NCBI GenBank assembly: GCA_902624015.1
Contig: CACNVV010000003.1
Span: 1-35,000 of the forward strand
Reading direction: 5' to 3'
Length of the DNA: 35,000 nucleotides
Source of the DNA: an uncultured Pelagibacteraceae bacterium
GTDB taxonomy: Bacteria; Pseudomonadota; Alphaproteobacteria; Pelagibacterales; Pelagibacteraceae
The notes below the pieces were generated by a model. It saw only the letters and a list, made by a program, of their open reading frames with translations, was not told where the DNA came from and did no database searches. A program made the position numbers and the translations under genes. Below, one piece after another: positions 1 to 35,000 of the stretch. Every line of letters starts with the position of its first letter. Position 1 is the stretch's first letter.

Positions 1-579
1 ATGACAAACTATAAATTCTGACAATTTTGTCCAAATTAATGAAGTAGGAGTAAATCTAAAATCATAAGATTTTTCATATAAACATTTTTGCATAATATTA
101 CTTTTTACTATTTCTTTCAAATCTCCCTTAATATTATAGTCTGCCCTCAGTTTTAATAAATTTGTACAAAGGTCTTTTGGTGGTTTATTAATTATTATTT
201 TATCATTTTTTATAATTTCAGTACCAAAGACAAAACATTTAATATCATTATTTTTGTCTATTTCATTTAATATTTTATCAATACCCCCTGGTAAAAAATA
301 ATCATCTGAGTCCATTATCATTATGTACTCGCCTGAAGATAATTTTATTGCATCAGAAATAGCAGACGATCTTCCTCTATTTTTGGTCTTAACATATTGA
401 AACTTAAATTTGTATGAGTCATTGTTTTTGAAAATATTTTCAATATTATCTGAAGAACCATCATCAATTATTAAAAATTCGATTTTATCATATGTATCAA
501 CACTATTTAAAAGTTTTAAAAGTTTTTCTTTACGATTATAAACGGGCAAACATATTGAAAGTGAAATTGATGAATTCAT
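1..579 (-). CDS. Glycosyltransferase family 2, 3'-truncated by the window edge
   Basis: The first 193 residues are visible and the reading frame continues past position 1. The N-terminus begins with a beta strand and the LPVYNR motif (about residues 11-16), followed by IIDDGSSDN (38-45) and the metal-binding DSDD (90-93). These are the hallmarks of a GT-A fold inverting GT2 enzyme, which transfers a sugar from an NDP-sugar to a growing glycan on the cytoplasmic face of the membrane. The ATG at 577-579 lies directly before the conserved strand, so the start is secure. It follows the possible sialyltransferase-like gene by 12 nt and is probably the same transcript. Donor and acceptor cannot be deduced. 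Confidence 0.85.
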   Translation of the reverse strand, partial: MNSSISLSICLPVYNRKEKLLKLLNSVDTYDKIEFLIIDDGSSDNIENIFKNNDSYKFKFQYVKTKNRGRSSAISDAIKLSSGEYIMIMDSDDYFLPGGIDKILNEIDKNNDIKCFVFGTEIIKNDKIIINKPPKDLCTNLLKLRADYNIKGDLKEIVKSNIMQKCLYEKSYDFRFTPTSLIWTKLSEFIVCH

Positions 580-591
580 AGATAGTTTATA

Positions 592-1281
592 TTAGATTAA
601 CTTCACATTTGCTACTTTACTAAAATTCAAATCAGTAGTTAAAATTCTTGATTTTAATTTAATTGGAAGTCTTTTAATTAAATAAGCATCCGCCCATCCT
701 CTGTAACTTGGAAAAACTCCTTTAAAATTATAATAATGTTTCCCCCCTTGAAGACTAATACCTGTTACTATAACTTTTGATGAACTATTTTCAGATAAAG
801 CGATCAAAATTGACAAACAACCTGTAGTTAATCCCATTGGTGGTTTTCTTTTAATAATCAGGGCATATAACAATCTAAGAAACCCAAATACTATATTTCC
901 ACTTCCAAATATAAGACCTAAATCAGCTAATCTCAGTGTCATTTTGCTAAAATATTGCTTTTGAATATCTAATCCTTTTTTTTCAATAAATCTAAATTTT
1001 ACATTTTTAACCCAACTAACATCAAAAAAATTTTCTAATTTGATTTTACCATTGTGTGATATCAATTCATCCGGTTTAAGTTTTGTTATTCTCTCTCTAA
1101 CCTCATCAATCTTTAACCCAGCAGAACCAGTTATTGATATTATGTAAGGTGATGGTTTTTTTTCTTTATAAATTATTGCTCTCTCAGCTGCACCATTGGC
1201 AACGTAAATTTTTTTTGGAATTATATTCGGCATTATTGAATTTGGCTTAGAACCAATAACCAAAACTATATCTTTATCCAT
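592..1281 (-). CDS. Hypothetical protein, possible sialyltransferase-like nonulosonate transferase
   Basis: This is a 229-residue protein that I do not firmly recognise. It opens with a Rossmann-like strand and GSKPNS (10-15), and near the C-terminus has MGLTTG (149-154) followed by a strand, VIVTGISLQGG (170-180), and a KHYY tail. A nucleotide-binding start plus a later TTG...GxxL block followed by His recalls GT29/GT42-type sialyltransferases and related proteins. That resemblance is by eye only. The context supports it: the preceding gene in the transcript is a CMP-nonulosonate synthetase, so a transferase using CMP-sugar would fit here. I chose the ATG at 1279-1281; a TTG at 1300-1302 would add seven residues. 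No transmembrane segment is evident. Confidence 0.5.
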   Translation of the reverse strand: MDKDIVLVIGSKPNSIMPNIIPKKIYVANGAAERAIIYKEKKPSPYIISITGSAGLKIDEVRERITKLKPDELISHNGKIKLENFFDVSWVKNVKFRFIEKKGLDIQKQYFSKMTLRLADLGLIFGSGNIVFGFLRLLYALIIKRKPPMGLTTGCLSILIALSENSSSKVIVTGISLQGGKHYYNFKGVFPSYRGWADAYLIKRLPIKLKSRILTTDLNFSKVANVKLI

Positions 1282-1305
1282 AAAAAACTTAACAAATGAC
1301 AACCG

Positions 1306-2022
1306 TTATATATCGATTTTTTTTTTACTCATTAAAAATTCTATAATTTTAAAGTCTAGCTCAGAATCTACATCAAAACTTTTTTCTTGTCCTATATCAT
1401 AACCTCTCAAATCACCGTCTAATAAGCTATCAGCATTCAATAGATACTGAGGGGACAACACATAAATACTTGCAACATGCTCAAATACTGGAGGCGCATC
1501 CTGCCTACGAAGAACTTGATTGTTGCTTAATTCTTTTGAAAGTTTTAGAGACCCATGTTTGTTTGGTTCTACCAAATTGAAATAAGGATTTTTTCGTGCA
1601 TTACATACAGAAAAGACTCCATCAACACCATTAGATCTCAAATTTTTATATTGATCAATTGCAGCGGAAATATCAGAAACATCTCTTAATGGGTTGGTAC
1701 AATCAAGATCTAAAAAAAAATCAAAATCTTTTTTGTAATGACTTACACAATTTGTATAAGCATGCTTAAAAACTTTAAATTTTCCTGAGTTATCTGAGGC
1801 AAGATTCGAAGGACGTACAAAAGGAGTCTCAGCTCCAAATTGTTTTGCTATTGATGAAATTTCCTCTGAATCTGTTGAAACTACAACTCTTTCAACTTCA
1901 GGTACTTTCTGTGCTTGAAGGATGCTCCATGCAATTAAGGGTTTACCCATTAACACTCGAATATTTTTATTAGGCAAACCTTTACTACCTCCTCTTGCAG
2001 AAATAACACAAATACCGTTCAA
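1306..2022 (-). CDS. legF: CMP-nonulosonate cytidylyltransferase (legionaminate/neuraminate type)
   Basis: This enzyme activates a nonulosonic acid with CTP to give the CMP-sugar donor and pyrophosphate. The 238-residue protein shows the family signature ARGGSKGLPNKN (9-20), which binds CTP, and an acidic metal-binding region DLDCTNPLRD (105-114). The DLD.T.PLR form resembles LegF/PtmB-type synthetases more than sialate NeuA, where a Q-P-T-S-P-L-R form is usual. The start is TTG and shares a 4-nt TTGA overlap with the stop of the upstream Gfo/Idh gene, suggesting translational coupling. The matching synthase and epimerase genes are at the other end of the window (33495-35000). Substrate could be legionaminate, neuraminate or a variant; the family call is firm and the exact substrate is inferred. 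Confidence 0.85.
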   Translation of the reverse strand: MNGICVISARGGSKGLPNKNIRVLMGKPLIAWSILQAQKVPEVERVVVSTDSEEISSIAKQFGAETPFVRPSNLASDNSGKFKVFKHAYTNCVSHYKKDFDFFLDLDCTNPLRDVSDISAAIDQYKNLRSNGVDGVFSVCNARKNPYFNLVEPNKHGSLKLSKELSNNQVLRRQDAPPVFEHVASIYVLSPQYLLNADSLLDGDLRGYDIGQEKSFDVDSELDFKIIEFLMSKKKIDI

Positions 2023-3017
2023 AATTTATTCTCCACTTTAATCAGTTTTTTTTTTTTATTTGATTGTCTAGCAGCCATTAATACATTTAAAGAAGCAATA
2101 CCATCAAATATTGAACATGCTGGATCTAGACTATAATTTTTTAGTCTTTTTACAAAATATTTCATATGAGAAATAAAAAGGTGATTTCTATTAAATTTTT
2201 TTGAAACTTTTGATATTATTTTTTCTTTGTTTTTATTTTTCTTAATAAGTGTTCCATTTTTAATGTTAAAATAAAAAATGTTTTCGTTAGTTACAATTTC
2301 ATTTTCTCCTCTGTAGCAAGGAGAAACCATATCTAATTGTATTTGACCATTTATACCATTTTTATGAATTAAAACTAGATTTGTAAAATCATCTGCACTA
2401 ATTTTTAATTTACCTCTATTGGCTAAATTAGCAAAAACATTTTCTACAGGACCAAAGAGCCAAATAGCAAGATCGATTTGATGAACTAAATCAAACAAAG
2501 CACCTCCTCCTTTTAAATATTTAGAGGAATAACTTTTTTTATAGTCAGTATTATTTCTCCATTGTTTTAAATTTTGTCCCATTACAAATCTGTATCCCAT
2601 AATCGATTTACTTGGCAATTTATCTAATTTTTTTTTTAGAATTATCAAAGAAGGGTGCATTCTAAGCTGATGTCCTACTTCAACAATATTTTTTTTTCCT
2701 AATTTTATAAATTTTTTTATATTTGAATAATTATTTGAAATAGGTTTTTCTATAAAAATAGGTTTTCCTAATTTCAAAGCTTTTAAAGCTATGCTTAAAT
2801 GATTATCTGTAGAGGTTGCAATCACTACAGCTTTTGAGGATTTCAAAGCCTTATCCAAATTTTCAAAAACTTTTATACGAAGTTCTTTTTTTAATTTTCC
2901 AATTAAATTTGACCTTGACCTCCATGCTATTACATTTTCACCAATAAATTTGAGGTTTTTTATATGTCTTTTACCTATTGAACCTGCTCCACAAACTAAA
3001 ACATTTTGGTTTTTCAT
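2019..3017 (-). CDS. Gfo/Idh/MocA family NAD(P)-dependent oxidoreductase
   Basis: The protein has 332 residues. The N-terminal Rossmann domain carries GAGSIG (10-15) and ends in IEKP (89-92), whose Lys is catalytic in this family. The C-terminal alpha/beta domain contains GGALFDLVHQIDLAIW, with His179 and Asp182 in the usual H-x-x-D active-site arrangement. Such enzymes oxidise or reduce a sugar or nucleotide-sugar hydroxyl. It is the last of three consecutive Gfo/Idh genes and overlaps the CMP-nonulosonate synthetase start, so a role in modifying a nonulosonic acid or its precursor is likely but inferred. A 12-A tract near the 3' end (2046-2057) encodes Lys residues in frame. Confidence 0.85.
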   Translation of the reverse strand: MKNQNVLVCGAGSIGKRHIKNLKFIGENVIAWRSRSNLIGKLKKELRIKVFENLDKALKSSKAVVIATSTDNHLSIALKALKLGKPIFIEKPISNNYSNIKKFIKLGKKNIVEVGHQLRMHPSLIILKKKLDKLPSKSIMGYRFVMGQNLKQWRNNTDYKKSYSSKYLKGGGALFDLVHQIDLAIWLFGPVENVFANLANRGKLKISADDFTNLVLIHKNGINGQIQLDMVSPCYRGENEIVTNENIFYFNIKNGTLIKKNKNKEKIISKVSKKFNRNHLFISHMKYFVKRLKNYSLDPACSIFDGIASLNVLMAARQSNKKKKLIKVENKF

Positions 3018-3065
3018 ATTTTTTATTTAATTCTTAATTTAATTAAAAACTAGAATTTTTTTCAT

Positions 3066-4004
3066 TTATTTTTTATAGCCTGCAATTTTGTAATAAAGAT
3101 CAAAATTATTTATTTGACTAACTATTGAGCATAAATTTTTATCATCACCCTTCAAAAAAGCTTTGGTCTGAAGAAACAAGCCAGGTTTAAATTTTTTATC
3201 CAAATTACTTTTTGATTTAATTAATTTTGTCTTTGAGCTATTCAAACTAATAATTTGTAATTTTTCCAAAGGTCTTAATACTAATCTATGTTTTGATGTC
3301 ATTAAGTCAATTCCCCATCTCCCTGGTGAAGTCCAATCAGATAAATAAGAAAAAATTACTCCTTTTTTTGATATACCAGCTCCACAAAAACGTGCTGAAG
3401 GATGCCAATCTAATTTTCCATCACTCCAGTATGTCCAAAATTTCGGGCGTCCACAAAGATAAAATGCTAAATCAATCACATGTGAAGAATTACTAATCAA
3501 CCATTTTTTTTTAATTTTAGAATTATAATTTAAATTTTTAATTTTATGTGACCACTCTGTAAAATCAAAATAAATACTATTCAATCCTCCATCTCTATGA
3601 ATAATTTTCTTAGCTTGAGTGACAGAATCATAAAATCTCCTATTGTAAGCTATAAAAATCTCAGCGCTTTTTATTTTTGACAATTTTTTTAATTCTTCAA
3701 TATTAAGAGCTCCTGGCTTTTCAATTAGCAATCTTTTGGTACCTGCACCAATCAATATTTTTGAAACAATTGATAATTGATCTGTAGAAACTGCAACTAT
3801 TGCTAATTTAGGAGGTTTAAATTTCCTTAGGTTATGTTTTAGTCCATTAACATAAACTTTTTTATTTGTTTTTATTTCAAATTTTTTTGCAGATTTTAAC
3901 CCCCTTCCAATTACTTTAAAAGTACATTTCAATTTTTTAAGAACTTTGGCATATTCAATGGACATTTCTCCACTTCCTATTAACCATATATTTTCTTTAA
4001 TCAT
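3066..4004 (-). CDS. Gfo/Idh/MocA family oxidoreductase (second of three)
   Basis: The 312-residue protein has a nucleotide-binding GSGEMS (10-15), the catalytic IEKPG (94-98) and a downstream SSHVIDLAFYLCG with the H-x-x-D pair. It therefore keeps the residues expected of an active Gfo/Idh dehydrogenase, although the glycine loop departs from the common GxGxxG (GSGEMS has Ser at the last Gly). The gene overlaps the stop of its upstream neighbour in an ATGA arrangement (4001-4004), indicating coupled translation. It is distinct in sequence from the genes on both sides, so this is not a recent tandem duplication. Substrate unknown; a sugar or sugar nucleotide is the reasonable expectation. Confidence 0.8.
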   Translation of the reverse strand: MIKENIWLIGSGEMSIEYAKVLKKLKCTFKVIGRGLKSAKKFEIKTNKKVYVNGLKHNLRKFKPPKLAIVAVSTDQLSIVSKILIGAGTKRLLIEKPGALNIEELKKLSKIKSAEIFIAYNRRFYDSVTQAKKIIHRDGGLNSIYFDFTEWSHKIKNLNYNSKIKKKWLISNSSHVIDLAFYLCGRPKFWTYWSDGKLDWHPSARFCGAGISKKGVIFSYLSDWTSPGRWGIDLMTSKHRLVLRPLEKLQIISLNSSKTKLIKSKSNLDKKFKPGLFLQTKAFLKGDDKNLCSIVSQINNFDLYYKIAGYKK

Positions 4005-4960
4005 GTTATTGGTACCGTTGTATCTTTTTTATTATTATGTTTGTTCCAATGATCTAAAAGAGCATCCAGAAAAATATTATGCTGTCTACACGAATCTTTA
4101 ATATTAGTTAAACCACATGAGTTAAAATTTAATATATTTTTTATTATATCGTGAGTAGTATCACTAATATAATCAAGATTACCAAATATATTATCTCCAT
4201 TGGAATTTTTCATGATTCCTTTTTTTTCATTAATTTGCCAACAATCCTTATCGTTCATTTCAATATTAATAATATAATCTTTAATTAACGGATCAGAACG
4301 TAAAATTAATTGGGTGCCTTTAGAGTATTTAATATTAAGCTCTCCTGTAATTTCATAAAATCCTTTTCGTTTACTTTTTATCCATTCACTATCAACGTTA
4401 GTTGTATCTACTGAAATAATTTTTTGATCTGTCAGCCATTCTACCATGTCAATAAAATGTATGGCGTTACAAGCCATACCCCAAAGACCTCCATTTAAAT
4501 ATATTCTTTGAGGAATAGAATTATTTATTTTTTTTTTTAATTTAGCATAAAAATTCATTATACGCCTTGGCGTATTAACCCACGCTATATTCTTTTCATT
4601 ATTATATAAAAATGAAAGGATATTATTTACATTTTCTGAAGATTGCTCAAGTACCTTTTCAATTAACCAAAATTTTATTTCAAAATCACTTTTATATTTT
4701 GCTATTATTTTAGATCTTTCCTTAGAAGAGGTTGCAATGATTATCAAATCGTAATTTTTTTTTCTATCGTTATTATCGAATAAAACTTTATGTTTGTTTT
4801 TATTTAAATTTTTCTCAAAAAAATTTTGCTCTACTAAATTTAAAGAATTTTTATTTATATCACTTACATCTATTTCCAAAGAACCTTCATACTTAGCAAG
4901 CCCCTCTAAATATCTGCTTCCTATATTTCCAGCACCAACAAGTTTAATTTTATTTTCCAA
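4001..4960 (-). CDS. Gfo/Idh/MocA-like oxidoreductase with variant EKV motif
   Basis: This protein of 319 residues begins with a clear dinucleotide-binding GAGNIG (9-14). The catalytic motif reads IEKV (100-103) instead of the usual EKP, keeping the Lys but losing the Pro. A later segment NAIHFIDMVEWL supplies the H-x-x-D pair. Family membership is clear, and the variant suggests a divergent subgroup with its own substrate. The start is TTG (4958-4960): an in-frame TAA lies just upstream and no ATG precedes the glycine loop. It is the first of three Gfo/Idh genes in transcription order, with the next overlapping by 4 nt. Confidence 0.75.
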   Translation of the reverse strand: MENKIKLVGAGNIGSRYLEGLAKYEGSLEIDVSDINKNSLNLVEQNFFEKNLNKNKHKVLFDNNDRKKNYDLIIIATSSKERSKIIAKYKSDFEIKFWLIEKVLEQSSENVNNILSFLYNNEKNIAWVNTPRRIMNFYAKLKKKINNSIPQRIYLNGGLWGMACNAIHFIDMVEWLTDQKIISVDTTNVDSEWIKSKRKGFYEITGELNIKYSKGTQLILRSDPLIKDYIINIEMNDKDCWQINEKKGIMKNSNGDNIFGNLDYISDTTHDIIKNILNFNSCGLTNIKDSCRQHNIFLDALLDHWNKHNNKKDTTVPIT

Positions 4961-5022
4961 GTATATTTAAATGCCGATTATATAAATTTTAAAAAAGATT
5001 TTGTTTATCATATATTAAATCT

Positions 5023-6207
5023 TTAACCATCCACACTATTTAAAGATTTATTGACCAAATCATGAATATCAGGAAATTTTTTGTTATTTTGCCATAATAT
5101 TCCATTACAATTTGCATTATTTGCAGCTGACAAATCTCTAGGATCATCACCAATAAAAAAAGTCTTATCTAACCTAAAATAAAATTCTTTAGATGCTTTC
5201 AGCAGCATTCCAGGCTTTGGTTTACGACATAAACAACCATCATTCCAATTGTGAGGACAAAAGTATACTTTTAATATTTTTATTCCATCTAATTTAAATT
5301 TTTTAATCATATTTACATGAATTTTTTTTAGGTTTTTTAACTTAGTTTCACCTCTTCCGATGCCAGCTTGATTTGATATGATTATAAATTTAAAACCTTT
5401 TTTTGATAGTTTTTTTAATGAGTTGTAAGTTCTTGGTATAAAAAAAAACTCGGACCAAAAATTTATATATCTTGCTTTTTTTGCTTTAAAATTGATTACT
5501 CCATCCCTATCAATTAAAATAATCTTTTTGGGAGATAAATATTTTTCTGCTACCTTAAGTCTTTTTTTATCTGAAATACTATAATAACTATCTTCAGTTT
5601 TGAGTGCAGAAATTTGCTTCTTTTTTGTTAAGGTTCGTAATATTTCTGATAGATTACAATTTTTATTCTTAAATTCTTTAAAAAGATTATTTTTTTTAAT
5701 TATCATATAACCTATTTCAACTAAAGTATTTTTAGCAGATCTTTTAATTGTAAAATTTTTCACAATTCCTTTTTTTGATATTGAAATATTTCCTGGAGAT
5801 TTAGAAGCAACAGTCAACGTTATACTAAGACCATTTTTTCTATGAAATTTTTTAATCTTATTTAAATTAAAACATGAAAAATTATCTGAATAAAGCAACA
5901 AAAATTCTTTATCTATTAGTTTTTTTGATTCCCACAATCTACGGCCTGTATCCCAATTTACTGGCCCACTTGAATAAGATATATCTAATCCAAACTTTTT
6001 TCCATTTCCGACTTTTTTCTTTAGTAGATTTCCCAAATAACCTGTTAATAATAAAACTCGCTTAATTCCTTGTGATTTAAGTTGTTTTAAAATGTAATAA
6101 ATAAATGGTTTTCCGTTCAATAGAGCCAAAGGTTTTGGAATTTTATTTGTCATCGGCCTTAATCGCGTACCCAGACCACCACAAAGAATAACTGTTTGTA
6201 TTGTCAT
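5023..6207 (-). CDS. Bifunctional heptose-1-phosphate nucleotidyltransferase / heptose 1,7-bisphosphate 7-phosphatase fusion (HddC-GmhB type)
   Basis: The protein has 394 residues and two domains. Residues 1 to about 225 are a sugar-nucleotidyltransferase with GGLGTRLRP (10-18), PKPL (25-28) and YSDN (106-109) for nucleotide and metal binding. From about 227 onward is a HAD phosphatase: DRDG (233-236) with both catalytic Asp, SNQAGIGRG (278-286), and the zinc-binding set C317, H319, C325, C327 followed by KPKPGM, then GDDPRD (353-358). The zinc loop is typical of GmhB-like D,D-heptose bisphosphate phosphatases. Together the domains could remove the C7 phosphate and form GDP-heptose, working with the HddA-like kinase at 13580-14566. 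No GmhA isomerase is in the window. Domain calls are firm; the heptose substrate is inferred from GmhB similarity and context. Confidence 0.8.
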   Translation of the reverse strand: MTIQTVILCGGLGTRLRPMTNKIPKPLALLNGKPFIYYILKQLKSQGIKRVLLLTGYLGNLLKKKVGNGKKFGLDISYSSGPVNWDTGRRLWESKKLIDKEFLLLYSDNFSCFNLNKIKKFHRKNGLSITLTVASKSPGNISISKKGIVKNFTIKRSAKNTLVEIGYMIIKKNNLFKEFKNKNCNLSEILRTLTKKKQISALKTEDSYYSISDKKRLKVAEKYLSPKKIILIDRDGVINFKAKKARYINFWSEFFFIPRTYNSLKKLSKKGFKFIIISNQAGIGRGETKLKNLKKIHVNMIKKFKLDGIKILKVYFCPHNWNDGCLCRKPKPGMLLKASKEFYFRLDKTFFIGDDPRDLSAANNANCNGILWQNNKKFPDIHDLVNKSLNSVDG

Positions 6208-6244
6208 AGTTTAATTAATTTATAAATAATTCTTTTGACATTAT

Positions 6245-7282
6245 TTAATGATTTTTTGATCTTAAATTGTTATCAATTTTATTATTCTCAATTAATGACT
6301 TTAATTTAATAAGTCTATTCGTCTTAAATCCTCTAAAATCATTCTCTGAAAAATTATTACTTCTAAAAAATTCTACTAACTGAATACCTCCATCACTTAA
6401 ATTCCATTTTGGTTTATACCATTCGCCTAGTTCATTGAATATTTTATCAAAAGAAACTTTATAAGTTCTGGAATCTTTTCCATGCTCACCAGTATAAATC
6501 ACTCGTGATCCTTTTACACTTTTGGTAGCCGCTTCAGCAATATCCTTGACTGTATAATTTCCATTTTTAACTCCTATATTATATGATTTGCCTGAAACAA
6601 TTGATTTTGGTGCATCAATTCCTGCTATAAATGCATCACAAACATCTTGAACATGGATGATTGGCCTCCATGGTGTTCCGTCACTTTTGATCTCAATTAT
6701 TCCAGTTGTATAAGCACATGCAACAAAATTATTAAATACAATATCGCATCTTAATCTTGGACTAGCTCCAAAAACTGTTGATGGTCTAAAACAAACTACC
6801 GTGAAATCACTACTACAAATTTTTTTTAATTCAATTTCTGCTAACCACTTAGTTTTTGCATAAGCAGTCAGTGGATTTTTCTCGCTGTTGTCTTCTTCTA
6901 GCTCAGCATCTCCCAAAGCAACACCATACATGCTTTGAGATGATGCATATATAAATCTTTTTACACCAAGATGTTTAGCTAATTTAGCAATTTTTACTGT
7001 TGCTAAAAAATTTATATCTTCGGTTAAATAAGGTTTAAATTCTCCCAGCGGGTCATTTGATAATCCCGCAAGATGAATTATTGCATCTACCTGGTTTAAA
7101 TCTTCTGCTTCAATATCTCGAATATCTTTTTTAATTTTTTTAAATTTTTCATTTGTTTTTGATATTAGACAGTCCGAATAATACCCGATATCATAACCTA
7201 TAACTTCATGACCTAACTCCTCTAATTTTTTTGTCAATACACTCCCAATATACCCTTCGCTACCAGTAACTAAAATTTTCAT
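6245..7282 (-). CDS. NAD-dependent nucleotide-sugar epimerase/dehydratase (extended SDR)
   Basis: The protein is 345 residues long from the chosen ATG. It starts directly with the NAD-binding strand and GSEGYIG, an extended-SDR glycine motif, and has the catalytic YAKTK (Y-x-x-x-K), a preceding SSQSMYG Ser region, and GTPWRPIIHVQD, typical of the substrate-domain boundary in sugar epimerases and dehydratases. The ATG at 7280-7282 is preferred over a TTG two codons upstream because a purine-rich AGAGG sits 6 nt before it. It lies between the ABC exporter and the HddC-GmhB fusion, so a role in tailoring a GDP-heptose-derived sugar is plausible. Whether it is a 4,6-dehydratase, epimerase or reductase cannot be read from sequence alone. 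Confidence 0.85.
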   Translation of the reverse strand: MKILVTGSEGYIGSVLTKKLEELGHEVIGYDIGYYSDCLISKTNEKFKKIKKDIRDIEAEDLNQVDAIIHLAGLSNDPLGEFKPYLTEDINFLATVKIAKLAKHLGVKRFIYASSQSMYGVALGDAELEEDNSEKNPLTAYAKTKWLAEIELKKICSSDFTVVCFRPSTVFGASPRLRCDIVFNNFVACAYTTGIIEIKSDGTPWRPIIHVQDVCDAFIAGIDAPKSIVSGKSYNIGVKNGNYTVKDIAEAATKSVKGSRVIYTGEHGKDSRTYKVSFDKIFNELGEWYKPKWNLSDGGIQLVEFFRSNNFSENDFRGFKTNRLIKLKSLIENNKIDNNLRSKNH

Positions 7283-7288
7283 AATCAA

Positions 7289-7293
7289 CCTCT
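7289..7293 (-). promoter_or_regulatory. Ribosome binding site for the epimerase gene at 6245-7282
   Basis: AGAGG on the minus strand sits 6 nt upstream of the ATG at 7280-7282. It decides between this ATG and the alternative TTG at 7286-7288, which would leave no space between the site and the start. Confidence 0.55.
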
Positions 7294-7370
7294 ATTAAAT
7301 TGTTCTTTAAATAATATATTTCATATTTCAAAAAAAATGTTTGTTTAATTTTTATTTTTTAAACAACGAT

Positions 7371-9173
7371 CTATAAATTTTTTTCTAATTCCTTATAATC
7401 TTCAATATGATTTATTCTACCGTTTTCTATTTGAAATATAAGATCACAAAATTTCAAAGTTGAAACTCTATGAGTGACAATTAAAACTGTTAATTCATCA
7501 CCTAACTTTTCAATAGATTGTATAACTACATTTTCAGTTTCATTATCAAGCGCACTAGTTGCTTCGTCAAGTACGATTACACTAGATTTTTTATAAAATG
7601 CTCTTGCAATTCCTATTCTTTGTTTTTGCCCTCCAGACAACTTAACTCCTCTTTCTCCAATCAACGTGTCGTATCCAAATGGCAATTTCTTAATATAATC
7701 AGAAATTTCAGCATCTTCAGCAGCTTTATAAACTTTGTCCAAATCAACTAATTTATCTGGCACCCCTAAAGCAATATTTTCTGCTATACTGGTATCAGCT
7801 AGATAAATATCTTGTGGCACATGAGAAAGATGTGATTGCCATGAAAAACTATTATTATTATTAATATTTATATCATCAATTAGCAAATCACCTCTATTTG
7901 GTTGAAGTAATCCCATAGTAAGATCTAAAAAAGTACTTTTACCACTACCTGTTTTGCCAATAAAACCAACCTTGGTTCCTTTAGGGATTGTTAAATTTAT
8001 ATTCTCAAATATCCAAGGTAAATGTTTGTTATATTTAAAATATAAATTCTTTAATTTAATATTTTTTTTAAAAGAAATTTTTGAAAGATTATTTTTTTCA
8101 TAATCTACAGGAAGTGGTTGGTTTAACAATTCTAACGCATCTTCAATACTGGCTCTATGACTACGAATAGTATTGAATGCAGCAAATAACTGCTGTAACA
8201 AAGGAAGTAAACGCTGAGCTCCTAAAGCGAGGGTTCCTAAAATTGGTATCGCTGAAAAAAATTCATTATTTTGTATTTGTGAACTACTTTCATTATCTAT
8301 TATTCCATTTTTTACAGTAAGAAAATACGCAAGAGTTGCAATTAACACTATACCCAATGCCTCAATTCCAAATCTTGGGCTGTTACTTACAAATTGATTA
8401 CTAGCACTTGAAATTCTATAAGGGTGAAATGCATCAGAATAAATGGTCTTATAAAACTTTTGCGATCTATCAATAATAACATCTCTTATTCCTCCCAATC
8501 CTTCTTGAATAGCTTTTGTTAACTTATTTTGTTGAACCGCTATAATTTTACTATTTTTGTTAATTTTATTTCGGGTAACTTTTAATATACACAAATAAAT
8601 TGTTGCAATACCAACAAACGCTGAAAAAGTAACAACAGCATTAATTGCAAACAGAACTGACAAAACTACTAATGTTATAATTAATGAGCCAACTATTGTT
8701 AATGTTGGTTGTATAATTGTACCAATTAGCTCACGTGCTTTAACTGTTCCCTCTAATATTTCACTACTGTTACGAGATATATGAGAAATATATGGTTGAT
8801 ACAAAGTTTTTTCATAAGCTTTAACAGTAAAATCAGCACCAATAGTCCAGGAAACTTTGGTTTGAACCCATAATAATAACAATCTTATAAATCCACTTGA
8901 TAAAGCAGCCAATGAAAAAATTATTGTTGAAGGCAACAATAATTCGGCTGGCGTTTCTATTTCAAAAAAATTTATAAATGGGGTCGCTAATGGATTCTCA
9001 AATATTTTTTCAGGGGCTGTTAATATTGCCAAAAATGGTAAGACAGCACCTATACTGAAAGCTTCGCTAAGAGAAGCAAGAATCATTAGTAAACTTACAA
9101 AAATTAAACTTTTTTTTCTTTTTTTATTTAAACAACTCCAAACTTCCGAGGTAAGTTTTGGGATAGATTTCAT
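7371..9173 (-). CDS. ABC exporter, fused permease and ATPase (lipid-linked glycan flippase type)
   Basis: The protein has 600 residues. The N-terminal half (about 20-330) has several hydrophobic helices, for example around 22-50, 80-102, 158-200 and 265-287, as in an MsbA/PglK-type half-transporter. The C-terminal ATPase has Walker A GKTGSGKST (406-414), Q-loop VPQD (452-455), signature LSGGQKQR (512-519), Walker B VIVLDE (532-537) and His568 in VTHR. All catalytic residues are present. As the only visible exporter in a glycan locus, it probably flips a lipid-linked saccharide across the inner membrane, similar to PglK. The substrate is inferred; a general lipid exporter is the alternative. 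Confidence 0.9.
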   Translation of the reverse strand: MKSIPKLTSEVWSCLNKKRKKSLIFVSLLMILASLSEAFSIGAVLPFLAILTAPEKIFENPLATPFINFFEIETPAELLLPSTIIFSLAALSSGFIRLLLLWVQTKVSWTIGADFTVKAYEKTLYQPYISHISRNSSEILEGTVKARELIGTIIQPTLTIVGSLIITLVVLSVLFAINAVVTFSAFVGIATIYLCILKVTRNKINKNSKIIAVQQNKLTKAIQEGLGGIRDVIIDRSQKFYKTIYSDAFHPYRISSASNQFVSNSPRFGIEALGIVLIATLAYFLTVKNGIIDNESSSQIQNNEFFSAIPILGTLALGAQRLLPLLQQLFAAFNTIRSHRASIEDALELLNQPLPVDYEKNNLSKISFKKNIKLKNLYFKYNKHLPWIFENINLTIPKGTKVGFIGKTGSGKSTFLDLTMGLLQPNRGDLLIDDININNNNSFSWQSHLSHVPQDIYLADTSIAENIALGVPDKLVDLDKVYKAAEDAEISDYIKKLPFGYDTLIGERGVKLSGGQKQRIGIARAFYKKSSVIVLDEATSALDNETENVVIQSIEKLGDELTVLIVTHRVSTLKFCDLIFQIENGRINHIEDYKELEKNL

Positions 9174-9193
9174 TCTAAAAAATAAAGTGCCTG

Positions 9194-10132
9194 TTAAACA
9201 TTTCCATATTTAGAATTTACTAGCATTTTATATCCTTTCATTAGTTCAAAAATACCATCATCTAAAGTGTGTTTTGGTCTCCATCCAGTTGACTCAATTT
9301 TTTTATTAGAAACAATATAATTTCTCTGATCTGGATCTTTTGCCATTGGAGCATCCATAATTATAAAATTTTTTATTTGCAATTTAATTCTTTCACAAAG
9401 TTCAAGTTTTGATAAATTAGCATCTGACAAGCCTACATTAAATATTTCACCTTTCATTATTTCAAAATTATTTAATGCATGAATAAAAACTGAAGCGACA
9501 TCTTTAACGTGAATATAATTTCTTTTAAAATGGCTTTCATATAATACAATGAACCCATCCTTCAAAGCTCTATAAACAAAATCATTTACCAATAGATCTA
9601 TTCTCATTTTTGGAGACATTCCAAACACTGTAGCAAGCCTAAAACTTATAGAATTATTTCTTTCCATAAGTTTTTTTTCAACTGCTACTTTGTCTAGCGC
9701 GTACTTTGAAATTGGATTTAATGGAGATTTCTCGTCACAGAAGTTATCTTTATTTCCAGATCCATAAGCACTGTTGGTTGTAGGCATTAAAACAATTTGG
9801 TCATCTTTCACTGCATCTAACATAAACATTATTGCATCATGATTAACTGTCTGAGCTCCTGTCATATCTTTATTGCAGAGTGGAGCACCCACATATCCCG
9901 CTAATGGAATTATGACTTCAGATGAAAGATAGTGTGGTGTAATTAATTTCTCATGACGAATATCACAATTTATAATTTTAAAATTTGGATGTGAGCAGCA
10001 GTGATTTAAACTTGTTTGACTAAACATAAAATTATCAACAACAGTAACTTTATGTCCTAGTTTTAAAAGTTCTGGAACCAGTATAGAACCAATGTATCCA
10101 GCCCCACCAGTTACTAAAATATTTTTTTTCAT
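9194..10132 (-). CDS. NAD-dependent nucleotide-sugar epimerase/dehydratase (extended SDR)
   Basis: This 312-residue enzyme has a textbook NAD-binding GGAGYIG (about 9-15), a PTTNSAYG segment around the catalytic Ser/Thr and YALDK as the Y-x-x-x-K catalytic pair, followed by FRLATVFG and a conserved RNYIHVKD boundary motif. It belongs to the extended SDRs that act on nucleotide sugars. The gene follows the HddC-like nucleotidyltransferase by 36 nt and precedes the ABC exporter by 20 nt, so it is part of the heptose-type operon running from 14566 to the left. It could act as a 4,6-dehydratase, C4 reductase or epimerase on the GDP-sugar; the reaction is not resolved. Confidence 0.85.
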   Translation of the reverse strand: MKKNILVTGGAGYIGSILVPELLKLGHKVTVVDNFMFSQTSLNHCCSHPNFKIINCDIRHEKLITPHYLSSEVIIPLAGYVGAPLCNKDMTGAQTVNHDAIMFMLDAVKDDQIVLMPTTNSAYGSGNKDNFCDEKSPLNPISKYALDKVAVEKKLMERNNSISFRLATVFGMSPKMRIDLLVNDFVYRALKDGFIVLYESHFKRNYIHVKDVASVFIHALNNFEIMKGEIFNVGLSDANLSKLELCERIKLQIKNFIIMDAPMAKDPDQRNYIVSNKKIESTGWRPKHTLDDGIFELMKGYKMLVNSKYGNV

Positions 10133-10168
10133 ATTATATATTGCTATTTAATATATTTTACTACTTTA

Positions 10169-10867
10169 TCAATTTTTTAAAAATTCGCTTGCACGAAAAT
10201 AATCTGAAGGAATACCAATATCTAAAAATTTGCCTTTTTGTCTAACTCCTGCAACTATATATTTTTGTCTAATTAAATCTGGCAATATATCCTTCTCAAG
10301 AGAACATTTTTTTTTATATTTATGACTATTTTTATTAATAATTTTTGGATCCATCAAATACACACCTCCATTTGCTAAATTTGATAATTTTTTATTTGAT
10401 TGTTTAATTCCTGTCAGCCAATTTAAGTCATTGGTTATCACTTGTCCATATCTATCTAACTTATTGTTTTCAAATAAAGCAATAACAATACCTGCATTTA
10501 TTTTTGTTTTAAATTTTTTTAATTTTTTTAAAGATACATCAAAAAATGTATCACCATTTATAACAATAAAATCTTCATTCATTGTTTTTGAAAGAATAAT
10601 TAAACCCCCACCAGTTCCTAAAGGAATTTTTTCTTCTAAATATTCTATGGAAACACCTTTATATTTTTCTCCAAAAAAATTTTTAATATGATTTTTTAGA
10701 TATCCTACAGATATAACAAATTTTGTTATACCTTGTTTTATCCAAAAATTTAAAATAAATTTTAAAAAAGGTTCACCATTAATTGGTGCCATTGGTTTTG
10801 GAACTTCACTAACCACACTTCTGAGCCTGGTGCCTAATCCACCTGCTAATATATACGCAACTGTCAT
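10169..10867 (-). CDS. hddC: Sugar-1-phosphate nucleotidyltransferase, HddC-like
   Basis: The protein is 232 residues long, the usual size of single-domain HddC-type enzymes. It carries the activator/nucleotide loop LAGGLGTRLR (7-16), the PKPM lysine (about 23-26), a G-T-G-G-G segment and the metal-binding NGDTFFD. It ends with a K-F-L-D-I-G-I-P-S motif common in heptose-1-phosphate guanylyltransferases. It would couple NTP (GTP in the family) with a sugar 1-phosphate. The gene sits 5 nt after the PLP 3-dehydratase-like gene. A second nucleotidyltransferase domain is fused to the HAD phosphatase at 5023-6207, so the two may serve different sugars or partly overlap. Confidence 0.75.
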   Translation of the reverse strand: MTVAYILAGGLGTRLRSVVSEVPKPMAPINGEPFLKFILNFWIKQGITKFVISVGYLKNHIKNFFGEKYKGVSIEYLEEKIPLGTGGGLIILSKTMNEDFIVINGDTFFDVSLKKLKKFKTKINAGIVIALFENNKLDRYGQVITNDLNWLTGIKQSNKKLSNLANGGVYLMDPKIINKNSHKYKKKCSLEKDILPDLIRQKYIVAGVRQKGKFLDIGIPSDYFRASEFLKN

Positions 10868-10872
10868 AATAA

Positions 10873-12057
10873 TTAATTAACACTATTTAAAATTGAACAG
10901 ATCTTATCAATTTCTTTTTTTTTAATATCTGGGAAATTACCAATATAAAAACCATAGTAATGGATGTGTTCAACATTTGGAAAATTTTTGTGAAGTTTTT
11001 TTGAAACTATTTTTTCTAAATAAGGTTGTCTAATTTGGTTTCCACCTCCAGCACTTCCTCTTCTAAATTCAATACCATTTTTTTTCATTTTATATATTAA
11101 TTTTTTCACAAAAACTTTATTTGGTTTTTTTAAAATCAAATTAAAAGCATAATTACTAGATCCCCTTAAATCAAAATCAGTATAATAAATTTCAGGATCT
11201 ATTTTTTTCAAAAAATATTTTAAATTTTGTGTTCTTTTATAAATATTTTTATCTAATCTTTTTAACTGGCTTATTCCCATAATTGCAGCTATTTCTGTAT
11301 TCCTGAGATTATATGCAGGAAACGCAAAGATAAAATCAGGATTCAAGTTTGGATACTTTTTAATATATTGATTTTTAAATTTTTTATCATCTGACTCTCG
11401 TACCATACCGTGAGAACGAAGCAATCTAGCCTTTTGATAAGCGATTTTGTCATTGGTACAAAACATTCCTCCTTCAATAGTTGTCATATGATGAGCATAG
11501 TAAAAAGAAAAGTTTGATATCCAGCCTAGGCTTCCTAATTTTTTATTTTTATGCTTTGCTCCGTGAGACTCACAAACATCCTCAATGATTGGAATCTTTT
11601 TTTTTTTTGCTTCATTTAATAGCTCATCGGTTAAACCATTAAATCCTTGAACATGAGTAAGAAAAATACACCTAGTTTTTTTATTAATTTTTGAAATAGT
11701 TTTTTTTGAGTCTATAGCGAGTGTTTTTGGATTAATATCAATAAATATTGGCTTAAATCCGTTTTGAATTACAGATGAAATATCTGAAACCCAAGTTAAA
11801 GGCGGCACAATTACCTCACCACCCTCTGGAAATTTGGTTTTAAGTATTGCCATACTTAACAAATTAGCTGAAGAACCTGAATTAACAAACACGCTATATT
11901 TAATACCTAACCATTTTGACCACTTGTCTTCAAACTCTCTAACTTTTTTTCCATTAGTTAAAATTGGATCATTTCCTTTTAAATACCTGATTATTTTATC
12001 TAAATCTTCTCTTAAAATATTATTCCTCATTAAAGGAAATTGAATTTTTTTTTTCAT
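10873..12057 (-). CDS. DegT/DnrJ/EryC1-family PLP enzyme with His replacing the Schiff-base Lys (ColD-type sugar 3-dehydratase)
   Basis: The protein is 394 residues with a fold-type I aspartate-aminotransferase architecture: NSGSSANL (59-66) for phosphate binding, IIEDVCESHG (157-166) with the pyridine-binding Asp160, and the active-site segment FYYAHHMTTIEGG. In sugar aminotransferases the first His of this segment (His189) is the PLP lysine. A His here is the hallmark of ColD and of E1/RfbH, which use PMP to remove the C3 hydroxyl of a 4-keto sugar. Length and lack of a C-terminal cysteine cluster favour the iron-independent ColD type over E1. It overlaps the Wzz-like gene by 1 nt and precedes HddC. 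The substrate is probably a GDP-4-keto sugar, perhaps a heptose; this is inference. Confidence 0.8.
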   Translation of the reverse strand: MKKKIQFPLMRNNILREDLDKIIRYLKGNDPILTNGKKVREFEDKWSKWLGIKYSVFVNSGSSANLLSMAILKTKFPEGGEVIVPPLTWVSDISSVIQNGFKPIFIDINPKTLAIDSKKTISKINKKTRCIFLTHVQGFNGLTDELLNEAKKKKIPIIEDVCESHGAKHKNKKLGSLGWISNFSFYYAHHMTTIEGGMFCTNDKIAYQKARLLRSHGMVRESDDKKFKNQYIKKYPNLNPDFIFAFPAYNLRNTEIAAIMGISQLKRLDKNIYKRTQNLKYFLKKIDPEIYYTDFDLRGSSNYAFNLILKKPNKVFVKKLIYKMKKNGIEFRRGSAGGGNQIRQPYLEKIVSKKLHKNFPNVEHIHYYGFYIGNFPDIKKKEIDKICSILNSVN

Positions 12058-13019
12058 TAACTTATTAATTTTGTTCTAACGATTATTTTAAAAAATATTA
12101 ATACAAAATAAATCAAAAAACCAAATATAATTCCTTTAATAAAGTGATTTAAATGATTTACTCTTTTTGTATCATTTTCAATTTTTAATATAGGATCCCA
12201 TTCAAAAAATTTATTTTTTTCATCATCTGTAAAAGTATTATCACCCTCTAAAATACTTTTTTGTTTTAATTTTTGGTCATTATAGAGATTTTGCAATTCA
12301 TCTAAGTCTTTTTTATAAAGCCTTAACTTTTTATTTAATAAATCAGTATTGAATACCAATATTAAATTCTCTTTATCTGCACTAGACATTTCCAAATTTT
12401 CGTTAATCAGGTTATTTATTGATGAATTTAGTAAATAGTTTCCATCCAAAATTTCTAATGAATTTTCAGTTGAATTAATTTTTTCAACTGTGTTTAATTC
12501 TGATAAATTGATAAAATAAAACAATAATTCTTTAATTGTATATTGAACATATGAATTTAATAATTCTAATCCATCAGTATCATTCGAGTGTTCAACTTTT
12601 AATTCATAAAAATCTAAATTATATGCATTTTTTAATTTAAAATTATTTGAGTCGTATAAAAAATCAGAAAAACTATTTATTATTATATTTTTCTTTTCCT
12701 TTGACAAAGATTGTTTTTTATATTCGCTGATAAATTTTTTGAAATTTTTAATCGAAGTAAGCCTTGTAATAAATAAATATTCAAAATTATTTCTAGCTTC
12801 TCCTAAATTTAAACTATCCTTCGAGAACTTATTAAAATAATTTTCAAAAATTGGTGCAGTTTTTGTCAACCAAACTGCTGTGTAATATCTATCAATATTT
12901 TTATGAGAATATGAAAAAAAAATAATTCCAAAAATTAAAGGTAAAAATAGAATATTTATTTTACCAAAGTAGAAATATTTTTTGTAAAATGTTTGATATA
13001 ATTTTTTATCTTTATCCAT
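12057..13019 (-). CDS. Wzz-like polysaccharide co-polymerase / chain-length determinant (putative)
   Basis: The 320-residue protein is predicted as two membrane segments flanking a large polar domain: about 21-37 near the N-terminus and 293-314 close to the C-terminus, with a Lys/Asn/Glu-rich, mostly helical region between, including a likely coiled coil near 225-255. This is the topology of Wzz/PCP proteins that control glycan chain length from the periplasmic face of the inner membrane. Sequence identity to known Wzz is not obvious by eye, so the call rests on topology and position. The ATG at 13017-13019 is preferred to a TTG two codons upstream. The downstream PLP gene overlaps by 1 nt. 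Confidence 0.6.
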   Translation of the reverse strand: MDKDKKLYQTFYKKYFYFGKINILFLPLIFGIIFFSYSHKNIDRYYTAVWLTKTAPIFENYFNKFSKDSLNLGEARNNFEYLFITRLTSIKNFKKFISEYKKQSLSKEKKNIIINSFSDFLYDSNNFKLKNAYNLDFYELKVEHSNDTDGLELLNSYVQYTIKELLFYFINLSELNTVEKINSTENSLEILDGNYLLNSSINNLINENLEMSSADKENLILVFNTDLLNKKLRLYKKDLDELQNLYNDQKLKQKSILEGDNTFTDDEKNKFFEWDPILKIENDTKRVNHLNHFIKGIIFGFLIYFVLIFFKIIVRTKLIS

Positions 13020-13085
13020 TGTCAAAAAGTAAATTATTATTTAGTATTTTCTAATAAAAAATAGCATTTTTTACACATATCTATG

Positions 13086-13562
13086 TTATTTGTCTCTTTT
13101 ACTCAATATTATACCTTTTTTTAAAGGCCAATTAATATCTAATCTACTATCATTCCATTTTAATACTTTTTGCGATTTTACATCTGAGTACTGTCCTTTA
13201 TATGATAGTTTATAATGAAATACACATTCTTTTGATAAACACAAATGACCATTTGCAAAATAGGGTGGCACTAAAACTTGAATATTATCTTTAGCATTTA
13301 GGTTTATTGAAAAAGATTTTAGAAAATTTTTAGACTTTTTTCTACAATCAACAACCACAAAAAATACCTTGCCATACACGCAACTAATTAGTTTCCATGT
13401 TTTATGATCATAATGGAGACCTCTTAGAACTTTTTTTTTTGAAATTGAAAATTTATCGTGATTAAAAACTAATTTTAATTTTTTATTCTTCTGCCAAGAA
13501 GTCCACAAGGTTCCTCTATTATCTTTAAAAATTGAGCTTTTAAAAACTTTAATTTCTCTCAT
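13086..13562 (-). CDS. RmlC-like dTDP-sugar epimerase family cupin
   Basis: The protein has 158 residues. It has the cupin core of the RmlC family: DNRG near residue 14, LRGLHYD with His50, then a VVVDCR strand with Asp72, and PPYFANGH in place of the usual P-x-G-x-A-H-G region. RmlC-type enzymes epimerise C3 and/or C5 of 4-keto nucleotide sugars through the His/Asp pair. The usual length is about 180, so this is on the short side. It lies 17 nt after the HddA-like kinase, and the sister gene at 31143-31673 is longer and more canonical. A role in epimerising a GDP-heptose 4-keto intermediate is plausible, but not shown. Confidence 0.75.
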   Translation of the reverse strand: MREIKVFKSSIFKDNRGTLWTSWQKNKKLKLVFNHDKFSISKKKVLRGLHYDHKTWKLISCVYGKVFFVVVDCRKKSKNFLKSFSINLNAKDNIQVLVPPYFANGHLCLSKECVFHYKLSYKGQYSDVKSQKVLKWNDSRLDINWPLKKGIILSKRDK

Positions 13563-13579
13563 TTTTTATAATTTAGAAG

Positions 13580-14566
13580 TTATCTTAATTCCTGATTATA
13601 TATTATTTGTGATCCTATTTTATCAAAAGATACTGGAACAGTTATATAGTTTTTAAATGCTTCCTCTAAAACTTTTCTTTTTTTATTATCTATGAAAAAA
13701 ACCATAAATCCTCCCCCACCTGCGCCAGTAATTTTTCCTGCGTATGCACCATTTTTTATTCCAATTTTATAAATTTGATTTATTTTACTATTAGCAACTT
13801 CCTCAGATAATTTTTTTTTATACCACCAATATTCATTCATTAATTCTGAAAAGTCATCAACTATGTTTTTAGAATAATAAATTTTTTCTTCGGCTCTATC
13901 TGTGATTTTTTGAATTTCTTTATAATAACTTTCTTTATAAGAAATTTTTTTTATTTTTTGTTTTTCAATTTTTTGAGCACTCCTTTGAAAACCAGTAAAA
14001 ATTAAAAAAATGCTTTTTTCTAATTTTTCAATATTTTTTTTTGAATTTACTGGCTTAACTTCTATAAAATCTGAATTAAAATTAATCACATTAAATCCAC
14101 CGAATGCTGCAGTCATTTGATCTTGAGAACCAACATGCTCTTTTATTTTATTTTGTTCAATGTCTATTGCTTGCATTGCAAGACTTTTTTTTGAAATCAA
14201 TTCATTATTAATTGCACCCAAACAATTTAAAAGGCCTACAGTAAAACTTGAGCTTGCACCTAATCCAGATTGTGCTGGAAGATCAGCATTATGAACAATT
14301 TCTAAATTATTTTTAAATTTTTTATACTTGATTGTCTCTCTTATACTTGGGTGTTTGATTTGATCAATTTTGGAAACATGTTCGTCTTTAAAATATCTTA
14401 ATCTATAATTATATTTAAAAAATGGTGGTAAAATTCTTGCTGAAATATAACAATACTTATTAATTGCAGTAGATATTACTTTTCCTCCATTTTTAAAATA
14501 CCATTGTGGAAAATCAGTGCCTCCACCAAAAAAAGAAATTCTAAAAGGGGTTCTTGAGACAATCAT
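13580..14566 (-). CDS. hddA: GHMP kinase, D-glycero-D-manno-heptose 7-phosphate kinase-like
   Basis: The protein has 328 residues. It begins with RTPFRISFFGGGTDFP (5-20), the signature of the HddA-type GHMP kinases, then the ATP-binding GLGASSS (101-107), a GSQDQMTAAFGG catalytic region and the C-terminal GAGGGGFM motif 3. HddA phosphorylates heptose 7-phosphate at C1 to the 1,7-bisphosphate, the substrate of the GmhB-type phosphatase domain found at 5023-6207. It is the first gene of the left minus-strand transcript, facing the E1-alpha gene across a 130-bp divergent region. A fucokinase-like role is an alternative in this superfamily, but the heptose partners nearby argue for HddA. Confidence 0.8.
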   Translation of the reverse strand: MIVSRTPFRISFFGGGTDFPQWYFKNGGKVISTAINKYCYISARILPPFFKYNYRLRYFKDEHVSKIDQIKHPSIRETIKYKKFKNNLEIVHNADLPAQSGLGASSSFTVGLLNCLGAINNELISKKSLAMQAIDIEQNKIKEHVGSQDQMTAAFGGFNVINFNSDFIEVKPVNSKKNIEKLEKSIFLIFTGFQRSAQKIEKQKIKKISYKESYYKEIQKITDRAEEKIYYSKNIVDDFSELMNEYWWYKKKLSEEVANSKINQIYKIGIKNGAYAGKITGAGGGGFMVFFIDNKKRKVLEEAFKNYITVPVSFDKIGSQIIYNQELR

Positions 14567-14696
14567 TAATAATATTTAAAATTTAAAAAGATCAAATTAG
14601 AATTTAAACTTGCTTTATTTATCAAAAAAATATATTGGCTCCTTTTATCAGTATATTTTATTAAAATAACAATATATATAAACATATACTAACTCA
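14567..14696. promoter_or_regulatory. Divergent intergenic region between the two oppositely oriented operons
   Basis: This 130-bp stretch separates the HddA-like gene (minus) from the E1-alpha gene (plus) and must hold promoters for both if they are transcribed independently. It is almost entirely A/T. On the plus strand TTGGCT at about 14636 and TATA-rich stretches near 14650-14685 could serve as promoter elements, but the composition makes hexamer matches uninformative. No palindromic operator stands out. Confidence 0.5.
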
Positions 14697-15596
14697 ATGA
14701 ATTTTCAAAATTATAACATTTTAAAGCTAAGCTATAATCAAAAAAATATAGAACTACTTAAAAAAATTTTTTTTAAAATGTCTTATATTAGACAATTTGA
14801 GCTTAGAGCTTATGAGAGTAGATTAGAAAAAAAATTTGAAACATTAATATACTTATGTCTTGGTCAAGAAAGTATATATAGTACAGTTGCTCTATCTATT
14901 AAAAATTCTATATCATTCGGACAACACAGGGGTCACGGAATTTATCTAGCTAATGGAGGGAGTCCTAAAAAATTGGTGGATGAGTTAATAGGGCTTAATA
15001 CTGGCACAAATAAAGGTATGGGAGGGTCTCCTCCAATATTTGATAAAAAAATCGGAATGTATGGGCACGTTGGATTAATTGGTGATCAAGTGCCAGTAGC
15101 TGCAGGATATTCATTGGTGAATAAAAGCAAAAAAACAATTTGTTATTTTGGAGATGGAGCTGCTGAAGAAGATTATGTATTAGCTACTTTCGGATTTGCA
15201 TCTCAGAAGAAACTAAATATTTTATTTATTTGTGATGACAACGACCTATCAGTTTTGACCCCAACAAAAGACAGAAGGTCATGGAAATTGGTAGATGTAG
15301 CAAAATCTTTTGGGATAAATGCTATAGATATCACTGATGATCCTTTAACTATATATTATAATATTAAAAAAATTGAGAAAAAAAATGTACCTGCATTAAT
15401 TAATATTAGAACGTGCAGAGAATATTGGCATGAGGGTGCTGGGAAGGATAAGGAGGGAAAATACTTTTGGTCAAGATATAAAATTGTTAAAAAAATCTTA
15501 GAAAATAAAAATCAAGAAAAATTTGTTAATAGCACAGAAATGCTTCACAAAAAATGGTCAAAAAAATTATGGGAAAAACAGTTGCAGAAACTATAA
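14697..15596 (+). CDS. Thiamine-diphosphate-dependent dehydrogenase E1 component, alpha subunit
   Basis: The 299-residue protein has the E1-alpha features in order: LGQES (55-59), QHRGHG (76-81), GMGGSP (107-112), and the thiamine-diphosphate/Mg site GDGAAEE (152-158) followed after 24 residues by DDND (180-183) in place of the more common N-N. E1 enzymes decarboxylate 2-oxo acids and pass on the acyl group; members in sugar loci may instead act on sugar-derived or ketoacid substrates. It is shorter than metabolic E1-alpha (about 350-400). No E2/E3 genes accompany it. The beta subunit follows with overlapping ends. The plus-strand orientation separates this operon from the rest. Confidence 0.85.
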   Translation: MNFQNYNILKLSYNQKNIELLKKIFFKMSYIRQFELRAYESRLEKKFETLIYLCLGQESIYSTVALSIKNSISFGQHRGHGIYLANGGSPKKLVDELIGLNTGTNKGMGGSPPIFDKKIGMYGHVGLIGDQVPVAAGYSLVNKSKKTICYFGDGAAEEDYVLATFGFASQKKLNILFICDDNDLSVLTPTKDRRSWKLVDVAKSFGINAIDITDDPLTIYYNIKKIEKKNVPALINIRTCREYWHEGAGKDKEGKYFWSRYKIVKKILENKNQEKFVNSTEMLHKKWSKKLWEKQLQKL

Positions 15597-16480
15597 GAGA
15601 TATTTCTAAAAAGCACATCGAAAAAAACAAAGGTGTAATCATGGGTCAATGTTTAAGTGCTGTTGGATGGGTGCAAAATACAGTTCCCGCCCAAAAAAAA
15701 GGTATAATCGAATTCCCTATGACTGATGTAGCAGGAGCAGGCTTCGCTGTAGGTGCTGCAGTTGGTGGAAGGAAGCCTATATTCATTTTAAGATTTCAAA
15801 GTTTTTTGTGGTTAAATGCTAGTCCTCTAATAAACAATGCTGCTAAATCAAAAGAGATTTTTGGGTATTCAGCACCTGTTTTTATAAGAGCAATAGCATC
15901 TGAGGGTATAAGTTCAGGTCCAATTCATACAAACTGTTATCACTCCCCATTTGCTCACATGCCTGGACTACCAATTTGTGCTCCAATGACACCTAAGGAG
16001 TATAAAAAAATATGGCAATTCTTTAAAAAGTCTGACTTACCTTTGCTTGTGAGTGAGCATAGAAGATCATACAAAGAAAAAAAAGAATTTATAGACGACA
16101 TTAACAAAAATTCAAAAGTTACTTTGTTTCTTATATCTGCAGTAAGATTTCAATCTTTAGAAATAAAGAATAAATTAAAAAAGCTTGGTATTACAGCAGA
16201 TATTTTTCATTTACTTTGGTTAAAACCATTTAATATTAAAAAAAAATATATAGATTCATTAAAGAAAACGAAAAAAGCTATAGTAATTGACTCAACTTAT
16301 GAAATATGTGGTATATCAGAACATATTGCTTACAAACTGATGAATAAAGTTAAAGGAACGAAAGTTATAAATTTAGGAATGAAAGATAGATCCCCAGGAT
16401 GTTCGGTTAAATTTATAAACGGAACTCCATCCTCTAATGAAGTATGTAAAAAAGTTTCAAAATTAATCAATAATAAGTAG
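15554..16480 (+). CDS. Thiamine-diphosphate-dependent dehydrogenase E1 component, beta subunit / transketolase-like
   Basis: The 308-residue protein comprises a pyrimidine-binding transketolase domain (about 1-170) and a C-terminal transketolase domain (about 180-300). The segment EFPMTDVAGAGFAVGAAVGG corresponds to the E1-beta region that normally contains the catalytic Glu activating the cofactor; here the equivalent residue appears to be Asp58. GPIHTNCYHSPFAHMPG matches the beta-subunit His loop, and LKPFN the C-terminal domain. It overlaps the alpha gene by 43 nt; an alternative ATG at 15569 (M-G-K-T-V) would reduce this to 28 nt and gives a more typical N-terminus. The coupling indicates an alpha2beta2 complex. 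Function in this glycan context is unknown. Confidence 0.85.
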   Translation: MVKKIMGKTVAETIRDISKKHIEKNKGVIMGQCLSAVGWVQNTVPAQKKGIIEFPMTDVAGAGFAVGAAVGGRKPIFILRFQSFLWLNASPLINNAAKSKEIFGYSAPVFIRAIASEGISSGPIHTNCYHSPFAHMPGLPICAPMTPKEYKKIWQFFKKSDLPLLVSEHRRSYKEKKEFIDDINKNSKVTLFLISAVRFQSLEIKNKLKKLGITADIFHLLWLKPFNIKKKYIDSLKKTKKAIVIDSTYEICGISEHIAYKLMNKVKGTKVINLGMKDRSPGCSVKFINGTPSSNEVCKKVSKLINNK

Positions 16481-16481
16481 T

Positions 16482-18005
16482 ATGAGTAAATTAGATGCAT
16501 TGCTAATAACCCCTCCTTCTAGACTAGAAGTTTATCAAAAAGAATTAGCTAACAAATATGCTGCTATAGAACCTCCAGTTTGGTCTTCTTTAATTGCAAA
16601 ATATTTAATTAAAAGAAACTTCAATGTAAAAATCCTTGATGCAGAAGCAGAATTTTTAACTCATAAGCAGACTGCAGAAAGAATTGTGAAAGAAAATCCA
16701 ACTCTGGCAATTTATATGGTTTATGGTCAACAACCTTCAGCTTCAACCCAATGCATGCCTGGTAGTAATAAAGTATGTAATTATGTTAATGAATTATCTA
16801 ACAATGATATTTTATCTATCGTAGTTGGAACACATGCCTCAGCTCTTCCAAGACAAACTTTAGAAAATGATCCTTATAATTTTGTGTGTCAAGGTGAGGG
16901 TCCAATAACAATTGAAAAATTAATTAATAACATTAAATCTTCAAAACCCTCAATTTCACAAATTGAAGGTTTATGGTTTAAAGATAAAAAAACTGGAGAG
17001 ATAGTTGGCAATAAAAGATCGGAAATGTTTCAAAATTTAGATGAAAACTTATCTGGTCAAGCATGGGATCTCTTGGACATGAGTAAATATAAGGCTCATA
17101 ACTGGCATACATTTCATGATCTTAAAAGTCGAAACAAATATGCCTCGCTACAAACAAGTTTAGGATGCCCATTTAAATGTAGTTTCTGTTGTATTAATGC
17201 TCCATTTGAAAGAAATGCAATAAGGTTTTGGTCACCAAAACACATAATTAAAGAACTAGAATTTTTAGTTAATGAACATGGAATTTGTAACATAAAAATT
17301 CCAGACGAAATGTTCGTTCTAAACCCAAAGCAAGTAAATGGAATATGTGATGAAATTTTAAAAAGAGGACTTGGTGATAAATTAAATTTTTGGGCTTACG
17401 CGAGAATTGACACATTAAATGACGATGAAATGCTAAAAAAAATGAATAAATCAGGATTTAGATGGTTAGGCATTGGAATTGAGTCTAGTTCTAAACATGT
17501 AAGAGATGGGGTAACAAAAGGTAGATTTGCAAATTATGATATTGAAAAAATTGTTAAAAAAGTAAGAGATTTAGGATTTTATGTTGGAGCAAATTATATT
17601 TTTGGTTTACCAGATGATGATGAGTCCTCAATGAGAGAAACTTTAGATATGGCTCTTAATATAAATAGTGAGTGGGCAAATTTTTATTCTGCTATGGCGT
17701 ATCCTGGATCACAACTCTACCCGCTAGCAAAAGAAAAAAAATGGAGACTACCTGATGATCCAGGTGGGCCAGGATGGATAGGATATTCTCAGCACGGGTA
17801 TGATACTTTGCCATTAAGAACTGAAAAGATTAAAGCATCTAAAGTGCTAGATTTTAGAGATAAAGCGTTTGATGAGTATTTTAAGAACTCTAAATATTTA
17901 GATATGATAAAATCTACTTTTGGAGAAAATACAAAACAACATATTGAGGAAATGACAAATCATAAAATTAAAAGAAGACATCATGATCATGATGTAGAAT
18001 ATTAA
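16482..18005 (+). CDS. B12-binding-domain radical SAM enzyme
   Basis: The 507-residue protein starts with an N-terminal cobalamin-binding-like domain: LLITPPSR (7-14), the conserved IEPPVW block near residue 30, and VVGTHAS with CQGEG (136-140). A radical SAM domain follows with CPFKC..C, cysteines at 229, 233 and 236 in the CxxxCxxC arrangement, then GIGIES and FGLPDDDE motifs. The usual D-x-H-x-x-G cobalamin ligand is not evident, so B12 may be bound base-off without a protein ligand or not at all. Members include methyltransferases and ring-rearranging enzymes. It follows the E1-beta stop by 1 nt, so the three plus-strand genes form one operon. The C-terminal His/Arg-rich tail (KRRHHDHDV) is unusual. 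Confidence 0.85.
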   Translation: MSKLDALLITPPSRLEVYQKELANKYAAIEPPVWSSLIAKYLIKRNFNVKILDAEAEFLTHKQTAERIVKENPTLAIYMVYGQQPSASTQCMPGSNKVCNYVNELSNNDILSIVVGTHASALPRQTLENDPYNFVCQGEGPITIEKLINNIKSSKPSISQIEGLWFKDKKTGEIVGNKRSEMFQNLDENLSGQAWDLLDMSKYKAHNWHTFHDLKSRNKYASLQTSLGCPFKCSFCCINAPFERNAIRFWSPKHIIKELEFLVNEHGICNIKIPDEMFVLNPKQVNGICDEILKRGLGDKLNFWAYARIDTLNDDEMLKKMNKSGFRWLGIGIESSSKHVRDGVTKGRFANYDIEKIVKKVRDLGFYVGANYIFGLPDDDESSMRETLDMALNINSEWANFYSAMAYPGSQLYPLAKEKKWRLPDDPGGPGWIGYSQHGYDTLPLRTEKIKASKVLDFRDKAFDEYFKNSKYLDMIKSTFGENTKQHIEEMTNHKIKRRHHDHDVEY

Positions 18006-18038
18006 AACCAATCTATTTAAAGAAGTTCCAATTTAATT

Positions 18039-18551
18039 TTATAATATTTTTTTACTTATTAAATATAAGCATAAAGCTGATATTACACCTGGTGTTAAAG
18101 AATTATCTTTTTTAACAATTTCTAAAATTTTTTTATTATCAATCCAAAAAAGATTTCTATTTGAAAATTCACTGTTATCTATTTTTGATTTAAGCTTTGT
18201 AAAATAAACAAAATCTGAACCACAGTCGTAATTACCATTTCTTTTAAATTTTTTCACCAAAATCCAGTCTTTACCTTTAATGCCAGTTTCTTCAAATAAT
18301 TCTTTCTTAATTGTTGAAAGAGGTGATAATCTCTTTTCAACCACACCTCCTGGAAGACTCCAAACAAATTTTTTGAATGCACGTCTATACTCTTTGCATA
18401 ATAAAACCTTATTATTATTCTGAACTACCACCATAGTTCCGTTAAGAAGCTTAATATTATGAAAATTATTAATTATTTTTTTGTTATGTCTATAGCTTTC
18501 TGTGTAAACTTTGACATATGGATAAAAACTATAAACTAGTTTTTTATTCAT
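18039..18551 (-). CDS. Nudix hydrolase
   Basis: The protein has 170 residues. A Nudix box is visible at about 68-91: PGG followed by KELFEETGI, with the metal-binding Glu pair at 87-88. The usual Glu in the first half of the box is Leu, and the Arg of R-E is Lys, so this is a slightly divergent box. Preceding strand VLLCKEYRRAF resembles the ADP-ribose/GDP-mannose pyrophosphatase group. It probably hydrolyses a nucleotide diphosphate sugar. It is the last gene of the minus-strand transcript, overlapping the cupin gene by 4 nt and converging on the radical SAM gene only 33 bp away, with no obvious hairpin terminator between. Confidence 0.8.
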   Translation of the reverse strand: MNKKLVYSFYPYVKVYTESYRHNKKIINNFHNIKLLNGTMVVVQNNNKVLLCKEYRRAFKKFVWSLPGGVVEKRLSPLSTIKKELFEETGIKGKDWILVKKFKRNGNYDCGSDFVYFTKLKSKIDNSEFSNRNLFWIDNKKILEIVKKDNSLTPGVISALCLYLISKKIL

Positions 18552-19234
18552 TTAATAAATCTAAAAAGTTTTAATTCTTTGCCTATTTTAAATCTCTTTG
18601 ATAATTTTCTTAATGTTCCAGTTTTAACAATATCGCCAGAATTAAGTACAGATTTATTTTGGCTATCCACAACTGTTCCTGATAATATTCCAAAAATATC
18701 AGTATCTTTATATTTGATTATTTTTTTAAAATTTTTATGCACCTCATAATAAAAAACTCTATTTTTTACTTTTATTGTCTGGCTTTGAGCAGATTTATTA
18801 ATTTTGATGATATCTTTTCCCCTTTTTTTCTCAAAAAATTTACCAGTTTCATAAGGTAACTTTTTTCTTCCAAAACTGTCTGAAAACCTAACTAAATCAT
18901 TTTTATCTACAGGTGTTTCAAACTCTAAAGCTATTAAACCTTTTTTTGATAAAGAAGTAGTTTTATGAAACAACCCATTTCTTATCATTAATTTAGAATG
19001 TCTGTTGAAGATTTTTTGACCAGAATTATATAATCCAAGTTGTATTTTGGCCTTGCCATCAAGTAAAACAAAACCAGTTTTTTTTTTAGGATGACAGTGA
19101 AGTGAAGTTGATTTTTTGTATTTTATAAAAAGTATTGTTACAGCAATTTCTTTTTTATTTCTATAAATTACATATTCCCTACCCCAGGGTTTTTTTATGA
19201 TAAAATTATCATAAACACTTTCTTTAACTTTCAT
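18548..19234 (-). CDS. Cupin-domain protein, mannose-6-phosphate isomerase type II-like
   Basis: The 228-residue protein opens with KKPWGREYVIY (14-24), the sequence style found at the start of type II phosphomannose isomerase cupin domains, followed by HCHPKKK with His46 and His48 as metal ligands, and a second cupin motif around RNGLFHKT with His90. A C-terminal part (about 150-228) may be another beta-rich cupin-like half. The usual Glu in the first motif is not evident. It might be an isomerase, an epimerase or a sugar-binding cupin. It overlaps the DJ-1 gene by 11 nt and the Nudix gene by 4 nt, so it belongs to a tightly coupled unit. Confidence 0.7.
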   Translation of the reverse strand: MKVKESVYDNFIIKKPWGREYVIYRNKKEIAVTILFIKYKKSTSLHCHPKKKTGFVLLDGKAKIQLGLYNSGQKIFNRHSKLMIRNGLFHKTTSLSKKGLIALEFETPVDKNDLVRFSDSFGRKKLPYETGKFFEKKRGKDIIKINKSAQSQTIKVKNRVFYYEVHKNFKKIIKYKDTDIFGILSGTVVDSQNKSVLNSGDIVKTGTLRKLSKRFKIGKELKLFRFIK

Positions 19235-19757
19235 TACCTAATTTTTTTATCACTGCTGCCATCCAGGGTCCCATATCCTTGTAATGTGCGGTAGTTATAT
19301 AATTTTTATCTTCAACTACTTCTAGGTCTCTGTATGTTGCTTTCGCATTTTCTATATCAATTTGTAGACTATAATAACCAGAAACTATTCTATCTTTAAT
19401 AACATTCGCACTTATCATCATTTGTATTCCACTACATATGCATGCAACTAATTTTTTTTTTTCACAAAATATTTTAATAAATTTTATAAATTCTTTTTCC
19501 AATCTTAATTTTTCCATAGCTTTAACACCACCTGGAATTACCAAAAGATCATATTTATCTGGTGAAATATCTGAAATTTTTTTTACTTCATGAGTTTTGT
19601 TTGGAGGTAATCGGGTTCCTAAAATTCCCATTACAGCCTCACCACTTGGTGTGCAAACGTCTACTTCAATTCTTTCCTCTAGTAATCTGTAAAAAGGATA
19701 AATAAATTCATGATCTTGTGCTAGCTCTCCTGTAAGAATAATAGCTTTTTTTTTCAT
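19224..19757 (-). CDS. DJ-1/PfpI family protein
   Basis: The 177-residue protein has the DJ-1/PfpI layout: an opening AIILTGELAQDHE strand with the conserved acidic residue, VIPGG (73-77), and ACICSG (105-110), where Cys108 at the nucleophile elbow is the probable catalytic Cys. The residue after it is Ser, where many PfpI proteases have His. Family members act as glyoxalases, deglycases, amidotransferase-like enzymes or hydratases; the Ser makes protease activity unlikely. The presence in a sugar operon suggests reaction on a sugar-linked substrate. The gene lies 29 nt after the oxygenase and overlaps the cupin gene. Confidence 0.8.
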   Translation of the reverse strand: MKKKAIILTGELAQDHEFIYPFYRLLEERIEVDVCTPSGEAVMGILGTRLPPNKTHEVKKISDISPDKYDLLVIPGGVKAMEKLRLEKEFIKFIKIFCEKKKLVACICSGIQMMISANVIKDRIVSGYYSLQIDIENAKATYRDLEVVEDKNYITTAHYKDMGPWMAAVIKKLGNES

Positions 19758-19786
19758 AATAATTTTATAATTAATATTTGAATTAT

Positions 19787-20692
19787 CTACATTTTCAACT
19801 TTAAAGTTTTAACTACTTTAGAGGTGTAATGAGAATATACAGATTTCTTTTCTGCAAACTGTTCACTTTCATACTGTCCAGCATCAACAAATTCATCAAT
19901 TCCAGTTTTAGGAATTGAGTCTCTATATTCAGCTATCCTATCATCATGAGGCATGTGCTCTCCAACAAAAACTGTAGTATCTATAGATAGTCTTGTCTTA
20001 GAGTTGTTAGTTCTGTTCGTATTATGAATTAGCGCATAATCAGATATATAAATATTACCTGGAGTAGGTTTCAAATTATTTATTGGTTTATATTCTTTTA
20101 AAACCCATTGCATTTGATCATAAGTAGGTGACGTTTTTAAAAATTCTTCTTTAAACTCATTTGCAGGTTCGTAATATAATAGATTATTATTATGTGTATC
20201 CCCCATTAAAGGAACAAAACAATTCATCCCCCACGGTCCCTCAACCCAAGCATCAGAATGTGGTATTGAAGTACTCAAACCTCTTCCCACATTATCTTCT
20301 AGTTCTTTACCATACTTTACCCTAATGTTGGGTGTTGTTCGAAATAACTTTAATAACTTTTCATCATTAGAAACCATATTTTTAATTATATCTGACCAAG
20401 CTCTTAAAATCATATTATATTCAAGATGAAATTCGCGTTTCGGTACTACACCTCCATTAGGAGTTATGTTTTTTCTATTTTTCTTATTTTTGTCAACTTT
20501 TTCTAAAAAAGTTTTTTCGTCATCAACAAATTTAAAATTTAATGCTTTTGAAACATAAAGCTTGATATTCTTAATCAATTCTTCAAATTTATCTTCTGGA
20601 ATTTTGTAGGTGACCATCAAATCGTGGCTTTTTTTTAATCCCCAGTTTTTTGATATTTTATTAATTCTTTCCTTACGATACTTTAAACTCAT
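19787..20692 (-). CDS. Fe(II)/2-oxoglutarate-dependent oxygenase, phytanoyl-CoA hydroxylase (PhyH) / StrG-like
   Basis: The 301-residue protein has the facial triad of non-heme iron oxygenases: PHSDAW with His145 and Asp147, and ALIHNTNR with His223, followed by KTRLSID, where Arg234 would bind 2-oxoglutarate. Several stretches, such as WGMNCFVPL and PGNIYISDYALIHN, resemble proteins annotated as StrG in streptomycin-type clusters, as far as I can judge by eye. A role in oxidising a sugar residue (hydroxylation, ring oxidation or epimerisation) is reasonable. The ATG at 20690-20692 overlaps the stop of the upstream methyltransferase-like gene by one base, so the two are coupled. Confidence 0.75.
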   Translation of the reverse strand: MSLKYRKERINKISKNWGLKKSHDLMVTYKIPEDKFEELIKNIKLYVSKALNFKFVDDEKTFLEKVDKNKKNRKNITPNGGVVPKREFHLEYNMILRAWSDIIKNMVSNDEKLLKLFRTTPNIRVKYGKELEDNVGRGLSTSIPHSDAWVEGPWGMNCFVPLMGDTHNNNLLYYEPANEFKEEFLKTSPTYDQMQWVLKEYKPINNLKPTPGNIYISDYALIHNTNRTNNSKTRLSIDTTVFVGEHMPHDDRIAEYRDSIPKTGIDEFVDAGQYESEQFAEKKSVYSHYTSKVVKTLKLKM

Positions 20693-21555
20693 TACATTGT
20701 CTTATTTTTAAATTTACTTAATCTTTTAAAATATGCCTCTCCTAAACAAAACTTTAATTGCTTTTCGTTATATATACCTAAAGGGGTTTCACATAATTCA
20801 AAAAAATGCTGATCTGCAGAAACATCATGACAATATATCCAATTTCTTTGAAAATTAGACTTTAAAAATCGAGCGTTTGCAGTTCTACCGTCTACTACAA
20901 TAAGCGTTCCGGGTAATAAAAAATGCTCAATTGCCAGAATATCTGCTGACATTGGCAATCTATCAGAATGTTTTGTTGTAATTCCATTTATATCATTATT
21001 TGCAGAATATAAATCTGGCCCATCTAAATAAATAAAATCTGGACATATATTTGGTAATTTTTCATAAAAGGTACAAATTCGACCATTGAATTTATCCATA
21101 TGAATTTTTGAAAATTGGAAAAAAACTCTAGAAAATGCAACTTCTGATTTTGTTTTTTTAATCCATTTTTTATATGTATCTACAGAAAAACACTCGAAAG
21201 CATTTCTCCGTCTTAAATTTTTTTTAACATATTTTTCATAATTTCTTTTATTATTTAATAAAGCATCTTCAAAAATAATTGTGGATTTTCCAACACCAAA
21301 TTCTAAAATTGTAGTCACTTTTCTTGAAGAAATCAGAAAGTGAAGTCTACAAAGATCATCAAATTCTGGTTCTAGTGGTTTTTTTAAATCTTGTGTAACA
21401 TTATAGTAAAGAGAATATTTTTTTTTAATAATTTTTGTTTTTTTGTTAAAATTGATATTTAACTTCTTATCTAAAGAGTGTTTTTTAATATATTTTTTAT
21501 AATCTTCTAATTTTTTAAACAATTTTTTTGAAAAATTATTATCTGTGAATATCAA
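20692..21555 (-). CDS. SAM-dependent methyltransferase-like protein
   Basis: The 287-residue protein has ILEFGVGKSTI (83-93), a class I SAM motif I (E-x-G-x-G), and DFIYLDGP (173-180) like motif IV, followed by LLPGTLIVVDGR. It resembles the O-methyltransferase/methyltransf_24 group, but an N-terminal 70-residue Lys-rich extension is unlike most of them. I infer a Rossmann-type methyltransferase acting on the product of this operon. The start is TTG, supported by an AAGGA-like ribosome binding site 7 nt upstream (21562-21568); no ATG is in frame before the conserved domain. Note that the GKST here is not a P-loop because the upstream Gly of Walker A is missing. Confidence 0.6.
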   Translation of the reverse strand: MIFTDNNFSKKLFKKLEDYKKYIKKHSLDKKLNINFNKKTKIIKKKYSLYYNVTQDLKKPLEPEFDDLCRLHFLISSRKVTTILEFGVGKSTIIFEDALLNNKRNYEKYVKKNLRRRNAFECFSVDTYKKWIKKTKSEVAFSRVFFQFSKIHMDKFNGRICTFYEKLPNICPDFIYLDGPDLYSANNDINGITTKHSDRLPMSADILAIEHFLLPGTLIVVDGRTANARFLKSNFQRNWIYCHDVSADQHFFELCETPLGIYNEKQLKFCLGEAYFKRLSKFKNKTM

Positions 21556-21561
21556 TTTAAA

Positions 21562-21568
21562 ATCCTTT
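21562..21568 (-). promoter_or_regulatory. Ribosome binding site supporting a TTG start
   Basis: On the minus strand AAAGGAT lies about 7 nt upstream of the TTG at 21553-21555. This strong site, rare in this AT-rich window, decides the start of the methyltransferase-like gene. The rest of the 124-bp gap (21556-21679) shows nothing but A/T-rich sequence. Confidence 0.55.
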
Positions 21569-21679
21569 CAATTCAATGCTATTGGAATAATAACATTAAT
21601 ATAATTGCATAGTGTAATTTATTCATAATCTTTTTAATTAAAAATTCAATATAATCTTTAATTAAATACTAAGTGAATT

Positions 21680-22744
21680 TTACTCAAAGTTATTTTTGCT
21701 AAATTTTGATTGAGTAATTAAGTTTAAATATATCTCAATTGAATTTTGATCAATTTTAGAATGATTGGCATAATTAGGTTTTATTTTTTGTATTGAATTT
21801 TTTTCCAAATTAATAGTTTTAATAAGAAATATTATATTACTAAAAAACTTTTTAAATTTATAGATTAAATAACGATTTTTCAAATTAATCATTTTTTGAA
21901 TTACAGATTTAATTTTTTGTGAAATCAATTGATCTATTTTTGAAATATCATTAGTTGTTAAATTTTCATACTTTTCAATCTCTTTAATAATAATATTTTT
22001 TAATTGTGTTGAGGCATCAATAAAATTGCTTTTTTTAATCCATTCATCATATTTTATATTTCTATAATGCTGCCCCTCATGTTTTTGTCTAATAAGATAA
22101 CAACCGTCTAATGAACCAATTTTGCCCTTTGATAATACTACCGAAGCATGAATTAGTTCTCCAAAAACATATGAAGAATCAAATTTATTTAGATTTTCAA
22201 TCGCTACAAATGCTTGTAAATTTACCTCGGATCTTATAATTGACATATTGACATTAAGGGTATTGTCAAAATAATTAAAAATTCTTATTAATGGATTTTC
22301 ATCAATATAGTTTGCCAATGGATATTTGTTGAATAATGTGATTTTTCCGTACGGTTTTGCTGAGTTATTATCGATAGCTAGATTAAAGGCATTTCCATTT
22401 ACACCAGAATAATCTAAATTTTGATCTAAAAATTTTAAACAAGGTTCAATAGATGATAAAATTAAAATATCATCATCATTAATCATCACTGAATAATCAG
22501 TAGTTACTTTTTTAGAAAGAAATAATATCATTTGATCAGAACTCAATTTAGTATCTATAAAGTATTCTATATTTATTTTTTTTTTTAAATCTGAAATTTT
22601 TGAAATATTTTTTTCAGAATTATATTTATCACTTGAGTCTCCAATTAATATTTTACCTTCAAAATTTGCAATACTATAATATTCCAAGGTCCTAGATAGA
22701 AATTCTGGTCTATCCTTTGTCGCTATCATTAAAGTTAAATTCAT
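21680..22744 (-). CDS. Glycosyltransferase, GT2-like (TIGR00180-type)
   Basis: The 354-residue protein starts with LTLMIATKDRPEFL, the opening of GT-A glycosyltransferases of the TIGR00180 style, continues with GDSSD (35-39) and has a triple-Asp NDDDI (89-93) as metal-binding site. The C-terminal third is Lys/Asn/Ile-rich and may associate with the membrane. It likely adds a sugar to a lipid-linked acceptor. The next gene in the transcript has the same architecture, with the Asp triplet at the same residue number (90-92), so they are distant paralogues. Donor and acceptor unknown. It precedes the methyltransferase-like gene with a 124-bp gap, so a separate promoter there is possible. Confidence 0.75.
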   Translation of the reverse strand: MNLTLMIATKDRPEFLSRTLEYYSIANFEGKILIGDSSDKYNSEKNISKISDLKKKINIEYFIDTKLSSDQMILFLSKKVTTDYSVMINDDDILILSSIEPCLKFLDQNLDYSGVNGNAFNLAIDNNSAKPYGKITLFNKYPLANYIDENPLIRIFNYFDNTLNVNMSIIRSEVNLQAFVAIENLNKFDSSYVFGELIHASVVLSKGKIGSLDGCYLIRQKHEGQHYRNIKYDEWIKKSNFIDASTQLKNIIIKEIEKYENLTTNDISKIDQLISQKIKSVIQKMINLKNRYLIYKFKKFFSNIIFLIKTINLEKNSIQKIKPNYANHSKIDQNSIEIYLNLITQSKFSKNNFE

Positions 22745-22789
22745 AATTATTAAAAAATATTTTTAATTTTAATATTTAATATTTTATCA

Positions 22790-23881
22790 TTAAAAATCAT
22801 AATCTTTTCTACTTCTGCTAACTTCATTCAAATCATATTCATCACTTTTTAATAATGTTTCGATTTTATTTTTTGTGTTTTGATCAAGAAATTTTTTAAA
22901 CAATGATTTATTTATTAAATATAAACGAATAAATCTAAATATATAAATGTATGTTTTAAAAATAATTGTACCTAAAATTGGTATATTATTGATTGTATTT
23001 TTTATATTATTTTTTAACTTAAAATAATTATCTTTAGTGAGTGATTTGTGTATTAATCTTTGAACTAAGATTTCGAATGCCTTATCTAGAAAATTATAAT
23101 TTTCTTCATAACTTTTGGAATTTGTCTCATTTAATATTTTGGTCAATCCACTTTTTGCTTTATTAATTTTATTTAATGAATACATTTTTTGTTTAATTTT
23201 ATCATTATACCAAACTAAATTACTTCTTTCCCTAGTCGTATAGGGAGTATCCATTACTTTCATTTTTCCCATAGATAAACTTATCACGCATGGAAATACC
23301 TCTGATAGACCCCAATAATCTACGTATTTGCTGGTTTCAATCCAAATTTTTTTAAAATCATTGCTTCTGTGAACTGCATAAAAAGGATAATAAATTGATT
23401 TTCCCGACATGTATTTAATTATTCTATCAAAACAATCATTATCAATAATTTCAGATCCATTAACGGAGTTTTGCTGAAATATTACAAATTTTTTTCCAAA
23501 AAAATTTAATATATGATGCTTATATTGATTGCCAAGACATGATGAAAAATCTTTATTTTTTTTTAAATAATCGATTGCTTCCTCTAAAGCGTATGGAAAT
23601 ATGAAATCATCATCCGCACATAATACTGAGAATTCAGTTTTGATTAATTGAGACCCATCAGCTATTTTATTTGCAAAAAAAATTTCAGGATCATATTTTT
23701 TCCAAATTATATTTTTTGAATTTAACATAGAATACAAATCTTTATCGATTGAAGTATTTGATGAAGAGTCTAAAACAATAATTTTTGCTTCACAATCAAA
23801 TGAATTGTAAAATGTAATCAATCGCTTCAAGAGGGTGTATCTATTATATGTAGTTATTAAGATAGTTAAATTATCTAACAT
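22790..23881 (-). CDS. Glycosyltransferase, GT2-like (TIGR00180-type)
   Basis: The 363-residue protein begins with LTILITTYNRYTLL (5-18), then VLDSSS (36-41) and ADDDF (89-93) as the metal-binding acidic motif. The region around TPYTTRERSN could form the acceptor-binding loop seen in this group. It is similar in layout to the gene that follows it but the sequences differ widely outside the motifs. It lies 41 nt after the GNAT gene. The two enzymes probably act in sequence on the same glycan. No signal peptide; an Ile/Phe-rich stretch around 300-325 could be a membrane-associated helix. Confidence 0.75.
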   Translation of the reverse strand: MLDNLTILITTYNRYTLLKRLITFYNSFDCEAKIIVLDSSSNTSIDKDLYSMLNSKNIIWKKYDPEIFFANKIADGSQLIKTEFSVLCADDDFIFPYALEEAIDYLKKNKDFSSCLGNQYKHHILNFFGKKFVIFQQNSVNGSEIIDNDCFDRIIKYMSGKSIYYPFYAVHRSNDFKKIWIETSKYVDYWGLSEVFPCVISLSMGKMKVMDTPYTTRERSNLVWYNDKIKQKMYSLNKINKAKSGLTKILNETNSKSYEENYNFLDKAFEILVQRLIHKSLTKDNYFKLKNNIKNTINNIPILGTIIFKTYIYIFRFIRLYLINKSLFKKFLDQNTKNKIETLLKSDEYDLNEVSRSRKDYDF

Positions 23882-23922
23882 GAATATAAATATTTAATTT
23901 TTGACATAAAAATTCTCAAATT

Positions 23923-24399
23923 TTAATTATTTTTCAAGATAAGCAGTTCTTTAGAATTATAAACATTCTTGTTAAAATTAATTGATTCTTTTCTTATAAA
24001 ATCAACTTCTTTTATTTTTTTATACTTACTATATTTAAAAAAATTATTCTTTTTATAAAAGCGAATTGTTCTTTTTAATTGTTTATGAACATGAGTAGTT
24101 ATTAATTTTCTATCTTTTTTATTAGCTAAATATTTTAAAAATTTATAACCTACTTTTTTATTTCTATGTTTACTTGATATATATAAAAAATTTATATGAT
24201 AATTAAATTTTTTTTTACAAAATACAATTACACCTAATATTTTGTTATCTTTAATGTAACACTTAAAATAAAAATTTTTTAGATTTTTATAAATCCAGGG
24301 TTTACATTTAAACGAATTATTAGTCTTCTCATATGGCATTTTAATATATCTTAAAAAATTTTTGAACTTTTTAGATTTAAATTTTATATTTCTTATCAA
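23923..24399 (-). CDS. GNAT-family N-acetyltransferase
   Basis: The 158-residue, strongly basic protein has the acetyl-CoA-binding motif A: a strand INFLYISSKH followed by RNKKVGYKFL (79-88), matching the R/Q-x-x-G-x-G/A pyrophosphate loop, with the last Gly/Ala replaced by Tyr. A downstream strand and RTIRFYKKNNFFKYS match the GNAT motif B helix (F-Y-x-x-x-G-F region). The start is TTG, 2 nt after the upstream stop; an ATG 20 residues further in is a possible alternative. In this context it probably N-acetylates an amino sugar made by the aminotransferase nearby. The substrate is not visible. Confidence 0.65.
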   Translation of the reverse strand: MIRNIKFKSKKFKNFLRYIKMPYEKTNNSFKCKPWIYKNLKNFYFKCYIKDNKILGVIVFCKKKFNYHINFLYISSKHRNKKVGYKFLKYLANKKDRKLITTHVHKQLKRTIRFYKKNNFFKYSKYKKIKEVDFIRKESINFNKNVYNSKELLILKNN

Positions 24400-24401
24400 A
24401 A

Positions 24402-25271
24402 TTAATTTATTTTTTTTAAAGAATTAGCTATTTCTATTAACGATGAACTAAGTGTTTTGGATGGTCTCCACTTTAATTCTTTCTTGATTAAACTATTGCT
24501 CGTATTTCTAAAATTATAGTTTTTTTTATTTTTTTCAATTACTTTTGAATTTTTATTTAAAATTTCATTAGAAATTTTAATAATTTCTCCTAAATTAATT
24601 AGTTTATCTCCAGACAAATTTAATGTGTTTGATTTTTTATATTTTAGAGTTTTAATAATTGCCTCAGCAACATCGTCAGCATGAATAAAAGTTCTCGCAG
24701 TTCTTTTTGATCCAACTTCTATTAATTTTTCGTTTTGAGAAACTTTGCTAATAAGTGACTCTACAGCTGACCAATTTGCTTTATTTTTTCTTGGGCCATA
24801 AATGATACCAAATCTTAGTATCACAAATTTAATATTAAATAACGAGCAATAATATTTAATTATTTCCTCACATAAATATTTTGAAACAGCATATTCAGAG
24901 CCAAGTTTTAAACTTTCAATTTTTGATTTCTCGTTAATTTTTTTTTTAGATGATTCACCATAGACCCATTCTGTAGAGGCAAAAATGAATTGTTTAACAT
25001 TTTTTTTATACGCAGATTTTAAAAGATTAATTGTGCCTTTTATATTAACATCATAAGCGTTTTCTGGGTTTAGTTCAAAGTCCTTTGAACTTGAAATTGC
25101 AGCTAAATGCACAACAGATGAAGTATTTTTTGTTATACTTTTGTATAAATTTTTATCCAGTATGTTGATTTTTTTTGAATCTTCTTTGTTGATTTTGTCA
25201 AAACCATAAAACTTAATTTTTTTATTTTTAAGTTTTTTTTTTACAAAATAAGCTAAAAATGATTCAGAGCC
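24402..25271 (-). CDS. NAD-dependent epimerase/dehydratase, 5'-truncated (no initiating ATG)
   Basis: The open frame runs from an in-frame stop at 25272-25274 to 24402 and encodes about 289 residues of extended-SDR sequence. It starts abruptly at GSESFLAYFVKKKL, which corresponds to the middle of the NAD-binding G-x-x-G-x-x-G loop; the usual start (Met, beta strand, first Gly) is missing. The rest is intact: VVHLAAISSS, FASTEWVYG with catalytic Ser/Thr, YAVSK as the Y-x-x-x-K pair and RTFIHADD. The first usable start is a GTG at 25110-25112, which drops the NAD loop entirely. The 5' end overlaps the acetolactate-synthase-like gene. I infer that this copy is a remnant made by deletion, or a chimeric assembly; it is unlikely to be active. 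Confidence 0.7.
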   Translation of the reverse strand, partial: GSESFLAYFVKKKLKNKKIKFYGFDKINKEDSKKINILDKNLYKSITKNTSSVVHLAAISSSKDFELNPENAYDVNIKGTINLLKSAYKKNVKQFIFASTEWVYGESSKKKINEKSKIESLKLGSEYAVSKYLCEEIIKYYCSLFNIKFVILRFGIIYGPRKNKANWSAVESLISKVSQNEKLIEVGSKRTARTFIHADDVAEAIIKTLKYKKSNTLNLSGDKLINLGEIIKISNEILNKNSKVIEKNKKNYNFRNTSNSLIKKELKWRPSKTLSSSLIEIANSLKKIN

Positions 25272-26176
25272 TTAGATGCAAATGTTTTTTCATTAATTAC
25301 AACTTTTGTAGTAAACCTACACCCAAAACTAATTAATAAATCACATTCTTGAATAGAATACACTGCTGATCTATTTCCACTCCTACCGGCAGATCCCATG
25401 TTTAATGGAAAATCATAGTAAAGCATATCAGCTGATTGCCATGTTGTTGTTACTGGAACATTTAATTTTTTTAATAATTTTAAAACTAAATTATTATTTT
25501 TTACATTTTGAGCACCCCCACCTAACAAAATCAAAGGTTTTTTTGATCTTTCAATTTCATTCAAAAGTTGTTTACTTATGGACTGATAGTATGAGGTTTT
25601 TGATTTTTTAATTGGTGGTTTAAAACCTTTTAATCTATTTGGATTTATTTTAGAAACTTGAACATTGTATGGCACATCGATAACAACAGGTCCTGGTCTA
25701 CCATTGGTTGCGAGGTAAATACATTTTTCTAATTCATATCTAATATTTTCGACTTTTTTTACCATTACAGAATACTTGCTTATAGGTTTCATATGCGCTT
25801 GAACATCTACTTCCTGAAAACCTCTCTGTCTAATCTTTCTTTTTAACTTATTATGAAACATTCCTACTTGGCCAGTTACAAATAATGACGGAATAGAATC
25901 ACAATACGCTGACATTATAGCTGATGATAGATTGGTAGCAGCAGGACCTGCTCCTACACAACAAACTCCAAGTTGTTTAAATCTTCCATATGCTTCGGCA
26001 GCTAGACCATTAGCTTGTTCATGGTAATTAACAAACTCTCTAAGCTTTCTGTTTTTGCCCACCGCATTTATCAGATGCAAAGCATTTCCACTTTGATAAA
26101 TTGGAACAAAATCAACGCCTTTTTTTTGTATTTCTTGAAAAATATAGTCTGCTACTTTTATATTTGATGTGCTCAT
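25253..26176 (-). CDS. Acetolactate-synthase-like thiamine-diphosphate enzyme, C-terminally truncated
   Basis: The 307-residue protein contains the N-terminal PYR domain (about 1-170) with HEQANGLAAEAYGR, in which Glu53 is the catalytic cofactor-activating Glu, and part of the central domain, including RPGPVVIDVP and LLGGGAQN. It stops at SFGCRFTTKVV plus a few residues, the point where acetolactate-synthase relatives continue into the rest of the central domain and the C-terminal PP domain that binds the diphosphate (about 250 more residues). That domain is absent, so the protein cannot bind the cofactor alone. Intact relatives in sugar loci include YerE-type enzymes that add a two-carbon branch to a 4-keto sugar. 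The 5' end overlaps the preceding epimerase by 4 nt (ATGA). Confidence 0.8.
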   Translation of the reverse strand: MSTSNIKVADYIFQEIQKKGVDFVPIYQSGNALHLINAVGKNRKLREFVNYHEQANGLAAEAYGRFKQLGVCCVGAGPAATNLSSAIMSAYCDSIPSLFVTGQVGMFHNKLKRKIRQRGFQEVDVQAHMKPISKYSVMVKKVENIRYELEKCIYLATNGRPGPVVIDVPYNVQVSKINPNRLKGFKPPIKKSKTSYYQSISKQLLNEIERSKKPLILLGGGAQNVKNNNLVLKLLKKLNVPVTTTWQSADMLYYDFPLNMGSAGRSGNRSAVYSIQECDLLISFGCRFTTKVVINEKTFASKALNHF

Positions 26177-27063
26177 ATTTTAAATTGTTTAATATTTGTT
26201 TTGATTTCTTTTAATAAAGTTCTTTTTAATTTAGATCTTGTTATACTTTTTAGTTTACTAATGTCCATAAAAAAACCAGGGTTAATTTTTAAATTTATAT
26301 CTTTTGAAAATTTTATTTCGTTTTTATTCTTATTTAGTATTTTCCAGTATAATTTAACAAAGTTACGCATGAGTAATTTTTTACCTGAGCCGACATTTAC
26401 TACAGATGAGTTGTTACAGTTTAATAATAATTTCGAGATATATTTAGCAACAGTATCAACATGCAAATAATCTCTATAAAATTTTAGTGAAGAAACTTCT
26501 ACATTTTTATTTTTTTTATCTGAAGCATGCATTGAATAAATCAAAGATTTTTTTTTAGTAATTGGTCCAAAAAGATTAGCAATCCTTAAATGAATAAATT
26601 TTTTATTAAGTTTTTTCGCCTTAAATTTTCCATGGTCTCCAACTATTGTTTTTCCTTTTTCATAATTTCTTAATTTGCCTTTTGGTTTTTTATTTTCTTT
26701 AACAATCCCTAAATTATCTCCATATTCATTAATTGTTCCAATGAATATAAATTTCTCTAACCCAGATCTAAAAAAACTATCAATTAAGTTTTTTGAAAAT
26801 TTAACATTTTCTTTTATATGATAATCTGAAGAAGGTTCATCCATTTTACCCCAACCACAATGAATAAAATAATCTGGTATACCCTCCTTTTTAATAAATT
26901 TATTAATTTTTTCCTTAGAATTGAATGGTAAGTATCTTATTGATTTATTTAATTTATACTTTTTATTATTTGAGATTCTTAAAATTTTAAATTTTATTTT
27001 TAATTCTTTGTACAAAGACAAACCTAATAAACCAGTTGAACCTGTCAAAAAAATTCTTTTCAT
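26173..27063 (-). CDS. NAD-dependent nucleotide-sugar epimerase/reductase (extended SDR)
   Basis: The 296-residue protein begins with the NAD-binding GSTGLLG (8-14), has FIGTINEYG with the catalytic Ser/Thr region and YEKGK as the Y-x-x-x-K pair, followed by RIANLFGP and a FYRDYLHVDT boundary motif. These are the normal landmarks of extended SDRs acting on nucleotide sugars. The size is on the small side (300 or more is common). It overlaps the truncated ThDP-enzyme gene by 4 nt and follows the radical SAM gene by 13 nt. A C4 reductase or epimerase role is plausible. Confidence 0.8.
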   Translation of the reverse strand: MKRIFLTGSTGLLGLSLYKELKIKFKILRISNNKKYKLNKSIRYLPFNSKEKINKFIKKEGIPDYFIHCGWGKMDEPSSDYHIKENVKFSKNLIDSFFRSGLEKFIFIGTINEYGDNLGIVKENKKPKGKLRNYEKGKTIVGDHGKFKAKKLNKKFIHLRIANLFGPITKKKSLIYSMHASDKKNKNVEVSSLKFYRDYLHVDTVAKYISKLLLNCNNSSVVNVGSGKKLLMRNFVKLYWKILNKNKNEIKFSKDINLKINPGFFMDISKLKSITRSKLKRTLLKEIKTNIKQFKI

Positions 27064-27076
27064 TAAATTTTAATTT

Positions 27077-28096
27077 TTATTTGAAATTCTTAATTGATCC
27101 AACATAGTCAATAAAAGAAACTCTACTGCCACCATATTTTCTTTTCTTAATATTAGTCCAAACTAATGACTCTGGAACATCAATCAAGTGATCACAATTT
27201 TTACAATAATCTATGTCATCAAATTTTTCATCGACATGTTTCTTTCTAAGTTCAACATATTTTTCTCCGTTAACAATATTTATTAATGAGTCCTCCTCCA
27301 AATGACCCATAACAGCTTTTGAGTCTTGACCCAAAACATTTGGACAAGGAACAACAGCACCTTTCATTTTACCTAATCCACCTGCTCGAATTTCAATTAC
27401 ATTTGCCAAAGGTCGTCCACAAGATCTTCTTTTTCTTTCTCTAAACTCCTGATGTCTTGAATGTGTGGTGTTTGGGGCATCCTCATTGTATACACCACTC
27501 CAGTTATGAGCTAACCAGATCTCAGAATCTATACCTAAATAATTTACCCAATTATCCAAATATTTTTGTAATTGATAATCTTTCTTATTATAATCTTGAA
27601 TTAAATGATGCGTTTGTAAAAAAGTATTATATTTTTTTTCTTTTAAAACTTTCAAACATTGAGCAAGAGTTTCTCTCATTTGGTCAAAATAATCGTGGGA
27701 CATCCAGTGAGCATAACTCTCTTTGTCCCATCCCATACAAGAAACTTTTATAATATCAAGTCCTGCTATACATAAATTTTCAAATTTTTCTTTTGTTAAT
27801 AATTTACCATTTGTATTTATCATCGACACTATACCTCTTTCTCTTAAATAAGAGCAATATTTCTCAAAATTTTTATTTAACAAAGGTTCTCCACTGCCTG
27901 ACAAATTAACAAATTTCAAACCTAGGGGTATAGCCTGATCAATAATACTTTTAAACAGTTCTTCACTTAGAGTTTTTTTAAATTCTTTTTCTCTTCCACC
28001 TTCAATACCTTGAGGACACATTGGACAAGCAAGATTACAACCACCAAATACCTCAAGATTTATTTGATCAATTTTATTTATTTTGAAATCTTTCAT
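27077..28096 (-). CDS. Radical SAM protein with C-terminal SPASM-like cysteines
   Basis: The 339-residue protein has a canonical radical SAM cluster motif GCNLACPMCPQ with cysteines 20, 24 and 27, then LSGSGEPLL for SAM binding. Further on there are cysteines in RRSCGRP, VVPCPNV and DYCKNCD, in an arrangement typical of SPASM or twitch auxiliary Fe-S clusters. Such proteins catalyse dehydrogenation, epimerisation or peptide/sugar modification; sugar-modifying examples are known but few. It lies 67 nt from the GHMP-kinase gene and 13 nt from the epimerase. The function in this locus is unknown. I regard the family call as firm. Confidence 0.85.
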   Translation of the reverse strand: MKDFKINKIDQINLEVFGGCNLACPMCPQGIEGGREKEFKKTLSEELFKSIIDQAIPLGLKFVNLSGSGEPLLNKNFEKYCSYLRERGIVSMINTNGKLLTKEKFENLCIAGLDIIKVSCMGWDKESYAHWMSHDYFDQMRETLAQCLKVLKEKKYNTFLQTHHLIQDYNKKDYQLQKYLDNWVNYLGIDSEIWLAHNWSGVYNEDAPNTTHSRHQEFRERKRRSCGRPLANVIEIRAGGLGKMKGAVVPCPNVLGQDSKAVMGHLEEDSLINIVNGEKYVELRKKHVDEKFDDIDYCKNCDHLIDVPESLVWTNIKKRKYGGSRVSFIDYVGSIKNFK

Positions 28097-28163
28097 TTAA
28101 ATTAGATTAAATCTTTCTTTTATTAAATATACTAAATAATCTACATGTCAAAATATATAAATA

Positions 28164-29150
28164 TTAAAAAGAGTTATCGTAATACGTTACTCTAGTACCA
28201 GAAGTATCAAGTTTAAAATCCAGAATATGTAAATTTTTAACTGAATGTAATACCTTTTTTTTTTTATTTTTATTAACTTGAATTAATAAAAATCCCCCTC
28301 CTCCAGCTCCTAGAAGTTTACCGCCAATGGCTCCGTTTGTTTTAAGTTTTTTATAATAGTTTTCTATTTTTGAGGAGGTAATTTTAGAACTAATTTTTTT
28401 TTTTAATTTCCATCCTTGGTCTAAAATACTTCCTATTTTAAAAAAATTTTTATCTTTATTTATTACATCTAAAATTTCATTAACCTGATCTTTCATTTTT
28501 AATAGAATCTGGGTTTGCATAGGGTTAACATCGACTTGTTTTTTTAATACTTTAGAGGAATCTCTTCTTATCTTTGTATAAATTAAAAAAAAATTATTGT
28601 TTATACACTCTAAAAAATTTTTTGAATAAAATACTGGACTAATTTCAACCTCGTGTTTTTTAAATGTGAGAGTATTTACATTGCCATAGCAGCAGGCATA
28701 ATGATCTTGCTTTCCCATTGGTCTTTTAAGAATATCTATTTCAATTTCTGAAGCTACTTTAGCTATTTGATACTTTGTCACTTGTTTGTTCTGGAGAGAA
28801 TAAATTGCGTTAACTAGTCCTACCGCAAAAGCACTTGATGACCCAAGCCCGGTTTGAGAAGGAACATCAGCATAGGTTGATATTTCAATCGGATAATCGA
28901 TTTTGAAATATTTTAAAGTTTCTCTGACTATTGGATGTTTTATATCATCAATTTTATTACAATATTCAATTTGGCTCCATGAAATTTTATACTTATAATC
29001 AACAATTCCAATTTGTCTCTTTACCATTACATAGATATATTTATCTATTGTAAAAGATATAACTTTACCATCTTCCTTTGAAAAAAAATTTTTAAAATCA
29101 GTTCCACCTCCTGCCAAACTTATCCGAAATGGTGTTCTAGTTATAATCAT
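28164..29150 (-). CDS. GHMP kinase, HddA-like (second copy)
   Basis: The protein has 328 residues, the same length as the HddA-like gene at 13580-14566, and starts with RTPFRISLAGGGTDFK (5-20). GLGSSSAF (101-108) is the ATP-binding motif and LGAGGGGFLL the C-terminal motif. It differs in many other positions from the first copy, so it probably has a different sugar as substrate (heptose 7-phosphate or another sugar such as fucose). It overlaps the preceding epimerase gene by 14 nt, which makes these two genes a coupled pair. The HddA name is only a family-level label. Confidence 0.75.
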   Translation of the reverse strand: MIITRTPFRISLAGGGTDFKNFFSKEDGKVISFTIDKYIYVMVKRQIGIVDYKYKISWSQIEYCNKIDDIKHPIVRETLKYFKIDYPIEISTYADVPSQTGLGSSSAFAVGLVNAIYSLQNKQVTKYQIAKVASEIEIDILKRPMGKQDHYACCYGNVNTLTFKKHEVEISPVFYSKNFLECINNNFFLIYTKIRRDSSKVLKKQVDVNPMQTQILLKMKDQVNEILDVINKDKNFFKIGSILDQGWKLKKKISSKITSSKIENYYKKLKTNGAIGGKLLGAGGGGFLLIQVNKNKKKKVLHSVKNLHILDFKLDTSGTRVTYYDNSF

Positions 29151-30018
29151 TAATTGTTATATTTAATCCCTTATAAATATCATTTTTATTCTTCCAACCA
29201 AATTTTTTATATAATTTATTTATGTCAGCTTTTATAAATGTATTTTTTGTATTTCTATGAGATTTTAAAATAAACTCATTTTTCTTAAATTTAAATTTAC
29301 TAATCATAATTTGTAGTATTTGTTTCACAGATGTTAATTTACCACTTCCCAAGTCATAAATTCCCGTATCAAATTTTTTTTTTATAATCATTTGAAAAAA
29401 ATTACATACATCACTAATATGTATGTAATCGTTTTTATCACTCAAATTTAATATATTTGGTTTTTTATTTAATTTCATAGATCTTATGATGTAAGGAATT
29501 AAAGACTTTTTTCTTTGTCCTTTTCCATAAACAAAAAAAATTCTAAACCAACCTAAGCTAATATTTTTTTTATCACAAGATACTTTTAATAAGCTATACA
29601 AACTTTTTTTTGCATTAATAAAATATCTATACTTTTCATATTTTTCACCGTGTATTTTCTTATAATACTCAAAACAACTACCTGAAACTATTATTTTTTT
29701 TATATTACAGACATTAACTATTTGTTTGATAAAAATATAAGAACTTTTTAAGTTTTGCAGTGATATTTCAAAATCAAAATTTGGGATTCCTTGCCACGCA
29801 AAATGATAAATAATTTCTGGTCTGAAATTTATAATTTTTTTATCAATTTTTTTTTTGTTCAAATCATGTTTTATAAAGATAACCTTAGATCTTTTTTTTT
29901 CACTTATTCTTGGTTTATGTTTGTTGTAAATAGCTAAGATTTCATGGTTAGATTTAATCAAGAATTCAATAAAATTTTTTCCTATAAAACCTGACGAACC
30001 TGTTACCAAAATTCTCAT
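29137..30018 (-). CDS. NAD-dependent epimerase/dehydratase-like protein, catalytic Tyr replaced
   Basis: The 293-residue extended-SDR protein has a good NAD loop GSSGFIG (7-13) and VSGSCFEY around the catalytic Ser. At the position of the Y-x-x-x-K pair the sequence is FINAK (133-137), so the proton-transferring Tyr appears to be Phe, with Tyr132 one residue earlier. This may alter or abolish oxidoreductase activity, or the alignment by eye may be one residue off. The remaining part includes KNDYIHISDV and YDLGSG, as in active relatives. It overlaps the aminotransferase by 4 nt and the kinase by 14 nt. Confidence 0.75.
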   Translation of the reverse strand: MRILVTGSSGFIGKNFIEFLIKSNHEILAIYNKHKPRISEKKRSKVIFIKHDLNKKKIDKKIINFRPEIIYHFAWQGIPNFDFEISLQNLKSSYIFIKQIVNVCNIKKIIVSGSCFEYYKKIHGEKYEKYRYFINAKKSLYSLLKVSCDKKNISLGWFRIFFVYGKGQRKKSLIPYIIRSMKLNKKPNILNLSDKNDYIHISDVCNFFQMIIKKKFDTGIYDLGSGKLTSVKQILQIMISKFKFKKNEFILKSHRNTKNTFIKADINKLYKKFGWKNKNDIYKGLNITINDYN

Positions 30019-31138
30019 TTTAGAGGAAAAATTTTATTTAAGATTTTCACTATTTTTACCTGATCAGTGTATTTAATATTATTTCCTGAAGGTAAACAAA
30101 ATGAATTTTTTGAAATTTCGTATGAGTTTTTATTTTCAATTCTTATTTTTTTATTAACATATTTTTTAAATGCTGGCATAGAGCTTACCGGATAGAACAT
30201 TGGTCTTAATTCAATTTTATATTTGTTAAATAAATCTACAATTTTTTCCTTATTAATTTTTTTTTTCCCATCAAAAATTAAATAACTTAGCCAGTAACTT
30301 TGTTTAACATAATTTATTCTTTTATTAATTTGGAAGTTTTTATTTTTTCTTAATAAATATTTGTAGTTTAAGAAAATTTCTTTTTTTTTTTTTAATAATT
30401 CTTTTATCCTTTTAATCTGCGCAAAAGCTAAGGCTGCTTGTATATTTGACCAATTATATTGGTAGCCTATTTCTTTTGACCAGTAAAATTTACGTTGTTT
30501 TATTTTATCCATTCCATGATGCGATAGAAGTTTCGCCTTAATATATAAATTTCTATCGTTCGTACACAAACAACCTCCTTGACCTGACATTATAAGTTTT
30601 GTTGCGTTAAAACTAAATACAGAAATATCTCCAAAACTTCCTGCATACTTACTTTTATATTTGGCTCCTAGTGCCTCAGCTGCGTCCTCTATAATCTTAA
30701 TTTTTTTTTTTTACAAATTTTTATGACCTCATCCCAATCTGGCATATTACCCATTAAATCCACTGCTATCAGTGCTTTTGTTTTTTTATTAATTTTTTTC
30801 TTTAAACTTTCAACCGACAAACATAGAGATTCTTTATCTACATCTACAAATACAGGCTTCGCTTCTAAATATGTAATTGGGGAAGCAGAGGCTACCCAGG
30901 TCAAATCAGGCACAATTATTTCATCACCCTTTTTAACATTTAGAGCATGCAAAGCTAAATGAATTGCAGAAGTACAACTTTGTGTAGTTAATACATATTT
31001 CTTTCCAGAGTATTTTTTGAAATTATTAGAAAATAAATCAATATATTTATTCATATTTTTGCCCCACCCATTAACTAAAGCATCCTGAACATATTTTTTT
31101 TCTAGTGCTGATATAGACGGTGAAGCAGCTCTTATCAT
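30015..31138 (-). pseudogene. DegT/DnrJ/EryC1 sugar aminotransferase, frameshifted in a poly-A tract
   Basis: Two adjacent frames encode one aminotransferase. The first (30689-31138) carries the N-terminal half up to the Lys-rich stretch CKKKK; the second (entered at about 30700 and read to 30015) continues with IIEDAAEALG, SFNATKLIMSGQGG containing the PLP Lys, and the C-terminal domain. The break is in a run of 12 T (12 A in the coding strand) at 30701-30712. Adding one A would restore a single frame of about 374 residues, the usual family length, and the same spacing as in the DegT relative at 10873-12057. The active-site Lys is kept, so the intended enzyme would transfer an amino group to a 4-keto sugar (perosamine-synthase-like). 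Sequencing error, phase variation or slippage are alternative explanations. Confidence 0.8.
30701..30712 (-). repeat. A12 homopolymer tract at the aminotransferase frameshift
   Basis: A run of 12 A in the coding strand lies precisely where the two aminotransferase half-frames meet. In-frame A12 runs also occur in the Gfo/Idh gene (2046-2057) and in the His-variant DegT gene (11597-11608), the latter at the homologous Lys-rich site just before I-x-I-I-E-D. Such tracts are prone to slippage in replication, transcription and sequencing. Confidence 0.85.
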
Positions 31139-31142
31139 AAAA

Positions 31143-31673
31143 TTAAATTAAATAATTGTTGTGTGATCTATCTTTTTTAGAAATGATTTTTGGTTTTATA
31201 GGCCACTTAAATTTAAAAAATGGATCATTATATCTTATTCCTTTTTCTTTTTTTGGATCATACTTATTTGAACAATAGTAATGTATAATAGAATTATTTT
31301 TAAGTGTCAGAAAAGCATTTGCACAACCCTTTGGTATATGGACTGACATTCTGTTTTTGCTATTTAGCTCAACAGAAATCCATTTACCATATGTTTTGGA
31401 TTTGGGTCTAAGATCCACAACAACATCATAAATAGATCCTTTAATACAACTTAAAGTTTTAGCTTCTGCAGATTTACCTGTCTGATAATGAAAACCTCTT
31501 AGAGTACCTTTCTTAAAGTTTTCAGAAACATTACATTGATTTATTTTATTTACAATTTTTTTTTTTTTAAATTCTTGAACACAAAAATGTCTTCTGAATG
31601 CTCCTCTATTATCTTTAAAAAGACTTGGTTTAATTAAATAAACACCTTCAATTTTTTGTTTTATAAAAATCAT
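31143..31673 (-). CDS. dTDP-4-dehydrorhamnose 3,5-epimerase family protein (RmlC-like)
   Basis: The 176-residue protein shows the RmlC core: KDNRGAF (20-26), LRGFHYQ with the catalytic His62, VVVDLRP with Asp87, the CANAFL strand, and HYYCSNKYDP with the aromatic residue near 132-133 that acts with His62. Length fits the family (about 180). It would epimerise C3 and/or C5 of a 4-keto-6-deoxy nucleotide sugar. No RmlA, RmlB or RmlD set is complete here, so it probably serves another sugar than rhamnose. It precedes the aminotransferase by 4 nt and follows the SDR by 28 nt. Confidence 0.85.
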   Translation of the reverse strand: MIFIKQKIEGVYLIKPSLFKDNRGAFRRHFCVQEFKKKKIVNKINQCNVSENFKKGTLRGFHYQTGKSAEAKTLSCIKGSIYDVVVDLRPKSKTYGKWISVELNSKNRMSVHIPKGCANAFLTLKNNSIIHYYCSNKYDPKKEKGIRYNDPFFKFKWPIKPKIISKKDRSHNNYLI

Positions 31674-31701
31674 TTTACTATATTCAAATTAATATTATTT
31701 T

Positions 31702-32439
31702 TTACCAAGATGTAAACCCACCATCTACATAAATATTTTGACCTACAACGTAATCAGATTCTTTAGAAATCAAAAAACTTATTGCTGAAAAAATTTGTTC
31801 AGGTTTGGCCATTTTTTTTTTTGGAATTAATTCTGAATAATTTTTTATAAATGTTCTTTTTTGATTATTTAAAACACCTGCTGGTGATATAGTATTAAAA
31901 TTTGTATTTTCAGTTGCATATTTAGTTGCCAACCATTTAGTTAGGCCAACAATTCCTGCTTTACTCGAAGAATAAGAAATAGATGAAAAAAAATTTTCAT
32001 TTTTATAAATATCATGATGGGGGCTATGAAGGGCATACATGGTACTAATATTAATTACTCTTTGGTCTATATTTTTTTTATGATGATATTTGATAAAATT
32101 TTTACAACACAAAAATACACCTCTTAAATTTACTTGTATAGTTTTATCAAAAATCTCTGTCGAAAAAATATCCTTACTACTTTTACTCTTTGCAGCCATT
32201 TCAGTAGTAAATGCTGAATTATTTATTAATATATCAAACGGTTTTTTTCTATTTTTATAAAAAAAATCTTGAACCTTTTTTTCATTAGTTATGTCCAAGA
32301 AATAAGTATTTAAATTTTTTGATTTTTTGCTATCCTTAAGTCCTATATCTGCAACATGTAATTCATTATTTATACTTAACTTCTTTTTAAAATATTTTCC
32401 TAGTACTCCTGATCCACCAATTAAACAAATTTTTTTCAT
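31702..32439 (-). CDS. ptmA: Short-chain dehydrogenase/reductase, PtmA-like
   Basis: This is a classical SDR of 245 residues: GGSGVLG (8-14) binds the cofactor, NNSA (73-76) stabilises the sheet, and Ser132 with YSSSK (156-160) form the catalytic set. GQNIYVDGGFT near the C-terminus is the normal end of classical SDRs. In the Campylobacter legionaminate pathway a PtmA oxidoreductase is encoded beside the PtmE-type nucleotidyltransferase, and the gene order here (PtmE-like, then this SDR) is the same. The Ptm label is therefore based on context and family, not on diagnostic residues. Confidence 0.75.
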   Translation of the reverse strand: MKKICLIGGSGVLGKYFKKKLSINNELHVADIGLKDSKKSKNLNTYFLDITNEKKVQDFFYKNRKKPFDILINNSAFTTEMAAKSKSSKDIFSTEIFDKTIQVNLRGVFLCCKNFIKYHHKKNIDQRVINISTMYALHSPHHDIYKNENFFSSISYSSSKAGIVGLTKWLATKYATENTNFNTISPAGVLNNQKRTFIKNYSELIPKKKMAKPEQIFSAISFLISKESDYVVGQNIYVDGGFTSW

Positions 32440-32494
32440 TCAAATATTAATATACAGCTGAAAGTAATTTTTAAAACTTAAATCTATAAATAAA

Positions 32495-33493
32495 TTATTT
32501 TGCTTTTAAAAAATCAAGTTTATTTCCAATATCAATCCATTTTTCATAAATTGGATAACTTAGAATCTTTTTCTTTTTGAGTAAATTAAGTGTGATAAAG
32601 TCATTCATCATTTTTCTTTTGTTTATATGAAGAGATTTGATTAAACTTTTATTGATTACATAAACTCCTGCATTAACTAAATGGTGCAAAATTGGTTTTT
32701 CTACTATTTTTTTAACCTTGATATTGTTTAGAATTATTTCTCCATAAGGCATTTCAAAACTTTTAGTTTTAGCACAAATAGTTAAATCACCTTTTTTTTT
32801 ATGATGGTAATTAATCAAATTATTATAGTCGATTTCTGATATTAGGTCTGAATTAGCAACTATGATTGGAAATTTAGTTTTATTTAAATCTAATAATGAA
32901 AGAGAGCCCGCTGTACCCAAATATTTTTTTTCATTTATATAAGTTATATTTACTTTAAATTTGGTGCCATCACCTAAATATTTTTTAATTTTATGGCCTA
33001 GATAATTAACAGATATTATAAAATTATTAAAACCTTGCTTTTTAAAATCACGAATTATTTTTTCAATAATTGGAACTCCTTTTATTTTCAATAATGGCTT
33101 TGGAGTATTTTGAGTCAAAGGCATTAACCTTGTACCTTTCCCTCCTGCCATCAAAAATACAGAATTTTCAATTTTTTTTTTAATAATTGAACTAAATATG
33201 AAATCAATTATTTCTCTTTTTTTATTTATTACAGGCAGAATAATTAAGTATTTTTTATTTTTACTAATTTTTTCATTTTTAATTAAATATTTTGGTTTTT
33301 TACACATAATTCTATTAACACAATCATGCATATTAATTTTTTTTCTTATTGCTCTTCTTATATCTCCACTTGAAATTGACCCTACTAGTTTTTTTTTTGA
33401 ATTGACAACAAATAAAACTTTATATTTAGAAAAATTTATTCTGTTTATGGCATTAATAATTTTTTGATTTTCATTAATAATTAAATTTTTCAT
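32495..33493 (-). CDS. ptmE: CBS-domain nucleotidyltransferase, PtmE-like
   Basis: The 332-residue protein joins two N-terminal CBS domains (about 1-105, with GSISSGDIRRAI typical of a CBS repeat) to a nucleotidyltransferase domain that starts at MAGGKGTRL (115-123), followed by PKPLL (131-135) and later ANSDLIS for metal binding. This fusion is the layout of PtmE, the glucosamine-1-phosphate guanylyltransferase that starts the GDP-sugar route to legionaminic acid. It lies 1 nt after the LegG-like gene, which supports that role. The CBS repeats may bind a regulatory nucleotide. The sugar substrate is inferred from the family and neighbours. Confidence 0.8.
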   Translation of the reverse strand: MKNLIINENQKIINAINRINFSKYKVLFVVNSKKKLVGSISSGDIRRAIRKKINMHDCVNRIMCKKPKYLIKNEKISKNKKYLIILPVINKKREIIDFIFSSIIKKKIENSVFLMAGGKGTRLMPLTQNTPKPLLKIKGVPIIEKIIRDFKKQGFNNFIISVNYLGHKIKKYLGDGTKFKVNITYINEKKYLGTAGSLSLLDLNKTKFPIIVANSDLISEIDYNNLINYHHKKKGDLTICAKTKSFEMPYGEIILNNIKVKKIVEKPILHHLVNAGVYVINKSLIKSLHINKRKMMNDFITLNLLKKKKILSYPIYEKWIDIGNKLDFLKAK

Positions 33494-33494
33494 T

Positions 33495-34655
33495 TTAAAA
33501 AGTATTTTTTTTTAATTTAAAATCTTTTCTTAAAAATTTATTAAAAATAACGTTTGGTAATAAATTAAATGATTTTATAATTTTATATGGATTATTTACT
33601 TTTTTATAATTATTTAGATTAGCTTTTACTTTCTTTAAAATCATCTTTTTATCAGCCTCCACATCAATTATATTTTTAGTTTTTAATCTAGATTTTTGTC
33701 TATCTCCAATATTAATTGTTGGGCAATTGAAAACTACTGCTTCTTTGATTCCACTAGATGAGTTACCCATACAAAAACCTTTTTTATTTTTACCAATATA
33801 ATAAAGTAATGATTGATAGTTTTCTTTTCCTAAATGTTTAATTATTTGAATATTTTTTATTTTTTTTTTAAGTTTATTTATTTGATAAATAATGTACTTA
33901 TATCCAGGATCAAAATTAGGATAAGTAATAATTATTTGATAGTCTTTAGATAAGTATTCAAGCGATCTAAAAATTTCTGTTACTTCTTTTTCTTGGTCAT
34001 GTCTATTTTGAACTATTGGGTGTAGTGTAAATAAAATTAATGGCTTTTTTGAGTCTAAAGAAAATTGAGATTGAATTTTTTTTAAATTAAATTTTTCTTT
34101 TTTTAAAGAAAACAATGGGGAATATCCAACATTCAAACAACGCCATTTTTCCTCTCCCATTTTTAGTATTCTATTTAAAGAAAATTTATTTGATGTTAAA
34201 TGTAAATGAGAAATTTTTGTTATTGAGTGTCTAATGTTATCATCTAAAGCTCCTCCCTCCGTAACATCTCCTCCCTCGTAATGTATAATGGGTATTTTTC
34301 TCAAATAAGAAGATGCTGCAAAAGAAAATGTTTCAAATCTATCAGATGACAAAAAAACTAAATCAATATTTTCTTTTTTAAGAAATAAATTAATTTTTTT
34401 TTGTAATTTATTAAAATAATTTGCTGAATTTTCTAATTTATTTGTATTAAGAGGAACCTTAATTTTTGTAAAGACCTTGACTTTATCTTTTTTTATTTCA
34501 TTAATTGATAAACCAAAACTTTTTTCAAGATGTGAACCAGCAACAACAAATTTTACATTAAATTTTTTACTTTTTGAAAATATTTCTATAAATGGATAAA
34601 TTAAACCATATTCCGCTCTATTCGCAGAGAAAAAAACAATATTTAATTTTCTCAT
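33495..34655 (-). CDS. legG: Hydrolysing NDP-N-acetylglucosamine 2-epimerase, NeuC/LegG type
   Basis: The 386-residue protein has a GT-B-like epimerase fold and the NeuC/LegG landmarks: SANRAEYGLIYPF (10-22) with Arg13, SSDRFETF (103-110), YEGGDVTEGGALDD (126-139) and IRHSITKISH (141-150), plus the nucleotide-binding GNSSSG in the second half. NeuC hydrolyses UDP-GlcNAc to ManNAc; LegG does the same with the 2,4-diacetamido-2,4,6-trideoxy-glucose nucleotide. With the adjacent PtmE-like gene, LegG is favoured here over NeuC. It is separated by 5 nt from the legI stop and by 1 nt from ptmE, so it forms one operon. Confidence 0.85.
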   Translation of the reverse strand: MRKLNIVFFSANRAEYGLIYPFIEIFSKSKKFNVKFVVAGSHLEKSFGLSINEIKKDKVKVFTKIKVPLNTNKLENSANYFNKLQKKINLFLKKENIDLVFLSSDRFETFSFAASSYLRKIPIIHYEGGDVTEGGALDDNIRHSITKISHLHLTSNKFSLNRILKMGEEKWRCLNVGYSPLFSLKKEKFNLKKIQSQFSLDSKKPLILFTLHPIVQNRHDQEKEVTEIFRSLEYLSKDYQIIITYPNFDPGYKYIIYQINKLKKKIKNIQIIKHLGKENYQSLLYYIGKNKKGFCMGNSSSGIKEAVVFNCPTINIGDRQKSRLKTKNIIDVEADKKMILKKVKANLNNYKKVNNPYKIIKSFNLLPNVIFNKFLRKDFKLKKNTF

Positions 34656-34660
34656 TATAA

Positions 34661-35000
34661 TTATTTGATATGACTTTTTTTAATTTGAGTATTTTTTTTT
34701 ATATTTTTTTTCAATTTTTTTCCAATTAATGACAAATAATCTTCGGCGCTAAAATCACCTGTTCCTGGTCTTCTCACCCAAATATTACTTTTGTTCAGTT
34801 TTTCTCCTTTACTAATATCTCTATTACTAACGACTGAGGCAAAAGCAAATTCAGCTGTCTTTCTCTCTTCTTTAACAGGTTTTATACCTCCTGGTTTTGC
34901 CTGATGTATCAAATTTATACCGTTCAAAAGATCTTTCATTTGTAAAGAATTTACAGATGCAGATATATCAGGTCCTTTTCTTGAACTTTTATCAATAAAA
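34661..35000 (-). CDS. legI: Nonulosonate synthase (NeuB/LegI type), 5'-truncated by the window edge; SAF domain
   Basis: The frame is open to the right edge and reads about 112 residues of the C-terminus: FIDKSSRKGPDISASV, matching the G-P-D-x-x-x-S segment at the end of the NeuB barrel, a linker IKPVKEERKTAEFAFAS, and a SAF (antifreeze-like) domain with VVSNRDISKGE, NIWVRRPGTG and SLIGKKL. NeuB/LegI/PseI condense phosphoenolpyruvate with a mannosamine derivative to a nonulosonic acid. An ATG at 34937-34939 is internal, not the start. The N-terminal TIM barrel lies outside the window. The adjacent LegG-like gene suggests legionaminate. Confidence 0.85.
   Translation of the reverse strand, partial: FIDKSSRKGPDISASVNSLQMKDLLNGINLIHQAKPGGIKPVKEERKTAEFAFASVVSNRDISKGEKLNKSNIWVRRPGTGDFSAEDYLSLIGKKLKKNIKKNTQIKKSHIK

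Follow-up and report, generated by a model that had tools for sequence, protein, structure and literature searches.

The window, a 35,000-nucleotide stretch of DNA, carries a minus-strand operon that encodes a DegT-fold protein together with sugar-nucleotide enzymes, and a divergent set of genes on the opposite strand (Table 1). Its GC content is 26.1% and its source is very probably a relative of SAR11, in agreement with the AT-rich, marine host proposed in an earlier sequence-only reading. The neighbours that this reading named are also found: an HddA-like kinase, an HddC-like nucleotidyltransferase, a nucleotidyltransferase-GmhB fusion, an RmlC-like epimerase and two SDRs. It had left unlinked a divergent E1-type TPP (thiamine) pair and a B12-radical-SAM gene at 14697–18005.

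Table 1. Genes of the locus: feature, position in the window, strand and basis of the assignment.
Nucleotidyltransferase and GmhB-like phosphatase fusion	5023..6207	-	PF00483, HAD-type domains; GmhB NCBIfam 145 bits, below cut-off 178
Second SDR, possible keto-reductase	6245..7288	-	Best PDB match 6vo6, 118 bits; motif SSQSMYG
Cj1427-like SDR, predicted GDP-heptose C4-dehydrogenase	9194..10132	-	phmmer 368 bits to 6vo6
HddC-like nucleotidyltransferase, predicted heptose-1-P guanylyltransferase	10169..10867	-	NCBIfam HddC best family, 180 bits, below cut-off 300
Predicted PMP/PLP-dependent C3-dehydratase of GDP-4-keto-heptose, DegT-fold, His189-type	10873..12057	-	ColD matches, clade
RmlC-like cupin, predicted C3/C5 epimerase	13086..13562	-	RmlC 115 bits, below cut-off 156
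HddA-like GHMP kinase, predicted heptose-7-P kinase	13580..14566	-	NCBIfam HddA 153 bits, below cut-off 600
TPP enzyme alpha part, E1-alpha type, divergent from operon	14697..15596	+	PF00676 82 bits
TPP enzyme beta part, E1-beta/transketolase type	15554..16480	+	PF02779, PF02780
Radical SAM enzyme with B12-binding-type domain	16482..18005	+	PF02310, PF04055

The predicted dehydratase is translated as a product of 394 residues, and a domain search places it in the DegT family. His189 is the first His of FYYAHHMTTIEGG and, judging from alignments and the entry titles, corresponds to the position changed in the H188N and H188K crystal structures of ColD. All 72 of the 72 close ORFs (43% identity or higher, aligned across more than 250 residues, with duplicates and copies of the window counted) have His at the position of the Schiff-base Lys. 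The other 63 DegT ORFs in the same comparison show Lys in 36 cases and His in 24, and three are unreadable. His189, His190 and the flanking residues are invariant in 31/31 rows of the dehydratase alignment, and this conservation rules out chance as the source of the His site. The only cysteines of the protein are C130, C162, C200 and C387. The RfbH/E1 proteins compared (L124–L131, eight of the 15 found) have in 8/8 cases a CxC at +31/+33 and a Cys at +41 from the His, and the window protein has no Cys there. The best match in the PDB is ColD, with 190 bits and 32% identity (116/357), and ColD also gives the best Foldseek matches, with TM scores of 0.84–0.89 for a predicted model of mean pLDDT 93. 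Against the E1/RfbH NCBIfam model the score is 195.8 bits, below the curated cut-off of 423.

In the tree, the His subfamily of the window protein forms its own branch with a support of 100/100. ColD, eight RfbH proteins and the other sampled His enzymes are separated from the Lys enzymes with a support of 100/100, and the subfamily groups nearer to ColD than to RfbH with weaker support (92/74 and 88/91). Fold, His site and clade are thus computed features of the protein. They bear out the earlier claims of a His at the Schiff-base Lys position, of a missing Fe-S cysteine cluster and of a type closer to ColD than to E1; the proposed check by alignment and tree against ColD and RfbH gave no clustering with Lys aminotransferases. 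The grouping with ColD and RfbH also supports the prediction of a C3-dehydratase rather than an aminotransferase. The window protein is probably a C3-dehydratase of the ColD type that represents a subfamily of its own, and we hold this with the same moderate confidence as the explanation of the whole locus given below. Phage relatives of the dehydratase were also seen; all 83 records are below 60% identity, with 37–38% in the twelve matches listed.

The operon points to a heptose. The best PDB match of the HddA-like kinase is 4n3o, a putative D-glycero-D-manno-heptose 7-phosphate kinase. The best matches of the RmlC-like cupin are RmlC-type epimerases, with GDP-4-keto-heptose 3- and 3,5-epimerases among them. 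The GDP-heptose-like context that had been proposed is supported, though the HddA, HddC and GmhB matches are all below their curated cut-offs. No gmhA was recognised in the window, and the single match in the genome is below the cut-off. PDB entry 6vo6, the nearest solved structure to the Cj1427-like SDR and also the best match of the second SDR, is presumably Cj1427, a GDP-heptose C4-dehydrogenase. In the Cj1427-like SDR the TNS.YG/YxxxK motif is present and the dehydratase Glu is missing. T118, N120, S121, Y123, Y144 and K148 are invariant in 22 rows, taken from the window and from 21 of 29 gene-carrying loci (earlier motif patterns missed some rows), and the motif carries no acidic residue. 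Phage relatives of this SDR have 27–30% identity in the eight matches listed. A motif search found no 4,6-dehydratase acid motif in either SDR of the window. Likewise, gmd was not found in the host genome, which is 73% complete, so that an unlinked 4,6-dehydratase may lie in the missing part. The Cj1427-like SDR, its missing dehydratase Glu and the search for gmd together favour a predicted 3-deoxy sugar that keeps its 6-hydroxyl, since the 4-keto substrate would be made by a Cj1427-like dehydrogenase. The sequence-only reading had offered a GDP-3-deoxy- or a GDP-3,6-dideoxy-heptose; the 3-deoxy sugar is favoured, and the 3,6-dideoxy sugar is disfavoured by the type of the SDR and the lack of a 4,6-dehydratase motif.

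The TPP pair contains both TPP-binding and pyrimidine domains by Pfam. The nearest PDB structure to the alpha part is PDH E1 alpha (70 bits). The pyrimidine-domain motif of the beta part has Asp in each of the three family rows, out of seven, for which the pattern is readable, and Glu is found in the other TPP types. A simple pattern search of 56 loci found no motif of lipoyl (E2) or E3 partners. The nearest NCBIfam models of the radical SAM protein are BchE and HpnJ, with AprD4 weaker and all below cut-off, and its fold resembles TsrM and AprD4; its chemistry may be methyl transfer or an AprD4-like diol dehydration.

Gene neighbourhoods were compared in 56 non-redundant loci of the close clade, 36 of which have flanks of at least 5 kb and 20 a flank shorter than this. 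Copies sharing more than 85% of 5-mers, DegT ORFs whose alignment spans less than 300 residues, and loci L001, L002, L003, L050, L052 and L053 were left out of these counts. Gene profiles were built from the first locus set, and the score cut-offs were chosen after inspecting that set. Within 5 kb, the 36 well-flanked loci carry a TPP enzyme in 30 cases, a Cj1427-like gene in 27, an HddA-like gene in 27, a B12-radical-SAM gene in 23, a nucleotidyltransferase in 22 and GmhA in 12. The TPP enzyme is missing within 5 kb in 6/36 loci, and within 8 kb in 5/36 and 10/56. Twelve of the 36 loci were fetched after the pattern had been noticed, and 11 of these held-out loci have the TPP enzyme. It lies near 1/11 loci with other His enzymes and near 3/16 Lys loci. 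A chance neighbourhood is disfavoured by the held-out loci and by these two control groups; SAR11 relatives dominate the sample, and p-values overstate its independence. The gene partnership is in this way a direct result of the computation, and the recurrence of the TPP pair and the B12-radical-SAM gene with the dehydratase in most relatives changes the predicted product.

The partnership is tightest in 23 of the 36 loci, which have a Cj1427-like gene and no 4,6-dehydratase within 8 kb (in four of the 23, an SDR scores 100–147 bits to one such profile, for a cut-off of 400). HddA is present in 23/23 of them, TPP in 23/23 and the radical SAM gene in 22/23. When short-flank loci are included, 35 of the 56 are of this kind, with HddA in 31/35, TPP in 32/35 and the radical SAM gene in 29/35. 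A 4,6-dehydratase occurs in 8/36 and 13/56 loci of the clade, which may mean that substrates differ within it. The radical SAM gene accompanies it in 0/8 well-flanked loci and in 2/13 of all, compared with 23/28 and 32/43 loci without a 4,6-dehydratase. A strict mutual exclusion of the two genes held in the 36 loci and failed in the 56, where L015 and L096 have both. Three TPP types occupy the same place (24, 12 and 10 of 46 loci). They alternate on the DegT tree with 14 type changes, suggesting that the chemistry rather than one gene is kept, yet the types are more clustered than chance. The TPP and radical SAM genes of the window lie on the strand opposite to the dehydratase, and all TPP genes are opposite in 6/46 loci.

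The gene set is found in several bacterial phyla, and in the window's order 24 of the 397 genomes sampled (about 6%) encode the dehydratase. Most of the set also turns up on plasmids, beside other His dehydratases. Seven plasmid records carry a close SDR. A TPP pair lies within 9 kb of it in six of them, and five of the six encode a His-type DegT, which in four is 47–50% identical to ColD; a radical SAM gene falls within the fetched stretch in only two of the six. The seventh record has a Lys-type DegT and no TPP pair.

Our best reading, which we consider rather probable, is that a GDP-heptose undergoes oxidation at C4 and loss of the C3 oxygen, probably followed by branching at C4. C3 dehydration, the GDP-heptose substrate and C4 oxidation are predicted from the enzyme families, and the branching and the radical step are suggested by the gene partnership. 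The HddA/GmhB/HddC-like gene products would supply GDP-heptose, and the Cj1427-like dehydrogenase, encoded two genes downstream of the dehydratase, would make the 4-keto substrate. On the dehydratase, L-glutamate would aminate PLP to PMP, whose amine would form a ketimine with the C4 ketone of GDP-4-keto-heptose. His189 would then remove the cofactor proton, the C3 hydroxyl would depart, and hydrolysis would give GDP-3-deoxy-4-keto-heptose, ammonia and PLP. The C4 ketone is probably not merely reduced; the two-part thiamine enzyme would add a two-carbon acyl unit to give a 4-C-branched 3-deoxy-heptose, which the radical SAM enzyme would alter further before export into a surface polysaccharide. 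More tentatively, and with somewhat less than even confidence, we propose a five-part route shared by several phyla, in which a GDP-heptose undergoes C4 oxidation and C3 deoxygenation, the latter by a new ColD-like subfamily. Interchangeable enzymes, either split transketolases or of E1 type, would attach a two-carbon branch at C4, and together with a radical step this would give a 9- or 10-carbon branched 3-deoxy surface sugar. In this route the radical step may act at the C6–C7 end, as the rarity of the radical SAM gene beside a 4,6-dehydratase suggests, and on chemical grounds a carbocycle could conceivably close from the branch to C7. The failure of the strict exclusion of the two genes slightly lowers our confidence in this route.

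The presence of the RmlC-like and second SDR genes would also fit an unbranched 3-deoxy-heptose, in which C3 dehydration is followed by C5 epimerisation by the RmlC-like protein and reduction of the C4 ketone by the second SDR or another reductase, while the TPP pair serves another residue or provides a precursor. Synthesis of GDP-3-deoxy-heptoses has been achieved in vitro by combining Cj1427 and the HS:5 dehydratase with C4-reductases (PMC10680097), and a GDP-fucose-synthase-like gene, of C4-reductase type, lies within 5 kb in 5/36 loci and within 8 kb in 10/56. However, such a sugar leaves aside a TPP pair that accompanies every well-flanked Cj1427-like locus without a 4,6-dehydratase, in three interchangeable types, and a Sinorhizobium cluster with a similar dehydrogenase and kinase but a Lys-type DegT has no TPP pair; we think it unlikely. 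If a 4,6-dehydratase gene lay elsewhere in the genome, the product could be a 3,6-dideoxy-heptose like that of Campylobacter HS:5, a reading that could draw on the clade loci near such a gene and on the incompleteness of the host genome. It is distinctly improbable given that gmd was not found, that the operon SDR is of the dehydrogenase type and that the window has the radical SAM gene, which is rare beside a 4,6-dehydratase.

The low HddA, HddC and GmhB scores would be explained if the HddA- and HddC-like proteins acted on a sugar other than a heptose and the dehydratase on its 4-keto form. This seems very improbable to us, as several heptose-pathway families meet in the 36 loci and the nearest relatives of known structure either are heptose enzymes or have such enzymes among them. 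Least of all do we expect that, its His notwithstanding, the protein is an aminotransferase or has lost its activity: it does belong to the DegT family, and the dehydratase SpnQ can transaminate without its reductase (PMC8987622), but the grouping with ColD and RfbH and the invariant His189 region argue against it. Bradyrhizose, described in the accessible part of PMC9912281 as a ten-carbon bicyclic O-antigen sugar of photosynthetic Bradyrhizobium, was considered as the product because the skeleton predicted by our best reading (seven, two and one carbons) is similar. Its genes, according to the accessible part of PMC4743980, were unknown apart from an 11-gene cluster. Among 265 genomes of the genus of G421, a genome whose gene cluster matches that of Bradyrhizobium sp. 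LHD-71, the close dehydratase clade occurs in five and photosynthetic reaction-centre genes in 27, with only one genome (G1188) having both. At a looser cut-off, seven of 18 of the 27 photosynthetic genomes gave any match, the sole close one being G1188. Bradyrhizose is not supported by this distribution.

A literature search that reached few subscription-journal papers found none joining a GDP-heptose, a C3-dehydratase and a TPP branching enzyme. If the branched route is correct, the in-vitro combination of Cj1427 with a C3-dehydratase becomes a natural pathway, and thiamine-dependent sugar branching is extended to heptoses. The genes would then mark a surface sugar of SAR11 that has yet to be described, with chemistry that could be tested in Azospirillum relatives, and the many split transketolases would bear on whether such enzymes branch sugar ketones.

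Compared with known systems, the window protein has His instead of the Lys of DegT aminotransferases and groups apart from them. With E1/RfbH, the CDP-4-keto-6-deoxyglucose 3-dehydratase, it shares the catalytic His and a distant homology; it lacks the cysteine motif and belongs to a different clade. It is most similar to ColD (WbdK), the GDP-4-keto-6-deoxymannose 3-dehydratase of E. coli, in fold, catalytic His and absence of an Fe-S cysteine motif, yet it forms a separate clade, and its partners are heptose-type genes and a C4-dehydrogenase rather than GMD, so that the gene context does not match the ColD substrate. The GDP-heptose C3-dehydratases of C. jejuni HS:5/HS:11 share the GDP-4-keto-heptose context and the predicted reaction. 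However, the accessible part of PMC10440746 gives them a natural 6-deoxy substrate made via a 4,6-dehydratase and an identity of 62–67% to ColD-type enzymes, which would place them on the ColD branch; set beside the 32% that we computed for the window protein and its own branch, these values do not sustain a near relationship to the 3,6-dideoxyheptose enzymes of Campylobacter, whose capsules the sequence-only reading had named as a source of such sugars. In the accessible parts of the relevant reports, AviB1/AviB2, Pau11/Pau12 and KbDH alpha/beta (two-part) and YerE (one chain) are likewise TPP enzymes beside deoxysugar genes, and a C2 unit is added, or proposed to be added, onto a keto-deoxysugar. 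YerE is reported there to branch keto-deoxy sugars. The same role is proposed for AviB1/B2-type pairs and for split transketolases, the latter not yet characterised on sugar ketones according to a review. The pathways described for the AviB1/AviB2, Pau11/Pau12, KbDH and YerE enzymes are of hexoses or pentoses, whereas here the partners are of GDP-heptose type and many pairs are split transketolases. The in-vitro synthesis of GDP-3-deoxy-heptoses (PMC10680097), which gives m/z 616.08 for its compound 33, GDP-3-deoxy-4-keto-heptose, uses the same two steps as predicted here; there, enzymes of two serotypes were mixed, whereas here both genes lie in one cluster.

The His site, the ColD fold, the separate clade and the partner genes of the window dehydratase are direct results of computation. 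Pfam assigns the protein to DegT_DnrJ_EryC1. His189 is the first His in the motif FYYAHHM and aligns in phmmer with the position substituted by Asn and Lys in mutant structures of ColD, which bears out the sequence-only reading of a His in place of the Schiff-base Lys. The E1 cysteines were looked for in the protein and are absent, so the claimed lack of the Fe-S cysteine cluster of E1 stands as well. That reading also favored the ColD type over E1. ColD is the closest PDB chain by sequence (190 bits, with E1 at 118 bits; 116 of 357 positions identical over the part of ColD compared) and by fold (Foldseek TM 0.84–0.89, 30–31% identity, model mean pLDDT 93), while its greater nearness in the tree is weakly supported. 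The RfbH model gives 195.8 bits (cut-off 423). The pLDDT falls below 50 over at least three consecutive residues only at 187–189, and the model is not used for side-chain geometry at these positions. For this dehydratase family, it is established that the C3 hydroxyl is eliminated in a PMP-dependent reaction in which His acts as the base (passages of PMC8987622 and PMC10440746).

Features of the window, with positions and supporting observations
Feature	Position	Strand	Observation
CMP-sugar synthetase-like gene, NeuC-resembling epimerase, NeuB-type SAF domain	592-2022 and 33495-34939		Translations read by eye
Cj1427-like SDR	9194-10132	minus	Two genes downstream of dehydratase; 368 bits to 6vo6, whole length
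DegT-fold His-type protein	10873-12057	minus	394 residues; ORF translation
322-aa protein	12057-13025		Between dehydratase and epimerase; no match in Pfam or NCBIfam
Thiamine (TPP) enzyme pair and radical SAM gene	14697-18005	plus	Pair 14697-16480; radical SAM gene 16482-18005
NUDIX, cupin, PfpI-like and 301-aa proteins	18039-20692		After radical SAM gene; all four with relatives in locus L034
Acetolactate-synthase-like protein	25253-26176		307 residues; matches only first half of 557-position model; adjoins SDR
Second HddA-like kinase	28164-29150		147 bits, below cut-off; accompanied by SDR and split DegT gene
Second DegT gene, Lys type (SFNATK)	30015-31138		Two overlapping frames, as from frameshift or assembly error

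In a 95-row DegT tree, the branch that sets off the close clade of near relatives (55 rows) has support of 100/100, and that of the Lys enzymes 100/95. A second tree of 56 rows, among them eight RfbH proteins, 19 close rows and 12 Lys rows, puts a 100/100 split between the Lys enzymes and every His enzyme; the window protein is not among the Lys enzymes, as expected from the sequence-only reading. The close clade is again at 100/100, and its placement nearer ColD than RfbH is weakly supported (92/74 and 88/91). By reported identity (62–67% to the ColD-type enzymes from E. coli O55:H7 and from Y. pseudotuberculosis IVA; a section of PMC10440746), the Campylobacter HS:5 enzyme would belong on the ColD branch. 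A single scan of genome contigs gives 37 loci with relatives at 44–67% identity. The labels are Pelagibacteraceae or Pelagibacterales in 22; the others include Bradyrhizobium, beta-proteobacterium, Nitrospinaceae, Flavobacteriaceae, Oscillatoria, Limisphaerales, Syntrophomonadaceae and Bdellovibrionaceae, several being MAG labels that may be wrong. With the window's own genome counted, a relative at E ≤1e-90 is found in 24 of 397 genomes at order level, in 2 of 385 at class level and in 8 of 398 at phylum level. A more distant His-type DegT protein (36% identity; locus L067, genome G018) adjoins a split transketolase in a stretch without Cj1427-like or HddA genes. Relatives also occur in 83 phage records, 54 of them Synechococcus phages; the best 12 of the 83 are 37–38% identical (for example KU686212.1, 164019-165095), and two of these are annotated as putative CDP-4-keto-6-deoxy-D-glucose-3-dehydrase.

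The genes around the close-clade dehydratases recur. The ORFs of every locus were scored against profiles derived from the initial set of loci. Among the 36 non-redundant loci (of 56) with both flanks at least 5 kb, a TPP enzyme lies within 5 kb in 30, a Cj1427-like gene in 27, HddA in 27, a B12-type radical SAM gene in 23, a nucleotidyltransferase in 22, RmlC in 14, GmhA in 12, a GDP-fucose-synthase-like gene in 5, GMD in 4 and SDR18, another putative 4,6-dehydratase, in 3. The TPP enzyme is present in 19 of 24 loci of the pattern-finding set and 11 of 12 fetched later. In control loci, mainly from genomes of the window's order, it accompanies 1/11 other His enzymes (GMD 4/11) and 3/16 Lys enzymes, one of the three being a neighbor of a close-clade gene. 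Fisher p-values are 2e-4 to 7e-6, a guide only, with kinship ignored. A Cj1427-like gene without a 4,6-dehydratase within 8 kb marks 23 of the 36 loci, all Pseudomonadota by label or kinship to the window, with HddA in 23, TPP in 23 and radical SAM in 22. Eight loci have a 4,6-dehydratase within 8 kb (radical SAM 0, TPP 5, HddA 4, Cj1427-like 4) and five have neither (radical SAM 1, TPP 3, HddA 1). With short-flanked loci included, the first class comprises 35 of 56 (HddA 31, TPP 32, radical SAM 29), and 13 of 56 have a 4,6-dehydratase, two of which (L015, L096) also carry radical SAM. HddA, TPP, radical SAM and Cj1427-like genes occur together in 29 of 56 loci. Beyond Pseudomonadota, L012 (label Oscillatoria) and L016 (label Flavobacteriaceae) carry the full set, and Solidesulfovibrio carries it with another His dehydratase.

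We read this set as a pathway in which GDP-heptose would be oxidised at C4, deoxygenated at C3 and then probably branched at C4. Against this reading, no TPP enzyme is found within 8 kb at the 100-bit cut-off in 5 of 36 loci (L111, L073, L039, L110, L114), L073 and L039 having sub-cut-off matches of 70–75 bits. Four of the 23 loci counted without 4,6-dehydratase hold an SDR with 100–147 bits to the SDR18 profile, and 2 of the 8 with one show weak radical SAM matches of 48–58 bits (cut-off 400 in both cases). The window TPP and radical SAM genes are also divergent from the dehydratase. NUDIX genes are found close to the kinase or to the radical SAM gene in Azospirillum and Solidesulfovibrio clusters that have annotation.

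The structure 6vo6 matched by the window SDR is one we take to be Cj1427. Residues T118, N120, S121, Y123, Y144 and K148 do not vary across an alignment of 22 rows (the window SDR with 21 relatives), and the SDR motif has no acid where sister-locus 4,6-dehydratases carry Glu (STSE, SSSE, STPE). A search for gmd, positive in 14 of 14 control genomes, has no match in the 73%-complete source genome. The HddA-, HddC- and GmhB-like genes give best or near-best scores to heptose families, all below cut-off; gmhA is not recognised in the window, and the rest of the genome has a single match to it, which falls short of the cut-off. The predicted substrate is a GDP-heptose keeping its 6-OH. Cj1427 forms 2-hydroxyglutarate, and an annotated L-2-hydroxyglutarate oxidase is present in the Solidesulfovibrio plasmid cluster. 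Since Cj1427 turns over with alpha-ketoglutarate (a passage of PMC10680097) and the C3-dehydratase frees alpha-ketoglutarate from glutamate (a passage of PMC10440746), C4-oxidation and C3-dehydration could feed each other. Compound 33, GDP-D-glycero-3-deoxy-4-keto-heptose, was made in vitro by combining Cj1427 with the HS:5 enzyme, and the heading of that section describes the products as novel (PMC10680097, in part).

The radical SAM protein scores best with the NCBIfam models BchE (139 bits) and HpnJ (126), with AprD4 at 76, all far below cut-off. AprD4 is first in the PDB profile search (78.5 bits), and TsrM and AprD4 are about equal in Foldseek (model mean pLDDT 87). The rarity of the gene beside a 4,6-dehydratase (0 of 8 well-flanked loci, 2 of 13 overall) hints that its substrate retains the 6-OH. 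The pathway would include a radical step, which may be a methylation or a dehydration.

The window ABC exporter is PglK-like (272 bits, cut-off 1000), and SAR11 surface genes are known from hypervariable region HVR2 (part of PMC2217521). The product would be exported as a surface polysaccharide. Judged by eye, the 322-aa protein could be a chain-length regulator. The second HddA-like kinase and its companions suggest that the region holds another branch of GDP-heptose type. The synthetase-like gene, NeuC-like epimerase and SAF domain together indicate that the region probably also makes nonulosonic acid.

The best 14 of 667 rows in a tblastn search of plasmids with the SDR include seven records at 53.7–58.9% identity, the next among the matches listed being 34%. 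Clusters were read by HMM scoring and annotation, the seventh record being without annotation. In six records, five from Azospirillum and one from Solidesulfovibrio magneticus, a TPP pair lies no more than 9 kb from the SDR, and five of these six have a His-type DegT protein. Those of four Azospirillum are 47–50% identical to ColD, the A. argentinense copy lying ~16 kb from the SDR, and that of S. magneticus is 33% identical; Azospirillum sp. B510 has no DegT within the stretch examined around the SDR. In the examined stretches, 4/6 clusters hold an HddA-like kinase and 2/6 (A. argentinense, S. magneticus) radical SAM, which in two further records adjoins a kinase elsewhere on the same plasmid. 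The seventh record, Sinorhizobium fredii CCBAU 25509, has the SDR, HddA and Lys-type DegT proteins without a TPP pair. The pathway step thus seems to persist even in clusters whose dehydratase belongs to a different His branch.

At any flank length, a TPP enzyme lies within 8 kb in 46 of 56 loci: a split transketolase in 24, a short E1 pair in 12 and the full E1 type in 10, the fused chain of L012 included. In some short-flanked or weak loci only one of the two parts gave a score. For representatives, Pfam bears out these domain types. In 40 of the 46 loci the strand of the dehydratase carries one or more TPP genes, and in 11 a TPP gene is its direct neighbor. Mapped on a dehydratase tree of 55 rows, the TPP type shows 14 changes (minimum possible 2; mean of 18.3 after shuffling, with 3 of 200 shuffles reaching so low a number), so the types are partly inherited, yet repeated replacement by an enzyme of like chemistry is needed. 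A simple pattern search finds no lipoyl or E3 motif in the 56 loci. The TPP enzymes would branch the sugar at C4. Addition of an acetyl branch at C4 is proposed for AviB1/AviB2 and Pau11/Pau12 and reported for YerE (part of PMC4753412), and for eurekanate the hypothesis is a PDH-like heterodimer (part of PMC10338323). Sections of PMC12247030 review two-subunit branching enzymes and split transketolases, listing 13 of the latter from Streptomycetes, none characterised in vitro according to that review, and place YerE among decarboxylase-type TPP enzymes such as acetolactate-synthase-like proteins; acetolactate synthase is also listed in SAR11 HVR2 (part of PMC2217521). The recurring gene set did not turn up among the papers listed in the literature searches. 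What is new is thus a subfamily of an already known type of enzyme and, of greater weight, the gene set that recurs around it.
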